Source: Pseudomonas fluorescens
GTDB taxonomy: Bacteria; Pseudomonadota; Gammaproteobacteria; Pseudomonadales; Pseudomonadaceae
Assembly: GCF_001708445.1 (NCBI RefSeq)
Contig: NZ_CP015637.1
Span: 1,985,001 to 2,049,000 of the forward strand
DNA: 64,000 bases
Direction: 5' to 3'
The notes under the pieces were generated by a model. It did no database searches. It was given only the letters and a program-made list of their open reading frames with translations, and was not told the DNA's origin. Within the stretch, counting starts at the first letter, position 1. The number at the start of each line of letters is the position of its first letter. Made by a program: the position numbers and the translations under genes. Shown piece after piece: positions 1 to 64,000 of the stretch.

Positions 1-14
1 GCAAATGCGAATAA

Positions 15-998
15 TTATTTATTGGGCGTTTTGTCTAGGGCCACCCGGATCAGCCACGGCGTGTAGGTGTACACCTTGATCGGCAGGGTTTGTGCCAGTA
101 ATTGCAGGGCATGGTCGCTGTCATCCAGGGGGATCACGGCCGACACACGCAGGTTTTGCAGCGCGGCCCGATCAAATTGCAGGTGGCCGGCGCGATGCCG
201 TGCGATCTCATCGAGGACCTCGGGTAATGGTCGGTTTTCCACCACCAGTTGATGGCGGCGCCAGGCGTCGTTGATGCTGGCCGGGTCAATGCGGCCGGCC
301 AGGCGTACGCTGTTGGCGCTGACCAGCGCCTGGGAGCCGGCGTCGACTTCCAGGGTCTGCTGGGCATTGGCACTCTGTGCGGCCACCCGCGATTCCAGCA
401 TGCTGAGCACGGTGACATCGTCCTCACGCTTGACCACAAACCGTGTGCCCAGCGCCCGCAAGGTGCCTTGGGCCGTCTGCACGATAAACGGCCGCGCCGG
501 GTCATGGGCCACCTCCACCAGGATTTCGCCTTGCAGCAGATCGATGCGTCGCTGGGTGGCATCGAAATGCAGGTTCGCCGCGCTGATACCGTTCAACGTC
601 AGTGCCGAGCCGTCCGCCAAGTGCAAGGTTTGCCACTGGCCGGGACCGTTGCGCACGTCGGCCATCCACCGTTGTGGATAGGGACTGATCAGCAGCGCCG
701 CTGCGGGAAGGGCCAAGCTGCAAGCGAGCAGCAGGGTGCGCATCGCGTGTTTATTGCGGCGCGATGGTTTATCGGCAAACGCCGCATCCAGGGCTGCCCG
801 CGCCGGTGATTTTGTCTCGCGCAGGGCCTGCACCCTGACAATCACAGCCTCCATGCGCGCAGCGGCGGCGGCGTACCGCGGGCCTTGCTGTTTCCAGCTC
901 TCGAACGCCAGGCGTTGGGCCTCGCTCAAGGGGCCTTCATGCAACTGCAGCTGCCATTCGGCGGCTTGTTCTTCGATGTGCTGTCGGGTATCGGGCAT
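15..998 (-). CDS. FecR-family anti-sigma factor / signal transducer
   Basis: The 327-residue protein has the FecR layout: a cytoplasmic N-terminal part of about 85 residues rich in Trp and Glu (anti-sigma region), one membrane segment at about 86-106, and a periplasmic FecR domain containing the family signature around 'LHLADGSALTLN'. Proteins of this family pass a ligand signal from a TonB-dependent receptor to a FecI-type ECF sigma factor. The gene starts 7 bases after the stop of the sigma gene upstream, so the two form a FecIR pair; a receptor gene would be expected beyond the left edge. Family assignment is firm; the ligand (probably a siderophore or haem) is unknown. Its partner gene appears to carry a nonsense codon, which would make this anti-sigma factor an orphan. 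Confidence 0.9.
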   Translation of the reverse strand: MPDTRQHIEEQAAEWQLQLHEGPLSEAQRLAFESWKQQGPRYAAAAARMEAVIVRVQALRETKSPARAALDAAFADKPSRRNKHAMRTLLLACSLALPAAALLISPYPQRWMADVRNGPGQWQTLHLADGSALTLNGISAANLHFDATQRRIDLLQGEILVEVAHDPARPFIVQTAQGTLRALGTRFVVKREDDVTVLSMLESRVAAQSANAQQTLEVDAGSQALVSANSVRLAGRIDPASINDAWRRHQLVVENRPLPEVLDEIARHRAGHLQFDRAALQNLRVSAVIPLDDSDHALQLLAQTLPIKVYTYTPWLIRVALDKTPNK

Positions 999-1004
999 GG
1001 GCCG

Positions 1005-1523
1005 TCAGGTGTCCATGCTGTGGCCGCAATGCACCAGCGCCTGGATCAGGTACTTGCGCACGGTCCGTTCCGATAGCTTGAGTTGCGTTGCGATTTGCTG
1101 CTGGGTCAGTTCTTCGAGGTAGTACAGCACGAAGGCCTGGCGCGAATAGGCGTGCATGCCTTCGAGGATAAAGGCGATGTGCTCCAGGGCTTCGAGGGTG
1201 GTGTGGATCTGCTCCGGCGACTGGAACCCCTCCAGCGCATCCAGGGTCAGCGCCAGCTCTCGCAGGTAGGCCTGTTCGATTTGCCGGCGTCGGGCCTGGT
1301 CGATAATTAGGCGCCGGGCGGTGGTGCTCAGGTACGCCCTGGGTTCGCGAATGGTCGCCACGCATTCGCGGGTGTGCAGGATGCGTGCAAAGGTGTCCTG
1401 TGCCAGGTCAGCCGCGTTCTGCCGACAGCCCAGCTTGCGCCGGAGCCAGGTGAGCAGTCAGCCATGATGCTCGCTGTAGAGCTGGGTTATTTCCCGTTGG
1501 TATGGCGGTTCACCCACAGACAT
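1005..1523 (-). pseudogene. FecI-type ECF sigma factor interrupted by in-frame TGA
   Basis: Read from ATG at 1523, the frame gives a typical FecI start (MSVGEPPYQREITQLYSEHH), then G21, then TGA at 1460-1458, then resumes in frame with LLTWLRRKLGC and runs to the stop at 1005. Relatives have Trp at the interrupted position, so a single TGG to TGA change explains it. The remainder is intact: sigma-2 region after the stop, and a sigma-4 helix-turn-helix near the end (ELTQQQIATQLKLSERTVRK). The longest open piece starts at GTG 1361 (118 aa) and lacks most of sigma region 2, so it should not work alone. FecR follows 7 bases downstream. Alternatives are a sequencing error or read-through; the frame is otherwise undamaged, so any inactivation is recent. 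Confidence 0.8.
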
Positions 1524-1539
1524 AGGCGTGGCTCAAGGG

Positions 1540-1558
1540 TTATTGAGAATGGTTTTTA
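1540..1558 (-). promoter_or_regulatory. possible Fur box upstream of fecI-like gene
   Basis: The stretch TTATTGAGAATGGTTTTTA lies 17 bases before the sigma-factor ATG. It matches about 8 of 13 positions of one portion of the Fur consensus (GATAATCATTATC). FecI-type sigma genes are usually Fur-repressed, which supports the call. It was judged by eye without a weight matrix. Confidence 0.3.
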
Positions 1559-1673
1559 ATTGTGCGGCCTGGGGTGGGGCAAATGCAATAGACTCGCGTT
1601 TGGCACGCAAGGCGCGTGTTTTCAGGGCTGGCGTGTCGGTCGAAAATTTATTTCAAATAAATTGCATTTAAAT

Positions 1674-1710
1674 CAACACATTGCAGATTTTTCGTATATG
1701 ATGCGCCCCA
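1674..1710 (+). promoter_or_regulatory. likely promoter of the tRNA-Val/tRNA-Asp unit
   Basis: A TATGAT -10 element at 1697-1702 is followed by the GC-rich discriminator GCGCCCC, typical of stringently controlled stable-RNA promoters, about 20 bases before the tRNA. The upstream stretch is strongly A/T-rich, like an UP element. The -35 element at 17-bp spacing (CAACAC) is poor. Confidence 0.4.
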
Positions 1711-1723
1711 CACCGAAAGTGAA

Positions 1724-1799
1724 GGGTGATTAGCTCAGCTGGGAGAGCATCTGCCTTACAAGCAGAGGGTCGGCGGTTCGATCCCGTCATCACCCACCA
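1724..1799 (+). tRNA. tRNA-Val (anticodon TAC)
   Basis: This is a complete 76-nt cloverleaf. The acceptor stem GGGTGAT pairs with ATCACCC, the D arm contains AGCTCAGCTGGGAGAGC, the anticodon loop CTTACAA gives TAC at 1757-1759, the T arm contains GGTTCGATCC, and CCA is encoded at 1797-1799. It decodes GTA and probably other GTN valine codons. Confidence 0.97.
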
Positions 1800-1818
1800 T
1801 TCGCTTCAAGTGTTACGC

Positions 1819-1895
1819 GCAGCGGTAGTTCAGTCGGTTAGAATACCGGCCTGTCACGCCGGGGGTCGCGGGTTCGAGTCCCGTCCGCTGCGCCA
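1819..1895 (+). tRNA. tRNA-Asp (anticodon GTC)
   Basis: This is a complete 77-nt cloverleaf. The acceptor stem GCAGCGG (1819-1825) pairs with CCGCTGC (1885-1891), followed by discriminator G and encoded CCA. The anticodon loop CTGTCAC gives GTC at 1853-1855, and the T arm contains GGTTCGAGTCC. It lies 19 bases after tRNA-Val and is probably processed from the same transcript. Confidence 0.97.
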
Positions 1896-1936
1896 TATTC
1901 GGTCATCTGGAACGCTGAACGCCAGGTACCACAGGA

Positions 1937-1961
1937 AGCCCGCTCATCGAGCGGGCTTTTT
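1937..1961 (+). terminator. Rho-independent terminator of the tRNA unit
   Basis: An 8-bp GC-rich stem (AGCCCGCT / AGCGGGCT) with a 5-base loop is followed by a run of five T. It lies 41 bases after tRNA-Asp and ends the tRNA transcript. Confidence 0.85.
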
Positions 1962-2086
1962 GCTGTCTGGGGTTTGGCAAAGCGGCTGGAAGAGTTCGTC
2001 CAGCACGCAGTAGAACGCGATGCGCTGTTCATCGGGCTTGACCCCGAAAATCCGCGTGTTCCTGGACGTCGCCGCCGAACGCCTGT

Positions 2087-2779
2087 TCACAACCCCATCA
2101 GCCGATAGCCCACCTGCAACTCGGTAATGAAGTACTGCGGTTGAGCGGGGTCCTCCTCCAGTTTCTGGCGCAGGTGCGCCATGTGCACCCGCAAGTAGTG
2201 GGCGCGATCCACGTAATCCAGGCCCCACACCTCCAGCAGTAGCTGGCGATGGGTGAGCACCCGGCTTTGGCCGCGCACCATCGCGCAGAGCAGGCGGTAT
2301 TCGATGGGTGTGAGGTGTACCGGTTGGCCCTTGCGCCAGACCTCATGGGTGGCGAGGTCGACTTCAATCTCGCCAAACGCCACTTTGCTGGTGGCCGCCA
2401 CGCTGCCGGTCTGCCCGTGCCGGCGCAGTTGGGCGCGGATGCGGGCGAGCAACTCGGGCACGCCGAAGGGCTTGGTCAGGTAGTCATCGGCACCGGCGTC
2501 CAGGGCGGCGACTTTTTCTTCTTCGCGATCACGTGCCGACAGCACCAGGATCGGCACCGCCAGCCAGCCGCGCAGCTCGCTGATCAGTTGCTTGCCATCG
2601 CCATCCGGCAGGCCGAGGTCGACGATCACCAGGTCCGGCTGACGGCTGGCGGCGTGGATCAAGGCGCGCTTGACGCTATCGGCTTCGAACACCTGGAACC
2701 CTTCGTCTTGCAGGGCGATGCCGACAAAGCGCCGGATATTGGCTTCGTCTTCAACAATCAGAATACGTGCAGTGTTCAT
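2087..2779 (-). CDS. kdpE: Response regulator KdpE of the Kdp potassium system
   Basis: This 230-residue OmpR-class response regulator starts MNTARILIVEDEANIRR. The receiver domain spans residues 1-120, with acidic residues in VEDE, phospho-acceptor Asp in DLVIVDLGLPDGDG, and Lys in DDYLTKPF. The winged-helix output domain follows (about 130-225; LTPIEYRLLCAMV and YLRVHMAHLRQKLE). The ATG overlaps the kdpD stop by 4 bases (ATGA), which fixes the start and implies translational coupling. In the known system KdpE, phosphorylated by KdpD when potassium is low, activates the kdp transport genes. Here it is the last gene of the kdp cluster. Confidence 0.96.
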   Translation of the reverse strand: MNTARILIVEDEANIRRFVGIALQDEGFQVFEADSVKRALIHAASRQPDLVIVDLGLPDGDGKQLISELRGWLAVPILVLSARDREEEKVAALDAGADDYLTKPFGVPELLARIRAQLRRHGQTGSVAATSKVAFGEIEVDLATHEVWRKGQPVHLTPIEYRLLCAMVRGQSRVLTHRQLLLEVWGLDYVDRAHYLRVHMAHLRQKLEEDPAQPQYFITELQVGYRLMGL

Positions 2780-5427
2780 AGGGATTCCATGGACGGCGGA
2801 GTGCCCGCCGGTAGCGTGATGATGAAATGCATGCCGCAGGTACGCCCCGGGTTGGCCTCGATACGCCCGCCGTGTGCCTCGACAATACGTTTGGCCAGCG
2901 CCAGGCCCAGGCCGATGCCGGTCACGGAAGACTCCTGTTGGCCGCGCGCAAACGGTTCGAACAGATTGGCCGGGGCCCGACCCGGGCCGGTGTCGCTGAC
3001 CATCAGCACGATGCTGTCCGACGTGGCGTGGGCCGCGACGCTGATGGTGGTGCCCGGTGGGGTGTACTTGGCCGCGTTGTCCAGCAGGTTGACCAGCACG
3101 CGTTCGATCAACAGCGCGTCGACGTCCACCAGCGGCAACCGCGTGTCGAGCGAGGTGTGCACCTGATGCCGCGCCAACGGCTCGCGCAACTGGCGCAGGG
3201 CGCTGCCGACGATTTCTTCGAGGGAGTGCCATTGCCGGTTCAGGCGCACGCCGCGTTCCTGCATGCGCGCCATGTCCAGCAGGTTTTCGATCAGGCGCTG
3301 CATCGACGTGGCTTGTTCGTGGATGCCGTGCAACAACTCGCGCAACGGCCCCGGTGGGGCGTGGGGCAGGGCGGTGTCGGCGGCACCGATCAAGGTAGTC
3401 AATGGTGTGCGCAGGTCGTGGGAAATCGCCGCAAGCAGGGTATTGCGCATTTTTTCACCCTCCATCTGCACCAGGGTGTTTTGCGCCACCTCGACAAAAT
3501 GCACGCGCTCCAGGGCAATCGCCAGTTGGCTCATGCAGGCTTCCAGCAGGCGGCGTTCCTGTGGGTCGTTCAGCCGTTCGCTCTGGGCCAGTTCCAGCAC
3601 CAGCACACCGCGTACGCGCATAGGCGCCTTGAGCGGCAGGTAGCAGCCCTTGGCCGCCGATAGGGTGTCGGTGCCGTGGCCGGCGGCATGGCCGTGGTCG
3701 TAGGTCCATTGCGCGATGCTGTCATCCATCGGCAGCCCGCCTGCGCCCACGCTGTGTACGCCATCGGCGGCGTCCGGCAGGGCCAGGCCGACGCGGGCTT
3801 CGAACACGCCGCTGAACGTGCGCAGCGCGACTTCGCTGATTTGTTCCACGGTCAACGCTGCCGACAAGTCACGCGCCAGCCGCGCCAGGGAGGTCGCACG
3901 GCGTTCGCGCGCGGCGGCGGTGCGCGCTTCGTGGCGCAGGCGTGCGGTGAGTTGCCCGGTGATCAAGGCGATGCCGAGCATCAGCGCAAAGGTGAAAAAA
4001 TACTGGGTGTCAGTGACCGTGAAGGAATAGCGCGGCTGCACGAAAAAGAAGTCGAAACACAGCACCGCGAGCATCGCTGCCCACACGCCGGGGCCGCGTC
4101 CATACCGCAAGGCCACCAGCACCACCGTGAGTAAAAACAGCATGACCACGTTGGCCAGGTCGAACACTTGCAACAGCAACGCGGCGACGGCGCTGGCGGC
4201 GAAACAGGCAAGGCTGGCCCACCCATAGGCCAAGGCCCTACCTGGCACGGGAGCAGGTTTTTCGAGGATCGGGGGCCTGTCGGGCACAACCCCGTGGGCC
4301 ATCACGATCTGGTCGATTTGCGGATGATGGTGGCTGATCCGGTCGCTGACCGATTGATGCCAGAACCGCCAGGCCTGGCGCGGGTGATGGCCCAGCACCA
4401 GGCGATTGGCGTTGTGCTCACGGGCACAGGCGACCAAGGCTTGCGCCACGTCCATGCCCGGCAACGTGGCCGTATCGGCGCCGAATTCGCTGGCCAGGGC
4501 CAAGGTTTTAATCGCGCTCAGGTAGCGCCTGGCACCGCGCCCCTGGGCGGAGGCGACATGCACGACAATCCAGTCCGCCTCCAGCTTTTGCGCCAGGCGC
4601 GCCGCTTCACGCACCAGGCGTTCATCGCCGGCATCACCGGCCACACCCACCAATAGCCGTTCGCGGGCGGGCCACAGGGTCTTGATCGACTGTTCGCGAC
4701 GGTACACGCGCATCTGCGTGTCGACCCGATCCGCCGTGCGCCGCAATGCCAATTCGCGCAGGGCCAACAGGTTCCCCTTGCGGAAAAAATGCTGCGATGC
4801 GCGTGCCGCCGCAGGGCCCAGGTACACCTTGCCGTCCTTGAGGCGTTGCAGCAGATCGTCCGGCGGCAGGTCGACCACCACCACTTCGTGAGCGTTATCG
4901 AACACATGGTCCGGCACGGTCTCGCGCACGCGAATGCCGATGATGCCGCTGACCAGGTCATTCAGGCTTTCCAAGTGTTGCACGTTGAGGGTGGTCCATA
5001 CATCAATGCCGGCGCTGAGCAGTTCTTCCACGTCTTGCCAGCGTTTGGGATGGCGCGAACCGGGGATGTTGCTGTGAGCCAGTTCATCCACCAGTACCAC
5101 GGCGGGATGGCGCAGCAGGGCGGCGTCGAGGTCGAATTCGGTGAGGGCGAACTCACCGTGCAGGCGGTGGGCGCGGGGCAGTTGCTCCAGGCCGTGGAGC
5201 CGTTCGGCGGTCTCCGTACGGCCATGGGTTTCCACTACGCCAGCCAGTACGTCACGGCCCTGGGCGACCTCGCGTTGCGCTGCCTCGAGCATGGCGCAGG
5301 TCTTGCCCACGCCGGCGTTGGAACCGAAATAGATACGCAATTTGCCGCGCAAGGCGGCCTGTTCTTCCTGTTGCACCCGCGCCAGCAGGGCGTCGGGGTC
5401 GGGGCGTGCATCGTTTAAGGCGGGCAT
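2776..5427 (-). CDS. kdpD: Sensor histidine kinase KdpD
   Basis: The 883-residue protein has the full KdpD order. First comes an N-terminal KdpD ATP-binding domain with Walker A GSNAGVGKT at 35-43 and Walker B VVLVDELAHSN near 110, then a universal-stress-protein-like domain (about 250-375) and four clustered membrane helices (about 400-500). A GAF-like region follows, then the phospho-acceptor motif AISHDLRTPLTTL and an ATPase domain (LLDNAAKYTPPG, DTGPG, GIGLGLALAKRIVEAHGG). It senses potassium limitation and osmotic stress and phosphorylates KdpE, the next gene. A REPIN in the 130-base gap upstream separates it from kdpB. Confidence 0.97.
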   Translation of the reverse strand: MPALNDARPDPDALLARVQQEEQAALRGKLRIYFGSNAGVGKTCAMLEAAQREVAQGRDVLAGVVETHGRTETAERLHGLEQLPRAHRLHGEFALTEFDLDAALLRHPAVVLVDELAHSNIPGSRHPKRWQDVEELLSAGIDVWTTLNVQHLESLNDLVSGIIGIRVRETVPDHVFDNAHEVVVVDLPPDDLLQRLKDGKVYLGPAAARASQHFFRKGNLLALRELALRRTADRVDTQMRVYRREQSIKTLWPARERLLVGVAGDAGDERLVREAARLAQKLEADWIVVHVASAQGRGARRYLSAIKTLALASEFGADTATLPGMDVAQALVACAREHNANRLVLGHHPRQAWRFWHQSVSDRISHHHPQIDQIVMAHGVVPDRPPILEKPAPVPGRALAYGWASLACFAASAVAALLLQVFDLANVVMLFLLTVVLVALRYGRGPGVWAAMLAVLCFDFFFVQPRYSFTVTDTQYFFTFALMLGIALITGQLTARLRHEARTAAARERRATSLARLARDLSAALTVEQISEVALRTFSGVFEARVGLALPDAADGVHSVGAGGLPMDDSIAQWTYDHGHAAGHGTDTLSAAKGCYLPLKAPMRVRGVLVLELAQSERLNDPQERRLLEACMSQLAIALERVHFVEVAQNTLVQMEGEKMRNTLLAAISHDLRTPLTTLIGAADTALPHAPPGPLRELLHGIHEQATSMQRLIENLLDMARMQERGVRLNRQWHSLEEIVGSALRQLREPLARHQVHTSLDTRLPLVDVDALLIERVLVNLLDNAAKYTPPGTTISVAAHATSDSIVLMVSDTGPGRAPANLFEPFARGQQESSVTGIGLGLALAKRIVEAHGGRIEANPGRTCGMHFIITLPAGTPPSMESL

Positions 5428-5444
5428 ATTCTTCCTCTAGTTGT

Positions 5445-5546
5445 CTGTAGGCGCGGGCTTGCTCGCGAAAAAACTGAGGGTGCCGTTGGGTGTCAGGTTT
5501 CCCGCGTTATCGTTAACGCCCTTCACGAGCAAGCTCGCGTCTACAG
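5445..5546. repeat. REPIN (inverted REP pair) between kdpB and kdpD
   Basis: Two REP palindromes in opposite orientation flank a spacer of about 50 bases. The left arm begins CTGTAGGCGCGGGCTTGCTC and the right arm ends GCAAGCTCGCGTCTACAG. The unit fills nearly the whole 130-base kdpB-kdpD gap. Its spacer resembles that of the REPIN at 28167-28268, so both belong to one class. Confidence 0.8.
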
Positions 5547-5557
5547 TGGATGGGGCG

Positions 5558-7627
5558 CTATACGAGGCCCAATCCCGTCAGCAGCAGGTCGATCAGCTTG
5601 ATCCCGGCAAACGGCACCAGCACCCCGCCCAGGCCATAGATCAGCAGGTTGCGGTTGAGCAAGGCCGCCGCGCCGATCGAGCGGTAAGTCACGCCGCGCA
5701 GGGCCAGGGGAATCAACGCGACAATGATCAGCGCGTTAAAAATCACCGCGCTGAGAATCGCCGAGTTGGGGCTGCTCAGCTGCATCACGTTCAACGCACC
5801 GAGCTGGGGATAGGTCGCGACAAACGCCGCCGGGATGATCGCGAAGTACTTGGCCACGTCATTCGCCACACTGAAGGTGGTGAGGGCGCCGCGGGTCATC
5901 AGCATCTGTTTGCCGACCTCGACCACTTCGATCAGCTTGGTCGGGTTGCTGTCCAGGTCGACCATGTTGCCGGCCTCTTTGGCGGCCTGGGTGCCGCTGT
6001 TCATCGCCACCGCCACATCGGCCTGCGCCAGTGCCGGCGCATCGTTGGTGCCGTCGCCGGTCATGGCCACCAGCTTGCCCTGGGCCTGATAGTCGCGGAT
6101 CAGTTGCAGCTTGTCTTCCGGGCGGGCCTCGGCGAGGAAGTCATCCACGCCGGCCTCCACGGCAATCGCGGCGGCGGTCAGGCGGTTGTCACCGGTGATC
6201 ATCACGGTCTTGATGCCCATGCGCCGCAACTCGGCGAAGCGCTCCTTGATACCGCCCTTGACCACATCCTTGAGCTCGACCACGCCCAGCGCCTTGGCGC
6301 CATCCGATACCACCAGCGGCGTGCTGCCGCGGCGTGCCACTTCATCCACCTTGGCCTGCAAGGCCGCCGGAAAGCTGCCCCCCAAGGCTTCGATATGACT
6401 GCGGATCGCGTCGGCTGCGCCTTTACGAATCGCCCGGCCTTCGGGCAGGTCGACGCCGCTCATGCGCGTCTGTGCAGTGAAATGTACGAAGTTGGCGCCC
6501 AGGGCGTTGATGTCCCGCCCACGGATGTCGAACTTTTGCTTGGCCAGGACCACAATGCTGCGGCCTTCCGGGGTTTCATCGGCCAGCGAGGCCAGTTGCG
6601 CGGCGTCCGCCAGCTCGGCTTCTTTCACCCCTGGCGCCGGCAAAAAGTTGCTGGCCTGACGATTGCCCAAGGTGATGGTGCCGGTCTTGTCCAGCAGCAG
6701 GACGTCGACGTCGCCCGCCGCCTCGACCGCCCGCCCGGAGGTGGCGATGACATTGGCCGACATCATGCGGCTCATGCCCGCCACGCCGATGGCCGAGAGC
6801 AGGCCGCCGATGGTGGTCGGGATCAGGCACACCAGCAAGGCCACCAGCACCGTGGCGCTGACCACGCTGCCCGTACCGCTCATGGCCACGGCGAAGATCG
6901 AATAGGGGCTCAGCGTGGCAATCACCAGCAGGAACAACAAGGTCAGGCCCACCAGCAGGATGGTCAGGGCGACTTCGTTCGGGGTTTTCTGACGCTTGGC
7001 CGATTCGACCATCGAGATCATGCGGTCCAGGAACGATTCGCCAGGGTTGACGCTGATGCGTACGACCAGCCAGTCCGACAGTACCCGCGTGCCGCCCGTG
7101 ACCGAGGAAAAGTCACCACCGGCCTCGCGAATCACCGGCGCCGATTCGCCGGTGATTGCGCTTTCGTCCACCGAGGCGACGCCTTCGATCACGATACCGT
7201 CCAGCGGCACCAGGTCGCCGGCTTCGATCAGCACCACCTGATCTTTGCGCAGCAGCGTGGCTTCCGTCGGCAGCCACGCCGCGCCGTGCTTGGGCTGTTG
7301 CAACAACTTGGCCAGTGTCTGGCGTTTCATCCCGCGCAGGCTCGCGGCCTGGGCCCGGCTGCGGCCCTCGGCCAGGGCTTCGGCAAAGTTGGCGAACAGC
7401 ACGGTGAACCACAGCCACAAGGTGATGCTGAGGATAAAGCCGCTGGGCGCTTCACCCTGGCCACCGAGGGACTGGAACCACAGCAGCGTGGTAAGGATGC
7501 TGCCCAGGTACACCACGAACATCACCGGGTTTTTCCACTGGGCCTGGGGCAGCAGTTTCTTGAACGCTTCCGCACAGGCGGTCAGCACGATACTGCGATC
7601 AAACAGAGGTAAACGAGCATTCTTCAT
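5558..7627 (-). CDS. kdpB: Potassium-transporting P-type ATPase, KdpB subunit
   Basis: The 689-residue protein is very close to classical KdpB. TGES lies at 159-162, where Ser162 is the known inhibitory phosphorylation position in E. coli KdpB. The membrane signature CLIPTTIGG is at 267-275, the phosphorylation motif DKTGT starts at Asp313, and the hinge motif [16 protein letters not shown] follows in the C-terminal half. KdpB hydrolyses ATP to drive high-affinity K+ uptake through KdpA in the KdpFABC complex. Here it comes after kdpC, with a 12-base gap, rather than before it as in the familiar kdpABC order. Confidence 0.97.
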
Positions 7628-7639
7628 GGGGGAAATCTC

Positions 7640-8299
7640 TTACTCACTGGCCGCAATGGGGGGCTGACGCGATGGCAGGCGAGCGTCCAGCGCAAGGTTG
7701 AGTTGCAGCACATTGACCCGTGGTTCGCCGAGCAAACCGAGGGTGCGCGCGGTGGTGTGGGCGTTGACCAGTTGCAGCAGCTCGGCTTCGGGGAGTTGCC
7801 GCAGGCGGGCGACCCTTGGCAGTTGCAGCCGCGCGTTGGCCACCGAGATATGCGGGTCGAGGCCGGAGGCGGAGGCGGTGACGGCGTCCACCGGCACTTG
7901 CGCGTCGGTGGCCAGGCCGTTGTCCTGGCGATAGGCCTGGACGCGTGCGGCGACCTGGTCCACCAGCTTCTGGCTGGTGGGGCCCAGGTTGCTCGCGCCG
8001 CTGGAGCCTGCGTTGTACGGCTGCGAGACGCTTTTGCTCGGGTCTTGCGGGTCGGCGCCGAGGGTCATGCTCGGGCGGCCGTGGAAGTATTCCGGGCGGG
8101 TGAAGTGCTGGCCGATCAGCGCCGAGCCCATCACCAGGCCGTCGCGTTCAAGCAGCGAACCCCGGGCCTGGAACGGAAACAACAGCTGTGCGGCAACGGT
8201 GGTGAACGCCGGGTATGCGAGCCCCGTCAGCAGCATGAAAAAAACCGCCGAAACCAGCACTGGGCGCAACAGCCCTTTGAATATCGATTGAGTCGTCAT
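7640..8299 (-). CDS. kdpC: Potassium-transporting ATPase KdpC subunit
   Basis: The 219-residue protein has one N-terminal membrane helix (about 10-35) and the KdpC soluble domain with its signature segments GSALIGQHF, YFHGRPS, YNAGSSGASNLGPTS and VTASASGLDPHIS. KdpC is the periplasmic stabilising subunit of the KdpFABC pump. It sits between kdpA (10-base gap) and kdpB (12-base gap), giving the order A-C-B. The initiator ATG is followed by a typical short N-tail before the membrane helix. Confidence 0.97.
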   Translation of the reverse strand: MTTQSIFKGLLRPVLVSAVFFMLLTGLAYPAFTTVAAQLLFPFQARGSLLERDGLVMGSALIGQHFTRPEYFHGRPSMTLGADPQDPSKSVSQPYNAGSSGASNLGPTSQKLVDQVAARVQAYRQDNGLATDAQVPVDAVTASASGLDPHISVANARLQLPRVARLRQLPEAELLQLVNAHTTARTLGLLGEPRVNVLQLNLALDARLPSRQPPIAASE

Positions 8300-8309
8300 C
8301 CAGGTGTCC

Positions 8310-10016
8310 TCAGTTGTACGTCTGGCCGGACAGCAACTGCAGTTGCTCCACCAGCGGGCCGAGCGCGAGCGCCGGCAAAAAGGTCAGGCCGCCCACCACC
8401 AGCACCACGAACACCAAAAGCAGCATGAACAGCGGGGTTGCGGTGGGGATGGTGCCGGCGCCAGCAGGCACGGTTTTTTTCATCGCCAGGGAGCCGGCCA
8501 CGGCCAGCATCGGCAGCAGGGTGAAGAAGCGCCCGATCAACATCGCCAGGCCGATGGTGGTGTTGAAAAACGGCGTATTGGCGTTCAATCCGGCAAAGGC
8601 CGAACCGTTGTTGGCGGTGCCCGAGGTGTAGGCGTACAGCACCTCACTGAAACCATGCGGGCCAAGGTTATTGAGGCTGGCCATGGTGTCGGGCCAGAGG
8701 GCGGCGAGGGCGGTGAAACCAAGGATGCTGATGGGGGGCGCGAGTACCGAGAGCATCACCAGTTTCATCTCCCGGGCTTCGATTTTCTTGCCGAGGAATT
8801 CCGGGCTGCGGCCAATCATCATGCCTACCAGGAACACGGTCAGCAGGGCGTATTGGATCAGGTTGATAAAGCCCACGCCGTCGCCGCCGAACACACAGTT
8901 GAGCATCATCTGTGCCAGGGGCACGAAGCCGCCCATGGGGGTCAGCGAGTCATGCATGGTGTTGACCGAGCCGGTGGTGGCCGCCGTGGTGGTGGCGATA
9001 AACAGGCTGCTGTCGGCGATACCGAAACGCAGTTCCTTGCCTTCCATGTTGCCGCCGCTTTGTTCCAGCGACAGGGTCTGGTTGGCACCTGCCTGGGTCA
9101 GCCGCGGGTTGCCGTTTTGCTCGGCGCCGTAGACCAGTGCGAGGAAGCCGATGAACAACACCAGGAAGGTGCCGAAAAACACCCAGCCCTGACGGCGCTG
9201 CAACAGCATGCTGCCAAAGGTGTAGGTCAGCGCGGAGGGGATCAGCAACATGCTGAGGATGTGCAGGGCGTTGGTCAGCGGTGTCGGGTTTTCGAAGGGG
9301 TGGGCGGCGTTCATGCTGAAGAAGCCGCCACCGTTGGTACCAATATGCTTGATCGATTCAAAGCTGGCCACCGCACCGACAATCAGTTGCTGCTGCGCAC
9401 CTTCCAGCGTTGTCGCCAGTGCCTGGGAGGCGAAGGTTTGCGGCATGCCCTGCCACACATAGACCAGCGCCATGCCCACGCACAGCGGCAGCATCACGCG
9501 GTAGAGCGTGCGGGTGAAGTCGACCCAGAAATTACCGATATCGCCCGAACTGGAACGGCTCAAACCGCGAATGAAGCCGGCTGCCGCGACCACGCCGGAG
9601 GTGGCGCCGACGCACATCAGAAAGGTGATGACCGCCATCTGGCTGAAGTTCGACAGGCTGGTTTCACCCGAATACGCCTGCCAGTTGGTATTGGTAATAA
9701 AGGACACGGCGGTGTTGAACGCCAGGTCCGGGGTTTGTGCGGCCAGCCCCAAGGGGTTGATCGGCATCACCGCCTGCAGGCGCAGGATGAAATAACCGAG
9801 CAGCATCATCGCTGCGTTCGATAACAGCAGCGCCGAACCGTAGCGAGCCCAGTTCATGCTCTCCCGTGGGTCAATGCCCAACAGGCGATAGGTACAGCGT
9901 TCCGGCAAGGCATGCTGCGTCCCGGTAAACACCCGGGTCAGCCATTTGCCCATCAATACGGCGAGCCCCGTCATCAACCCCAGGACCAGCGCAAATTCCA
10001 GCACAGTGCTTAACAT
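8310..10016 (-). CDS. kdpA: Potassium-transporting ATPase KdpA subunit (channel-like)
   Basis: ATG at 10016 ([11 protein letters not shown]) is preceded by GGAG at good spacing; 26 extra codons could be read further upstream but would overlap the small ORF before it. The 568-residue polytopic protein has the four KdpA selectivity-filter loops: [42 protein letters not shown] and [14 protein letters not shown]. It forms the K+ path of the KdpFABC pump in the inner membrane. The N-terminus is short compared with E. coli KdpA. It is followed directly by kdpC. Confidence 0.96.
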
Positions 10017-10029
10017 GTCGTGGCTCCGT

Positions 10030-10113
10030 TCAAATCTTGCCCATGGCGACAATGGCCATGGCAGTCGCAACAAAAAACACCAGGGAGATGCCAATAAACA
10101 TCAGGTCGTACAT
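10030..10113 (-). CDS. 27-residue membrane peptide between kdpF and kdpA
   Basis: ATG at 10113, preceded by AGGGAGTT at proper spacing, opens a 27-codon frame that begins [20 protein letters not shown] and ends MGKI. It is almost entirely one hydrophobic helix. It starts 10 bases after the kdpF stop and ends 13 bases before kdpA. Size, ribosome-binding site and position all resemble kdpF, so it may be a second single-helix Kdp accessory peptide. I do not recognise a named family. It is too short for ordinary gene calling. Confidence 0.65.
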
Positions 10114-10123
10114 GGCGAACTCC

Positions 10124-10222
10124 CTAGAATTTTTCTGCGCGAATAAGGGCATAGCCCAAGTAAGCGAACAGCCCCACGGCACAGAAGCCGCTGGCGATAT
10201 AGATGAACGTGAGTGTGAGCAC
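10124..10222 (-). CDS. kdpF: KdpF, small subunit of the potassium-transporting ATPase
   Basis: GTG at 10222, preceded by AGGGGAGTT, opens a 32-codon frame. The residues run from MLTLTFIYIASG through GLFAYLGYALIRAEKF. The C-terminal pattern Y-x-x-x-ALIRAE-K/R-F is the KdpF signature. KdpF is a single-span lipid-like stabiliser of the KdpABC complex. It is the first recognised structural gene of the operon, 10 bases before a second small membrane ORF and then kdpA. Confidence 0.85.
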   Translation of the reverse strand: MLTLTFIYIASGFCAVGLFAYLGYALIRAEKF

Positions 10223-10426
10223 GGTGTAACTCCCCTGAATGAATAAGCCGCAATGGCGGACGCGGGGGAGGTTAAGCGCTGGGGTATCAAGCTCGGGCAC
10301 TGATTAGTGGCCCCGGTATTAAGACGGTATATAGACGAGGTTTTGCCGGACGAACGAAAACAAGGGATAGCCCGCCGCCCGGGTATCCCTTGAAAAACTG
10401 GGGTTCTGCTGATTTTGATGGCCTGC

Positions 10427-10543
10427 TTATTTGGCCTTCTTTTTCTTCTCGCTACGGGTGGCGAGGTGTTCGAAACAAAACGCGGCGGTGCCAAAGAGCG
10501 CAATCATTGACAGGACAACCATGCCTAAAGTTGAACTTTCCAC
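10427..10543 (-). CDS. 38-residue single-span membrane peptide upstream of kdpF
   Basis: GTG at 10543 with AGGAAG 7 bases upstream opens a 38-codon frame. It begins MESSTLGMVVLSMIALFG, holds one hydrophobic helix (about 7-24) and ends in a strongly basic tail, SEKKKKAK. It lies 204 bases before kdpF on the same strand. No family is recognised. A clear ribosome-binding site, membrane helix and positive-inside tail make it a plausible small protein; whether it belongs to the kdp transcript is unknown. Confidence 0.55.
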   Translation of the reverse strand: MESSTLGMVVLSMIALFGTAAFCFEHLATRSEKKKKAK

Positions 10544-10727
10544 GATGACTTCCTACGGGGGGTGGGGGGTAGGAAGTGACGGTAGAGTGTCCGGGGTTAG
10601 TTGCTCAATAGAGGCGACATAATCGTTATGGCGAATGGGCAAACTATACGAACTCTTTACGAAAAGCAGAACAGCACAGCCTCTGCCTGATCTAATGCAA
10701 TCTAAATGCGGGAGGCTCCCCTACCCC

Positions 10728-10860
10728 TGTGGCGAGCGGGCTTGCCCCGCGTTGGGCTGCGCAGCAGCCCCAATAAGAGCGCTGCAGTGTGCCAGGCAGC
10801 TCCGGGGCTGTTTTTTGGGGCTGCTGCGCAGCCCAACGCGGGGCAAGCCCGCTCGCCACA
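10728..10860. repeat. Perfect 45-bp inverted repeat (REP pair)
   Basis: The arms 10728-10772 and 10816-10860 are exact reverse complements over 45 bp, separated by 43 bases. Each begins or ends with the REP core TGTGGCGAGCGGGCTTGCCC. The element lies between the kdp leader and the catalase-like gene (both on the minus strand). The rest of the 10544-10962 gap holds only the 10861-10918 element and a short unassigned stretch next to the catalase stop. Confidence 0.9.
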
Positions 10861-10918
10861 ACAACCCGGTCGTTTAATGGGGAGGTTTCAATTCTTAATA
10901 ATCAATAAGTTATTTTTG
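10861..10918 (-). repeat. AT-rich interspersed sequence next to REP, copy A
   Basis: On the minus strand this contains a 27-bp stretch (from AAAATAACTTATTGATTATT) identical to 47824-47850, followed by a CCTCCC...TTAAACGACCG segment and then a REP core, in the same order as at 47824-47890. The match shows a composite repeat larger than a REP. Confidence 0.75.
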
Positions 10919-10962
10919 AGGGGCGTGCTCCCACCACTTGACGGAGTCCTGCCCCCCCAACC

Positions 10963-12126
10963 TTACAAGTTGCGGCTGTGCCGATAATCACTCACCGCCT
11001 CATACACGGCTTTACGCAAGCGATTGATCCCCCCGATGGGCCGGTGCGCCTCTACCCCAAACCACGGGTTGAACGACTGGTTGTCGCACGCCAGGTTAAG
11101 CGCGGGTGTATCGAAATCCTGTGGCGGGATCTTCACCTTCGCCACGGTTTCATAGGGCGCATCGCTTTCCTTCCATTCGATGCTGGTGTCTTCGATCGGC
11201 ATGTACTTCTGCGGGTTCTGCCGCTGGATCTGCAGCACGAAACACGCCGGTACGCGATCGGTGGACAACTGCTGGTTCAAGGCACTGCGCAGGAAATTCG
11301 GCAGGTCCTGGTTCTGTTTCGGCAGCACGTATTCCGGGCAGCTCTGCGGGTCGGGCGCGACACGGAACTTGGCGTTGGCCGCACCGAACTTATAGGGCGA
11401 AACCGAAAAGTAGGTGGTCTGCGTTGGGCTGGCCGGCGCGAGGGCCAGGGTCGCCAGGGCGATAAACAGGTGGCGCACTTGCCAACTGCGTGGGTCGGCC
11501 TTGGGGAAGAACGCCAGGACTTTCTTGCCGTCGGCCTGGGCGCCGATGTTCTGCGCGTATTCAGCCACATCGCTGACAAAGAAGTTCGGGTGGCTGAACA
11601 TCACGAAGTCCTGTTCGGCCCGCGCCTGCTGGTCCGCCAGCAGCTGCTTACCTGGCACATCGAGCAGCTTGAGCGCCATGCCGCGCGCATCGCGGATGCT
11701 GTCGAACTGCGGGTAGGCGTTGCCGTTGGACAGGCGCATCATCGCCTGCCAGGTCTTGTCCGGCTCAGCGAAGACGCCCTGGCGCAATGCCGGATCGAGG
11801 TCGGCGGGCACGCTGACTTCGGCCTTCACGCAACCATGGGCCTTGGCATGGGCATCGCGCAGGTAACGCGTGCCTTCGCGGTGCTGGTCAACGATGCGCA
11901 CAGCGGTCTGGATAATGCCTTGGGTCATCACCGCTTCACCGGGCGGGATCTGCTCATCCGGCGACACCGGGCCGCTGTGCTGCCAGGCAAACCACGCCGT
12001 GCTCGCCAGCCAGCCGAGCAGGCCCAGGCCCACCAGCCACAGCAGGGTCTTGCCGAGAAACGCGCCGATGCGCAGCCACAGGCGGGCAAGCAGGGAAGGT
12101 TGGTCGTATCGAGATCGGATCATCAT
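10963..12126 (-). CDS. Catalase-family (haem) protein, membrane-anchored
   Basis: The 387-residue protein has an N-terminal membrane helix (about 24-48) and then a catalase fold. The distal-side motif RDAHAKAHGC corresponds to the catalytic His segment of catalases. FDSIRDARGMALKLLD matches the conserved RDPRGFAVKF region. The C-terminal RKAVYEAVSDYR carries a candidate proximal Tyr haem ligand. Relatives are annotated as catalase family proteins; many are peroxidase-like rather than true catalases. It overlaps the preceding di-haem peroxidase gene by 4 bases (ATGA), so the two proteins are probably made together and act at the outer face of the inner membrane. Confidence 0.8.
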   Translation of the reverse strand: MMIRSRYDQPSLLARLWLRIGAFLGKTLLWLVGLGLLGWLASTAWFAWQHSGPVSPDEQIPPGEAVMTQGIIQTAVRIVDQHREGTRYLRDAHAKAHGCVKAEVSVPADLDPALRQGVFAEPDKTWQAMMRLSNGNAYPQFDSIRDARGMALKLLDVPGKQLLADQQARAEQDFVMFSHPNFFVSDVAEYAQNIGAQADGKKVLAFFPKADPRSWQVRHLFIALATLALAPASPTQTTYFSVSPYKFGAANAKFRVAPDPQSCPEYVLPKQNQDLPNFLRSALNQQLSTDRVPACFVLQIQRQNPQKYMPIEDTSIEWKESDAPYETVAKVKIPPQDFDTPALNLACDNQSFNPWFGVEAHRPIGGINRLRKAVYEAVSDYRHSRNL

Positions 12127-13934
12127 GGCAGTTGTTGCTCCAGCGGGCCGCCCAGCACTTTCAGGTATTCCAGCAGCGCCCAGCGTTCCTGCGGCAACAA
12201 GCCACGGCCGATGACGCCATTGCCACGTTGGCCGGCACGGAATTCGTGGCCGCTGTTGTGGTTGCCGGTGATTTTGGTATCGAACAGGAAGGCATTCTTG
12301 AAGGCTGCGGTCTCAAAGCCCAGGTGACGCGGGTCGTAGTTGAAGGTGCCTTTATAGAAGGTGGTACTGCGTTCGTCCTGGGGCGAGAGCAATTGGTAGA
12401 TCGTCGGCACGGAGCCGTTATGCAGGAACGGTGGGGTGGCCCATACGCCGGCTAATGGCCGCGCCTTGTAGGCGCGCAACTCGCGCACGCCGATAGGCAG
12501 GCCGTAACCGTCCAGGCGCGGCCGCTCGGCCGGGGTCACACCGGCAGCGCGGTAGGCGTGGTCCTCAACGAAGGCGGTGACGTAGGCCAGGCCCTTGGCC
12601 ACCGAGACTTTTTTCAGGTCCAGTGGTTCGGTGGGCGTGGGGTGCAGTTCGACATTGAGCTTGGCCAGTTCCGCAGGGTCCCATTGCAGGGCGCTGAGGT
12701 CATAGCGCTGGTCGGCAATGTTGCTGGCGGTGCCCGGGTCGGTCCCGATGTAGTCCACCGGGAGCATCTTCAGGTGCTGCACCGGGCGGCCCTGTTCCTG
12801 GGTGACGGCCGGCACATGGCAGCCGGCGCAGTTCTCGGTGAACAGCGCGCGGCCTTGGGCCGCGAGGGGCTTGTCGATGGCGCCGAACAGATCTTCCGGC
12901 CAGGTGGGGGGCTTGAGGCGTTGCAGGGTTTCTTCGATCAGGTTCAGGTCGCGCACGCGCACGCTGGACGGGTAGCGCGCATCGCCCTGGAGCGGCTGGC
13001 CGGCGCCGTCGAAGAACGTCAGGGTCGCGCCCACGCCGAGGGCTTCGCCGATATTGCGGGCCATGGGTTGCTGGGCTGAACCGTTCCATTGCACCCAGTC
13101 GAAGGTCCAGATATCCCACAGTTGCGGGTAGTCCACAGGTGCGTTGGCAACGCGGTAATTATCCGGAGAAATGGCATCGCCGAAGCTGGCGTTGGCGATG
13201 CGGCCAAAGGCGTCGGTGCGTCCCGGGCCTTCTTCGGTGGGGTAGAGGCCGCGATGGGTGTCATTCCAGGCGACTTTGAGGAACCGGTTCAGCGACTGTT
13301 TGAAGTCCTGGCGCAGTTGCTCCTTGTTGTGATCGTCGTAATCGTGACCCAGCACGTGGCGGGCGAAACGCTCGAATTTCCACGGGTTGTAATACGTTGC
13401 CGCAAGGCTGGCCACCAGGGCCTGGCCGAAACTGCCGCCGCGCAAGGTGGGCACGCTGGAGGGCAGCACGTGCTGCGCGGAACCCCCGTCGATACGCAGG
13501 GCCTGGCCGTTGAAGTGAAGCTCGCCGGTGTGGCAGGCGGCACAGGTGATATCCAGGTATTCGCTGGGGTCGTCGGCGTTCTTGTGTCGGGCGAAACCCA
13601 CGGGCAGGTTGCCGGGGTTCTGCGCGGTGGGCACTTGCTTGGGGTCTACCAGGAAACCGAAGCGCGCCAGGTACTCGGGCGTGGCAAAGCGCTGATCGGA
13701 AAACGGCAACTCCAGGGCAGTGAACCAGTCGTAATGCAGGCCCTTGACCTGGGTGCCCTGGGGCGTGAAGTAATAGGTCTGGCGGTCGGCGGCACTCCAT
13801 TGATCCTGGTAGTGCACCTGCTTCACGGGGACGTAGTCCGGCAACTTGGGATTGACGGTGTAATAGATCACCACGGCCAGCAATAGGGCAAAAATGGCGA
13901 ATATCAGCAGTAAAACACGGGAAAAAATGCGCAA
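12123..13934 (-). CDS. Di-haem cytochrome c peroxidase-like protein
   Basis: TTG at 13934 (LRIFSRVLLLIFAIFALLLA) has AGGA 8 bases upstream and puts a membrane anchor right at the N-terminus; a longer frame to 14042 exists but adds a hydrophilic tail before the anchor. The 603-residue protein has two CxxCH haem sites, CAACH in the N-terminal third and CAGCH in the middle. A C-terminal region (WATPPFLHNGSVPTIYQLL) is typical of the bacterial di-haem peroxidase/MauG superfamily. It is translationally coupled to the catalase-like gene. The substrate is unknown; peroxide or a periplasmic oxidation target is plausible. Confidence 0.8.
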   Translation of the reverse strand: MRIFSRVLLLIFAIFALLLAVVIYYTVNPKLPDYVPVKQVHYQDQWSAADRQTYYFTPQGTQVKGLHYDWFTALELPFSDQRFATPEYLARFGFLVDPKQVPTAQNPGNLPVGFARHKNADDPSEYLDITCAACHTGELHFNGQALRIDGGSAQHVLPSSVPTLRGGSFGQALVASLAATYYNPWKFERFARHVLGHDYDDHNKEQLRQDFKQSLNRFLKVAWNDTHRGLYPTEEGPGRTDAFGRIANASFGDAISPDNYRVANAPVDYPQLWDIWTFDWVQWNGSAQQPMARNIGEALGVGATLTFFDGAGQPLQGDARYPSSVRVRDLNLIEETLQRLKPPTWPEDLFGAIDKPLAAQGRALFTENCAGCHVPAVTQEQGRPVQHLKMLPVDYIGTDPGTASNIADQRYDLSALQWDPAELAKLNVELHPTPTEPLDLKKVSVAKGLAYVTAFVEDHAYRAAGVTPAERPRLDGYGLPIGVRELRAYKARPLAGVWATPPFLHNGSVPTIYQLLSPQDERSTTFYKGTFNYDPRHLGFETAAFKNAFLFDTKITGNHNSGHEFRAGQRGNGVIGRGLLPQERWALLEYLKVLGGPLEQQLP

Positions 13935-14192
13935 GATGGCTATCCTTGTCTCGGCCTTGTCGAGGGGTTGCGTTGTTATGCCACTACGCCACAAGTGCGG
14001 CAAGTGGCCATGAGGCTGGTAGTAGGCGGACCCACGATCCATCGCGGGGGCCCATCATGAATGAAAATGCTTTTAAACACGTGAACTTATCAGAAGTTTC
14101 CTGCTCACATGCCGGTAGCCATTGGTCGTGGCCGCCTGATAAGCTCGCGACTTTATTCAAATGCCCTTTTGGCGCATGAACAAGGAAATAGC

Positions 14193-14924
14193 ATGAAACA
14201 GCATCGGTTGGCGGCGGCGGTGGCCCTGGTTAGCCTGGTACTTGCGGGTTGTGATTCGCAGACCAGCGTAGAGCTGAAAACCCCGGCGCAGAAAGCTTCC
14301 TACGGCATCGGCCTGAACATGGGCAAGAGCCTTGCCCAAGAAGGCATGGATGACCTGGACTCCAAAGCGGTAGCCCAAGGCATCGAAGATGCCGTTGGCA
14401 AGAAAGAACAGAAGCTGAAAGACGACGAACTGGTTGAAGCGTTTGCCGCACTGCAGAAGCGTGCTGAAGAACGCATGGCCAAGATGAGCGAAGAGTCGGC
14501 AGCCGCCGGCAAGAAATTCCTCGAAGACAATGCCAAGAAAGACGGCGTCGTCACTACCGCTTCCGGTCTGCAGTACAAGATCGTGAAGAAGGCCGATGGC
14601 CCTCAGCCTAAGCCTACCGACGTGGTGACCGTTCACTACACCGGCAAACTCACCAACGGCACGACCTTTGACAGCTCCGTGGATCGCGGTAGCCCGATTG
14701 ACCTGCCGGTCAGCGGTGTGATCCCTGGTTGGGTCGAAGGCCTGCAACTTATGCACGTTGGCGAGAAGGTCGAGTTGTACATCCCGTCCGACCTGGCTTA
14801 CGGCGCCCAGAGCCCGAGCCCTGCGATTCCAGCCAACTCCGTGCTGGTATTCGACCTGGAACTGCTGGGCATCAAGGACCCGGCCAAGGCTGAAGCCCCT
14901 GACGCACCAGCCGCCAAGAAGTAA
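14193..14924 (+). CDS. FKBP-type peptidyl-prolyl cis-trans isomerase, lipoprotein
   Basis: ATG at 14193 follows AAGGAAAT and gives a lipoprotein signal with lipobox LVLAGC (Cys20). The mature protein has the FKBP N-terminal dimerisation domain (about 30-125, helical, KASYGIGLNMGKSLA) and an FKBP catalytic domain (about 140-232; VTVHYTGKLTNGTTFDSS, VIPGWVEGLQLM, IPANSVLVFDLELL). This is the Mip/FkpA architecture, a periplasmic chaperone and prolyl isomerase. The tail is Ala/Lys rich. A terminator follows immediately. FkpA-like and FklB-like names are both used for this family. Confidence 0.9.
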   Translation: MKQHRLAAAVALVSLVLAGCDSQTSVELKTPAQKASYGIGLNMGKSLAQEGMDDLDSKAVAQGIEDAVGKKEQKLKDDELVEAFAALQKRAEERMAKMSEESAAAGKKFLEDNAKKDGVVTTASGLQYKIVKKADGPQPKPTDVVTVHYTGKLTNGTTFDSSVDRGSPIDLPVSGVIPGWVEGLQLMHVGEKVELYIPSDLAYGAQSPSPAIPANSVLVFDLELLGIKDPAKAEAPDAPAAKK

Positions 14925-14940
14925 TCGGCGCCTGAACACC

Positions 14941-14973
14941 CAACGCCCCGTCTCGACGGGGCGTTGTCGTTTC
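14941..14973 (+). terminator. Rho-independent terminator after the FKBP gene
   Basis: The stem CAACGCCCCG / CGGGGCGTTG (10 bp, short TCTCGA-containing loop) is followed by the T-rich TCGTTTCT. It starts 16 bases after the FKBP stop. Confidence 0.75.
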
Positions 14974-15178
14974 TGCGGTTCCCCCATTCACGGCTCCGCC
15001 AATCCAAACGAACGTCCGCAACGTGAAACAGTCTGATATAAGGTTCGAGTACGGCTATCCGCACGCAAGCGCCAAGTCAATGAATTCTTGGGTTTTTTTC
15101 ATGTGCGCAAAAAACGCCCGATCTGACTGCAAGCCTTGTAAACCGTGGCTTTCAGCCAGGAAAACGGGCTCTGTTCAC

Positions 15179-15209
15179 AAGGTTATCCACAATTTGTGTG
15201 GATAACCTT
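15179..15209. promoter_or_regulatory. 13-bp palindrome containing two inverted DnaA-box sequences
   Basis: AAGGTTATCCACA (15179-15191) and TGTGGATAACCTT (15197-15209) are perfect inverted repeats with a 5-base loop. Each contains the exact DnaA box TTATCCACA. It lies 28 bases upstream of the YkvA-family gene. It could be a DnaA-binding site, a terminator-like hairpin (TTTTCT follows), or both. The rest of the 14974-15236 gap shows nothing I recognise. Confidence 0.5.
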
Positions 15210-15236
15210 TTCTGTTGCCTGGAACTGGAGTGACGA

Positions 15237-15692
15237 ATGAAACCACCCTTCAATTTCACCCGCTTCCTGCCCATGGCCGCTCGCCTGCTCGGCCGTGGAC
15301 GGTTGCCGACCCTGCTGTTCGCCGTTGCCGCCAAGGGCTCAAGCCAGGGGAACCGCTTGGGCAAACTCAAGGATGACCTCAAGCTGCTCCAGTCCCTGTG
15401 CCTGGCCTACTGGCGCGGCGAGTACCGTGCGATCAGTCCCAAGGCGCTGGTTTCGGTGGTGGCGGGGCTGATGTACTTCCTCAGCCCGGTTGATGCGATC
15501 CCGGACTTTATCCCCATGTTCGGCATGCTCGACGACATTGCGGTGCTGGCATGGGTCATGAAGACCCTGGAAGGCGAACTCAGCGCTTTTCGTGCCTGGC
15601 GTGAGGCGCAGCGCCCGGAAAAGCTCGCCGTGGTCGAGCGGCTGCCTGCGACACCGGCCTTGCTGGCCAATGAAAACCCGCAAAAAAACTGA
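15237..15692 (+). CDS. YkvA-family (DUF1232) membrane protein
   Basis: The 151-residue protein carries the DUF1232 signature LMYFLSPVDAIPDFIPMFGMLDDIAVLAWV (about 77-106), a helical hairpin found in small membrane-associated proteins of unknown function. ATG 15237 is preceded by GGAGTGACGA. It precedes the HTH gene pair on the same strand by about 108 bases. Biochemical role is unknown in the family. Confidence 0.85.
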   Translation: MKPPFNFTRFLPMAARLLGRGRLPTLLFAVAAKGSSQGNRLGKLKDDLKLLQSLCLAYWRGEYRAISPKALVSVVAGLMYFLSPVDAIPDFIPMFGMLDDIAVLAWVMKTLEGELSAFRAWREAQRPEKLAVVERLPATPALLANENPQKN

Positions 15693-15764
15693 CGACAGTG
15701 CTATCCCCCTGCGACCTTTGTGGCTGTTAGGATTACACTCTTAAGAAGGTGCTTAAGGAAAGTG

Positions 15765-15777
15765 CTTACTTAGTAAG
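15765..15777. promoter_or_regulatory. Palindromic operator candidate upstream of HTH gene
   Basis: CTTACT-T-AGTAAG is a perfect 13-base palindrome 23 bases before the HTH gene's ATG. Just upstream, GGTGCTTAAG and AAGTGCTTAC repeat a similar half-site. HTH_3-type regulators commonly bind such sites at their own promoter. Confidence 0.4.
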
Positions 15778-15800
15778 TGTTGTTATCCTACGGGGCGGTC

Positions 15801-16139
15801 ATGGATATTCAGATAATTTCACGGAATGGCGAACCCGAATATGCGGTGTTGCCATGGGATCAGTACCAGGCGCTGCTAAAAGCTGCCGGTCAGCAACAGC
15901 CTACGTCACCTTCGCCTTCTACTGCCCAAGCCGCTGTCGCCCAGGACCTGCGCCCGCTCGCTGACCTGCGCGGCTTGCGCGAAGCCAAGGGCCTGGCCAT
16001 CGAGACCCTGGCGCGTACCGTGGGTATCAGCCCCTCGTATCTTGGATTGATCGAAAGTGGTGAACGCCAGCCGGATGCCGCGATCCGCCGCAGCCTGGCC
16101 TGGGAACTGGGCGTTGCAGGTTGGAGGGACGAGTCTTGA
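15801..16139 (+). CDS. XRE/HTH_3-type DNA-binding protein
   Basis: The 112-residue protein has an antitoxin-like N-terminus (MDIQIISRNGEPEYAVLPWD, resembling Phd/HigA-associated leaders), a Gln/Pro/Ser linker, and a C-terminal helix-turn-helix (about 55-107: LREAKGLAIETLARTVGIS, SYLGLIESGERQPD). ATG 15801 was preferred over GTG 15777, which overlaps the palindromic operator. Its stop TGA overlaps the TTG start of the next gene, indicating coupling. It is probably an autoregulated repressor; whether it neutralises its neighbour is not known. Confidence 0.75.
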   Translation: MDIQIISRNGEPEYAVLPWDQYQALLKAAGQQQPTSPSPSTAQAAVAQDLRPLADLRGLREAKGLAIETLARTVGISPSYLGLIESGERQPDAAIRRSLAWELGVAGWRDES

Positions 16140-16507
16140 GCTTACGTATCAGCCGTCAACACTGGGATGGGTTATTGAATGAACTGGACCAGGCGCGCCG
16201 CCAGCGCCATCTGCTGACCTACCGCGCACTGCTGGAGCGCCTGCAATTTCCCACGCCGGCCATGCAAACCCTGGCCGCCGCGCTGGAACACCTGGCTGCG
16301 CTGGACGCCAAGGCCGAGCAGCCGTTACGCAGCTCCCTGGTGATCAGCCAGGGCGCCAGCCGCCTGCCGCGCACCGGCTTCTTTGAGTGCGTGGAGCGCC
16401 TGGGGCGTTTCAGCGGGCCATCCGATGGGGTGGCCGCCGCCTCCTGGCACGCCTCGGAAGTGGTGCGCGTATTCGAATACGAGTACCCGGAGTCCGCCGA
16501 GGCCTAA
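16136..16507 (+). CDS. Conserved hypothetical protein coupled to HTH gene
   Basis: TTG at 16136 overlaps the upstream stop (TTGA) and is preceded by GGAGGG at ideal spacing. The 123-residue product starts MSLRISRQHWDGLLNELD. It has a helical N-terminal half and a C-terminal half with SLVISQGASRLPRTGFFECV. I recognise no domain. It ends in a convergent 4-base overlap with the EAL-GGDEF gene. The HTH-plus-small-protein pairing is reminiscent of toxin-antitoxin operons, but nothing in this sequence resembles a known toxin. Confidence 0.7.
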   Translation: MSLRISRQHWDGLLNELDQARRQRHLLTYRALLERLQFPTPAMQTLAAALEHLAALDAKAEQPLRSSLVISQGASRLPRTGFFECVERLGRFSGPSDGVAAASWHASEVVRVFEYEYPESAEA

Positions 16508-18273
16508 AGCGCCTGTGGCAGTAAATCCAGGCTGTCGATCACATGGATGCTGTAGCCGGCCACATCCTTGGCGTGGTGTTTGGCCTGGGATGCCAGTTCG
16601 GCCAACTGGCTGGCATCGAGTTGTCCACAGGCCTGTGGATATAAATGCACCACGCCGATGGACAGCGACAGCAACGCAAACTCCTGGCGTATACCTTGGC
16701 GGTTCAGGGCCACGAAGCAGCCTGCATCCAGGTGCTCGGCGCGGTAGAAACGTCGGCATTGGGTGTGAAAGTCGTCCAGCAGTTGGTTGAGCCGCTTGCG
16801 CCAATCCTGCGGCCCCAGCACCAGCAAAAAGTCATCGCCACCGATATGCCCGACGAAGTCGCGGCTGGGGTCGACCCGGTCGTTCAGGCATTGTGCCAGG
16901 CACAACAACACCTCATCCCCACGCCCGTAGCCGTAGATATCGTTGAACGGCTTGAAGCTGTCGATATCCACATAGCAAATCACCGACTCCCGTTGCTGTT
17001 GCAACAGCCGCGTCAGGCACTGCTGGATCGGCACATTGCCCGGCAACAGGGTCAACGGGTTGGCGTAGCGCGCTTGCTGGATTTTCAGTTCGGTGATCAG
17101 CTTGAGCACGTCGATCACCCGGCCCAGGCCCAGGTAGTCGCCGTTGAGCGTGATGATGAAATCCTCTTCGATGCGTTGCCGGGCGCGGCTGGTGAGCAGC
17201 CGGCTGACTTGCTGCAAGGATTGGCTCAGTTCCACCGCCAGAAAATCAGTGCTCATCAGGCGGCTGATCGGCTTGCGCGCGAAGAGGTCGGTGGCAAACG
17301 GCTTGAGCAGCGCATCGGACAACGAATGCCGATGCACGATACCGACCGGATGGCCACGCCCATCCAGCACCGCCAGCGAATTGAGGTTGGCCTGGCGCCG
17401 GAAAGATTCCAGCACTTGGGCGGTGGCGGTGTCCTGATCCACCGCCGGTTGTTCGTTGAGCAGCGCGCTGAGGTCGCTGGCTTCCTCGCTGAGGGCAATA
17501 TTGGCGTTGTCGGGCTTGGGCAGCATCAGGCGTGCTTCTTGCGGCGGGTGTTCCTGCGGGCGGCAAAGCAGGTACCCCTGGACCAGGTCGACCCCCATCT
17601 CGGTCAGCACCGCCAGCTCCTCGGGCAATTCGATGCCCTCGGCGATCACCTGGGCACGAGAGGCCCGGGCGATCTGCAGGATGGAGCCGACAAACTCACG
17701 TTTGAGCGCGTCCTGATGAATACCGTCGATGAAGTGCCGGTCGATTTTCACGTAATCCGGGCGTAACTCCGACCACAGCCGCAGGCTGGAATACCCGGCA
17801 CCCAGGTCATCAAGGGCGATGGCGAAGCCCATGTCACGGTAATGATGCAGGGCGGTTTGCAGCACGTCGAAATCGTCGGTGGGTGTCTGCTCGGTGAGTT
17901 CGATCACCACCTGGCTCGGTGGAATGCCGAAGTCGCGCAGCAGTTGCAGGGTGCGTCCTGGTTGGTGCGCCGTTTCCATCAGGGATTCCGGCGAGATATT
18001 GAGAAACAGCTTGCCCGGCAGCTTCTGGTCGCTGAAGCGGCGGCAGGCGCTCTCGCGGCAGGCCATTTCCAGTTCACTGAGGCGCCCTGCGTGGCTGGCC
18101 ACGGCGAACAAGGCGACAGGGGAGTGCAGCGGGCTGTTGGACGGGCCACGACTGAGGGCTTCGTAGCCGAGGATGCGCCGTTCTGACAGGCAGATGATCG
18201 GTTGGAACAGGCTGTGCAAACTGCCTTGAGCCAGGATAGAGCCCAATGCATTCAGCTGTTCGGTCATGGTCAT
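16504..18273 (-). CDS. EAL-CBS-GGDEF protein (c-di-GMP turnover)
   Basis: ATG at 18273 (MTMTEQLNALGS) was chosen because the longer frame to 18327 reads through the prc terminator hairpin. The 589-residue protein begins with an EAL domain (about 10-265). It has YEALSRGP, FLNISPES, IELTEQ, ALDDLGAGYSS, YVKIDR and VIAEGIE, so all metal and catalytic acidic positions look present. A CBS pair (about 295-410) and a C-terminal GGDEF domain follow, with the active-site variant GGDDF. The EAL half is predicted to be an active c-di-GMP phosphodiesterase. GGDDF departs from GGDEF/GGEEF, so cyclase activity is uncertain. The CBS pair may sense nucleotides. Confidence 0.87.
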   Translation of the reverse strand: MTMTEQLNALGSILAQGSLHSLFQPIICLSERRILGYEALSRGPSNSPLHSPVALFAVASHAGRLSELEMACRESACRRFSDQKLPGKLFLNISPESLMETAHQPGRTLQLLRDFGIPPSQVVIELTEQTPTDDFDVLQTALHHYRDMGFAIALDDLGAGYSSLRLWSELRPDYVKIDRHFIDGIHQDALKREFVGSILQIARASRAQVIAEGIELPEELAVLTEMGVDLVQGYLLCRPQEHPPQEARLMLPKPDNANIALSEEASDLSALLNEQPAVDQDTATAQVLESFRRQANLNSLAVLDGRGHPVGIVHRHSLSDALLKPFATDLFARKPISRLMSTDFLAVELSQSLQQVSRLLTSRARQRIEEDFIITLNGDYLGLGRVIDVLKLITELKIQQARYANPLTLLPGNVPIQQCLTRLLQQQRESVICYVDIDSFKPFNDIYGYGRGDEVLLCLAQCLNDRVDPSRDFVGHIGGDDFLLVLGPQDWRKRLNQLLDDFHTQCRRFYRAEHLDAGCFVALNRQGIRQEFALLSLSIGVVHLYPQACGQLDASQLAELASQAKHHAKDVAGYSIHVIDSLDLLPQAL

Positions 18274-18287
18274 GGCGATCTCGATCG

Positions 18288-18323
18288 AAAAAAAAGGACC
18301 GCAGGCATTAAGCCTACGGTCCT
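18288..18323 (-). terminator. Rho-independent terminator downstream of prc
   Basis: On the minus strand a 12-bp stem with one mismatch (AGGACCGTAGGC / GCCTGCGGTCCT) is followed by eight T. It lies 69 bases after the prc stop and just upstream of the EAL gene start, separating the two units. Confidence 0.85.
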
Positions 18324-18391
18324 TCATTTCACGACAGAATGATGTCTATATGATGACACTCTGCTGAGCGATCACATTAAATCGCCATCAT

Positions 18392-20473
18392 TTACTGCTT
18401 GGCCACCTGCTTGCTGACTTTCAGGTAGTCCAGCAGGATCCGGCCTGTCTCGGCCAGGTAGGCGTCGTCTTCCGGCTTGGTTTTATCCGCCTCGGTCGGC
18501 AGCGCATCTTCATCTTCTTTCTTCAGCTCCTTGAGTGGCTCTTCGCCCTTGGCCTTGCGGCGGACGTTTTCCAGCACCAGTTGCTGATTCTCGATGTCGC
18601 TGTGCTGCTTGCGGCGATCCACTTCGTTGAGGCTGACGGTTTTCTCTTCCATCAACTTCTTGGCCAAAGCCAGTTTGTCGCGGATAAACACGAACTCGGC
18701 ATCCTTGGCGGAGCGGATGTCGTGGTCGGCCTTCAACTGCGCCAGGAACGGTTTGAACGGGTCTGACGCGGGCTTGATCGCGGGACGGATGGTGTCCCAC
18801 GGCATGGCCTCAGGCAGTGCGCTCTCGCCGATTTCCTTGGTATCGATGATCGATGGGAAGTCGATGTCCGGCAGTACGCCCTGATGCTGGGTGCTCTGCC
18901 CGGAAACCCGGTAGAACTTGGCCAGGGTCAGTTTCAGCTCGCCATGGTTGAGCGGCTGGATGGTCTGCACGGTGCCTTTACCGAAGGTCTGGCCGCCGAT
19001 GATCAACGCGCGGTGATAGTCCTGCATGGCGCCAGCGAAAATCTCCGAAGCCGAGGCCGAGAGGCGGTTGACCAGCAACGCCATCGGGCCTTTGTAGAAG
19101 GCGCCCGGGTTCTCGTCTTCGAGCACGTCGACACGGCCGTCAGCATTGCGTACCAACACGGTCGGGCCCTTGTCGATAAACAGGCTGGTCAGCTCGGTGG
19201 CTTCCTGCAGGGAACCGCCGCCGTTGTTGCGTAGGTCGATGACCACGCCGTCGACTTTTTCCTTCTGCAGCTCGGTAAGGATTTTCTTCACGTCGCGGGT
19301 GGTGGACTTGTAGTCCGGGTCGCCGGCACGGAAGGCCTTGAAGTCCAGGTAGAAGGCCGGGATTTCAATCACGCCCAGCTTGTAGTCCTTGCCATCCTGC
19401 TTGAGGTTGAGGACTTTCTTCTGCACGGCCTGGTCTTCGAGCTTCACCGCTTCGCGGGTGATGGACACGATCTTGCTGGTCTGGTCGTTCGGCGCATTGG
19501 TGTGCGGAATCACTTCCAGGCGCACCACGCTGCCTTTCGGCCCACGGATCAGCTTGACCACTTCGTCCAGGCGCCAGCCGACCACATCGACCATCTCTTT
19601 GTCGGCCTGGGCCACACCGATGATCTTGTCGGCCGGAGCCACTTGCTTGGTCTTGTCTGCCGGACCCGCCGGCACCAGGCGCACGATCTTGACCTGGTCA
19701 TTGTCGCTTTGCAGGACGGCACCGATGCCTTCCAGCGACAGACTCATATTGATATCGAAGTTTTCCGCGTTATCTGGCGACAGATAATTGGTGTGCGGGT
19801 CGTAGGACATCGCAAAGGTATTGATGTAGGCCTGGAAGATATCTTCGGCACGGGTCTGGTCCAGGCGCGCCAACTGGTTCTTGTAGCGCTTGGTCAACAG
19901 TTCCTGGATGGCCTTGGGGTCTTTGCCGGCGATCTTCAGGCGCAGCACTTCGTCCTTGACGCGTTTGCGCCACAGGTCGTCGAGCGCGGCAGTACTGGTC
20001 AGCCAAGGGGCGTCCTTGCGATCCACCAGAAGGGATTCCTTCTCGGTGAAGTCGAGCTTGTCGACGCCTTTGTTCAGCTCCGCCAAGGCGAAGTCCAGAC
20101 GCGCTTTGACGCGGTCCAGGTAGCGCTTGTAGATGGTGAAGCCGGGTTGCAGGTCGCCGCTCTTGAGGAAGTCGTCGAACTGGGTCTTCCACTTATCGAA
20201 CTCAGCGATATCGCTGGCCAGGAAGTAGCTGCGCGACGGATCCAGCAGCTTGAGGTAGCTGTCATAGATGATCACCGAGCGCGCGTCGTCCAGCGGCGGC
20301 TTGCTGTAGTGATGGCGCTTGAGCAACTCGACGACGTTAAGGCTGGCAATCACCTCATCGCGATCAGGCTGAAGATTGTCCCAGCTATTGGCTGCGAACG
20401 TATTGGTCGACATCGACGAGAGGCCGAGACCAATGAAAAGAGCGAGGGCGGTGCTGGGGAACAAATGCTTCAT
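18392..20473 (-). CDS. prc: C-terminal processing (tail-specific) periplasmic protease
   Basis: ATG at 20473 gives a Sec signal peptide (MKHLFPSTALALFIGLGLSS, cleavage after TFA). The 693-residue protein has the Prc/Tsp layout: a long N-terminal helical region, a PDZ domain (SLSLEGIGAVLQ onward, about 230-320), and the S41 protease core. The Ser is in NRLSASASEIFAGA and the Lys in GGQTFGKGTVQ, forming the Ser-Lys dyad. A long charged C-terminal domain follows. In pseudomonads Prc (AlgO) degrades periplasmic proteins, including forms of MucA, and so touches alginate control. It is monocistronic, ending at a strong terminator. Confidence 0.95.
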   Translation of the reverse strand: MKHLFPSTALALFIGLGLSSMSTNTFAANSWDNLQPDRDEVIASLNVVELLKRHHYSKPPLDDARSVIIYDSYLKLLDPSRSYFLASDIAEFDKWKTQFDDFLKSGDLQPGFTIYKRYLDRVKARLDFALAELNKGVDKLDFTEKESLLVDRKDAPWLTSTAALDDLWRKRVKDEVLRLKIAGKDPKAIQELLTKRYKNQLARLDQTRAEDIFQAYINTFAMSYDPHTNYLSPDNAENFDINMSLSLEGIGAVLQSDNDQVKIVRLVPAGPADKTKQVAPADKIIGVAQADKEMVDVVGWRLDEVVKLIRGPKGSVVRLEVIPHTNAPNDQTSKIVSITREAVKLEDQAVQKKVLNLKQDGKDYKLGVIEIPAFYLDFKAFRAGDPDYKSTTRDVKKILTELQKEKVDGVVIDLRNNGGGSLQEATELTSLFIDKGPTVLVRNADGRVDVLEDENPGAFYKGPMALLVNRLSASASEIFAGAMQDYHRALIIGGQTFGKGTVQTIQPLNHGELKLTLAKFYRVSGQSTQHQGVLPDIDFPSIIDTKEIGESALPEAMPWDTIRPAIKPASDPFKPFLAQLKADHDIRSAKDAEFVFIRDKLALAKKLMEEKTVSLNEVDRRKQHSDIENQQLVLENVRRKAKGEEPLKELKKEDEDALPTEADKTKPEDDAYLAETGRILLDYLKVSKQVAKQ

Positions 20474-20562
20474 GCTGATTCGACGCGGGGGCAATTGATA
20501 ACGCATATTAGGCCGTCTTTGAAGTCGCCGGTTCCATATGGGCCGGTCGCATAATGCAAAAA

Positions 20563-20585
20563 GCCCGACGCTACAGCTACGGGCT
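20563..20585 (-). terminator. Terminator-like hairpin in the prc upstream region
   Basis: On the minus strand AGCCCG...CGGGCT forms a 6-bp GC stem followed by five T. It lies about 90 bases upstream of prc and on its strand, but no minus-strand gene precedes it. It could be an attenuator, or it could stop antisense transcription from the quinone oxidoreductase locus. Confidence 0.35.
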
Positions 20586-20611
20586 CAGTCCAGACTCACT
20601 ATGGAGGCACT

Positions 20612-21574
20612 GTGAAAGCATTGCAAGGCGTTGAAGGTCATGTGGAGTGGGTTGAGGCGCCAAGTCCTACGTGCGATGTAGGCCAAGTTCGCATTCGCGT
20701 GGCGGCTGCGGGGCTCAATCGCGCCGATTTATTGCAGCGGGCGGGGCTCTATCCGCCGCCGCCGGGCGTCAGCCATGTGCTGGGCCTGGAGTGTTCCGGG
20801 GTGATCAGCGAAGTCGGGGCCGGCTCGTCCTGGCAAGTGGGCGACCGGGTCTGCGCGCTGCTGGCCGGTGGCGGCATGGCGGAAGAAGTGGTGGTGGATG
20901 CTCGCCATGTACTGCCCGTGCCCGAAGGCCTGTCGCTGGCCGAAGCGGCGGCGTTGCCTGAGGTGTACAGCACGGCGTGGCTCAATCTGTTCCAGCTGGC
21001 AGGGCTCAAGCCCGGTGAAAAAGTGTTGCTGCACGCGGGCGCCAGCGGCGTGGGTTCGGCGGCGATCCAGCTGTGCAAGGCGTTTGGCAGCCCGTGCTGG
21101 GTCAGCGTCGGTTCGGCGCAGCGCCTGGCCTACTGCGAAGACCTCGGGGCCCAGGGCGGTGTGGTGCGCACCGACGGTATCGAAGGGTTGCGCGATTTCG
21201 GGCCGTTCGATGTGATCCTCGACCCGGTCGGCGGCAGCTACGCGGCGTTGGACCTCAAGCTGCTGGCCCTGGACGGGCGCTGGGTGTTGATCGGCCTGAT
21301 GGGTGGCCGCGAGGCGCAGCTGGACCTGGCACAGGTGCTGGGCAAGCGTATTCAGTTGTTGGGCTCGACCCTGCGCAGCCGTGATGATCAGTTCAAGGCT
21401 GACCTGTTCAGTGATCTGAGCCAGCAGGTGTGGCCGCTGTTCGCCGAAGGGCGCTTGAGCCCGCAGTTGGCCAAGACTTTCCCGATCAAGGATGCCGAGG
21501 CGGCGTTTGCCGAGTTGGCGACCAACCAGATTGCCGGGAAGTTGGTGTTGGTGATTGACGAAAGCCTGACCTGA
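20612..21574 (+). CDS. NAD(P)H:quinone oxidoreductase, zeta-crystallin type
   Basis: GTG at 20612 has GGAGG 6 bases upstream. The 320-residue medium-chain dehydrogenase/reductase has an N-terminal GroES-like domain (AAAGLNRADLLQRAGLYPPPPG) and the NADPH-binding Rossmann motif LHAGASGVGSAAIQLC. It lacks the zinc ligands of alcohol dehydrogenases, as expected for the QOR subfamily. It reduces quinones with NAD(P)H. It is transcribed divergently from prc; this neighbour relation is conserved in pseudomonads as I recall it. Confidence 0.88.
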   Translation: MKALQGVEGHVEWVEAPSPTCDVGQVRIRVAAAGLNRADLLQRAGLYPPPPGVSHVLGLECSGVISEVGAGSSWQVGDRVCALLAGGGMAEEVVVDARHVLPVPEGLSLAEAAALPEVYSTAWLNLFQLAGLKPGEKVLLHAGASGVGSAAIQLCKAFGSPCWVSVGSAQRLAYCEDLGAQGGVVRTDGIEGLRDFGPFDVILDPVGGSYAALDLKLLALDGRWVLIGLMGGREAQLDLAQVLGKRIQLLGSTLRSRDDQFKADLFSDLSQQVWPLFAEGRLSPQLAKTFPIKDAEAAFAELATNQIAGKLVLVIDESLT

Positions 21575-21606
21575 TCCGGGATTGAAATAGGGTCAAGGTG
21601 GGTGGA

Positions 21607-21676
21607 GGCTCGCTCCCGATGGCGGTGGGTCAGTGAAGAATTCTTCATCTGGCACACCGCCATCGGGAGCAAGTCG
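21607..21676. repeat. REP-type inverted repeat
   Basis: GCTCGCTCCCGATGGCGGTG at the left and CACCGCCATCGGGAGCAAGT at the right are near-perfect inverted repeats around a 30-base spacer. They match the class seen at 25887-25976 and 43691-43780. They occupy the gap between two convergent genes. Confidence 0.75.
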
Positions 21677-21717
21677 AATCGTCGCACCGCCCCACCCACA
21701 TTTGGATTTCGGTCGAA

Positions 21718-22371
21718 TCAGACCCAGTGGTGGATCGGCCAGCCGGCCTTCTCGGCGTGCTCGCGCAGCACCGGATCCGGGTTCACCACCTGCGGGTGAT
21801 CGACTTTCAGCAGTAACGGCAGATCATTGCGCGAATCCGAATAAAAGTACGCCCCTTCCAGGGTTTCTCCTTCCCGTTCCAACCAATCCAGCAAACGCGT
21901 GATCTTGCCTTCGCGGTAGGTCAGCACACCGACGGTACGGCCGCTGTACGCGCCATGGCCGACGTCCAGATCGATCCCGAGCACCTCATCGATACCGATA
22001 CGCGCCGCAATGGGCGTGACCAGGTGGGTGCCCGATGCGGAAATCACCAGGACTCGGTCGCCGTTCGCCCGGTGGCGGGCGATGGTTTTGGTGGCGTCGC
22101 TGTAGATCAGCGGCTCGATCACATCTTCGACCCACGGTTCGACCAGATGCTCGATTTCCTCCGGCGTGCGGCCAATCATCGGCTCCAGGCTGAAGTCCAT
22201 GAAGTCTTCCATGGCCAGCTCGCCCCGGCTGTAGGCGTCCATCAGTTCGTTGTTCTTGCGCATGAACGACTCCGGGTCGACCCAGCCGAGGCGGCCCATC
22301 TGCTCGCTCCACAGGGTGGCGCAGTCACCGTGGATCAGCGTGTCGTCCAAATCAAAAATTACCAATGCCAT
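21718..22371 (-). CDS. HAD-superfamily hydrolase, subfamily IB (SerB-like)
   Basis: The 217-residue protein shows the HAD motifs: I, FDLDDTLIHGD with nucleophile Asp; II, VLVISASGTH; and IV, YFYSDSRNDLPLL. The cap lies between motifs I and II as in the phosphoserine phosphatase/CicA-type IB group. It starts 31 bases after the ABC ATPase gene on the same strand, so it may be part of that transport operon. If so, it could release phosphate from an imported phosphorylated compound; that is inference. Confidence 0.85.
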   Translation of the reverse strand: MALVIFDLDDTLIHGDCATLWSEQMGRLGWVDPESFMRKNNELMDAYSRGELAMEDFMDFSLEPMIGRTPEEIEHLVEPWVEDVIEPLIYSDATKTIARHRANGDRVLVISASGTHLVTPIAARIGIDEVLGIDLDVGHGAYSGRTVGVLTYREGKITRLLDWLEREGETLEGAYFYSDSRNDLPLLLKVDHPQVVNPDPVLREHAEKAGWPIHHWV

Positions 22372-22402
22372 CCGTCATGCTCTCTCAGTCAATCGTTGTT
22401 GC

Positions 22403-23392
22403 TCAGGCTACTTCACACAGCGCACTGGGGTCGATGGAAAGTGCCAGGCGCTGGCCGTCCGGGTGCAGGTCGTCCGCCGAGCGGTTGAGCACGTCCACCA
22501 CCAGTTCCACGCCACGGGCTTCGATGCGGTAACGGATCACGTTACCCAGCAGGCTGTGGCTGCGCACCAAGGCGTCGAGTTCGCCGCTGCGGCTCAGTTC
22601 GATGGCTTCGGGGCGAATCGCGATACGCCCACTGATCGGGCGTTGCAGCAGTTGGCTGGCCTTGTCGGCATCGAGCAGGTTGTAGTTGCCGATAAACCCG
22701 GCGGCAAATACGTCCACGGGTGCGGTGTAGAGGGTTTCGGCGTCGCCGCTTTGCACGATCTTGCCCTGGTTCATCAGGAAGATGCGGTCGGACATGGTCA
22801 GTGCTTCCTCCTGGTCATGGGTCACGAAAATCGTGGTCAGCCCCAGTTCGCGCTGGATCTGACGGATCTGTTCGCGCAGGTGCTTGCGAATGCGTGCATC
22901 CAGTGCCGACAGCGGCTCATCGAGCAGCAACAGGCGCGGGCGCGTGACCAGCGAGCGGGCCAGGGCTACGCGCTGGCACTGGCCGCCGGACATCTGGTGC
23001 GGATAACGTCCGGCCAGGTCCTTGAGTTCCACCAGTTGCAGTACTTCCTGCACGCGCTTGTGGCTGTCGTCGGCATTGACTTTCTGCATGCGCAGGCCGA
23101 AGGCGACGTTCTGTTCCACGGTCATGTTGGGGAACAGCGCATAGCTCTGGAACACCATGCCGATCTGCCGCTTCTGCGGGCTCAGCGGTACGATGTCCTG
23201 GCCGTCGAGGAGAATCTGGCCGCTGTCCACCGAGGTCAGGCCGGCGATGCAACGCAGCAGGGTGGATTTGCCGCAGCCGGACGGGCCAAGCAGGGTGACG
23301 AACTCGCCCTTGGCGATCTCGCAGTTGATGTCGCTGAACACCGGAGTGCCGGCGTAGCCTTTTTGCAGGTGTTGGACGCTCACGAAGCTCAT
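22403..23392 (-). CDS. ABC transporter ATP-binding protein (PotA/PhnT-type importer)
   Basis: The 329-residue ATPase has Walker A GPSGCGKST (about 37-45), Q-loop, signature MSGGQCQRVALARS, Walker B LLLLDEPLSALD, the switch His in VTHDQEEAL, and a C-terminal TOBE-like domain (about 240-325). The CUT1-type length and TOBE domain fit importers of iron, polyamine or phosphonate-type solutes. Its start overlaps the upstream permease stop by 4 bases. Confidence 0.92.
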   Translation of the reverse strand: MSFVSVQHLQKGYAGTPVFSDINCEIAKGEFVTLLGPSGCGKSTLLRCIAGLTSVDSGQILLDGQDIVPLSPQKRQIGMVFQSYALFPNMTVEQNVAFGLRMQKVNADDSHKRVQEVLQLVELKDLAGRYPHQMSGGQCQRVALARSLVTRPRLLLLDEPLSALDARIRKHLREQIRQIQRELGLTTIFVTHDQEEALTMSDRIFLMNQGKIVQSGDAETLYTAPVDVFAAGFIGNYNLLDADKASQLLQRPISGRIAIRPEAIELSRSGELDALVRSHSLLGNVIRYRIEARGVELVVDVLNRSADDLHPDGQRLALSIDPSALCEVA

Positions 23393-24189
23393 TGGCTTTT
23401 GTCCTTGTTCAAGATATTGGCGGCCCAGGTCAGCACCAGCACAAAGAAGAAATAGGAAATCACGACGGCACTGGTGAAGTGGCCGCTGCTGTTACGCATG
23501 TTGTTGAGGTACACCTGTAGGGTCTCGTAGCGTGTCCCCACGAGGATATTGGCGAACACGAACTCACCGAACAGGAACGAGAACGACAGCAGCAGGGCGA
23601 CCATCAAGCCTTTGCGCAGGTTCGGCAGCACCACCAGGATCGCCGCCTGCCAGGTGCTGGCGCCGAGCAGTTGCGAGGCGTCCATCAGGTCCCGCAGGTT
23701 GATGGCTTGCAGGTTGTTGGTGATCGCGCGGTACATGAACGGCAAGGCCACGGTGAAGTAGCAGCCGATCAGAATCCACGGCGTGCCCACCATCGCGAAT
23801 GGGCCGGAACCATACAGTTGCAGCAGGCCCACCGACGACACCACCGGCGGCACCGCGAAGGGCAGCAGGATCAGGATATTCATCAGCGCATCGAGCCGGG
23901 GGAAGTGGTAATGCACCACAAACAGCAACGGCAAAATCAACACCACCGACAGGATCAGCGCACCCACGCATACCAGCAAGGATTGCCCGAAGGCCATCAG
24001 GAAGCGCGGGTCACTCCACAACTGCACATACCATTTCACCGTGAAGCCGGCGGGCAGGATGGTGGCCGACCAACTGCTGGCGATGGAATAGACGAAGGTG
24101 CCGATCAGCGGCAATACCAGGATCGCGAACAACAGGTACACCACTACGCGATGGTAGAGGGCGGCAGGGCCGGCTTCAGCGCGAGACAT
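23389..24189 (-). CDS. ABC transporter permease
   Basis: The 266-residue polytopic protein has about six membrane helices and the inner-membrane EAA-type loop (LMDASQLLGASTWQAAILVVLP). It overlaps the upstream permease gene by 14 bases and the ATPase gene by 4. It is the second of two dissimilar permeases of a heterodimeric importer. Substrate cannot be read from the sequence. Confidence 0.9.
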   Translation of the reverse strand: MSRAEAGPAALYHRVVVYLLFAILVLPLIGTFVYSIASSWSATILPAGFTVKWYVQLWSDPRFLMAFGQSLLVCVGALILSVVLILPLLFVVHYHFPRLDALMNILILLPFAVPPVVSSVGLLQLYGSGPFAMVGTPWILIGCYFTVALPFMYRAITNNLQAINLRDLMDASQLLGASTWQAAILVVLPNLRKGLMVALLLSFSFLFGEFVFANILVGTRYETLQVYLNNMRNSSGHFTSAVVISYFFFVLVLTWAANILNKDKSQ

Positions 24190-25021
24190 GGTAGCTCCTC
24201 TTGAGCAGCAGTTGATGGACTACCGTGACCACGGTCATCAGTGCCACCAGCACGACGGCCAGGGCACTGGCCAGGTTCGGGTCGAGTGACACGTCGCCGG
24301 ACACCAGGCCCGCGATGCGGATCGGCAGCACGTTGAAGTTACCGGTGGTCAAGGCATAGACGGTGGCATAGGCACCCAGGGCGTTGGCCAGCAGGATCAC
24401 GAACGTGCCGAGCAGCGCCGGCGCCAATACCGGCAAGCCGATATGCCGCCAGAACTGCCAGCCATTTGCGCCCAGCAACGCCGCCGATTCGCGCCAGTCT
24501 TCGCGCAGCGCATCAAACGCCGGGTAGAGCAGCAGTACGCCGAGGGGGATCTGGAAGTAGGTGTAGAGGATGATCAACCCGGTCTTGGAGTACAGGTTGA
24601 AGTCCTGGATAAGCCCGGCCTGCTTGAGCATCAAGGTGATGCTGCCGTTGAACCCCAGCAGGATGATGAAGGCAAACGCCAAGGGCACGCCGGCGAAGTT
24701 GCTGGTCATGTTGGCGAAGGCGGTGACGAAGTTACGCAGCGGCGAATCGACGCGGCGCAGGGAGTAACTGCCCAGGGTGGCGATGATGATCCCGAAGATG
24801 CTGGAGTAGAAGCTGATCTCCAGGCTGAACTGGATCGCTTGCCGGTAGAACTTCGAACTGAAGATGCGCGTGAAGTTGTCCACGCCCCAGCCGGACTCTT
24901 CCGTTTGCAGGCTGTTGATCAGCACCCACACCAGTGGGGCAATCTCGAACACGATGAAAAACAGTGCGAATGGCACCAGGCATAGCAACGCCAGCCATTT
25001 GCCGCGGGTCATAGCGTTCAT
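24176..25021 (-). CDS. ABC transporter permease
   Basis: The 281-residue protein has about six membrane helices and an EAA-type loop (REDWRESAALLGANGWQFWRH...PVLAPA). Its start overlaps the stop of the phosphodiesterase gene by 4 bases (ATGA), so the enzyme and transporter are translated in a coupled operon. Confidence 0.9.
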   Translation of the reverse strand: MNAMTRGKWLALLCLVPFALFFIVFEIAPLVWVLINSLQTEESGWGVDNFTRIFSSKFYRQAIQFSLEISFYSSIFGIIIATLGSYSLRRVDSPLRNFVTAFANMTSNFAGVPLAFAFIILLGFNGSITLMLKQAGLIQDFNLYSKTGLIILYTYFQIPLGVLLLYPAFDALREDWRESAALLGANGWQFWRHIGLPVLAPALLGTFVILLANALGAYATVYALTTGNFNVLPIRIAGLVSGDVSLDPNLASALAVVLVALMTVVTVVHQLLLKRSYHVSR

Positions 25022-25824
25022 TTAAGCAGCTCCCGGCATACCGGTTTGTCGTGGGGGACGCCCAGCAGTTCGCAGACGGTGCCGCACAGCTCGGTCTGTT
25101 TCGGTGCGGCGCCGGCGTCCAGGCTGAAGGCGTCGCCGATGACGAACAGCGGCACTTCGCGTTCTTCCGGCAGCAGGCCATTGTGGGAACGGTCGTTGTT
25201 CATGCCGTGGTCGGCGGTCACCAGCACCTGGTAACCGGCATCGAGCCAGGCTTGCAGGTAGTCGGCCAGGATGATGTCGGCCGCGCGTGCGCTGTTGCGG
25301 TACTGCGGTGTGTCGAGGCCGTGCTTGTGGCCGGCGTCGTCGATGTTCATCGGGTGCACCACCAGGAGGTGCGGCGCGTGCTTGAGCCGCAGGCTCTCGG
25401 CGTCGGCAAACAGGTGTGAATCCGGGTAATGGTCATTCCAGTAGAAATGCCCGTGCTGGATCGCCAGCGCCTTGTCGTCGGTATGACGGTCACGGGCGGC
25501 GATAAAGGGCGTGCGGTTATACAACTCGCTGACCCAGTGATAGGCCGCTGCCGCCGTGGTGAGACCGGCGTCGGTGGCGTAGTGAAAGATACTGCGCTGG
25601 TTGGACAGGCGTGAAACGTTGTTGTGCACGATGCCGCTCTGGATCGGTGGCACGCCGGTGAGGATGCATTCATACAGCGGACGGGACAGGGCAGGCAGTT
25701 CACATTCCAGCTTGTAGAGGGCTGCGCGTCCTGCGCCGACATAGGCCTGCAAGTGCCCCATGGCGTGCCTCGCAACCTCAAAGTTGAGGCCGTCGAGCAC
25801 GACAAGGATGACAGTGTGCTTCAT
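25018..25824 (-). CDS. Alkaline-phosphatase-superfamily phosphodiesterase/hydrolase
   Basis: ATG at 25824 (MKHTVILVVLDGLNFEVARH) is the natural start; the longer frame runs into a REP. The 268-residue protein matches the nucleotide pyrophosphatase/phosphodiesterase fold. It has metal ligand Asp in VVLDGLN, a PPIQSGIVHNN segment near the expected nucleophile region, DDAGHKHGLDT (metal Asp/His), and the TADHGMNND metal motif. It is coupled to ABC importer genes and probably hydrolyses an imported or importable phosphate or phosphonate compound. The exact substrate is unknown; it is shorter than phosphonoacetate hydrolases of the same superfamily. Confidence 0.82.
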   Translation of the reverse strand: MKHTVILVVLDGLNFEVARHAMGHLQAYVGAGRAALYKLECELPALSRPLYECILTGVPPIQSGIVHNNVSRLSNQRSIFHYATDAGLTTAAAAYHWVSELYNRTPFIAARDRHTDDKALAIQHGHFYWNDHYPDSHLFADAESLRLKHAPHLLVVHPMNIDDAGHKHGLDTPQYRNSARAADIILADYLQAWLDAGYQVLVTADHGMNNDRSHNGLLPEEREVPLFVIGDAFSLDAGAAPKQTELCGTVCELLGVPHDKPVCRELLK

Positions 25825-25886
25825 GGGGGAGAACGCTCCGCGGCAATAGACTTGACTCAATTTCCCTGGAGGAACGAGGTCAAAAG

Positions 25887-25976
25887 TGTGGGAGGGGGCT
25901 TGCCCCCGATAGCGGTGTGTCATTCAACGGATTGGTTAGCTGATCCACCGTCATCGGGGGCTAGCCCCCTCCCACA
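25887..25976. repeat. REPIN between phosphodiesterase and binding-protein genes
   Basis: The left arm TGTGGGAGGGGGCTTGCCCC and the right arm GGGGCTAGCCCCCTCCCACA are inverted around a spacer of about 50 bases containing GATAGCGGTG / CACCGTCATC extensions. It lies inside the ABC gene cluster, between two same-strand genes. Confidence 0.85.
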
Positions 25977-26013
25977 TTGGATCTCCACTGGAGCTCCAAT
26001 GTGGGATAAACCC

Positions 26014-27090
26014 TTACTTCATTTCTACGATGACCTGCTCATTCCACAACTGCGGCAATTTCTTGGAAGTCGCTTCCCAGGCATCGGCATCCTTGATCGG
26101 CTGCGGGTTGGCCTTGGTGTACTGCTCGCCCGGGATCAGGTTCTTGGCGATGTCGGCCGGCAGTTTCAGGTCGGTTTCGGCACGGATCGGACGTGCGTTG
26201 CCACGCGCCAGGTTGAGTTGGCCGGCATCGCTGAAGATGTATTCGCGGGTCAGCTTGGCGGCGTTCGGGTGCTTGGCGTATTTGTTGATGATGGTGGTGT
26301 AGCCGGATTTCACTGAGCCGTCCGATGGGATCAGCACCACGTAGTCAGCCGGGTTGGCCATCTTGGCCTTGTAGCTCAGGCCGTTGAAGTCCCAGACCAC
26401 ACCCACTTCGACTTCGCCTTTTTCCATGGTGGCGATGGTCGGGTTGGACAGTGACAGGCGGCCTTGCTGGGCGATCTTGGTGAAGAATTGCAGGCCAGGG
26501 GCGATGTTCTTCTCGTCGCCTTTATTGGCGATGGCGGCGGCCAGCACGCCGTTGGCGGCTTGTGCCGCGGTGCTTACGTCACCGATGGAGACCTTGTATT
26601 TGCCGGTCTGCAGGTCGGCCCAGCTGGTGGGGATTTCAGACCCGTGCAGCAACTTCTTGTTCACGATAAAGGCGATGGTGCCGGTGTAGGCCAGGGCCCA
26701 GTGACCGTCTTTGTCTTTCGCCCAATCCGGAACCTGGGCCCAGGTGGACGGTTTGTACGGCTGGGTGACTTCCTGTTTCACCGCGATCGGGCCGAAGGCC
26801 GCGCCCACGTCGCCGATATCGGCGCTGGCGTTGTCTTTTTCGGCCTTGAACTTGGCGATTTCCTGGGCCGAGCTCATATCCGTGTCGATGTGCTTGAGGC
26901 CGTAGGTCTTGGCCAGGTCTTCCCAGGTGCCTTTCCAGTTGGCCCAGTCATCGGGCATGCCGACGCTGTTGACGGCGCCTTCCGCTTTCGCGGCGGCTTC
27001 AAGGGTTTTTAAATCGGTATCAGCGGCCATGGCGGCGGTGCACATGGCAATGGTCGAGCCTAACAGTGATGCCAGGAAAAGCTGTTTCAT
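26014..27090 (-). CDS. ABC transporter periplasmic substrate-binding protein
   Basis: The 358-residue protein has a Sec signal (MKQLFLASLLGSTIAMCTAA, cleavage near AMAA-DT) and the fold of iron/polyamine/2-aminoethylphosphonate-type binding proteins. Recognisable parts are GAVNSVGMPDDWANWKGTW near the start and AYTGTIAFIVNKKLL and GEVEVGVVWDFNGL in the middle. It is first in the minus-strand importer cluster, with a GntR/UTRA operator 57 bases upstream. Ligand unknown. Confidence 0.88.
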   Translation of the reverse strand: MKQLFLASLLGSTIAMCTAAMAADTDLKTLEAAAKAEGAVNSVGMPDDWANWKGTWEDLAKTYGLKHIDTDMSSAQEIAKFKAEKDNASADIGDVGAAFGPIAVKQEVTQPYKPSTWAQVPDWAKDKDGHWALAYTGTIAFIVNKKLLHGSEIPTSWADLQTGKYKVSIGDVSTAAQAANGVLAAAIANKGDEKNIAPGLQFFTKIAQQGRLSLSNPTIATMEKGEVEVGVVWDFNGLSYKAKMANPADYVVLIPSDGSVKSGYTTIINKYAKHPNAAKLTREYIFSDAGQLNLARGNARPIRAETDLKLPADIAKNLIPGEQYTKANPQPIKDADAWEATSKKLPQLWNEQVIVEMK

Positions 27091-27146
27091 CCGAAGCTCC
27101 TTTGGGCGTTTTCAACGCGGCGTTTTATACGAACGTTAGCGGTGGT

Positions 27147-27162
27147 GTTGGTCTAGGTCAGC
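27147..27162. promoter_or_regulatory. GntR/HutC-type operator upstream of the ABC operon
   Basis: GTTGGTCTAGGTCAGC contains TGGTCTAG, the left half of the DasR/NagR-type box TGGTCTAGACCA. It lies 57 bases before the binding-protein ATG and shares its core with the site at 27414-27429. Confidence 0.55.
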
Positions 27163-27413
27163 AATACCTGAGCCAATCTAGGCTCGATGGATGACAGTTT
27201 CATGTCGATGTCGTTTTTAAAGCGCTGATGTCGCACAGTGCAGACTTAGCGTAGACCATGCTCAAGTGCCCGCAGACTCTGGACTTGGCCGATGTATTGC
27301 AGGGTGGGGCAGGGGGCACGATGCGGACTGTCATCTGTCGGTCATCTGTAATGCCTAGGCTGGCACGTAACAACAGAAGCCCAAATAACGCGCGGTTTAT
27401 GCACCTGAACGGT

Positions 27414-27429
27414 GCTGGTCTAGTCCAGA
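27414..27429. promoter_or_regulatory. GntR/HutC-type operator upstream of the regulator gene
   Basis: GCTGGTCTAGTCCAGA is a near-palindrome (CTGGnCTAGnCCAG) that closely matches the HutC-subfamily consensus ACTGGTCTAGACCAGT. It ends 13 bases before the regulator ATG, implying autoregulation. Apart from this site and that at 27147-27162, the 27091-27441 intergenic region shows nothing else I can name. Confidence 0.6.
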
Positions 27430-27441
27430 TAGGTAACGTTG

Positions 27442-28155
27442 ATGCGTGATGAGGCAATCAAGGCGGTGACATCCATCGGCCTGGCGCTGCAAGAGCAGAT
27501 CGACCACGGTTTGTTGCCGCCTGCAAGCAAACTGCCCGCCGAGCGCAAACTCAGCGAGTTGTTTGGTACCACTCGAATTACCGTGCGGGAAGCCTTGTTA
27601 CAACTGGAGGCCCAGGGGCAGATCTATCGCGAGGAGCGTCGTGGCTGGTTTGTCTCGCCACCCCGGCTGGCCTACAACCTGATGCAGCGCAGCCACTTTC
27701 ACGCCATGGTCAATGACCAGGGACGCGTGGCGTCGACCGAGGTCATCAGCGCGCGGCTGCAACCGGCGTCTGCGGCAGTGTGTGCGTGGTTGCAGCTGCC
27801 GGCCTTGTCCAGCGTGATCCAGATTTGCCGGAGCCGACGGATCGATGGGCGGCTGGTGTTGTATGTGGAGCACTACCTGAACCCGCACTATTTCCCGGGG
27901 ATTCTGGAGTGCGACCTGAATCAGTCGATGACCGAGCTGTATGCGCGCAAGTACGACCTGCACTACGGGCGGGTGCGTTTCGAGATTGTGCCAACCTCAT
28001 TGCCGGTGGAAGCCGCCGCGGCGTTGCGCGTGTCGGTGGGCAGCCCGGGCCTGCGGATTGCCCGGGTCAACTATGACCAGCACCAGCGCTTGATCGACTG
28101 CGACCTAGAGTTCTGGCGGCATGATGCGATTCATGTCGGCGTGGATGTGGTGTGA
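27442..28155 (+). CDS. GntR-family (HutC/UTRA) transcriptional regulator
   Basis: ATG 27442 (MRDEAIKAVTSIGL) gives a 237-residue protein. The N-terminal GntR winged helix spans about 5-70 (KLPAERKLSELFGTTRITVREALLQLEAQG) and the C-terminal UTRA ligand-binding domain about 85-235 (VLYVEHYLNPHYFPGI, GSPGLRIARVNYD). It is divergent from the ABC operon, with two matching operators in the shared upstream region, so it very probably controls that operon and itself. PhnR/PhnF, which regulate phosphonate uptake, belong to the same subfamily. Confidence 0.9.
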   Translation: MRDEAIKAVTSIGLALQEQIDHGLLPPASKLPAERKLSELFGTTRITVREALLQLEAQGQIYREERRGWFVSPPRLAYNLMQRSHFHAMVNDQGRVASTEVISARLQPASAAVCAWLQLPALSSVIQICRSRRIDGRLVLYVEHYLNPHYFPGILECDLNQSMTELYARKYDLHYGRVRFEIVPTSLPVEAAAALRVSVGSPGLRIARVNYDQHQRLIDCDLEFWRHDAIHVGVDVV

Positions 28156-28166
28156 TCGGGAGCTTC

Positions 28167-28268
28167 CTGTAGGAGCGAGCTCGCTCGCGAAAAACCTGAG
28201 GGCGCCGAGGTGGATCAGGCTGTCCGCGTTAGCGTTGACGTCTTTCGCGAGCAATCTCGCTCCTACAG
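28167..28268. repeat. REPIN between GntR gene and fpvF
   Basis: The arms begin CTGTAGGAGCGAGCTCGCTC and end GAGCAATCTCGCTCCTACAG. The spacer (CTGAGGGCGCCGAGG...) resembles that of the element at 5445-5546. The right arm overlaps the last bases of fpvF, including its stop codon. Confidence 0.85.
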
Positions 28269-29186
28269 TGAGTGCTTTGTGAGTGCCTTGATCACTTGAT
28301 CCACATTGGTTTCCAACTCCGATACCGGGTCCGCGCCGTCGACGTTCAACACCAGCAACTTCGAGCCGCCTGCCGTGACGGCGGCGTTCACGGCGTCACT
28401 CGGCTGACGATGATGCAGCACCACGGCCACGTCGTTTTCCTTCAGCTCGGCACTGAGTTTTTGTAATGCCTCAGGCGTCCAATCCGCATCGGGCCGGGCA
28501 TCGGTGCTGAGCAGTTCCAGATTCAAACTGCTGATCAGATACCCAAAGTGATCGCTCAAGCTCACCACGCTCAGGTTGTCCGCCTGGGCCAGTCGCGCTT
28601 CGCTGTCGGCAGTGAGCTTGAGCAGGCGTTGCTTGAGGGCGGCGAGGTTGGCGTCGATCTTTGGCTTGGCGGCGGGGGCCAGGCGGCTGAGGTCGGCGGC
28701 CATTACGTCGGCCATGCGCCCCATGTTATTGCTCGATTGCCAGGGTTGGCTGTTCAAGCCGTCGGTGACGCCCGGTTGCACGGCGATCCCCGGCAAGCCG
28801 CCGTCCACCGGGCGTGCGGCGTCCACTTCGACAATACGGATATTGCTGCGCCGCGCCACGGGGTAGAGCGGATCATCGGCCCACAGCGAGCGCAGGCCGA
28901 TGGCGGCGTCGGCGTCCTGGGCCAGCGTATTGAGCGCCGGTGCGCCACGGCCGGTGAAGTAGGACACCTGGCGCGAGCCTGGCAGGTTGGCCGGGGCGGC
29001 ACGTTCCAACTGCACGTCGGTGCCCTTGAGCAGCACCGCTGCCAAGCCATAGGTGATGGGCAGCGAGGCCAGGACCTTGATGGGTTTGGCCGCGTGCATG
29101 GCCGGCCTGGCGACGTCGGCGGCTATCAGCGGCGGGGTGATCAAGCAGGCGATGGCCAGGGTCAGGGGGGGGAAGAACGCGCGCAT
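28263..29186 (-). CDS. fpvF: Periplasmic metal-binding protein FpvF (ferripyoverdine iron handling)
   Basis: The 307-residue protein has a signal peptide (cleavage near LIAA-DV) and the ZnuA/TroA-type cluster A-I metal-binding fold (KVLASLPITYGLAAVLLKG, VSLSDHFGYLISSLNLELL, VVLHHRQPSDAVNAAV). It is last of an eight-gene overlapping operon with the order of fpvGHJKCDEF in P. aeruginosa. There FpvC and FpvF are the two periplasmic binding proteins taking part in iron release from pyoverdine. It starts with a 1-base overlap on the fpvE stop. The name rests on gene order and fold. Confidence 0.82.
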   Translation of the reverse strand: MRAFFPPLTLAIACLITPPLIAADVARPAMHAAKPIKVLASLPITYGLAAVLLKGTDVQLERAAPANLPGSRQVSYFTGRGAPALNTLAQDADAAIGLRSLWADDPLYPVARRSNIRIVEVDAARPVDGGLPGIAVQPGVTDGLNSQPWQSSNNMGRMADVMAADLSRLAPAAKPKIDANLAALKQRLLKLTADSEARLAQADNLSVVSLSDHFGYLISSLNLELLSTDARPDADWTPEALQKLSAELKENDVAVVLHHRQPSDAVNAAVTAGGSKLLVLNVDGADPVSELETNVDQVIKALTKHSL

Positions 29187-30085
29187 TATCCAAGGTTCCC
29201 TTTGAGACTGGGCACGGTGCCGCGCGCAATGGCGGCACAGGCGAAGGCGATACCGGCCACGAGGATGATCGCGGCGCCGGAGGGGATCGGCAGGTCGAAG
29301 ATGATGGGCAGCAGGATCCCGCAGAGGGTGCTGAGGGTAGCGATCACCACTGAGATCCAGAAGAATCCCTTGAGCGATTGGCTCAACAGGCGGGCCGCCG
29401 CGGCCGGGATCACCAGCAGCGCACCGACCAGGATCGCGCCGATGACCTTGACTGCCGCCACGGTGATCAGGGTCACCAGGATCACGAACAGGTAGTCCAG
29501 GGTCTTCACCGCCACACCGCGTACCGCGGCCAATTGCGGGTTGAAGCTGGCGAGCATGATGCGGTTGTACAGCGGCAGCGCCAGGGCCATTACCAGCGAA
29601 CCTACGACTGCCAGTACCAGCAGGTCATTGCCGTTGACCGTCAGTACCGAGCCAAACAGCACGTTCTCCAGGATATGCACGTTGATCTTGCCTGCCAGGA
29701 TCAGCAGCAGGCTCGCGCCCAACGCCAGGGACACCGACAGGAACACCCCGATCAACGTATCCGGCGCCAGGCCGGTGCGGTTGCGCAGGTAGTTGAGCAG
29801 GATGCCGAACAACAGGCAGTAGCCAAACAGGCTGCCGTACGGTCCGGTATAGGGTTCTCCGAGCAGGATGCCCACCGCAACGCCGGTCAGCGCCGCATGG
29901 CCGACCGCTTCGGAGAAAAACGCAAAGCGCTTGACCACCACCAGCGTGCCCAGGCCGCCCAGCACCGGGCCGATCAGCAGGCCGGCGAGCAACGCGTTGA
30001 CCACAAAACCATAGGCCAGGGCTTCCGGCAGGTAACCGGAAGAGGCCCAGCCCTGGACCATCAAGCGAAACGCTTCATAACTCAT
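29186..30085 (-). CDS. fpvE: Metal ABC transporter permease FpvE
   Basis: ATG at 30085 overlaps the fpvD stop by 4 bases. The 299-residue ABC-3 family permease has about eight membrane helices and conserved segments FAFFSEAVGHAALTGVAVG and VKVIGAILVGALLVIPAAAARLL. In the fpv system it forms, with FpvD, the inner-membrane transporter for iron (or siderophore-derived iron) delivered by FpvC and FpvF. The fold alone would also fit a zinc or manganese importer; the operon decides for iron. Confidence 0.87.
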   Translation of the reverse strand: MSYEAFRLMVQGWASSGYLPEALAYGFVVNALLAGLLIGPVLGGLGTLVVVKRFAFFSEAVGHAALTGVAVGILLGEPYTGPYGSLFGYCLLFGILLNYLRNRTGLAPDTLIGVFLSVSLALGASLLLILAGKINVHILENVLFGSVLTVNGNDLLVLAVVGSLVMALALPLYNRIMLASFNPQLAAVRGVAVKTLDYLFVILVTLITVAAVKVIGAILVGALLVIPAAAARLLSQSLKGFFWISVVIATLSTLCGILLPIIFDLPIPSGAAIILVAGIAFACAAIARGTVPSLKGNLG

Positions 30086-30828
30086 TGCGCCGGGCTCCGA
30101 GGGTGGGTAGAGAACAGGGTCAGCAGGCGATCCGGGGTCAGAGCCTCCTTTGGCGTGGCGTCGAACAGCACACGGCGGTTCAACCCGGTGACGCGGTCGG
30201 CCAGGCGACCCACGGCCTCCAGGTCGTGCTCGATCCACAGCACGGTGATCCCGGCCAGGCGCCAGTCGCTCAGCAGCCGTTCGAACACTTGGATACCGGC
30301 TTCATCGAGGGCCGACATCGGTTCGTCCAGCACCAGCAAGTGCGGGGCCGGAATCAGCCCTTGGGCCAGCAGCACGCGCTGACGCTCACCGCCGGACAGC
30401 GCACCCATGCGGCGCTTGCGCTTGTCTTGCATGCCGACCCGTTCCAGCGCCTCGCCGATGGTGCCGGCGTAATGCTTCGACAACCCAAGGAACGCCGGGC
30501 GCCGCTGGCACATGGCAGCCATGAAATCATCCACGGTCATCGGCAAGCCCCGGTCGAATTCCAGGGCCTGGGGCACATAACCGATGGTGCCGGGCACCGT
30601 TGGCCATTGCAGGCTCAAGTGGCCCTGATGCGGCGTCTGCCCCAGCAGGGTCTTGATCAGCGAGCTTTTACCGCCGCCGTTGGGGCCTACCAGTGCGTGG
30701 ATGCTGCCCGGCTGCACCTGGAAACTCACGCGATCGAGAATCGCCGTGCGGCCGAGGGTCAGCGTCACCTGGTCGAAGTCGATCGTTGGCCCGACGCTGG
30801 CCACTTTCAGGTGTTCCGCCACCGTCAT
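30082..30828 (-). CDS. fpvD: Metal ABC transporter ATPase FpvD
   Basis: The 248-residue ATPase has Walker A GPNGGGKSSLIK, signature LSGGERQRVLLAQ, Walker B LLVLDEPMSALDEAG and switch His in WIEHDLEAV. It belongs to the zinc/manganese/iron ABC-3 ATPase family. It overlaps fpvC upstream by 4 bases and fpvE downstream by 4 bases. It powers the FpvE permease in the ferripyoverdine iron system. Confidence 0.88.
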   Translation of the reverse strand: MTVAEHLKVASVGPTIDFDQVTLTLGRTAILDRVSFQVQPGSIHALVGPNGGGKSSLIKTLLGQTPHQGHLSLQWPTVPGTIGYVPQALEFDRGLPMTVDDFMAAMCQRRPAFLGLSKHYAGTIGEALERVGMQDKRKRRMGALSGGERQRVLLAQGLIPAPHLLVLDEPMSALDEAGIQVFERLLSDWRLAGITVLWIEHDLEAVGRLADRVTGLNRRVLFDATPKEALTPDRLLTLFSTHPRSPAQ

Positions 30829-31745
30829 GCCCCCGACTCCTGGATCGCCCGTACCACGGTGTTGAGGTTGCCGGTCATTTCCACTTCGTACTTCTCAGCG
30901 CTGTATTCACCGTAGGAAATATGCGAAAGCGGGTAGAGCTTGACCCCGGATTCGCGTTGGATGGTGTCGACATAGGTGGACGGGAAATCCATTTCCGAGA
31001 AGATCACCTTCACGTCCAGCGCCCGCAGTTCATCGATGGTTTTCTTCAACTGGCTGGGGCTGGGTTCGATCCCGTGGGCCGGTTCGACCACCGCGGTGAT
31101 TTCCAGGCCGAACTCGCGCAGCAGGTAGTCGTAGGCCGCGTGCACGGTGGCGACACGCAGGTCCGGGTTGGGCGCGCGGGTCAGCTTGGCCAGGGCGTCG
31201 GCGCGCATCTGGCGTAGGCGTTTGCCGTAGGCACGGGCGTTCTGGGTGTAGGTCTTGGCGTTGTCCGGGTCGAGCTTGCCCAGCTCGCGGGCGATGTTGT
31301 TGACCTGGGCAATCGAGGCACTGATCGACAGGAAGGTGTGCGGGTTGACCACCTTGCCGGCACCGCGCGCCGCATTGCCGGTGGCGGCCAGCAACGGCAC
31401 GTTGGCGTTGGCCTCGATCACCGGGATAGCCGGGCGCTCGCTGGTGGCAATCATGCGGTCGGCGAAATCGTCATGGCCGACGCCATTGAGCACGATCACA
31501 TCCAGGGTGCCGATGCGCTTGATGTCTTCGGCGCGCGGCTCGTAGGCATGGGGGTTGAAACCGGCCGGAATCAGCGGCACCACCTCGGCCTTGTCGCCGA
31601 CGATATTCGCCACGTAGCTGTAGTAAGGGTGCAGGGTGATGCCGATCCGCAGGCGTTTGGCGGCCTCGGCGTTAGCGAGGGGCGCGAGCATCAGGCTGAA
31701 CAGGCCAACCAGCAACAGGCGTAACAGGGGAGATGAAATAGACAT
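30825..31745 (-). CDS. fpvC: Periplasmic metal-binding protein FpvC
   Basis: ATG at 31745 gives a signal peptide (MSISSPLLRLLLVGLFSLML, cleavage near ANA-EA) and a 306-residue cluster A-I binding protein. Candidate metal ligands are in LHPYYSYVANIVG (His), NPHAYEPRAEDI (His), VNPHTFLS (His) and FSEMDFPS (Glu/Asp). FpvC acts in the periplasm with FpvF to accept iron released from pyoverdine. It is 19 bases after fpvK. Confidence 0.87.
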   Translation of the reverse strand: MSISSPLLRLLLVGLFSLMLAPLANAEAAKRLRIGITLHPYYSYVANIVGDKAEVVPLIPAGFNPHAYEPRAEDIKRIGTLDVIVLNGVGHDDFADRMIATSERPAIPVIEANANVPLLAATGNAARGAGKVVNPHTFLSISASIAQVNNIARELGKLDPDNAKTYTQNARAYGKRLRQMRADALAKLTRAPNPDLRVATVHAAYDYLLREFGLEITAVVEPAHGIEPSPSQLKKTIDELRALDVKVIFSEMDFPSTYVDTIQRESGVKLYPLSHISYGEYSAEKYEVEMTGNLNTVVRAIQESGA

Positions 31746-31764
31746 GGGCAATCGATCTTCTCGT

Positions 31765-32325
31765 TCAGTGACGGTGCTGGCGGGTGACGCCGGCATCGAA
31801 TTGCGCGACCACCTGCTGCCAGCCGGCTGCGATCAGCGCCTGGTCAGTGAGGTCGGAAGGGGCGGCGAGGTCTGCGCGGCGGTTGAGCCAGATGTCCGGC
31901 TCGGCGCCGTGCACGCGCATCAGCAGCGAGCCACTGGTGGTCGGCGCCTGGCTCAGTCCCAGGTAGGCCGTATTCGCCAGCAACTGCCAGCGATGGTCGC
32001 CACGACTGACCGAACTGGCGTCGCGGGCAAACGGCGCAAAGCCTTCTTCGGCCAGTTGTTCGGGGCCAGGCAGGGCGCTTTGCTCTTGTTGCAGCACGTG
32101 GATTTCATCCAGCGTTACCCGCAGGTCGGCGTAGATGCCTTGTTCGGCGGCGCTCAGGTCACGGCGGGCATCCAGTTGATGGCTGGACACGGCGGCCACC
32201 ACCTGGGTTTCACCGTGCAGGGCCACCACCGTGCCGGCCACCGCGAGGATGATCAGGCACAGCAGCAGGACGTAGAGGGTTTCATGGCCGGCACCGGCGG
32301 GGCGTACAACCTGTGTGGTACTCAT
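31765..32325 (-). CDS. fpvK: FpvK, small membrane protein of the ferripyoverdine iron operon (DUF6162-like)
   Basis: The 186-residue protein has a single N-terminal membrane helix (about 16-38) and a periplasmic domain with no catalytic motif I recognise. It starts in a 4-base overlap with the fpvJ stop. It occupies the fpvK position between fpvJ and fpvC. Its role in the FpvG reductase complex is not biochemically clear. The name depends on position. Confidence 0.78.
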   Translation of the reverse strand: MSTTQVVRPAGAGHETLYVLLLCLIILAVAGTVVALHGETQVVAAVSSHQLDARRDLSAAEQGIYADLRVTLDEIHVLQQEQSALPGPEQLAEEGFAPFARDASSVSRGDHRWQLLANTAYLGLSQAPTTSGSLLMRVHGAEPDIWLNRRADLAAPSDLTDQALIAAGWQQVVAQFDAGVTRQHRH

Positions 32326-32651
32326 TGAGGCTGGATATCCGCTTGGTCGATTTCCACCACGTGGCCGGGGCCCGCATCAAACAGCACATAGAACTCGGCC
32401 GCGGGCTTCTTGAAGGTCAGGGTCGAGTCCTGGCCGAGCTTGCCGGGCAGCAGGATGGTCTCGTCGTAGCCGATCACGTCCAGGGTCACGCCGGGGGCGC
32501 CACTGCCGTCGGAAAAGCCGCCGGTACACTGGATCTGCTCACCGGGGATTTCCTTGCATTCGCACATCGGGTTGTGGGCCAGGGCAACCGTACTGAAGCC
32601 GGCGCTCAGCAACAGAACGCCACAGGCGCGGGTCAGGCGCATCAAAGTCAT
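32322..32651 (-). CDS. fpvJ: FpvJ, small periplasmic protein of the ferripyoverdine iron operon
   Basis: The 109-residue protein has a signal peptide (MTLMRLTRACGVLLLSAGFS, cleavage after ALA) and a mature domain starting HNPMCECKEI, with Cys/His residues (CECK, CTGG) that might bind metal. It overlaps fpvH by 4 bases and fpvK by 4 bases. In P. aeruginosa FpvJ interacts with the periplasmic binding protein. ATG at 32642 is an alternative start. Confidence 0.8.
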   Translation of the reverse strand: MTLMRLTRACGVLLLSAGFSTVALAHNPMCECKEIPGEQIQCTGGFSDGSGAPGVTLDVIGYDETILLPGKLGQDSTLTFKKPAAEFYVLFDAGPGHVVEIDQADIQPQ

Positions 32652-33187
32652 GGTTTAACTCCTTGCTTGTTCAGCCAGGCAATGGTTGCAGGCGAGGCCT
32701 GGCTCAAAGGAACGGAACCCTGGTGCATCGTGCCGTCCCAGCCTTCCATGGTGACCCACAGTTCGGCGTCGACCGGCGTGCGCTCAGGGATGGGCAGGGC
32801 GGCGCCCATGCGGTAGGGCGTGCCGAAGAAGATCACCCCGGCGGCCCGCAGGCTGCGTGGCTTGCCGATACGCAGGTAGGTGGCCTTGACCTGCTCGGCG
32901 CAGGTCGCGCACAGGGCGGCATTGAAGGACTTCATCGGGCCGGCCGGGTCCGGGCGCGGGCCTTCGTTGCGGAATTCGGCGAGCTTCAGGCTCCATGGCC
33001 CGACCTGCACGTCACCGACCACCCGTTCGCCAAGGCCGGTGTCGCCACGAAACAGCGCGGCATCGGCAAAGTACTTGGGCATAAAGCCCAGGGGCACCAG
33101 TAACAGCAGGACGTTGATGTGGAAACGCCATTTCAGCCAAAAGGCCCGCAGCGGTGAAGGCGGGGGCGCGGCAGCGGGCTTGCTCAT
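32648..33187 (-). CDS. fpvH: FpvH, inner-membrane protein of the ferripyoverdine reduction complex
   Basis: ATG at 33187 overlaps the fpvG stop by 4 bases, which fixes the start. The 179-residue protein has one membrane helix (about 22-42) and a periplasmic domain with a Cys pair (LCATCAEQVKATYLRIGKPR). It occupies the fpvH position directly after the PepSY reductase gene. FpvH modulates the FpvG reductase in the known system. Confidence 0.8.
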   Translation of the reverse strand: MSKPAAAPPPSPLRAFWLKWRFHINVLLLLVPLGFMPKYFADAALFRGDTGLGERVVGDVQVGPWSLKLAEFRNEGPRPDPAGPMKSFNAALCATCAEQVKATYLRIGKPRSLRAAGVIFFGTPYRMGAALPIPERTPVDAELWVTMEGWDGTMHQGSVPLSQASPATIAWLNKQGVKP

Positions 33188-34386
33188 AGGTTGGCCTCCG
33201 AGGTTTCGGCTGGCATGGCCGGGATAGACGCCGGCGCACGTTGGGTCTTGGCTTCGCGCTTGAGGGCATTGAGGGTGGCCAGGGCGGTGCGCTTGGTCCA
33301 GATCAGCAGGCCGCTCAGGACCATCATGCTCATGATCAGGCCGAAGAACGCCCAGATCAGCTTGATCCACAGCCCGCCAAAGTCGCCGGTGTGCAGCGGG
33401 CGCATGGATTCGGTGACGAACTCCAGCTTCGAGCGGTCGGACAACAAGTGCGCGGCGGCGATTTCCCCGTCATAGGGGTTGATCTGCGCGGTCTGGTACA
33501 TCAGCGGGTACCAGCCGCGCCCGCCGATCTGCAGGTGGCTGTAGGCATTGAGAGGCAGGCTGACGAAACTCGCCTCCAGGCCGGGAATACGCTGGGTGGC
33601 GATCTTGATCGCCTCGTCCACCGGAATCATGGGGGCCGGTACACCGGGTGCAGACAGCGGCACCTTCTCGCGGGCAATCACCGGGATCACCGGTTCAGTG
33701 GAAATCGAAATCTGGTTGTCCCCCAGGATCGCCCGGATCAAGAACCAGATACCGGTGATGGAGATCACCGCAATGAACCAGATCGACCAGATACCGCTCA
33801 AGCGATGGAAATCACCCCAGAAGATCCGCGCACCGTGGCGGATACGCAGGGTCGGGCGCAGGAAGCCTTTCCAGAACCGCTTGTACACCACCAGCCCGGT
33901 GACCAGCGACGCCAGCAGCGGAATACCGAGCGCCGACACCAGGTACCAGCCCCAGCTGTAGCCATTGGTGAACGGCACCAACCACCAGCCGTGCAGGGCA
34001 CGGGTAAATTGCTGGAAGTTGAAGGCCGGGCTGATCCCCTGGATGACCCCGGTGTACGGGTTGACGTAGACCTCGACGGAGCGCCCGTCGGGGTAGCTGA
34101 GGTTGACACTCAGGGCAAAGTGCGACTCATCCGGGCGGCTGATCGACTGCACGATCACCTCGGGCGCGTCACGCTGGATGGCGGCGATCACCTGGTCGTA
34201 ACTCAGCAGTTCGGCGTCGTCCGACGGCTGGCTGGCACGGATATCCGGGTTGGCCAGCCAGACGATCTCCTGGCTGACCACCGCCAGGGTGCCGGTGACG
34301 CAGACGATCAGTACAAAGAACCAGATGGGCAACGCGAGCCAGCTGTGTACAAGAAACCAGAGTTTTGAGCGTGACTTCTTCGACAT
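33184..34386 (-). CDS. fpvG: FpvG, PepSY-type inner-membrane ferripyoverdine reductase
   Basis: ATG at 34386 (MSKKSRSKLWFLVHSWLALP) gives a 400-residue PepSY_TM protein with four membrane helices (about 10-32, 142-165, 190-213 and 345-370). It has paired His residues in and near the helices (LVHSWLALP, RALHGWW, FHRLSGIW, LHTGDFGGL), as in FoxB-type siderophore reductases. FpvG reduces ferripyoverdine iron in the periplasm so that it can be passed to FpvC/FpvF. It is the first gene of fpvGHJKCDEF, behind a possible Fur box. Confidence 0.87.
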   Translation of the reverse strand: MSKKSRSKLWFLVHSWLALPIWFFVLIVCVTGTLAVVSQEIVWLANPDIRASQPSDDAELLSYDQVIAAIQRDAPEVIVQSISRPDESHFALSVNLSYPDGRSVEVYVNPYTGVIQGISPAFNFQQFTRALHGWWLVPFTNGYSWGWYLVSALGIPLLASLVTGLVVYKRFWKGFLRPTLRIRHGARIFWGDFHRLSGIWSIWFIAVISITGIWFLIRAILGDNQISISTEPVIPVIAREKVPLSAPGVPAPMIPVDEAIKIATQRIPGLEASFVSLPLNAYSHLQIGGRGWYPLMYQTAQINPYDGEIAAAHLLSDRSKLEFVTESMRPLHTGDFGGLWIKLIWAFFGLIMSMMVLSGLLIWTKRTALATLNALKREAKTQRAPASIPAMPAETSEANL

Positions 34387-34480
34387 GTGAATGAGGGTCT
34401 TGATCGGAGGGGGCATTGAAGGCCCGGAAAAGGCCGGTCGTAGCTTTTGCTGACGCGACAGGCTGTATCTAAGTTAAGAC

Positions 34481-34499
34481 GGATGAGAATGAGAAATCC
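34481..34499. promoter_or_regulatory. possible Fur box upstream of fpvG
   Basis: GGATGAGAATGAGAAATCC contains TGAGAATGA, a common Fur-box core, and has palindromic ends (GGAT/ATCC). It lies about 95 bases before the fpvG start, where Fur control of a pyoverdine-related operon is expected. Confidence 0.45.
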
Positions 34500-34770
34500 C
34501 TAAGCGGGATATGAAAGAAAATGTTTCAGGTTCACATTCAGGGCGCTTTATCGCCTCCATCGAACACGAAACATGTTCCAAGCCATCACCCAGGCGCCCT
34601 TGCTGCTGGGCCTGGATGCAGTTGGCAGCACCTTGCAGTGCAGCGAAGCGATCAAGGCATTCGAACGCGGCCACCTGCAAGCCAACCCGTGGCTTAACTG
34701 ACCCACGGCCAAACAAATGTGGGAGGTCCCGCTCAATATCCGACTTAGCGCTGTCGCGCAGCAAACTGGA

Positions 34771-34858
34771 ACCCCTGTGGCGAGCGGGCTTGTTGTGGCA
34801 AGCCCTAATGCCGTTCAGTTAAGGCTTTTTTGTAGGAGCGAGCTTGCTCGCGAAGAAC
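34771..34858 (+). repeat. Mosaic REP sequence, copy at the left edge of the 13-kb block
   Basis: The order is a REP core (TGTGGCGAGCGGGCTTG), then GTGGCAAGCCC, then CTAATGCCGTTCAGTTAAGG, then TGTAGGAGCGAGCTTGCTCG and CGAAGAAC. The same series of pieces occurs at 47878-47957, in the same orientation. The promoter remnant begins directly after it. Upstream, 34500-34770 holds only a 42-codon open frame (34573-34701) that I could not support as a gene. Confidence 0.75.
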
Positions 34859-34876
34859 TTACAGGCGCCGCGTGTC

Positions 34877-34985
34877 GAATCTTGCGTAACTCTTTGTTTA
34901 CCAAGGAGTTTTCCGTTTCGACTGCGCCGGAAGTGGGGCGAATTATAGACTTCCAGAATCTGCCGTCAACTCTTTATTTGGAATT
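34877..34985 (-). promoter_or_regulatory. Orphan strong stable-RNA-type promoter (rRNA promoter relic), pointing left
   Basis: On the minus strand TTGACG (34969-34964), a 16-base spacer and TATAAT (34947-34942) form a near-consensus sigma-70 promoter followed by a GC-rich discriminator. About 79 bases downstream a second, degraded copy of the unit occurs: GAATCTTGCGTAACTCTTTG at 34877-34896 versus GAATCTGCCGTCAACTCTTT at 34956-34975, plus strand. Tandem promoters like this stand before rRNA operons in pseudomonads. No RNA gene follows; the series stops at the mosaic REP. The downstream sequence (CGCAGTCGAAACGGAAAACT) also recalls rRNA leaders, from memory only. The interval 34986-35130 shows nothing else. 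Confidence 0.55.
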
Positions 34986-35130
34986 TCTATCAAACCACCG
35001 AAAACACCTGACATTCCTTCTATATAGGACGTGTGGCAGCGATAGTTGGGCAATATATTGCTCATTACTCAACAGTTCAGCATCATAGCGACCTCTGCTT
35101 CTCTACTATGACCTTGGACGACACACCTCA

Positions 35131-36018
35131 ATGACCACCCCACCCCGCAGCCTGGCCTCGGCATTGTTTCCAGTAGGCCTGCTGTTAATCGCCATGGCCT
35201 CCATACAGTCCGGCGCTTCGCTGGCCAAGAGCATGTTCCCTATCATCGGCGCACAAGGCACCACGACCCTGCGCCTGATTTTCGCCAGCGTGATCATGCT
35301 GCTTCTATTGCGCCCCTGGCGCGCAAAGCTGACGGCCAAGTCCCTGCGCACCGTAATCGTCTACGGAATGGCGCTGGGCGGCATGAACTTCCTCTTCTAT
35401 ATGTCCTTGCGCACCGTCCCCCTGGGCATTGCAGTAGCACTCGAATTTACGGGCCCCCTCGCCGTGGCTATCTATGCATCACGGCGAGCGATGGACTTCC
35501 TGTGGATTGCCCTCGCGATCATTGGCCTGCTCCTGCTGATCCCGATGGGGGAAGCCAGCAGTGGCATTGACTTGATCGGCGCGGGCTACGCATTGGGTGC
35601 GGGCGTCTGCTGGGCGCTGTATATCCTGTTTGGCCAAAAAGCCGGCAACGACAACGGCGTACAAACCGCCGCGCTGGGCGTCATGATTGCCGCCCTCTTC
35701 GTCGCACCGATTGGTATCGTCCATGCCGGTACTGCATTGCTGACACCCGCCCTGATCCCTATCGCCATTGGCGTCGCCATTCTGTCCACCGCCTTGCCCT
35801 ATACCCTTGAAATGGTCGCACTGACCCGACTACCCGCCCGCACCTTCGGTACGTTGATGAGCATCGAGCCCGCGTTCGGCGCGCTTTCCGGCCTGTTTTT
35901 CCTGCATGAGCACTTATCCCTCGCCCAATGGCTGGCCATCACCTGCATCATCCTGGCCTCCGTAGGCGCCACATTGACCATGCGCAATGAATCCAAACCA
36001 CTGGTGCCCGCCGACTAA
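35131..36018 (+). CDS. rhtA: Threonine/homoserine exporter RhtA (DMT superfamily)
   Basis: The 295-residue protein has ten predicted membrane helices and two EamA halves. Its length equals that of E. coli RhtA and it shares long recognisable segments: IAMASIQSGASLAKSMFP, VPLGIAVALEFTGPLAVA, AILSTALPYTLEMVALTRLP and RTFGTLMSIEPA. RhtA exports threonine and homoserine across the inner membrane. It stands alone, with about 145 bases of leader after the orphan promoter relic (which points away). Confidence 0.88.
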   Translation: MTTPPRSLASALFPVGLLLIAMASIQSGASLAKSMFPIIGAQGTTTLRLIFASVIMLLLLRPWRAKLTAKSLRTVIVYGMALGGMNFLFYMSLRTVPLGIAVALEFTGPLAVAIYASRRAMDFLWIALAIIGLLLLIPMGEASSGIDLIGAGYALGAGVCWALYILFGQKAGNDNGVQTAALGVMIAALFVAPIGIVHAGTALLTPALIPIAIGVAILSTALPYTLEMVALTRLPARTFGTLMSIEPAFGALSGLFFLHEHLSLAQWLAITCIILASVGATLTMRNESKPLVPAD

Positions 36019-36184
36019 TCATCTTTCGAGGTAGCTCTGGTATTTGCCGCTCATTTAGGCCATGTTTAGTCGGTAAACCAATGTCATTCATGGAGAATTT
36101 CGACAAGGACAGCCCGAACGCTACAATCGAGAGCGAGTAAGGCCAGCTCCAGGCTTTTTTGCGGAGCGGCTATTAAGGATAGGA

Positions 36185-36466
36185 ATGAAGCGAATTTTGA
36201 TACTGTTCATGGTCGTGGCCATTGCTGGCTGTGCCGCGACCACCAAGACAGAAGTGAAGCGGGGCAAAAAAGGGCTGCATATCAACTGTTCGGGCCTGTC
36301 GTCCTCCTGGGACCAGTGCTACACCAGTGCCACCAATTCTTGCGGAGCCAAGGGCTACCGGGTTATCGCCAAATCCGGTGACAATTCCGAGGAGCCTGGG
36401 GACTACCCCTTCGGCCTCAACCCTGCTGGCTACACCAGCCGCAGCATGATCGTCATCTGTAAGTAG
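36185..36466 (+). CDS. Small lipoprotein of unknown function
   Basis: The 93-residue protein has a lipoprotein signal (MKRILILFMVVAIAGC, Cys16) and a short mature domain with GLHINCSGLSSSWDQCYTSA, four further Cys residues and a C-terminal SRSMIVICK. The paired cysteines suggest disulfides. ATG 36185 follows AAGGATAGGA. I recognise no named family. After the stop a short hairpin (GAGCAGTC/GACTGCTC, 36473-36491) lacks a T-run. Confidence 0.8.
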   Translation: MKRILILFMVVAIAGCAATTKTEVKRGKKGLHINCSGLSSSWDQCYTSATNSCGAKGYRVIAKSGDNSEEPGDYPFGLNPAGYTSRSMIVICK

Positions 36467-36572
36467 TCACCCGAGCAGTCCCCGACTGCTCCGATCAAAT
36501 TCCTGACACAAACCTGCCCTTTGCGATGCTGTGGCTACACTCCTGCTTGATCACCGAGCCAAAGGAGTTCCC

Positions 36573-37304
36573 ATGACGCACAACAAGAAAATCGTTTTGG
36601 TAGTGGGTGCGGGCGATGCAACCGGCAGCGCCATTGCCAAACGCTTTGCCCGCGAGGGGTATGTGGCCTGCGTCACCCGTCGCAGCGCCGACAAACTGCA
36701 GCCGCTGGTGGACAGCATCCAGCTGGCGGGCGGCCAAGCCCATGGTTTTGCTTGCGATGCGCGCAAAGAAGAAGGCGTTATCGCACTGATCGAACAGATC
36801 GAAAGCGAACTGGGCCCTATCGAAGTCCTCGTCTTCAATATCGGCGCCAACGTCCCCTGCAGCATCCTGGAAGAAACGGCGCGCAAATACTTCAAGATCT
36901 GGGAGATGGCGTGTTTCTCCGGTTTCCTGAATGCCCGCGAAGTCGCCAAACGCATGGTTACGCGCAACCGCGGCACCATCCTGTTCACCGGCGCCACGGC
37001 AGGTCTGCGTGGAGCTGCAGGGTTTGCCGCGTTCGCCGGCGCCAAGCACGGAATTCGCGCCCTCGCCCAAAGTATGGCGAGGGAATTAGGCCCCCGAGGT
37101 ATCCACGTCGCCCACGTGGTGGTGGACGGCGCTATCGATACCGCGTTCATTCGCGACAATTTTCCGCAGAAATATGCCCTCAAGGATCAGGACGGCATTC
37201 TCAACCCCGACCATATCGCCGATAACTATTGGTTCCTACATAGCCAGCCACGGGACGCCTGGACTTTCGAACTGGACCTGCGCCCCTGGAACGAGCCCTG
37301 GTAG
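36573..37304 (+). CDS. SDR-family protein lacking the usual catalytic Ser/Tyr
   Basis: ATG 36573 follows AAAGGAG. The 243-residue protein is a short-chain dehydrogenase/reductase: coenzyme motif VVGAGDATGSA (Gly12 to Gly18) and NIGAN in place of NNAG at 89-93. The usual YxxxK motif reads F154-AGA-K158, and the segment that normally holds the catalytic Ser reads FTGATAG at 138-144. Thus Tyr is replaced by Phe and Ser is not obvious. It may bind NAD(P) without classical SDR catalysis, or belong to an atypical subgroup. It is 37 bases upstream of a DsbA-fold gene, likely one operon. Confidence 0.8.
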   Translation: MTHNKKIVLVVGAGDATGSAIAKRFAREGYVACVTRRSADKLQPLVDSIQLAGGQAHGFACDARKEEGVIALIEQIESELGPIEVLVFNIGANVPCSILEETARKYFKIWEMACFSGFLNAREVAKRMVTRNRGTILFTGATAGLRGAAGFAAFAGAKHGIRALAQSMARELGPRGIHVAHVVVDGAIDTAFIRDNFPQKYALKDQDGILNPDHIADNYWFLHSQPRDAWTFELDLRPWNEPW

Positions 37305-37341
37305 TCACGCCTCCCATAACAATAAGCAGCGAGCAGCAACC

Positions 37342-37956
37342 ATGAATAAGCCCCTGGAGTTCTTCTTCGACCTCGGCAGTCCCGCCACTTACCTGGCGTA
37401 TACCCAACTCCCTGCCCTGTGCGCCGAAACCGGCGCACTGCTGGTGTATCGGCCAATACTATTAGGGGGCGTATTCAAGGCGACCGGCAACGCTTCCCCG
37501 ATCACCGTCCCCGCCAAAGGTCGCTACCTGTTGGATGACCTGGCGCGATATGCCCGACGCTACAAGGTTGTGCTCAAGTTCAGCCCGCACTTCCCTATCA
37601 ATACGCTGGTATTGATGAGGGCAGTTACCGGCATGCAAATGCACCAACCTGAACGCTTCCAGGCCTTCATCGACTGCCTGTTCCACGCCCTCTGGGTAGA
37701 AGGCCGTCATTTGGGAGACCCCGCCGTCGTGGCCACAGTCCTCACTGAGCAGGGTTTCGATCCGGAACAAATATTGGCCCTGTCCAACGATGAAGTCGTA
37801 AAAGCCGCCCTCAAGGACAACACCGAACGAGCCGTTCAACGCGGGGTGTTTGGTGCGCCCAGCCTGTTTGTAGGAGATCAGTTGTTTTTCGGCCAAGACC
37901 GTCTGGAGTTTGTACGGGAAGCCCTTGGCAACATTTCGATCGTCGACCGCCCTTGA
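37342..37956 (+). CDS. 2-hydroxychromene-2-carboxylate isomerase-like / kappa-class GST (DsbA fold)
   Basis: ATG 37342 (MNKPLEFFFDLGSPATYLAY) gives 204 residues with the DSBA-like thioredoxin fold of the HCCA isomerase/kappa GST family. Ser in FDLGSPATYLA is at the glutathione-activating position, and the C-terminal GVFGAPSLFVGDQLFFGQDRL is the family hallmark. Family enzymes isomerise ring-cleavage products in naphthalene breakdown using glutathione. No aromatic pathway genes are nearby, so the physiological substrate is open. Confidence 0.85.
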   Translation: MNKPLEFFFDLGSPATYLAYTQLPALCAETGALLVYRPILLGGVFKATGNASPITVPAKGRYLLDDLARYARRYKVVLKFSPHFPINTLVLMRAVTGMQMHQPERFQAFIDCLFHALWVEGRHLGDPAVVATVLTEQGFDPEQILALSNDEVVKAALKDNTERAVQRGVFGAPSLFVGDQLFFGQDRLEFVREALGNISIVDRP

Positions 37957-38040
37957 ACGTCCCCTTGCGAACCCGTCTTAGGCGGCAACGATTGAATGGG
38001 GGCTCGGCATTGCGCTGTCGCCCCCCTGAACCGCAACCGA

Positions 38041-39849
38041 TCAAATAGCGGCAGTGCGGACCTGCAACCACTCCAGCGCGGCACCGCTTAGCAATGGGCT
38101 CAAACGCTCCCGCACCTCGGCGTGGTAGGCGTTGAACCACTGGCGCTCATCAGCCGTCAACAACGATGGCTCCAGGCAACGTGTATCGATGGGGCACAAG
38201 GTCAGGGTTTCGAACGAGAGGAACTCACCAAACTCGGTCTTGCCCGCTTCACGGTTCAATACCAGGTTCTCGATGCGCACGCCCCAACGGCCTGGGCGAT
38301 ATGTACCGGGCTCAATCGAGGTGATCATGCCAGGCTGCATCGCGGTTTGCGGTGCGGTCGCGGCCTGATAGGCGATCACCTGTGGGCCCTCATGCACATT
38401 GAGGAAATAGCCTACGCCGTGACCGGTACCGTGGCCGTAGTCCACGCCCTCAGCCCAGATCGGCGCCCGCGCGATCGAATCCAACAGCGGCGAGAGGATA
38501 CCCTTGGGGAAATGCGCACGGGACAGGGCGATCACACCTTTGAGTACCCGGGTACAGTCGCGCTTCTGCTCCTCGCTCGGCGTACCGATGGGCACCATCC
38601 GCGTGATATCCGTCGTGCCGCCCAGGTACTGGCCGCCCGAGTCGATCAACAGCAGGCCATCACCTTCGATCAGCGCGTGCTCTTCTTCAGTGGCATGGTA
38701 ATGCGGCATGGCGCCATTGGCGTTGAAGGCCGCAATAGTGTTGAAACTCAGTGAAACATAACCCGGGCGACGGGCGCGTGCAGCCGTTAAATGTTCGTCG
38801 ATGGTCAGCTCGGTAATGCGTTCACGCCCCAGGGCGCTGTCGAGCCAGGCGAAGAATTCGCACAACGCCGCGCCATCCTGTTCCATGGCCTGGCGGATAT
38901 GTTCAGCATCGGCCAAGCTCTTGCGAGACTTGGCCAGCGTGGTCGGGTTCAATCCTTCGACCAACTTGACCCCCGCATCGAGATGCTCAAGCAAACCGGC
39001 AGTCACACGTGCTGGATCAACCTGCAAACTGGCGCCCGGCGGCACAGCACGCAATGCATCAGCCACTTCGCTGTAATCGCGTAGCGTCACCCCATCCCGC
39101 GCCAACGTGGCACGCAACTCGGCATCGACCTTGCCCAGTGCCACGAACAAGGTGGCCTGCTGCTGATTGACCAGGGCAAAGGACACAAACACCGGGTTGA
39201 ACGACACATCGCCGCCGCGCAGATTGAACAGCCACGCAATGTCGTCCAGCGTCGCAATGAAGTGCCAGTCGGCGCCCCGCTCTTTCAAGCTGCTGCGCAG
39301 TGCGGCAAGTTTCTCGCCACGGCTAACGGTGGCCTGGGGCGGCAGATGCGGGTAGATCGGTTGATTCGGCAACGGCGGCCGGTCTTGCCAGACCTCATTC
39401 AACAGGTCGATATCGGTACGCAAGCGCGCGCCACGCTCCGCCAGCTTGCTGCCCAGGGTTCGCGCCGAGGCCACGGCCATGACCGCACCGTCGACCGCCA
39501 CCACACCGCCTTCCGGGGTTTGTTCGGCCAGCCATTCCAACGGACCGGGTTGGCCGGGTTGCAGTTTTACCAACTCGATACCGCTGCCCTTGAGCTCCTT
39601 GCTCGCCTGTTCCCAGTAACGGCTGTCAGCCCAGACACCGGCGAAGTCCGCGGTGACAATCAGTGTCCCGACCGAACCATGAAACCCCGACAACCACTGG
39701 CGACCCTGCCAGTAGCCGGGCAGGTATTCGGACAAGTGTGGGTCGGCCGACGGCACCAGCAGGGCGTGAATGCCCTCGCGGCTCATCAGTTCACGGGTAT
39801 GCGCAAGGCGCTGGGGCACCGTTCCATGGGTCAAAGGCTGCGTACTCAT
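38041..39849 (-). CDS. Xaa-Pro aminopeptidase (aminopeptidase P family, M24B)
   Basis: ATG 39849 (MSTQPLTHGTVPQRLAHTRE) yields 602 residues, the length of the three-domain, eukaryote-like aminopeptidase P form. Two creatinase-like N-terminal domains (about 15-145 and 165-310) precede the M24 pita-bread domain. Its metal ligands are visible: LLIDSGGQY and GTTDITR (Asp pair), GHGTGHGVG (His), SIEPGTY (Glu) and RIENLV (Glu). It removes N-terminal residues preceding proline. It is separated from the cysteine desulfurase gene upstream by about 50 bases, same strand. Confidence 0.9.
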   Translation of the reverse strand: MSTQPLTHGTVPQRLAHTRELMSREGIHALLVPSADPHLSEYLPGYWQGRQWLSGFHGSVGTLIVTADFAGVWADSRYWEQASKELKGSGIELVKLQPGQPGPLEWLAEQTPEGGVVAVDGAVMAVASARTLGSKLAERGARLRTDIDLLNEVWQDRPPLPNQPIYPHLPPQATVSRGEKLAALRSSLKERGADWHFIATLDDIAWLFNLRGGDVSFNPVFVSFALVNQQQATLFVALGKVDAELRATLARDGVTLRDYSEVADALRAVPPGASLQVDPARVTAGLLEHLDAGVKLVEGLNPTTLAKSRKSLADAEHIRQAMEQDGAALCEFFAWLDSALGRERITELTIDEHLTAARARRPGYVSLSFNTIAAFNANGAMPHYHATEEEHALIEGDGLLLIDSGGQYLGGTTDITRMVPIGTPSEEQKRDCTRVLKGVIALSRAHFPKGILSPLLDSIARAPIWAEGVDYGHGTGHGVGYFLNVHEGPQVIAYQAATAPQTAMQPGMITSIEPGTYRPGRWGVRIENLVLNREAGKTEFGEFLSFETLTLCPIDTRCLEPSLLTADERQWFNAYHAEVRERLSPLLSGAALEWLQVRTAAI

Positions 39850-39898
39850 TGTGTCTCCTGCTAACCACGAATAATTGTTATGTGCTGCAAATGGATAA

Positions 39899-41059
39899 TC
39901 AGACCGCCCAGAACGCCGGTGCACTGGCAAGGGCGGCCTTGATCAATTGCACAGCCTGGTCGATATCCTGTTCGGTGGTAAACCGGCCCAGGCTCAGGCG
40001 AATGGTTCGAGCGGCGGAGCGTGCATCATGGCCCAGGGCCAGAAGGACGTGGGACGGTGCATTGCTGGCCGAGTTGCAGGCCGACGTCGCCGAAAAGGCG
40101 ATACCGGCACTCAGGGCGGCAGAATTGAATTCGCCTTCGCCGAACGTCAGGCTGAGGGTGTGCGGAATACGCTGCGCCGGGCTGCCATTGAGGCGTACGC
40201 CTGCCACCGGTGCCAACTGATCCAGCAGGCGCTGGCGCAAAGCCACGATCCGGGCCTTCTCCTCCGCAAAAGACTCCGCCGCCAAGGCAAACGCCGCCCC
40301 CATGCCCGCGATTTGATGCGTCGCCAGGGTGCCGGAACGCAAACCGCCCTCATGGCCACCGCCATGAATCTGCGCAGATACCTTCTGCTGGGCCCGAGGC
40401 CCGACATACAACGCGCCGATGCCCTTGGGACCGTACAGCTTGTGGGCGGAAAATGACATCAGGTCCACCGGCCATTGCGTCAGGTCGATAGCCACCTTGC
40501 CCGCCCCTTGCGCCGCGTCCACATGCAGCAACGCACCCTGCGCCCGCACTCGCGCGCCAATCGCCGGAATGTCATTGAGGGTACCCAGTTCGTTGTTCAC
40601 CAGCATCAGCGACACCAGGAAGGTGTCCTCACGCAAGGCTTCGCTGACCGCCTCGACACTGATCAAGCCATCGGCATCCGGCACCAGGTAGGTCACGGCC
40701 ACCCCGGCGTCCTGCAACTGCCGCGCGGTATCCAGGGTTGCCTTGTGCTCGATCTGGCTGGTGATGATATGCCCGCCCGCCACGCCACGCGCCTGGGCCA
40801 CGCCCTTGATCGCAAGGTTGTTGGATTCAGTGGCTCCGGAGGTCCAGACGATCTGTCCTGGCTCGGCGCCCACCAGCTCGGCCACCTGGCGACGTGCCTG
40901 TTCAACCGTTTGCCGGGCCGCTTGGCCGAACGCATGGGAACTGGACGCAGGGTTGCCAAAGTTGGCATTGAAGCCCAGGCACTCGACCATCACCTGGATG
41001 ACCCGCTCATCCACCGGCGTGGTGGCGGCGTAGTCGAAATACAGCGGACGTTTATTCAT
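39899..41059 (-). CDS. Cysteine desulfurase (NifS/IscS class I)
   Basis: ATG 41059 (MNKRPLYFDYAATTPVDERV) gives 386 residues. PLP-enzyme features are ATESNNLAIKG, EHKATLD, NNELGTLNDIP, HVDAAQGAGK and the PLP Lys in SFSAHKLYGPKG. The mobile-loop Cys is in SATSACNSAS. It converts cysteine to alanine with a persulfide on the enzyme. No iscU, iscA or hscAB genes are nearby, so this is a stand-alone paralogue rather than the housekeeping IscS. It is not obviously linked to the sulfonate genes, which lie on the other strand about 0.9 kb away. Confidence 0.9.
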   Translation of the reverse strand: MNKRPLYFDYAATTPVDERVIQVMVECLGFNANFGNPASSSHAFGQAARQTVEQARRQVAELVGAEPGQIVWTSGATESNNLAIKGVAQARGVAGGHIITSQIEHKATLDTARQLQDAGVAVTYLVPDADGLISVEAVSEALREDTFLVSLMLVNNELGTLNDIPAIGARVRAQGALLHVDAAQGAGKVAIDLTQWPVDLMSFSAHKLYGPKGIGALYVGPRAQQKVSAQIHGGGHEGGLRSGTLATHQIAGMGAAFALAAESFAEEKARIVALRQRLLDQLAPVAGVRLNGSPAQRIPHTLSLTFGEGEFNSAALSAGIAFSATSACNSASNAPSHVLLALGHDARSAARTIRLSLGRFTTEQDIDQAVQLIKAALASAPAFWAV

Positions 41060-41233
41060 GACGTTAAAGACTCGCAGAGCAGGTTCCCGAGAGCAGCGTC
41101 TCAGGGGCATCGACCGGAACAGAGGTGGTCAGGTTTACCTGGTCAAATGCCATTAGAAAAGGATGACTTTATGTAAATGTGCGTAGGAACGCTCCTGAAA
41201 TTCAGCTTAACAGGCTGAAGTCGCTCCATGGCA

Positions 41234-41273
41234 AACAAAAAACCCGAGATTCCTTAAGGGAAACCTCGGGTTC
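41234..41273 (-). terminator. Rho-independent terminator downstream of small lipoprotein gene
   Basis: On the minus strand GAACCCGAG / CTCGGGTT forms the stem, with an additional inner TTCC/GGAA pairing, followed by six T. It starts about 20 bases after the lipoprotein stop at 41293. Confidence 0.8.
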
Positions 41274-41292
41274 TTCAGCACGGCGCAGCCAC

Positions 41293-41562
41293 TCAACTGG
41301 GGCGCCCATGCAAGGTCACGCTGCGCTCGGCATTCATTTCACCCTGGCGATCAAAACCGAAGGGCTTCTGTGGCTGGCCGGTCAGTGCGGCGCGCTGCTG
41401 TTGGTATTCATCAAACGACAAGCCGCGACGGCTCAGCGCTTCCAGAGCCAATTGCTTGGTTTCTTCAGCGGTGTAAGGACGTGATTCCGGTGAGGGATGT
41501 GTCGCACAGCCGGTGAGGAAGGAAGCGACAAGTAATACGCAAACAGCGAGTGACTGGTTCAT
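41293..41562 (-). CDS. Small lipoprotein of unknown function
   Basis: ATG 41562 gives an 89-residue protein with lipobox FLTGC (MNQSLAVCVLLVASFLTGC, Cys19). The hydrophilic mature part includes YTAEETKQLALEALSRRGLSFDEYQQQR. ATG 41601 would add 13 residues before the signal and is unlikely. A strong terminator follows. I recognise no domain. Confidence 0.75.
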   Translation of the reverse strand: MNQSLAVCVLLVASFLTGCATHPSPESRPYTAEETKQLALEALSRRGLSFDEYQQQRAALTGQPQKPFGFDRQGEMNAERSVTLHGRPS

Positions 41563-41789
41563 GGCGAAGGCTCTGCGAAGGAGGTGTAAGTCAATGAACA
41601 CAGGCTACTCCCGCCCCCGCACAGTGAAAAATCATCGTCCGTGATAGTCGCTATCACCCGCCGCGACACCCTCGATAACCAGGCCAACATATTCTTTTAC
41701 GATCTATTAATATGGAAATACGTTCATTTACGGAATAAAAACAACCCACTATAACTAGCTGCACGCCGGGCCCCAGTGTTCGCCAGGCA

Positions 41790-41809
41790 ACTGTTGCGCA
41801 GGCAACAGT
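41790..41809. promoter_or_regulatory. Candidate SfnR enhancer (upstream activating) site
   Basis: ACTGTTGC-GCAG-GCAACAGT is a perfect 8-bp inverted repeat 84 bases upstream of the sigma-54 element, a usual distance for a bacterial enhancer-binding protein. A related half-site, GACAACAGCAAC, lies at 41831-41842. It may be the target of SfnR, encoded at the end of the operon. Confidence 0.5.
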
Positions 41810-41892
41810 CATTCAACAATTCACCAGGCAGACAACAGCAACACTTTTCAGCAGTGAGCCTGTAACCCGCAGCCGGCAAGGCCTGCGCCCAT

Positions 41893-41908
41893 TGGTACAG
41901 CTCTTGCT
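41893..41908 (+). promoter_or_regulatory. Sigma-54 promoter of msuE-msuD-msuC-sfnR
   Basis: TTGGTACAGCTCTTGCT has the invariant GG (41894-41895), exactly ten bases, and GC (41906-41907), close to consensus TGGCAC-N5-TTGC. The msuE ATG is about 50 bases downstream, preceded by AAAAGGAAC. Other than this, the enhancer site and the start of the lipoprotein gene, the 41563-41958 gap holds nothing I recognise. Confidence 0.65.
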
Positions 41909-41958
41909 CAGCCCACGTACTTCACTCGCAATGAACCACTGTTGAAAAGGAACTGTTC

Positions 41959-42522
41959 ATGACCCGTCCCCTGAATGTCGTTGCCCTCTCCGGCGGAACC
42001 TGGCGCCCGTCCCGTACCCTGGTGCTGACCCAAGCGGTACTCGCCGAACTGGCCAGCCTGCTGCCGATCCAGACCACCCTGATCGAACTGGGCGACATTG
42101 CCCGGCCACTGGGCGGCGCGCTGTCGCGCGATGAGCTGCCAGCAGAGATCGAAGCGCAACTGGTGACCATCGAGCAAGCCGACCTGCTGATCGTCGCCGC
42201 ACCGGTCTATCGCGGCTCTTATCCCGGCCTGCTCAAGCACCTGTTCGACCTGGTCGGCCTCAACTCGCTGATCAACACGCCGGTATTGCTCGCAGCCACC
42301 GGCGGCAGCGATCGCCATGCACTGGTCCTCGATCACCAACTGCGGCCGTTATTCAGCTTCTTCCAGGCCTTGACCTTGCCGATTGGCGTGTATGCCACCG
42401 AAGCCGACTTCACCGACTACCAAATAACCAGCGAGCCCTTGAAGGGCCGTATTCGTCTTGCTGCAGAACGCGCGGCGCCCTTGTTTGCCGCGCACTCCAC
42501 TTCTCTGCTGAAAATCGCTTAA
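41959..42522 (+). CDS. msuE: NADH-dependent FMN reductase of methanesulfonate metabolism
   Basis: The 187-residue flavodoxin-like FMN reductase has SGGTWRPSRTLVL (phosphate-binding loop) near the start and VAAPVYRGSYPGLLKHLFDL in the middle. It supplies FMNH2 to the monooxygenases encoded next. The order msuE-msuD-msuC-sfnR and the sigma-54 promoter match the pseudomonad methanesulfonate operon. It ends 9 bases before msuD. Confidence 0.88.
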   Translation: MTRPLNVVALSGGTWRPSRTLVLTQAVLAELASLLPIQTTLIELGDIARPLGGALSRDELPAEIEAQLVTIEQADLLIVAAPVYRGSYPGLLKHLFDLVGLNSLINTPVLLAATGGSDRHALVLDHQLRPLFSFFQALTLPIGVYATEADFTDYQITSEPLKGRIRLAAERAAPLFAAHSTSLLKIA

Positions 42523-42531
42523 GGATCTGTC

Positions 42532-43671
42532 ATGGATGTTTTCTGGTTCCTGCCAACACATGGCGACGGTCATTACCTGGGCACAACCCAAGGTGCGCGG
42601 CCAGTCACCCTCAACTATCTGAAACAGGTCGCCCAAGCGGCTGACAGCCTTGGCTACTACGGCGTACTGATTCCAACCGGCCGCTCGTGCGAAGACTCCT
42701 GGGTCATCGCCTCGGCGTTGGCCCCCCTGACAGAACGCCTGCGCTACCTGGTGGCGATTCGTCCGGGCATCATCTCGCCCACGGTGTCGGCGCGCATGGC
42801 GGCGACCCTCGATCGCCTGTCCAATGGCCGCTTGCTGATCAACGTGGTGACTGGCGGTGACCCTGACGAAAACCGTGGCGACGGCAGCTTCCTCGATCAC
42901 AGCGAGCGCTATGAAGTCAGCGACGAATTCCTCAAGATCTGGCGCCGTGTGTTGCAGGGCGAATCGGTGGACTTTGAGGGTAAGCACCTGCGCGTGCAGA
43001 ATGCCAAGGCGCTTTACCCGCCCGTGCAGAAGCCGTACCCACCGCTGTATTTCGGCGGTTCTTCGGACGCCGCCCATGACCTCGCCGCCGAACAGGTGGA
43101 CGTGTACCTGACCTGGGGTGAACCCCCGGCCGCCGTCGCGGAAAAACTCGCGGATGTGCGTGAACGGGCCGCGCGTCATGGCCGCACCGTGAAGTTCGGC
43201 ATCCGCCTGCATGTGATCGTGCGCGAGACCGAAGAAGACGCCTGGAAAGCCGCCGACAAACTGATCGAGCACATCAGCGACGACACCATCGCCGCGGCAC
43301 AAAAATCGTTTTCGCGCTTTGACTCCGAAGGTCAGCGCCGCATGGCCGCCCTGCACGACGGGCGCCGCGACAACCTGGAAATCGCCCCCAACCTGTGGGC
43401 CGGTGTCGGCCTGGTACGCGGTGGTGCCGGCACCGCGCTGGTGGGCAACCCGCAGCAAGTGGCCGAGCGCATCAAGGAATACGCAGACCTGGGCATCGAG
43501 AGCTTTATCTTCTCCGGCTACCCGCACCTGGAAGAGGCGTATCGCTTTGCCGAGTTGGTGTTCCCGTTATTGCCGGAACCTTATGCCAGCCTGGCCGGGC
43601 ACGGCATCACCAACCTGACGGGGCCGTTCGGCGAAATGATCGCCAACGATGTACTGCCCGCCAAGCCCTGA
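42532..43671 (+). CDS. msuD: FMNH2-dependent methanesulfonate monooxygenase
   Basis: The 379-residue TIM-barrel luciferase-like enzyme is of the SsuD/MsuD group. Segments include [55 protein letters not shown] and [20 protein letters not shown]. Using FMNH2 and O2 it cleaves the C-S bond of short alkanesulfonates to sulfite and aldehyde, providing sulfur. It follows msuE and precedes msuC, with a REPIN in the 147-base gap. Confidence 0.88.
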
Positions 43672-43690
43672 GATCAATGAAGCCTGCCTT

Positions 43691-43780
43691 AGGTGGGAGG
43701 CGGCTTGCCCCCGATTGCGGCGGGTCAGCCCCGTAACTGGCAACTGACACACCGCTATCGGGGCAAGCCCGCTCCCACCT
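43691..43780. repeat. REPIN inside the msu operon
   Basis: AGGTGGGAGGCGGCTTGCCC and GGGCAAGCCCGCTCCCACCT are inverted around a spacer with GATTGCGGCG / CGCTATCGG extensions. It lies between msuD and msuC and probably forms a stable hairpin in the operon transcript. Confidence 0.85.
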
Positions 43781-43818
43781 TTGGCCTTCATTGCCAAATA
43801 GACATTGAGGAACACCGC

Positions 43819-45006
43819 GTGACAGCCAAACCCCACAGCGTCCTGCCCTCCCCTTTGCAGACCGCCAAGTTGCTGGCCGCCGATTTCGCCCTCACCGCCG
43901 TCGAACGCGACGAACGCGGTGGCACGCCGAAAACCGAACGGGATGCCCTGCGCCAAAGCGGCCTGCTGGCCCTGAGTATTCCCACCCAATACGGTGGCCT
44001 CGGCGCACGTTGGAGTGACACCCTGGGCATCGTGCGCGAGTTCGCCAAGGTCGACAGCTCAATCGCCCATGTCTTCGGCTTCCACCACCTGATGCTCGCC
44101 ACCGTGCGCCTGTTTTCGCGCCAGGACCAATGGCAACCCTGGTTCGAACAGACCGCGCGCCAGAACTGGTTCTGGGGCAACGCCCTCAACCCGCTGGACA
44201 CACGCACGGTAGTCAAGGATTTCGGCGGCTGGCGCGAATTTTCCGGCAAGAAGAGCTTCTGCTCCGGCGCCAGCGATTCAGAAATGCTCATCGCCTCGGC
44301 CGTGGATGAAAGCGCTGGCGGCAAGTTGCTGATCGCCGCCATCCCCAGCGGGCGCAGCGGCATCACCCTGCACAACGACTGGAACAATATCGGCCAGCGC
44401 CAGACCGACAGCGGCAGCGCCAGCTTCGAACGGGTACGCGTGGAGGAATCGGAACTGCTGCTCGACCCCGGCCCGCTGAGCACACCCTTCGCCTGTCTGC
44501 GCCCACTGATCGCCCAGCTGACCTTTACCCATATGTTCCTCGGGATTGCCGAAGGGGCCTTCGAAGAAGCACGCCATTACACCCTGACCGAAACCCGTTC
44601 GTGGCACAAATCCAGCGCCGAGGACGTGCGCCAGGACCCTTACGTGCTGCACCACTACGGTGAGTTCTGGGTGGCCCTGGAAGGTGTGCGCCTGCTGGTG
44701 GAACGCGCCGCCGAATTGCTCGACCGCGCCTGGGCCAAAGGCCCCGGCCTCAGCGAAAACGAACGCGGCCAACTGGCCATCGCGATCGCCACCGCCAAGG
44801 TTGCCGCCAGCCGCCAAGGCCTGGAGCTGTGCAGCCGCCTGTTTGAAGTCACCGGCGCGCGGTCCACCCATGCTTCGCTGCGCCTGGACCGCCACTGGCG
44901 CAACCTGCGCACGCAAACCCTGCACGACCCCGTGGACTACAAACTCCACGAACTCGGGGACTGGGCATTGAACCAATCCCTGCCGACTCCCACGTTCTAT
45001 TCCTAA
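43819..45006 (+). CDS. msuC: Acyl-CoA-dehydrogenase-like flavin monooxygenase MsuC
   Basis: GTG 43819 follows GAGGAACACC. The 395-residue protein has the acyl-CoA dehydrogenase/DszC fold (SIPTQYGGLGARWSDTLGIVRE, FAKVDSSIAHVFGFHHLM, LEVTGARSTHASLRLDRHWRNLRTQTLHDP split across the C-terminal half). Members oxidise organosulfur compounds with reduced flavin; MsuC is proposed to act on methanesulfinate. A longer in-frame extension to 43693 reads through the REPIN and is unlikely. It is followed by sfnR after 11 bases. Confidence 0.85.
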   Translation: MTAKPHSVLPSPLQTAKLLAADFALTAVERDERGGTPKTERDALRQSGLLALSIPTQYGGLGARWSDTLGIVREFAKVDSSIAHVFGFHHLMLATVRLFSRQDQWQPWFEQTARQNWFWGNALNPLDTRTVVKDFGGWREFSGKKSFCSGASDSEMLIASAVDESAGGKLLIAAIPSGRSGITLHNDWNNIGQRQTDSGSASFERVRVEESELLLDPGPLSTPFACLRPLIAQLTFTHMFLGIAEGAFEEARHYTLTETRSWHKSSAEDVRQDPYVLHHYGEFWVALEGVRLLVERAAELLDRAWAKGPGLSENERGQLAIAIATAKVAASRQGLELCSRLFEVTGARSTHASLRLDRHWRNLRTQTLHDPVDYKLHELGDWALNQSLPTPTFYS

Positions 45007-45017
45007 GAGAGGTGCCC

Positions 45018-46109
<1,092 letters not shown>

Positions 46110-46121
<12 letters not shown>

Positions 46122-46475
46122 GCGACAGTGCAACGCGTTGTCATGGCTGCGCTCGAAACTGCGCAGCACCTGGAACGAACCGAAGGTCACGGCCGTGGCC
46201 TGGTGGGCGCGAATCAATGTCCAGAAATCTTCCTCTCCATGCTCGAAACACTTGAAGGCCGCCTCGCCGTCTTCACGCGAGCGCCATTGCAGGTAATTGA
46301 GCACCCGTCGTCCGTCATCGCTGACTTGCACACTCGCATTGATAAAGCCGCCATGGCCCTGGGCCAGACGTTCGCTCTGAATAGTCAGGGCTGCCACCAG
46401 GGCAGATTGTTGCCGGGGTTCGATCTGAAACTCGATCAATTGAGTGAAGCTGCGATTTTTCTCTGATACCTGCAT
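46110..46475 (-). CDS. Antibiotic biosynthesis monooxygenase (ABM) domain protein, SoxR-controlled
   Basis: ATG 46475 follows AGGGGAGTG and gives 121 residues with one ABM ferredoxin-like domain (FTQLIEFQIEPRQQSALVAAL through INASVQVSDDGRRVLNYLQW). Such proteins oxidise quinone-like small molecules or degrade haem without a prosthetic group. Its upstream region has a 19-bp-spaced promoter with a SoxR box, and soxR is divergent. This repeats the soxR/monooxygenase pair known as a SoxR target in P. aeruginosa. Confidence 0.82.
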
Positions 46476-46524
46476 GAACACTCCCCTTTCTCTGTAGGCA
46501 GAATCTTGCGATTCGATGCCACGC

Positions 46525-46555
46525 AGGGTAAAACCTCTAGTTAAGTCAAGGTCAA
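46525..46555 (-). promoter_or_regulatory. SoxR-controlled promoter with SoxR box
   Basis: On the minus strand TTGACC (46555-46550), a 19-base spacer and TACCCT (46530-46525) form the over-long spacer typical of MerR-family promoters. The box CCTCTAGTTAAGTCAAGG (46534-46551, plus strand) matches 14 of 18 positions of the SoxR consensus CCTCAAGTTAACTTGAGG. It drives the ABM gene and sits 24 bases before the soxR ATG, suggesting autoregulation. Confidence 0.8.
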
Positions 46556-46575
46556 GCGCTTCTCTGGAGTTTTTC

Positions 46576-47025
46576 ATGCTCAACAAGGAACTCACCGTCG
46601 GCCAATTGGCCGCGCGCAGTGGCGTTGCGGTCACGGCGCTGCACTTCTATGAATCCAAAGGGTTGATCAAGAGCAACCGTAACGCTGGCAACCAGCGCCG
46701 TTACCCACGGGATGTATTGCGGCGCGTGGTGGTGATCAAGATCGCCCAGCGCTTGGGCATTCCCCTGGCGACGATTGGCCAGGCATTACAGACGCTGCCG
46801 GATGGTCGTACGCCGACCACTGAGGATTGGGAGCGTTTGTCGGCGCTGTGGCGAGAGGATCTGGATGAGCGCATCAACAAGTTGATACTGCTGCGCGACA
46901 AGCTCAGTGGTTGTATTGGCTGCGGGTGTTTGTCGCTGCAAGCGTGCCCGCTGCGTAATCAGGCTGACCAGCTCGGTGAACATGGGCCTGGGGCCCAGCT
47001 GTTGGAACCCACGCCGCAATCCTGA
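46576..47025 (+). CDS. soxR: Redox-sensing transcriptional activator SoxR
   Basis: The 149-residue MerR-family protein has the N-terminal winged helix ([26 protein letters not shown]), a dimerisation helix, and the [2Fe-2S] ligands Cys113, Cys116, Cys118 and Cys124 in the SoxR spacing CX2CXCX5C. SoxR is activated by oxidation of the cluster, in pseudomonads mainly by redox-active dyes and phenazine-like compounds. No soxS is present. The ATG at 46576 is favoured because the longer frame runs through the SoxR box. Confidence 0.94.
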
Positions 47026-47263
47026 GTTGGGAATGCGCCCCCCCTTTGATCGCCATGGGTTTTAGAAACCCGGTGCGATATCACTTTCGTCACGCGTCAG
47101 GATGAACTGGCGCAGTTCACCGCGATTGAACGCCTTGCCGCCACGGCATGCACAGGTCGCCGATGCTGTCCGGCCGACACCTCGTCGGCTGCCTGCAAGC
47201 CACGATCGGCGTGGCCTATAGTGAAAAGGCCGTCCCTCCACAACCACAATCAAGGAGAACGAT

Positions 47264-47722
47264 ATGAGCGTTAAGCCTATTCCCGAGGGCTACCACAGCG
47301 TCACGCCTTATATGGGCATCGACAAAGCGAGTGATGCCATCGATTTCTACAAAAAAGCCTTTGGCGCCACACAGGTCATGCGCCTGGATATGCCCGATGG
47401 CAAAGTCGGCCATGCCGAGCTGCGCATTGGCGACTCGGCGATCATGCTGGGCTCACCCTGCGAGGAAATGGCCCTGCGTAATCCGGGCGAGCACACCAGT
47501 GTCGGTTTGCACCTGTATGTGAACGATGTGGACGCGCAATTCAAGCAAGCCGTGGCGGCAGGCGCCACCGTAGTGTCCGAACCGAAGGACCAGTTTTATG
47601 GCGACCGGTCGGCGAGCGTGAAGGATCCGTTCGGTCACCTGTGGTTCCTGGCCACGCGCAAGGAGGATTTGACCGAAGCACAGATCCGCGAACGTGCCAT
47701 GGACATGTTCAAGCAAGGCTGA
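47264..47722 (+). CDS. VOC-family (glyoxalase/PhnB-like) protein
   Basis: The 152-residue protein begins with IPEGYHSVTPYMGIDKASDAIDFY, the opening of the PhnB/3-demethylubiquinone-like VOC group. It has VGLHLYVNDVDAQFKQAV and SASVKDPFGHLWFLATRKEDL in the second beta-alpha-beta-beta-beta unit. ATG 47264 follows AAGGAGAACG. VOC proteins include isomerases, dioxygenases and resistance proteins; the function here is unknown. The 47026-47263 gap upstream contains a minus-strand open end (GKAFNRGELRQFILTRDESD) that I cannot assign. Confidence 0.85.
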   Translation: MSVKPIPEGYHSVTPYMGIDKASDAIDFYKKAFGATQVMRLDMPDGKVGHAELRIGDSAIMLGSPCEEMALRNPGEHTSVGLHLYVNDVDAQFKQAVAAGATVVSEPKDQFYGDRSASVKDPFGHLWFLATRKEDLTEAQIRERAMDMFKQG

Positions 47723-47741
47723 AGTCTATGAGGCGATACAA

Positions 47742-47805
47742 CTTGCTCCTGATAACGGTGGATCAGTTGACATTTAATTGACTGATGTACGGCCATCGGG
47801 AGCAA
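47742..47805. repeat. Degenerate REP inverted repeat
   Basis: TTGCTCCTGATAACGGT and ACGGCCATCGGGAGCAA are imperfect inverted repeats around 30 bases. They resemble the elements at 21607-21676 and 25887-25976 but are more diverged. Confidence 0.55.
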
Positions 47806-47823
47806 ACCTCCTCTTATAAAACA

Positions 47824-47957
47824 AAATAACTTATTGATTATTAAGAATTAAAATCCTCCCTTAAACGACCGAATTTTTGTGGCAAGCGGGCTTGCCCTAA
47901 TGCCATTCAGTTAAGCGTACATCGCCTTCTGTAGGAGCGAGCTTGCTCGCGAAAAAC
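47824..47957 (+). repeat. Composite repeat: AT-rich segment plus mosaic REP, copy B
   Basis: 47824-47850 is identical over 27 bp to the minus strand of the element at 10861-10918. It continues CCTCCC-TTAAACGACCG and TTGTGGCAAGCGGGCTTGCC, then CCTAATGCCATTCAGTTAAG, then CTGTAGGAGCGAGCTTGCTC and CGAAAAAC. The second part repeats the order found at 34771-34858. The 5S remnant begins 7 bases after it. Confidence 0.75.
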
Positions 47958-47964
47958 GTCAACG

Positions 47965-48034
47965 GTAGTGAAACGATGCATCGCCGATGGTAGTGTGGGG
48001 TTTCCCCATGTGAGAGTAGGTCATCGTCAAGATT
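47965..48034 (+). rRNA. Truncated 5S rRNA (3' part only)
   Basis: From GTAGTGAAACGATGCATCGC to about 48034 the sequence is the textbook 3' part of bacterial 5S rRNA, including the helix IV/loop E region (CGCCGATGGTAGTGTGGGGT, CCCCATGTGAGAGTAGG). Only about 70 of 120 nt are present; the 5' part and all of 23S and 16S are missing, replaced by REP sequence. Its normal downstream terminator follows. It cannot fold as a full 5S and is a relic of an rRNA operon. Confidence 0.9.
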
Positions 48035-48041
48035 AAATTCC

Positions 48042-48078
48042 GAAACCCCATTTGCGAAAGCAGATGGGGTTTTGTTTT
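48042..48078 (+). terminator. rRNA-operon terminator downstream of the 5S remnant
   Basis: AAACCCCAT / ATGGGGTTT with an inner TGC-GAAA-GCA hairpin is followed by TTGTTTT. It starts 8 bases after the 5S 3' end, the usual layout after a 5S gene. Confidence 0.88.
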
Positions 48079-48378
48079 GGGCGGTCGAAAAGCGCAGGCG
48101 CAAGCGTGCTCACGCAGGACGACAACGCTGACGCGCACCCTCGGGTTGGCATCCCACCATCCTGATGGCATGTTGGCCCGAGTGACGCCTGGCTGTTGGA
48201 GCATAGATACCCATCTGAATTTTGACTCAACTACACAAAACAACTCTTCCAGAGTGCCGTTGGGGAAATCGATGCAAAGTGTTTCTTCATTTTTGGTATG
48301 GTGCAGCACATTTTCACAAGGATTGATTTTTCATCCGCAGGACGCGGCGTCGACCTTCTTCAACGAGATGCTGTAGAA
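48079..48378. other. Post-rRNA-operon flank and PBP2 leader, no gene supported
   Basis: These 300 bases between the rRNA terminator and the PBP2 ATG contain a minus-strand frame (from 48309) that reads back through the 5S relic and is not a credible gene. The part to about 48200 resembles sequence I recall downstream of rRNA operons in pseudomonads. No clear promoter or Shine-Dalgarno for the PBP2 gene was found; GAGAT lies about 10 bases before its ATG. Confidence 0.4.
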
Positions 48379-50271
48379 ATGCCTGAACCCATACCGATTA
48401 AAGATCACGAAAAAGAAAACCGTTTGGTCAACAAACGTCTGCTCGCCTGCGCGCTGTTGGTGATTGGCATCACCTGTGCCTTGGTGGGCCGCATGTATTT
48501 CCTGCAGGTAGTGCAGTTCGACTATCACTCGACGATTTCTGAAAACAACCGGGTCCATGTCCTGCCCATTACGCCCACCCGCGGCCTTATTTATGACCGC
48601 AACGGGGTTGTGCTGGCTGACAACCGTCCCAGCTACAACCTGACCATTACCCGCGAGCGCACCACGGATCTCAAAGGTGAACTCGACGCCATCGTCAACC
48701 TGCTGCACCTGCCCGCCGAAGACCGTGCCGTGTTCGATAAGGCACTCAAGCAAGCACGCCACCCCTTCGTCCCTGTCACACTGTTTTACGAGTTGACGGA
48801 AGAGCAGATAGCCGTATTGGCGGTGAATGAATTCCGGCTTCCCGGGGTCGATGTGGAGCCACAGTTCGTTCGCCACTACCCGCTGGGTGCGCACTTCGCT
48901 CACTCCATCGGCTATGTCGGCCGTATCAACGAAAAAGAATCCAAGGCCCTGGATTCGGTGGAGTACCGCGGTACGCAATCCATTGGTAAAACCGGCATCG
49001 AGCGCTTCTACGAGTCTGAACTGCATGGTCATGTCGGCTATGAAGAAGTCGAGACCAATGCTCAGGGCCGGGTATTGCGCGTGCTGAAGCATACGGACCC
49101 GATCCCCGGCAAAAACATCGTCCTGAGCCTGGACGTCAAACTCCAGGAAGCGGCTGAAGAAGCCCTGGGCGATCGTCGTGGTTCGGTGGTCGCCCTTGAC
49201 CCGCAAACCGGCGAAGTACTGGCCATGGTCAGCAAACCGAGCTTCGACCCGAATCTGTTCGTTACCGGTATCAGCTTCAAGGAATACGCCGCGCTGCACG
49301 ACTCGATCGACCGGCCACTGTTCAACCGCGTATTGCGCGGGCTCTATGCCCCAGGCTCAACCATCAAGCCGGAAGTGGCGATTGCCGGTCTCGACAGTGG
49401 CGTCGTCACAGCCCAAACCCGCGTCTTCGACCCCGGTTACTACCAACTGCCGGACTTTGACCATAAATACCGCAACTGGAACCACAGTGGCGACGGCTGG
49501 GTGGACATGGACGCGGCCATCATGCGTTCCAACGATACCTACTTCTACGACCTTGCCCACAAGCTGGGGATCGACCGCTTGCACGACTATCTGGCCGAAT
49601 TCGGCCTTGGCCAGAAGGTCTCACTGGACATGTTCGAAGAGTCCGCTGGCTTGATGCCATCCCAGGCCTGGAAGCGTGCAACAAGGCGCCAACCCTGGTT
49701 CCCGGGTGAAACCGTGATCCTCGGAATCGGCCAGGGCTATATGCAGGTCACGCCGCTGCAACTGGCTCAAGCCACCGCGTTGATCGCCAACAAAGGTGTG
49801 TGGAACCGACCGCACTTGGCCAAGACCATCAATGGCGTGCCGCCGGTGGATGAGAACCCCATGCCCAACGTGGTCCTCAAGGATCCGCGCGATTGGGAGC
49901 AGGTCAACCACGGTATGCAATTGGTAATGCACGACCCGCGCGGTATCGCCCGGGCTGCTGCGCTTGGCGCCCAATATCGTATTGCTGGTAAGAGCGGTAC
50001 CGCGCAGGTAGTGGCAATCAAGCAGGGGGAGCGCTACAACCGCAACAAGACCCTGGAGCGCCATCGCGACAACGCCTTGTTCGTCGGCTTCGCACCAGCG
50101 GAACACCCGAAAATCGTGATCTCGGTGATGATCGAAAACGGCGAGGCGGGCGGACGTGTGGCAGGCCCTGTAGTGCGCCAGATCATGGACGCCTGGCTAC
50201 TCGACCAGGAAGGCCACTTGAAGCCGCAATATGCGACCCCGAGCAAGGCACCGGGCGACCCGCACGTCTGA
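48379..50271 (+). CDS. mrdA: Penicillin-binding protein 2 (transpeptidase), isolated copy
   Basis: The 630-residue class B PBP has an N-terminal membrane anchor (about 20-45), a pedestal domain with RGLIYDRNGVVLADNRPSYN, and the transpeptidase domain. Active-site motifs are S327-TIK, S384-ND and K538-SGT. Segments such as MPEPIPIKDHEKENRL and FVRHYPLGAHFAHSIGYVGRI identify the PBP2 (elongation) type rather than FtsI. The usual neighbours rodA, rlpA, mltB and dacA are absent, so this is probably an extra PBP2 paralogue. It starts 345 bases after the 5S relic, and the junction suggests it once stood downstream of an rRNA operon. Confidence 0.88.
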   Translation: MPEPIPIKDHEKENRLVNKRLLACALLVIGITCALVGRMYFLQVVQFDYHSTISENNRVHVLPITPTRGLIYDRNGVVLADNRPSYNLTITRERTTDLKGELDAIVNLLHLPAEDRAVFDKALKQARHPFVPVTLFYELTEEQIAVLAVNEFRLPGVDVEPQFVRHYPLGAHFAHSIGYVGRINEKESKALDSVEYRGTQSIGKTGIERFYESELHGHVGYEEVETNAQGRVLRVLKHTDPIPGKNIVLSLDVKLQEAAEEALGDRRGSVVALDPQTGEVLAMVSKPSFDPNLFVTGISFKEYAALHDSIDRPLFNRVLRGLYAPGSTIKPEVAIAGLDSGVVTAQTRVFDPGYYQLPDFDHKYRNWNHSGDGWVDMDAAIMRSNDTYFYDLAHKLGIDRLHDYLAEFGLGQKVSLDMFEESAGLMPSQAWKRATRRQPWFPGETVILGIGQGYMQVTPLQLAQATALIANKGVWNRPHLAKTINGVPPVDENPMPNVVLKDPRDWEQVNHGMQLVMHDPRGIARAAALGAQYRIAGKSGTAQVVAIKQGERYNRNKTLERHRDNALFVGFAPAEHPKIVISVMIENGEAGGRVAGPVVRQIMDAWLLDQEGHLKPQYATPSKAPGDPHV

Positions 50272-50275
50272 CGAA

Positions 50276-50677
50276 TCAGGTCTTCCACTCATCCCACTGT
50301 TCCACGCCCTCATAAGTCAGCCACGGCACATCATGGGCCGTCCAGATGTGCGAGGTGGGCCTGACGCCCGGATCATCATCCAGCGTCGCCACCCGCACAA
50401 TCACATGCGGCTGAAACTCACGTTCAGCGATCAGATGTGAGCCGCAGCGCGAGCAGAAATGCCGGTGCTTGCCCGGCGAAGACTCAAACGACGACAGCAG
50501 GTCCTCACCTTGCGTCCAGCGAAAATGCTTGCGCATCACGCCGGCTGTGGCCACGAACGCAGCCGCGTGCACTTTGCGGCAGCTGTCGCAGTGGCAGTGG
50601 CTGATGGGCATGTCCAGGCTGTCCACTTGATAGCGCACGCCTTTACAGAAGCAACTTCCATTCAACGGGTCAGTCAT
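50276..50677 (-). CDS. GFA/CENP-V-family zinc protein
   Basis: The 133-residue protein has the Gfa zinc-binding pattern: GSCFCKGVRY (CxC), SHCHCDSCRK (CxCxxC) and FCSRCGSHL (CxxC). The family was first described as glutathione-dependent formaldehyde-activating enzyme, but most members have no proven activity. It is convergent with the PBP2 gene, stop to stop within 5 bases. Confidence 0.87.
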   Translation of the reverse strand: MTDPLNGSCFCKGVRYQVDSLDMPISHCHCDSCRKVHAAAFVATAGVMRKHFRWTQGEDLLSSFESSPGKHRHFCSRCGSHLIAEREFQPHVIVRVATLDDDPGVRPTSHIWTAHDVPWLTYEGVEQWDEWKT

Positions 50678-50775
50678 AACCTATGGCCGGGTCAAGGATG
50701 GGGTCATCATCATCGCGCACAACCGAAGTTTGCGCATTGGTCGATGTCGCCTACTGTCAATGGAGGAGGTGACTT

Positions 50776-51243
50776 ATGCATGTATTAGATCGCATAGAAC
50801 GAAAAGTCCTGCTGAACGCTTCACGTAAACAAGTGTGGGCGGCACTGACCGATGCCGAACAATTCGGTCGCTGGTTTGGCATTGCCCTCAAGGGCAAGAC
50901 CTTTGTTGCCGGGGAGACCATCGAAGCACCGATTACCTATCCTGGTTACGAACATGTGGTGTGGAAAGCCAAGATCGAGCGCATCCTGCCGCAAACGTTG
51001 TTCTCTTTCTGGTGGCATCCGTTCGCGGTCGATAAGACTGTCGACTACGACCAGGAGACACCCACCCTGGTGGAGTTCACGATTGAAGACCGCGCGCCTG
51101 GCATTCTGCTGCGGGTCGTTGAGTCGGGCTTCGACGCCATTCCCGAGGCTCGCCGTCAGAAAGCCTTCAAGATGAACTCCCGTGGATGGGATGAGCAGAT
51201 GGGTAATATCGAAAACTATCTCAGCCAAGCCCGGCAGGCTTGA
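50776..51243 (+). CDS. SRPBCC/AHSA1-domain protein
   Basis: The 155-residue protein is a START/Bet v1-like AHSA1 family member (ERKVLLNASRKQVWAALTDA, FGRWFGIALKGKTFVAG, LVEFTIEDRAPGILLRVVESGF, GWDEQMGNIENYL). ATG 50776 has a strong GGAGGAGG. Relatives often sit next to an ArsR regulator; none is seen here. Function unknown; ligand binding in a hydrophobic cavity is typical of the fold. Confidence 0.88.
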   Translation: MHVLDRIERKVLLNASRKQVWAALTDAEQFGRWFGIALKGKTFVAGETIEAPITYPGYEHVVWKAKIERILPQTLFSFWWHPFAVDKTVDYDQETPTLVEFTIEDRAPGILLRVVESGFDAIPEARRQKAFKMNSRGWDEQMGNIENYLSQARQA

Positions 51244-51246
51244 CCC

Positions 51247-51274
51247 AAACGGGCATCATGGGCGATGCCCGTTT
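51247..51274 (+). terminator. Rho-independent terminator after AHSA1 gene
   Basis: AAACGGGCATC / GATGCCCGTTT forms an 11-bp stem with a 6-base loop, starting 3 bases after the AHSA1 stop. The T-run is short and lies within the stem end. Confidence 0.6.
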
Positions 51275-51411
51275 CCAGCTTCTTGTAGACGTCGATGGCT
51301 GCCGACACCGTGGCCACCCTCTGATCACCGGTTGTTCGCCGCAAACGTTCGGCGTTTAGACGTATGACAGGTAGAATCACGCCCTGAAAGCGATTCCTGA
51401 GGTGCGGTACG

Positions 51412-53769
51412 GTGGATTTACAGCAGGGTTTTGTCCTGACCCGGCATTGGCGCGACACCCCTGGGGGCACGGAGGTCAGCTTCTGGCTGGCCACGGACCT
51501 TGGGCCACGGTTTATCCGCCTCCCCGTGCAAACCTCGGTGATGTTCATTCCCGAGGCCCACCGCAAGCCGCTGGATTGGTTGCTCAAGGATGAGCGCGAT
51601 ATCGAGTTGCGGCCGTTGCAACTGTGCGACTTCCATCACCGCCCGGTCCTGGGCCTGTACACCCGTCAGCATCGTCAGGCGATGGATCTGGAAAAACGCT
51701 TGCGCACCGCCGGGGTGGATGTCTACGAAGGCGATGTACGGCCCCCCGAGCGCTACATGATGGAACGCTTCATCACCGCCCCGGTGTGGTTCGGCGGCAC
51801 GCCGGATGCCAGCGGCACGCTGCTCGACGCGCAGATGAAACCCGCGCCGGACTACCGCCCCTCGCTCAAGCTGGTATCCCTCGACATCGAGACCACGGCC
51901 CAGGGCGATCTCTACTCCATCGCCCTCGAAGGTTGCGGCGAACGCCAGGTGTACATGCTCGGTCCACCGAACAACACCGACGCAGTCGACTTCAAGCTCG
52001 ACTACTGCGAGACCCGCGCCCAATTGCTCGAACGCCTCAATCAATGGCTCGCCACCCATGATCCCGATGCCATCATCGGCTGGAACCTGGTGCAGTTCGA
52101 CCTGCGCGTGCTCCACGAACATGCCAAGCGCCTCAATGTGCCGCTGCTGCTTGGCCGTGGCGCCGAGCCCATGGCCTGGCGCGAACATGGCAGCCGCAAT
52201 CACTATTTCGCCGCGGCGGCGGGGCGCTTGATCATCGATGGTATCGAAGCCCTGCGCTCCGCTACCTGGAGCTTTGAATCCTTCAGCCTGGAAAACGTCG
52301 CGCAAACCCTGCTTGGCGAGGGCAAGGACATCTCCACGCCGTACCAGCGCATGGACGAAATCAACCGCATGTTCGCCGAAGACAAGCCCGCCCTGGCGCG
52401 CTACAACCTCAAGGACTGCGAGCTGGTCACGCGGATTTTCGAGAAGACCGAGCTGCTCAAGTTCCTGCTCGAACGCGCCAGCGTCACCGGGTTGCCGGCC
52501 GATCGCAACGGTGGCTCGGTGGCCGCCTTCACGCACTTGTACCTGCCGCTGATGCACCGCCAGGGTTTCGTCGCGCCGAACCTGGGCGACAAGCCGCCCC
52601 AGGCCAGCCCCGGCGGTTTTGTCATGGACTCGCGCCCCGGCCTCTACGAATCGGTACTGGTGCTCGATTACAAAAGCCTCTATCCGTCGATTATCCGCAG
52701 CTTCCTGATCGATCCGGTGGGCCTGATCGAGGGCCTCAAGCACCCGGACGACAGCGAGTCCGTGGAAGGCTTTCGCGGTGCGCGCTTTTCCCGCACCCGG
52801 CATTGCCTGCCGTCCATCGTTGCTCGTGTTTCCGAAGGTCGCGAAGAGGCCAAGCGTGAACACAATGCGCCGCTGTCCCAGGCGCTGAAAATCATTATGA
52901 ACGCCTTCTATGGCGTACTCGGCTCCAGCGGTTGTCGCTTTTTCGATACACGGCTGGCCTCGTCGATCACGATGCGCGGCCACCAGATCATGCGCCAAAC
53001 CCGCGCGCTGGTCGAAGCCCAGGGCTATGAAGTGATCTACGGCGACACCGACTCCACCTTTGTCTGGCTCGGCAGCGCTCATTCCCAGGCCGATGCCAGC
53101 CGCATCGGCCGGGCACTGGTGCAGCACGTCAACGCATGGTGGCGCACGCATTTGCACGATGCGTTCGGCCTGCAAAGCGCCCTGGAACTGCAGTACGAAA
53201 CCCACTTCACCCGCTTCCTGATGCCCACCATCCGTGGCGCGGAGGAGGGCAGCAAGAAGCGCTACGCCGGCTTGGTGGTGCGCGCCGATGGTAGCGAGGA
53301 GATGGTCTACAAGGGCCTCGAAACCGTGCGCAGCGACTGGTCGCCCCTGGCCCGGCAATTCCAGCAGGAACTCTACCAGCGCATCTTCCATCGCCAGCCC
53401 CACCAGGACTATGTGCGCGACTACGTGCGGCGCACATTGAACGGCGAGCTCGACGAATTGCTCATCTACCGCAAGCGCCTGCGCCGCCAGCTTGATGACT
53501 ACGAACGCAACGTTCCGCCTCACGTGCGTGCTGCGCGCCTGGCCGACGACTACAACGACCGCCTGAACCGCCCACGCCAATACCAGCGCGGCGGCTGGAT
53601 CAGCTACGTGATCAGCGTCAATGGCCCCGAACCACTGGAAGTGCGCCAGGCGCCGATCGACTACGACCACTACGTTACCCGCCAGTTACAGCCGGTGGCC
53701 GATGCTATTTTGCCGTTCGTGAATGATGATTTCAGCACCCTGGTCGGTGGGCAAATGGGCCTGTTCTAA
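51412..53769 (+). CDS. polB: DNA polymerase II (family B)
   Basis: GTG 51412 follows TGAGGTGCGGTACG, a modest ribosome-binding site. The 785-residue protein has the family B order: N-terminal domain, 3'-5' exonuclease (Exo I SLDIETT at 157-162; Exo [14 protein letters not shown]; Exo [12 protein letters not shown]), then polymerase motifs A ([16 protein letters not shown]), B ([15 protein letters not shown]) and C ([10 protein letters not shown]). The C-terminal QMGLF is a beta-clamp-binding motif. Pol II works in replication restart and lesion bypass. I found no convincing LexA box in the 168 bases upstream, although the E. coli gene is SOS-regulated. Confidence 0.95.
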
Positions 53770-53837
53770 AACACTTGCCTCGTCCGGGTGAGAGCCTGCA
53801 CTCTTGTTCTCTGACGACCATCCGACGGCGCCGCCCC

Positions 53838-54416
53838 ATGACCCACATCACCCTGACCGGCCACACGGTCGAGCTCTTGCCCCTGCAGCGTGAACACGCG
53901 GCCGCCTTGCTCGACGCAGCCGCCGACGGCGAGCTGTGGAACCTCAAGGTCACCCATGTACCGGGCCCGCACACGGTCGATCAATACATCGACACGGCCT
54001 TGGCCGGACGTGATGCCGGCACGGTTATCCCATTTGCCGTCGTGCGCCGGGACACCGGCCGGATCGTCGGCAGCACGCGGTTCTGGAAGGTTGACCGGGC
54101 CAATCGCAAGCTGGAAATCGGCCATACCTGGCTGGCGCAGTCCACCCAAAAAACCGCGATCAACACCGAAGCCAAGCTCTTGCTGCTGACTTACGCTTTC
54201 GAAGTCCTCGATTGCGTGCGCGTGCAATTCACCACCGACGAACTCAACGAAAAATCCCGAGCCGCGATTCTGCGCCTGGGCGCCGTCCAGGAAGGCATCG
54301 TGCGCCACGAACGCATCATGCCCGACGGGCGCAAGCGCAACTCGGTACGCTTCAGCATCATTGATTCGGAATGGTCGCAGGTGAAGGCCAACTTGCAGGC
54401 AAAGCTGCTGCGATAA
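53838..54416 (+). CDS. GNAT-family N-acetyltransferase (RimJ/RimL-like)
   Basis: ATG 53838 gives 192 residues with the GNAT fold of the RimJ/L type: LTGHTVELLPLQREHAAALLDAA at the start, GRIVGSTRFWKV in motif A's strand, and AILRLGAVQEGIVRHERIMPDGRKRNSVRFSII toward the end, which is split here by short strands. It transfers acetyl from acetyl-CoA to an unknown amine. It is 13 bases before the GST gene, probably co-transcribed. Confidence 0.87.
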   Translation: MTHITLTGHTVELLPLQREHAAALLDAAADGELWNLKVTHVPGPHTVDQYIDTALAGRDAGTVIPFAVVRRDTGRIVGSTRFWKVDRANRKLEIGHTWLAQSTQKTAINTEAKLLLLTYAFEVLDCVRVQFTTDELNEKSRAAILRLGAVQEGIVRHERIMPDGRKRNSVRFSIIDSEWSQVKANLQAKLLR

Positions 54417-54429
54417 GGAGGAAGCACCT

Positions 54430-55062
54430 ATGTACACGCTCTATGGCACAGACGAGTCGGGCTCCTGCATGATCGAAATCGCCCTGCAACGTTGCGCGGT
54501 GCCCTGGCAACGGGTGGACGCCAGTTCCTGGCAGGACGGTGCGGGCAGCGAAGCCCTGGCGCGCATCAACCCGCTCAAGCAGATCCCCACCCTGGTCACG
54601 CCCGATGGCCAGGTGTTGACCGAAAGTGCGGCGATCCTGATCCACCTGGGCCTGGAGTATCCCGACTCGCACCTGCTCAGCGGCGACCGTGCCCAGATCA
54701 TCAGGGGCCTGGTATACATCGCTGCCAATTGCTACTCGGCCATCGGCATCCTCGACTACCCACAGCGTTGGCTGGGGGATGCGGACCCGGCAGCACAAGC
54801 ACAATTGACCAGCGGCACGCGTCGCTACCTGCACCATGCCTGGGTGGTGTTTGCCAATCAGTTCGCCGGCCAGTTGTTTGCCCCGAACCAGGCGCCGAAT
54901 GCCCTGGGCATCATGGCGGCGGCGGTGTCGCGCTGGGACGAGGCGCGGGAGGCCCTGAACTCCCTGGCTCCAGGCTTTGCCCAGACCCTCGTGCGGGTGG
55001 ATGCCGACCCCATTGTCGCGCCTGTCTTTGCGCGACATTGGCCCGAGTGGAAGGTCTCGTAA
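54430..55062 (+). CDS. Glutathione S-transferase family protein
   Basis: The 210-residue protein has an N-terminal thioredoxin-like domain (MYTLYGTDESGSCMIEIAL; glutathione gamma-glutamyl contact in QVLTESAAIL, and cis-Pro in QIPTLVTPDG) and an all-helical C-terminal domain. Ser in SGSCM is at the likely activating position. RBS AAGGAGGAAG precedes ATG 54430. Substrate unknown. Confidence 0.88.
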   Translation: MYTLYGTDESGSCMIEIALQRCAVPWQRVDASSWQDGAGSEALARINPLKQIPTLVTPDGQVLTESAAILIHLGLEYPDSHLLSGDRAQIIRGLVYIAANCYSAIGILDYPQRWLGDADPAAQAQLTSGTRRYLHHAWVVFANQFAGQLFAPNQAPNALGIMAAAVSRWDEAREALNSLAPGFAQTLVRVDADPIVAPVFARHWPEWKVS

Positions 55063-55227
55063 TGTTTCCGCAATCAAAGGAAACAATGAGCATTGAACAG
55101 GCCAAAACCCTTGCGTAGCGGGCGCCCTGACCTACGCTTTCTTAAAGTGACGTAGGAATCATCCTTGAATTTGACTGTCGCAGACATGAAACTCAAGAAC
55201 CCTGCATGGAATTCAAAGGAGGTGCGC

Positions 55228-55812
55228 ATGCTCATCCGGTCGCTGACCCTGGCTACCTTGATGGCTTTTACGGGGCCGCTGTTGGCTGCTGATGATATCA
55301 ACCCGCTCAAGCAGGACTTGGGCAAAGCCCGGCCACTGGTGGTGGTGGAGCTTGATTCCGGTAATGCCACCTTGGCAGACCTGAAGAGACAACTGGACGA
55401 GCCTGCCACCAAGCAGTCGTTTGAAGAGCGCAACATGGTGTTCTACACCATCAAGTTCGGCAGCATCGGTGCCGAAGGGGAGAAGTTCGCCAAGGATCCC
55501 AAGGACAACAAGAAGCTCACTCCACCTGAAACCAATGCGCTGATCCGTGCCCTCAAACTGGGTGCCGGCAGCGGCACCAAAGTGATCCTGATCGGCAAGG
55601 ACGGCGAGAAGAAAGTCGAGAAGACCGTGCCACCGGATACCCTCGACCTGAAGGCGTTTTTCAGCGCCATCGACCAGATGCCCCAGGCTGAAAAAGAAGC
55701 CGCTGCCGTCGCAGAGCCCGAACCTGTGGCGCCCACTCCGGCCAAGGGCACCAAGCCAGCCAAGCCAGCCAAGCCCGGCAGCAAGCCTGCTCCGCAACAA
55801 CTGGATGACTGA
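55228..55812 (+). CDS. Exported DUF4174-type protein
   Basis: ATG 55228 is fixed by AAAGGAGGTG and gives 194 residues starting with a signal peptide (MLIRSLTLATLMAFTGPLLA, cleavage near LAA-DD). The thioredoxin-like domain (PLKQDLGKARPLVVVELDSG, SGTKVILIGKDGEKK) resembles DUF4174. The C-terminal tail is Ala/Pro/Lys-rich and repeated (PAKPAKPGSKPAP), probably disordered. Function unknown. The 55063-55227 gap upstream has no further feature I can support. Confidence 0.78.
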   Translation: MLIRSLTLATLMAFTGPLLAADDINPLKQDLGKARPLVVVELDSGNATLADLKRQLDEPATKQSFEERNMVFYTIKFGSIGAEGEKFAKDPKDNKKLTPPETNALIRALKLGAGSGTKVILIGKDGEKKVEKTVPPDTLDLKAFFSAIDQMPQAEKEAAAVAEPEPVAPTPAKGTKPAKPAKPGSKPAPQQLDD

Positions 55813-55814
55813 TC

Positions 55815-55852
55815 CAAAAAACCTGTGGGCGCTCGCGCCTACGGGTTTTTTT
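55815..55852. terminator. Bidirectional terminator between DUF4174 gene and pslL
   Basis: AACCTGTGGGCG / CGCCTACGGGTT forms a stem with two imperfect pairs around a CTCG loop. It has an A-run before and seven T after, so it can stop both convergent transcripts. Confidence 0.75.
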
Positions 55853-56879
55853 ACGCCTTGCGCAGGGCAAACGGAAAGTAGAAAAACCGCAAGAACGCCA
55901 CCCGCTTGATCACTTCCCCAATCAGCAACGGCGCCCCCACCGCCACCACAAACCCCACGCACGCCGCAAAAAATGCAGGCAGGCCCAGGCGCTCCATCAG
56001 GTCGAAGGTCTTGTGCTGGATTTCCCCATGGAAGATCAACAGGATCAGGGTCGACTGGCCGATGTAGGTCATCGCCCGGGTGATCAACGGCGACACCATC
56101 AGCACCCGCGCCAATGCCCAGCACAGGTAGACGCCAATCACCGCCAGCAAGCTGGTCCATAGCCAGTGGTCGTAGCGCCGTTGCGCCAGGTCCATGGTGT
56201 CGTGGCTATAAATGAACACCGCTGCGAACAGCACCACCGAAATCAGCAGCGTCAGCAGCGAGCCCTGATGCCTGCGTAACCTGTCGCGCAGCAGGTAACC
56301 GTAAATGAAACACGTGCTGCTGATCAGGGTGATATCGAGGCTGAACGGCAAGCCGGGCAACACCCAGGTTTGCCCTCCGACGTTGACTGGCAGTTGCCAG
56401 AAGAAGGGCAACATCCAGATGCCGATCAGCAAGGGCACCAGCATCAGCACGCAGCTCACCGCCAGCGACAGGCGTTCGATCAGCCGCAGCACGACCCAAC
56501 TGAACAGGATCGCCACCCAGAAATGCGGCAGGAACCACAACGCTTGCCAGGGGATAGTGTCCACCGAGGCATACAGCACACCGCCGATATCCGGCAGCAG
56601 TGGTTGGCCACGCAGCAGGTCGCGCACGATGACGTAGGTCAGCAGGGTGAAGAAAAACGGCTTGAGCAGGCCGTCCGCCTTGCGGACCGCCATCTGCGTG
56701 AAGGCTTGCTCCGGCTTGAAAAATACCCCGGACAAAAAGAAGAACAGCGGCAGCACGAACGACGCCAGGATCGGGTATAGCAGGTCCGGGGACGAGGCGA
56801 CGAACCAGCCATGGGCGTAGACGATTATCAGGATGCCAATGCCCTTGGCGATATCCATTTGAATCCAACGATGTTTCAC
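55851..56879 (-). CDS. pslL: Acyltransferase-3 family membrane protein PslL
   Basis: The 342-residue protein has about ten membrane helices and the acyltransferase-3 start MDIAKGIGILIIVYAHGWF (catalytic-type His in the first helix region). It takes the pslL position after pslK and has the length of P. aeruginosa PslL (about 346). The family O-acylates polysaccharides; its exact part in Psl synthesis is not settled. It ends at the bidirectional terminator and is the last psl gene here. Confidence 0.85.
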   Translation of the reverse strand: MKHRWIQMDIAKGIGILIIVYAHGWFVASSPDLLYPILASFVLPLFFFLSGVFFKPEQAFTQMAVRKADGLLKPFFFTLLTYVIVRDLLRGQPLLPDIGGVLYASVDTIPWQALWFLPHFWVAILFSWVVLRLIERLSLAVSCVLMLVPLLIGIWMLPFFWQLPVNVGGQTWVLPGLPFSLDITLISSTCFIYGYLLRDRLRRHQGSLLTLLISVVLFAAVFIYSHDTMDLAQRRYDHWLWTSLLAVIGVYLCWALARVLMVSPLITRAMTYIGQSTLILLIFHGEIQHKTFDLMERLGLPAFFAACVGFVVAVGAPLLIGEVIKRVAFLRFFYFPFALRKA

Positions 56880-56959
56880 CTGACCACCCCCTATTCATAA
56901 ACCCCACATTCCTGGGAGCGCTTCGCACCCTCAGGCAAGCGTGCTCGCCACAATTGGCG

Positions 56960-58369
56960 TCATGCCTTGCGCCACGGCTTGAGCCACAGGCCCATGGCCA
57001 ACAACACTGTGGCACCGGCCAGGGTGCCCAGCGCCAATTGCAGCCACACGCCGTCAATCCGAAACAGCCACAGCGCCGCCAGCCCCATCACCAGCGTACT
57101 GAGCAACCCGTGTCGCACCCACGGCAAGGCGCCGAGCAACCCCTGGCGCTGCATCAGCAACAGCGCGGTGCCGATCACCCCGGCCAGTGCCGCCAACGGA
57201 ATACCCGCCAGTCCGAACACAAAGGGCAGGGCACCCAGCAACAGCACATTGACCAGGCTGCCAAGCACCTCGCAACGCAGCGGCTGGCGCGTATCGCCAG
57301 CGGCATAGGCATACCGCGCAAGCAAGGCGTTCCATGCCCCGAACACCAGCGGCGCGGCGAACCATGCCAGCAACCAGGGCAGCGGCGAGTCGGCCGATTG
57401 CCTGGGCAACAGCAACGCCACCAGACTCGGCGCCGCGGCCACCAGGCCGACGCCAGCGGGCAGGGTCAACATGCTGGCGGTTTCCAGGCCGCGCTTGAGC
57501 AGGGCCAGGCGCTCATCGCCCTGGCGCCGGCTCATCATGCCCAGCAGCACCTGGTTGAGGCTCATCAGCGCAATCAACGGCAGGTTCATCAGCTTGCGTG
57601 CCAGGTTGACCCACGTCACCGCGCCTTCGCCCAGCAGCGACGCCACCAGCCGCTCGATCAGCGCCAGGCCCTGGCTGGCACCATTGCTCAGCAATAATGG
57701 CCCGATGCGCTGGCCCAACTCCCGCAGCGGTGCAACCGACAACTGCCAGCGCCACGGTCGCCAGCCCTGGCGCCACACCGAGGGCAACAGCGCCAACGGC
57801 ATCAACAGGCTGCCCGCCAGGCACGCCAGGGCCAGCGTGTGCGGCTGCGTCGAGGTGCCTGCCAGGGCTAGATAAATCACCGGCGGCAGGTTGAACAGCA
57901 GCGAGCCCAGCCCCGCCAGCACAAAGCGCTCGCTGGCCTGCAACGGAATACTGAACAACCCATGCAACATCAGCCCAGGCACGCACCAGGCGACAATCTG
58001 CAGGTTACTGCCAGCCAGCGTCGTGGCGCTCGCCGCCAACCCCGGGCCCAGTACCTGCACCAGCCAGGGCGCCAGCAGCGTCAGCAGCAGGCTGGTGCAC
58101 AGGGCAATCAGCAGCAGCGCTGGGAACAATGCCGCCAGCCAAGCCAGCCGCTCAGCGGCCTTGCGCGCCAGGTACAGCGGCAGTGCGGCGGCACTTAACA
58201 CGCCCCCGGCCAACGACATGCGCAACGCCTCGGGCAAGAACAGCGCGATCAGGAACGCATCGCTGCGCTCCCCTGCGCCCCAGGCCGCCACCAACAACCA
58301 TTCGCGGGCGAACCCCAGGCACAGGCCGAGCAAGGTCGCCAGGGTCAGCCACGCCGCAGAGCCGAGCAT
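56960..58369 (-). CDS. pslK: Flippase-like membrane protein PslK (MurJ/MVF type)
   Basis: The 469-residue polytopic protein has about 12-14 helices and MurJ/MVF features (GFAREWLLVAAWGAGERSDAF, ERLVASLLGEGAVTWVNLARKL). The length equals that of P. aeruginosa PslK. It is proposed to flip lipid-linked Psl repeat units across the inner membrane. It overlaps the pslJ stop by one base. An 80-base gap with a partial REP (about 56929-56951) separates it from pslL. Confidence 0.88.
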   Translation of the reverse strand: MLGSAAWLTLATLLGLCLGFAREWLLVAAWGAGERSDAFLIALFLPEALRMSLAGGVLSAAALPLYLARKAAERLAWLAALFPALLLIALCTSLLLTLLAPWLVQVLGPGLAASATTLAGSNLQIVAWCVPGLMLHGLFSIPLQASERFVLAGLGSLLFNLPPVIYLALAGTSTQPHTLALACLAGSLLMPLALLPSVWRQGWRPWRWQLSVAPLRELGQRIGPLLLSNGASQGLALIERLVASLLGEGAVTWVNLARKLMNLPLIALMSLNQVLLGMMSRRQGDERLALLKRGLETASMLTLPAGVGLVAAAPSLVALLLPRQSADSPLPWLLAWFAAPLVFGAWNALLARYAYAAGDTRQPLRCEVLGSLVNVLLLGALPFVFGLAGIPLAALAGVIGTALLLMQRQGLLGALPWVRHGLLSTLVMGLAALWLFRIDGVWLQLALGTLAGATVLLAMGLWLKPWRKA

Positions 58370-59802
58370 CAGGGACGCACGCCATCGAGCAGCGGCTTGC
58401 GATAAGCCACGCCCTTGAGCGGCGGCAGGCGCGCCGGAAACAACCGGCGCGCCTCCAGCACATTGATCCCCACCATCAGCCAGAACAACGCCACCATCAC
58501 CACCGCAAAGCTGAAGTAGTGGTCAAACAAGCCGCTGACCAGCGCTGAGAGAATCCCGGCGGTGGTGCCTAACCACAGCGCATTGTCCTTGGTCAGGCGG
58601 ATCGGGCCTTTTTCCGGGCGAGCTTCGCGCCACCAGCGCACGGTCACGGCGACAAACAGCAACATGCCCACCAGGCCGATCTTGTAGATGTAGTTCAGCC
58701 ACAGGTTGGAGATCCCCAGCAGGTGCGTGCCCGGCACCGGTGGGTCGACCTTGAAGCCGATACCCAGCGGGTACGCGGCAACCGCCTGGGGGAACAGGCG
58801 GTATTCATCGAAACGCACTTCGGTACTGGCGTTGTCCGATGAGAAAATCGTCGCCAGGCGCTCCTGCAACGGCGGATACGCCATCACCAGCGCCACCGTC
58901 AGTGCCGCGCCGATCATCAACAGGCGGCCGGTATACGGCACGCGACGCGTGGCCATCCACATCAGCACCAACGCCAGGCTGACCATCGCCCCCCGACTGC
59001 TGGCCAACAGCAACGCGGCCGCGCCCAGGCACGCCACAGCCAGGCCCAGTGCGCGTTTCCAGCCTCGTTCAGTCATGCCATAGCAGAACGCCAACGGCAG
59101 CAGCAACGCCATGATCCCGCCGATGGCATTCGGGTGAGTCCACGGCGAGCCCATGCGCGATGACATGGCCTCCAGGCCGAACTTCAACATGTCGTAGTTG
59201 GCGTAGTTGAACAGCCCCAGGAGCGGCGCAATCCCCGCCCCCGAACGTGTGCGCACGAACACCGCAATCGACAGCACCAGCATCGCCAGGGTGCCCAGCA
59301 GCAAGGCGATCACCAGGGATTCACGCTGCTTCTGGTCCACCAGCAATTTGGCGGCAAGGAACACCCCGGACAGGTTCAACAGCCAACGCAGCCAGTTGGC
59401 CAGGCCGCTGGCATCGGCGTGGGTGATGACCTGGCCGACGATAAACGGGAACACGCTGAACAGCATCAGCCCCAGCAGCATCTGGTCGGTGGGCCGCCGC
59501 GCCAAACCGGGGGGGTCGGGCAGGCGCGACAGAAACCCGTGCCACATCACCGCGCCCCAGGTCAGGGCCAGGATCGCCTCGCTGACGGTGGTGCGAATGC
59601 CCAGGTTGACCGTCGAGTACGGCATGAAGGTTGCCATCGCGGCGAACAGCAGCAGGCCCCAGAGCGGAAAACGCAAGATGGTCACCGCCGCCGCCAGGCC
59701 GATCACTGCGAGAAAGGCCTTGGCCGGTGACAACAGCAGGGCCAGGGCGCCGAACAGCACGCCAAAGAGGACGGCGACGAGACCGGTCAGGTTCAGCCTC
59801 AC
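58369..59802 (-). CDS. pslJ: O-antigen ligase/polymerase-like protein PslJ
   Basis: GTG 59802 overlaps the pslI stop (GTGA), which fixes the start and replaces the longer frame to 59868. The 477-residue product has about 12 membrane helices and a large periplasmic loop with the Wzy/WaaL-type region (VRFDEYRLFPQAVAAYPLGIG, HLLGISNLWLNYIYKIGLVG split by short gaps). It matches the length of P. aeruginosa PslJ and is the likely polymerase step. Confidence 0.88.
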   Translation of the reverse strand: MRLNLTGLVAVLFGVLFGALALLLSPAKAFLAVIGLAAAVTILRFPLWGLLLFAAMATFMPYSTVNLGIRTTVSEAILALTWGAVMWHGFLSRLPDPPGLARRPTDQMLLGLMLFSVFPFIVGQVITHADASGLANWLRWLLNLSGVFLAAKLLVDQKQRESLVIALLLGTLAMLVLSIAVFVRTRSGAGIAPLLGLFNYANYDMLKFGLEAMSSRMGSPWTHPNAIGGIMALLLPLAFCYGMTERGWKRALGLAVACLGAAALLLASSRGAMVSLALVLMWMATRRVPYTGRLLMIGAALTVALVMAYPPLQERLATIFSSDNASTEVRFDEYRLFPQAVAAYPLGIGFKVDPPVPGTHLLGISNLWLNYIYKIGLVGMLLFVAVTVRWWREARPEKGPIRLTKDNALWLGTTAGILSALVSGLFDHYFSFAVVMVALFWLMVGINVLEARRLFPARLPPLKGVAYRKPLLDGVRP

Positions 59803-60902
59803 GTCAATTCCTCGATCAATTCGGCGAGGCGCTGGCGATAGGCACGCTGATTGAAGCGCGCAGCCCATTGACGCCGCTGCTCGGGTGGCTCTTCATCGGG
59901 CCGCTCGGCCAGCGTCACCATCAACTGCACCAGCGCCGGTGCATCGGTGGGCGAAAAACGCGGCGCCGACGGCGGGGTGATTTCATCCAGTGAGGTACCG
60001 CTGGCCACGGCCACCGGCGTGCCGACGCTCAGGGCTTCGATCACCGGCAAGCCAAAGCCTTCGGCATAGGACGGCTGCCACAGGCGCGACGCCTGGCGGT
60101 ACAGCGCCTGCAACTCGGCATCCGACACGCCGCTCAAGGCGCGAACCCCCGGCAAGCTGCGCTGGGCCTCGGGCAAATGATCGAGGCTGCCCACCAGTAC
60201 CAGCTCAGGCACGCCAGGGGATTGGCGGCGCGCCTGCAGCCAGGCGTCCACCAGGAACGGTACGTTCTTACGCAGTTCCCGGGTGCCCACCAGCAGCCAG
60301 TAGCGTTCGGGCAGTTGGCGGGCGGCCAGGTCCGCCGCCCGTTCGGTAAAGCCATCGACCTGGTTGGGCAGCACACGAACCTTGCCCGCCGCGTTGGGAA
60401 ATAACCGCACGGTTTCATCGGTGCTGTACTGCGACGGTGTCCACACCCGGTCAGCGCTGTGGACTGCGTAGGCAATCGACAGGCGATCGCTGGTCTTGTA
60501 GATCAGCGCCTTCAAGCGGTTGGCGTGGTAGTTGTCCAAGGTGATCTGGAACAGGTCATGCAGCAGCACCACCGTGCGCAACCCCCTGGGCTTGGGCGGC
60601 AGTGGCAGGCCCATATTGAAGGTGCTGATGTACACATCGATGTGCTGTTCACGTAATGCCCGGGGCAAAAAGCCGGCTTCGAAACGCAGGCGATTGTGCG
60701 GCTGGTGCATCGCGGTCTTGGCGCAGCCCCAGTCGGGGCAGTGGGCCTGCAAGCGGGTTTGATCGCCCAGCGGCGCCACGGTAAAGCGTTCCAGCTCGAT
60801 ACCCGGCAGCGTGCGCAGGGCGCTTTCCAGCGCATACACCTGGCGACTGATGCCCGATTGCGGCGAGGTGCCGACGGTGCGGTAATCCAGGCCTACGCGC
60901 AT
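59799..60902 (-). CDS. pslI: Glycosyltransferase family 4-type PslI
   Basis: The 367-residue GT-B protein starts MRVGLDYRTVGTSPQSGISR. It has YWLLVGTRELRKNVPFLVDAW and the nucleotide-sugar-binding E-x7-E region LWQPSYAEGFGLPVIEALSVG near the C-terminus. The length equals that of P. aeruginosa PslI. It transfers a sugar in Psl repeat assembly. It overlaps pslH upstream by 10 bases and pslJ downstream by 4. Confidence 0.88.
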   Translation of the reverse strand: MRVGLDYRTVGTSPQSGISRQVYALESALRTLPGIELERFTVAPLGDQTRLQAHCPDWGCAKTAMHQPHNRLRFEAGFLPRALREQHIDVYISTFNMGLPLPPKPRGLRTVVLLHDLFQITLDNYHANRLKALIYKTSDRLSIAYAVHSADRVWTPSQYSTDETVRLFPNAAGKVRVLPNQVDGFTERAADLAARQLPERYWLLVGTRELRKNVPFLVDAWLQARRQSPGVPELVLVGSLDHLPEAQRSLPGVRALSGVSDAELQALYRQASRLWQPSYAEGFGLPVIEALSVGTPVAVASGTSLDEITPPSAPRFSPTDAPALVQLMVTLAERPDEEPPEQRRQWAARFNQRAYRQRLAELIEELT

Positions 60903-62110
60903 GCGGGCTCCTTTTGATTCAGCGGCGACAGCGTGGCGTACACCTTTTCCAATTGGCTGGCGGCGACGCTCCAGTCATGGGCGCGGCGCACGTAGGTGCG
61001 GCCGGCTTCCCCCATGGGCGCGGCAGCGCCGGGAAATTGCAGCAGGCGCACCACGGCATCCGCCAGGCTGGTCGCGCTTTGCCCGCCGAGGTAATCCAAC
61101 CCCTCTACCAGATCGAGGCCCGACACGCCCTGATCGGTGCTCGCCAACGGCAACCCGGCCGCGAGCGCCTCCAACACCTTGAGCTTGGAGCCGCCGCCAT
61201 GACGCAACGGCGCGAGAAACACCGAACAGCTCGATTGCAGGGCCAGCAGGTTCGGCACAAAGCCTTGCCATTCGATACGCGGGTCCTGCCAGCGTTCGCG
61301 CCAGCGTGTGGGCATGCCGAAACCACACACGCTCATGCGCGCGTCCGGGCAGTGCTCCCAGACCTTGGGCAGGATCTCATCCAGCGCCCACTCAATCGCA
61401 TCCACATTGGGGGCGTATTCATAGTTGCCGAGGAACAGCACGCGACGCGCCGACGGGTCGGGCCGGGCGCTGGCGAAGTATTGGCAGTCCACGCCATTGA
61501 CCACCACGGGCACCGGCTTGCCAGCGATTTTTTCCAGGACCTGGGCATCGCTGTCGGTCACCGCCACTACCTGCGTTGCCTGGCGCATCACCCGGCGTTC
61601 CCAGCGGGTGTAGCGCCATTGGTCGTAGCGAATAAACGGCAGCGCCCATCGCGGCAAGCGGTCGTAGGTCGCCGCACCCAGGGCCGATTCGACATTGTGT
61701 TCGGTCAGTACAAAGGGTTGGGACTTTCGCGCCAGCGCCTCTTCATAGGGCTGGAAGCTGTAGCTGTGCTCGATCTGCACCACGTCCCAATGTTCATTGA
61801 GCAATTGGCTGAAGGTGTCCTGCAAGGCTCCCGACAGGCCATTCACGCTCGCCAGCAACGGGTAGGGCGCCAACAATCCGGCCACCAGGGTCTTCACGCT
61901 GCGCAATGGGCGGCGCGGCAGGATGATCAGTTGTTCGAGGAAGGCTTCCAGCACCTGGCGATCGGCCAGCGACACCGGGTGCTTGTCATGCAGCAGCAAG
62001 GTGATCCGATGCCCGCGCGCCGCCAGGCTGCGCAACAGGTGGAACTGGCGCGTCTTGCCGCCGCTGGTGGCGGGCCAGGGCGAGTAGGGCAGGATCCATA
62101 AAATGCGCAT
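60893..62110 (-). CDS. pslH: Glycosyltransferase PslH
   Basis: ATG 62110 (MRILWILPYSPWPATSGGKT) gives 405 residues, a GT-B enzyme with the Gly-rich N-terminal loop TSGGKTRQFHLLRSLAARGH, VLFLGNYEYAPNVDAI and LAPLRHGGGSKLKVLEALAAGLP in the donor-binding half. It fits pslH by order and length. It lies 8 bases after pslG. Confidence 0.88.
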   Translation of the reverse strand: MRILWILPYSPWPATSGGKTRQFHLLRSLAARGHRITLLLHDKHPVSLADRQVLEAFLEQLIILPRRPLRSVKTLVAGLLAPYPLLASVNGLSGALQDTFSQLLNEHWDVVQIEHSYSFQPYEEALARKSQPFVLTEHNVESALGAATYDRLPRWALPFIRYDQWRYTRWERRVMRQATQVVAVTDSDAQVLEKIAGKPVPVVVNGVDCQYFASARPDPSARRVLFLGNYEYAPNVDAIEWALDEILPKVWEHCPDARMSVCGFGMPTRWRERWQDPRIEWQGFVPNLLALQSSCSVFLAPLRHGGGSKLKVLEALAAGLPLASTDQGVSGLDLVEGLDYLGGQSATSLADAVVRLLQFPGAAAPMGEAGRTYVRRAHDWSVAASQLEKVYATLSPLNQKEPACA

Positions 62111-62118
62111 GGCTGGCC

Positions 62119-63447
62119 TCAATCCCATAACAGAATTTGCAGGTTTGGCTTGACCGGGAGGGTCAGCCCATTGGTGCCGCTCACCGGGGTTTGCGTGCCG
62201 CGCAGCGGGTCATAGAGGGTTGCGCTGGCAAGGTTTGGCAGGTGTGCGTTACCCCCCTGGGCCGACCAGAAGAACCACAGCTTGCGCCCGTCGGCGCGGG
62301 TCCAGCCGATGCTGAACAGACCGTCGGGCCATGCGTCGGTGGTGGGCGGGTCGCCGGGGGTGAGCGTTGGCCCGCTGACCTCGAGGAAGTGTTTCAAGGC
62401 GGTGTAGACCGGCTTGGGGTTGGCGTCGATGTCGAGCAAACCATAAGACTGATCGCGCACGCTGGCGCGCGGGTCGAGGTCGCTCAAGGTAAACAGGAAG
62501 GTTCGGTCGTAATCCAGCGCGCTCATCAGCGCCAGGCGGCGCACCACGTAATCCGCTTGGCCTTGGAGGGTAACGAGGTCCTGGGCGTCTTTGGGCCCGG
62601 TGTAGGTTGACCAGCCCCATTCGGTGCTCCACAGGGTTTGCACGCCGCTGTTTCGCAGGGCCTGGTTGAGCGCGCGGGTCTTGGCGATAAAGTCCAGGTT
62701 GGCGGGGTCGTTGCCCTCGGGCAATTGGGTGTAGGGGTGATAGGCGATCACCGTGTTCAAACTTGCGACGCCCAGGGCACCGAGGGCGCTGAACAGGTTC
62801 TGGCCGTTGGGCATTTCACCGAAGAACGCCATGCCGGCGGCCACCACCGGTTTATTCGGGTCGACCGCCCTTAGCGCGGCGGCGGTGGCGGTAAGCAGTG
62901 TGGCGTAGCCGGCCGGGTCTGCCGCAGGGCGCCAGAAACCCAGCAGGTTCGGCTCGTTCCACACCTGCCAGGCGTCGACGCTGGGGTAACGCTGGGCCAG
63001 CAGCGCCATGCGTTTGGCGAATACGTTCGGGTCTTTGGGCGGGTACTGGTCCTGGTAAGGCGCACCGGCGGGCGCGGTGGTGGCGAAGGGTGCCGAACCG
63101 ACCAGGTAGAACACCGACTTGAGTTGGTTGTCTTGCAGCTTGCCGACCAGTTGATCCAGCGTCGCGACCTGGTACTGGTTCTCGGCCGGCTCCAGTTGGT
63201 CCCAATGCAGGTCAAGGCGCACCCACTCCAGCCCGAGCGCCTTGAGGCGGTCGATCTGCTTCTGGTAACGCTCAGGGGCAAACCACAGGAACTGCGCGTT
63301 CACTCCCAGGAAGTCCTTCCACACCACCACCTTGCTGCCCTTGAGCACATGGCTCTCGGCGTCGGCCTGGCGGTCCCACAAAAACGCGCTCAGGCCCAGG
63401 GCGGCGACCACGGCCAGGGTGGCAAGGCAGGTACGTTTACGCGCCAT
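62119..63447 (-). CDS. pslG: Glycoside hydrolase PslG (GH39-like)
   Basis: ATG 63447 gives 442 residues, exactly the length of P. aeruginosa PslG. An N-terminal membrane/signal helix (about 6-23) precedes a TIM-barrel glycosidase with acid/base Glu165 in VWNEPN and nucleophile Glu276 in STEWGWS, the same positions as the two catalytic glutamates I recall for PslG. A beta-rich C-terminal domain follows (about 360-440). PslG cleaves Psl in the periplasm and influences chain length and biofilm matrix. It overlaps pslF by 11 bases. Confidence 0.93.
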   Translation of the reverse strand: MARKRTCLATLAVVAALGLSAFLWDRQADAESHVLKGSKVVVWKDFLGVNAQFLWFAPERYQKQIDRLKALGLEWVRLDLHWDQLEPAENQYQVATLDQLVGKLQDNQLKSVFYLVGSAPFATTAPAGAPYQDQYPPKDPNVFAKRMALLAQRYPSVDAWQVWNEPNLLGFWRPAADPAGYATLLTATAAALRAVDPNKPVVAAGMAFFGEMPNGQNLFSALGALGVASLNTVIAYHPYTQLPEGNDPANLDFIAKTRALNQALRNSGVQTLWSTEWGWSTYTGPKDAQDLVTLQGQADYVVRRLALMSALDYDRTFLFTLSDLDPRASVRDQSYGLLDIDANPKPVYTALKHFLEVSGPTLTPGDPPTTDAWPDGLFSIGWTRADGRKLWFFWSAQGGNAHLPNLASATLYDPLRGTQTPVSGTNGLTLPVKPNLQILLWD

Positions 63448-64000
63448 GGTCGGCTCCTGCAACGGCCTCATCGAACAGCTGTACAAACTTTTGCGCGGTC
63501 AACGGCCACAGGCGCTCGCGGCCGATTTCCCCGGCGCGTTCGGCCCAGTCCCGAGCCAGCGACGGCGTGTGTGCCAGGCGCAACAATTGCGCGCTCAGCG
63601 CGGCCACATCGCCCTGGGGATAGATCGCCCCGTTGCCGCTGGCGACTTCTTCGGCAAACGCCCGCGCATCCGACGTGATCGCGCCGCGCCCACAGGCGGC
63701 CGCCCAGGACAACGCGCCACTGGTGCCACGCTGGCGCCCCAGCAGCCCGAGTTTTTTCGATTCGCGATAGGGCAGCACCATCACATGGTGCGCCTGGATC
63801 GTCTGGGCAATCTCGCTGGCCGGCAGGTTCAGTCGCCAGTCGATGGTTCCCGCCAGGCCGAGGTCGGCGATCTGGCGGGTCAGTTGCTCCAGGTAATTGC
63901 CGCCTGCGCCAAATGCCATTTCGGCGGCGGTGCCACCGGCCAGGGTCAGGCGAATACGCTCACGCCATTCGGGGGCTTGCTGGAACACGGCGGCCAAGGC
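63437..64000 (-). CDS. pslF: Glycosyltransferase PslF, C-terminal part (cut by window end)
   Basis: The frame is open to the last base of the window, so only the C-terminal 187 residues are seen. They form the second half of a GT-B glycosyltransferase (IRLTLAGG, the linker EIAQTIQAHHVMVLPYRESK, and SGALSWAAACGRGAITSDAR in the E-x7-E region, though lacking the usual first Glu). Position directly before pslG identifies pslF. The N-terminal half and the rest of the psl operon lie outside. Confidence 0.82.
   Translation of the reverse strand, partial: ALAAVFQQAPEWRERIRLTLAGGTAAEMAFGAGGNYLEQLTRQIADLGLAGTIDWRLNLPASEIAQTIQAHHVMVLPYRESKKLGLLGRQRGTSGALSWAAACGRGAITSDARAFAEEVASGNGAIYPQGDVAALSAQLLRLAHTPSLARDWAERAGEIGRERLWPLTAQKFVQLFDEAVAGADHGA

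Follow-up and report, generated by a model that had tools for sequence, protein, structure and literature searches.

Half rRNA operons around a flipped 13-kb block of a single-contig Pseudomonas fluorescens genome almost certainly reflect misjoined short-read contigs

Chromosomal inversions mediated by rRNA genes are brought about by homologous recombination between operons of opposite orientation. When a de Bruijn graph is built with k = 77, each contig that borders a collapsed repeat shares 77 bases with it, and a few longer matches are expected by chance. The riboSeed paper (PMC6009695), where it deals with the problem of rDNA, describes how de novo assembly collapses the rDNAs, with contigs that end in the rDNA or its flanks. 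In the same context it classes joins across the rDNA that conflict with the orientation of the reference as 'incorrect'.

We have examined a window of 64,000 nucleotides, corresponding to bases 1985001-2049000 of a 6,641,144-bp single-contig genome. A sequence-only reading of this window had found a promoter reading into nothing and a 5S rRNA end with nothing before it, on either side of an apparently inverted block. It took these to be the relic of a single rRNA operon, left by a genomic inversion with loss of the 16S and 23S genes. The features in question are listed below from left to right.

33184-34416, minus strand: PepSY_TM-domain gene (Pfam PF03929, PF03413), the last long gene of the putative left contig
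34797-34873, plus strand: REP-mosaic end of the putative left contig, 77 bases long, where many alignments within the genome stop
34873-34874, no strand: first putative false join between contigs, where a REP end meets the rRNA leader; five promoter halves end at the same base
34874-34969, minus strand: promoter of an rRNA operon with the beginning of its leader, truncated ahead of the 16S; corresponds by orthology to the sequence preceding 16S in relatives
34874-47964, no strand: contig-like block, in the orientation opposite to that of relatives by comparison with them
35131-36018, plus strand: EamA-family exporter gene (Pfam PF00892), called rhtA in the sequence-only reading
47264-47722, plus strand: VOC (glyoxalase-superfamily) gene (Pfam PF00903), the last in the block
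47878-47957, plus strand: REP mosaic closing the block, which becomes the minus member of a REP pair once the block is turned back
47964-47965, no strand: second putative false join between contigs, where a REP end meets the interior of a 5S, from comparison with own-genome copies
47965-48086, plus strand: 3' part of a 5S rRNA with the operon terminator, from own-genome copies and those of relatives
48382-50271, plus strand: PBP2 gene, downstream of the rRNA operon; its orthologues follow an intact operon in seven loci

The individual elements are as first described. Three other places in the genome match the 5S 3' end and terminator at 47965 with 100% identity over 121-122 bases, and the 5S ends that lie upstream of the PBP2 gene in relatives are 90-100% identical to the one found here. 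The sequence enters the 5S gene in its middle at 47965, and continues through the end of the gene and the terminator; thus truncated, the 5S gives no Rfam call at gathering scores. That the promoter belongs to an rRNA operon had been a supposition of the earlier reading, and it is confirmed by alignment just upstream of the 16S gene in six relatives. The alignments extend to window positions 34867-34902, with the start of the 16S lying 436-478 bases beyond. On the minus strand, the promoter at 34874-34969 has four other copies in the genome, and is 100% identical over 96 bases to 5533375-5533470; the leader stops abruptly at 34874. A promoter of a tRNA or other stable-RNA gene was considered, and was ruled out because relatives have it upstream of 16S. 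REP series in the same orientation do indeed stand directly before the promoter and directly before the 5S end. Judged by these alignments, the promoter and the 5S end are two ends of one operon, as had been predicted.

The order of the genes was then compared with that in six relatives that could be read on both sides of the block (G002, G004, G005, G011, G024 and G025). In all six the region ending at approximately 34.5 kb adjoins the VOC gene, confirming that the block is inverted relative to them. Their order is the left region, followed by the VOC end (window 47722) and then the block reversed toward rhtA, so that the PepSY_TM-domain gene sits on the VOC side of the block in six of six. 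The gap between the left-flank alignment and the VOC gene is 56-139 bp in four of these relatives, and 1.2 and 4.5 kb in the other two. The segment 34549-34873 gave mainly repeat (REP-like) matches when searched in seven genomes; within it, 34601-34701, between the left-flank gene and the REP array, has a 77% match in G005. That match lies between the VOC and left-flank genes, and supports their adjacency. At the other end of the block, six relatives have rhtA next to an rRNA operon, on its 16S side. In G024, G025, G004 and G005 the alignment extends as far as the promoter; the compared pieces of G002 and G011 end in or before it. The REP-to-leader join of 34873/34874 is absent from the six relatives read on both sides.

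The DNA from the PBP2 gene onward is 84-86% identical over 9.6 kb to the 12 best-matching of 80 Pseudomonas loci. The region upstream of this gene was compared in those six, out of the 80 loci, whose upstream sequence is 5.5 kb or longer, with G005 treated separately. An intact operon had been expected there, and lies between rhtA and PBP2 in five of six contiguous relatives. The rhtA side, the operon and PBP2 are all present in L054 (from G025), L069 (from G024), L074, L085 and G005, and the operon together with the PBP2 gene is found in L045 and L075. G010 differs from these: although rhtA adjoins an operon there, this PBP2 gene is not next to that operon, and the best match to the gene in G010 is 76% identical and lies elsewhere in the genome. 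Relatives are thus opposite in orientation and have the operon, rather than sharing the order of the window with no rRNA nearby, which is what the sequence-only reading had named as speaking against itself. The stretch from the VOC gene to the 5S was also compared with 199 genomes of the genus, scoring two candidates per genome, and 193 gave a match. In G029, G129, G131, G149 and G185 the VOC gene and 5S end are 16-22 kb apart on opposite strands, as in the relatives. Inspected by eye, no other genome among the matches listed for these 199 has the two joined as here.

Taken by itself, the comparison would be consistent with the 13-kb block having really been inverted, by an event between a REP array and an rRNA operon, with local loss of the 16S, the 23S and most of the 5S. 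Six relatives have the block the other way round and carry an operon where one was expected, and rRNA-mediated exchange seems to occur within the group. The flanks of the G010 operons at 773456 and 5478733 are reciprocally swapped relative to those of the G024 operons at 632524 and 5272596, both genomes being single contigs, and this swap is likely to be a real rRNA-mediated inversion.

The remainder of the genome is difficult to reconcile with an event of this kind in the window. Five promoter halves and five 5S halves were found, including the pair in the window, scoring 40 of 381 candidates in the promoter search and 40 of 362 in the 5S-end search. The sole full 5S found is at 739197 on the minus strand, where it is joined to approximately 520 bases of the 3' end of a 23S gene. 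This copy was read over the 5S and those approximately 520 bases of 23S, and there may be further rRNA elsewhere, a point against an assembly artefact. A search with the operon of a relative as query, in which all 23 candidates were scored, was likewise made in this genome. A 16S family search gave no matches in the genome, but detected only 9 of 14 controls and is not taken to mean absence. Sequence is readable throughout 17 loci around the half sites, and therefore no operon is hidden beside them. The two kinds of half-operon end are equal in number, that number matches a plausible operon count, and there is one full 5S, all as expected of a collapsed repeat. One collapsed copy with five pairs of loose ends fits five operons that were collapsed in a short-read assembly. 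The idea of a single operon relic therefore fails: its loss should be local to one operon, and the same half-operon cut is found at all five loci.

The ten flanks can be paired at five operon places in G024, whereas here the partners are 13, 13, 127, 228 and 259 kb apart. Three aspects of this pairing weigh against an assembly artefact. Pairing at the fifth operon comes from G024 only, with that genome treated as circular; in G010 the flanks of operons 3 and 4 are joined crosswise; and a sixth operon of G024 has no counterpart among the loci compared.

The cut points are closely similar. All five promoter halves end after AAGATTCGAC, beyond which there are four REP ends and one IS end. Four of the 5S halves start at GTAGTG, with a REP array before one of them, different IS ends before two and another sequence before one. 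The fifth starts 7 bases earlier, and is preceded by a REP array. Thus different repeat families are joined end to end, the promoter halves abutting four REP ends and one IS end, and the 5S halves two REP ends, two IS ends and one other DNA. The last is at 5519904, where the preceding sequence is neither REP nor either IS element, and it weighs against an artefact.

The length of the shared sequence was compared as well. The exact overlap with the full 5S copy is 77 bases in five of five 5S halves. In the window it comprises 47965-48041, where the first 77 bases of the 5S half equal the end of the sole full copy. The fifth half diverges from the full copy 7 bases earlier, and its start is shifted equally. 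Among the promoter halves, the one that diverges most has 77, 77, 78 and 84 bases in common with the remaining four. Stubs also recur from two IS elements, one IS3-like (integrase core with transposase HTH) and one of the IS110 family by their transposases, with lengths of 78, 77, 77, 77 and 77 bases and of 83, 80, 78, 78 and 77 bases. The overlap is therefore constant in the manner of a k-mer length (77 for the 5S, 77-84 on the promoter side and 77-83 for the IS stubs). That some of the shared stretches are 78-84 bases, and not exactly 77, weighs against an artefact, although chance matching past a join would produce such lengths. REP ends follow the rule less cleanly than do those of rRNA and IS. 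The REP end at 34797-34873 has two own-genome matches of 100% identity over its 77 bases. For that of the block at 47964, five loci were compared, of which two share 80 and 77 bases with it and three share 39-59. The 77-base overlaps at 5S halves and IS stubs bear the signature of an assembly with k = 77, its contigs strung together with no gaps between them.

IS-end stubs of 77-78 bases were seen at 1-500, 6641068-6641144, 3948449, 5512321, 5842251 and 6406522. The outer end of the first of the two IS elements stands at the very start of the assembly, and is matched again by the final 77 bases. These sites are likely to be further contig joins, with gene order elsewhere in the genome doubtful too.

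Cuts, 77-base overlaps, separated flanks and the order in relatives are all direct observations. With these in hand, the half operons and flipped 13-kb block are almost certainly an assembly error made by misjoining short-read contigs, and not a real feature of the chromosome. We suggest the following course of events. A Pseudomonas with probably five rRNA operons would have been sequenced as short reads, assembled by a de Bruijn graph with an apparent k of 77. The near-identical operons would have collapsed to one contig, with each flanking contig keeping 77 of the shared bases. The contigs would later have been concatenated into one 6.64-Mb pseudochromosome with no N gaps between them. The contig of the block (34874-47964), with rRNA leader at one end and a REP array at the other, would have been inserted backwards, and the operon between rhtA and PBP2 would have been left out because the collapsed copy sits elsewhere. 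The rating of the assembly, 100% complete in one contig, weighs against this.

The genomic inversion with loss of 16S and 23S that had been proposed is not supported by the equal cuts at five loci and the 77-base overlaps. We consider a real inversion of the 13-kb block very improbable. The same cuts occur at all five loci found, together with one full 5S joined to a 23S end; the 77-base overlaps are alike at rRNA and IS ends; and the event would need to have recurred five times with different partners. Moreover, its breakpoints are not in inverted copies of the same repeat, being leader at one side and REP at the other, and there is no operon body at the ends of the block where an rRNA-mediated inversion should leave whole operons. 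It is just as hard to believe that a real inversion between rRNA operon and REP moved the rhtA-VOC segment and cut the operon here, on top of an assembly that broke at the rRNA elsewhere. The five separated pairs of operon flanks might suggest instead that the whole chromosome has really been shuffled, losing its operons and breaking at rRNA, IS and REP sites. We regard this as extremely unlikely. An overlap held constant at 77 bases is what an assembly graph produces and has no known biological reason, and the four relatives searched with an operon query have five or six operon places each.

The REP sequences bear on the true orientation of the block. The linker CTAATGCCGTTCAGTTAAG (window 34805-34823) has 112 copies in the genome with up to one mismatch, a number far beyond chance, compared with 0, 0, 0, 0, 0 and 1 in six relatives. 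Among the 100 listed of these 112 copies, neighbors within 300 bp comprise 21 '+-', 2 '++' and 0 '-+' arrangements. If the block is turned back to the orientation of the relatives, the two REP series form the usual '+-' pair, between the left-flank gene and VOC. They have the look of a single REP array whose arms were parted where two contigs ended. It could be that the joins are false, yet the block is also truly inverted in this strain, given that its contig ends in repeats on both sides and its orientation is not readable here. Against that, six of six relatives agree on the other orientation, and it is theirs that restores the '+-' REP pair; we give a true inversion beneath false joins next to no weight. 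The ancestral orientation, as in the relatives, is far more likely for the block. The REP-mosaic family itself is abundant here and nearly absent from relatives, and perhaps represents a lineage-specific REPIN-like expansion.

Breakage at this site is not peculiar to the present genome. A contig edge occurs upstream of the PBP2 gene within 1 kb in 51 of 80 related loci, within 3 kb in 73 and within 10 kb in 76, indicating that the operon there is a routine break point of drafts. The 5S end upstream of PBP2 can still be seen in 53 of 80 related loci from public genomes. It follows from an assembly error that short-read contigs chained without gaps can pass for a one-contig genome rated 100% complete. 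The order of genes across rRNA, IS and REP sites of such a genome, and any rearrangements read there, would not be trustworthy. Separated operon halves with a constant overlap of length k constitute a test that needs the assembly only, and could flag other such records.

How then does the locus compare with known systems? It resembles an rRNA-mediated inversion in that the block is inverted with rRNA at one end, and differs in having a REP array at the opposite end, no operon body and a cut within the 5S. As in the REPINs and paired REP arrays of fluorescent pseudomonads, the REP copies are many and mostly '+-' when close, but here there is one arm per contig end, and no sign that they drive inversion. 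The collapsed-rDNA assemblies treated in those parts of the riboSeed paper that concern rDNA (PMC6009695) are the closest counterpart, the difference being that here the contigs seem to have been chained without gaps, so that the breaks are hidden.
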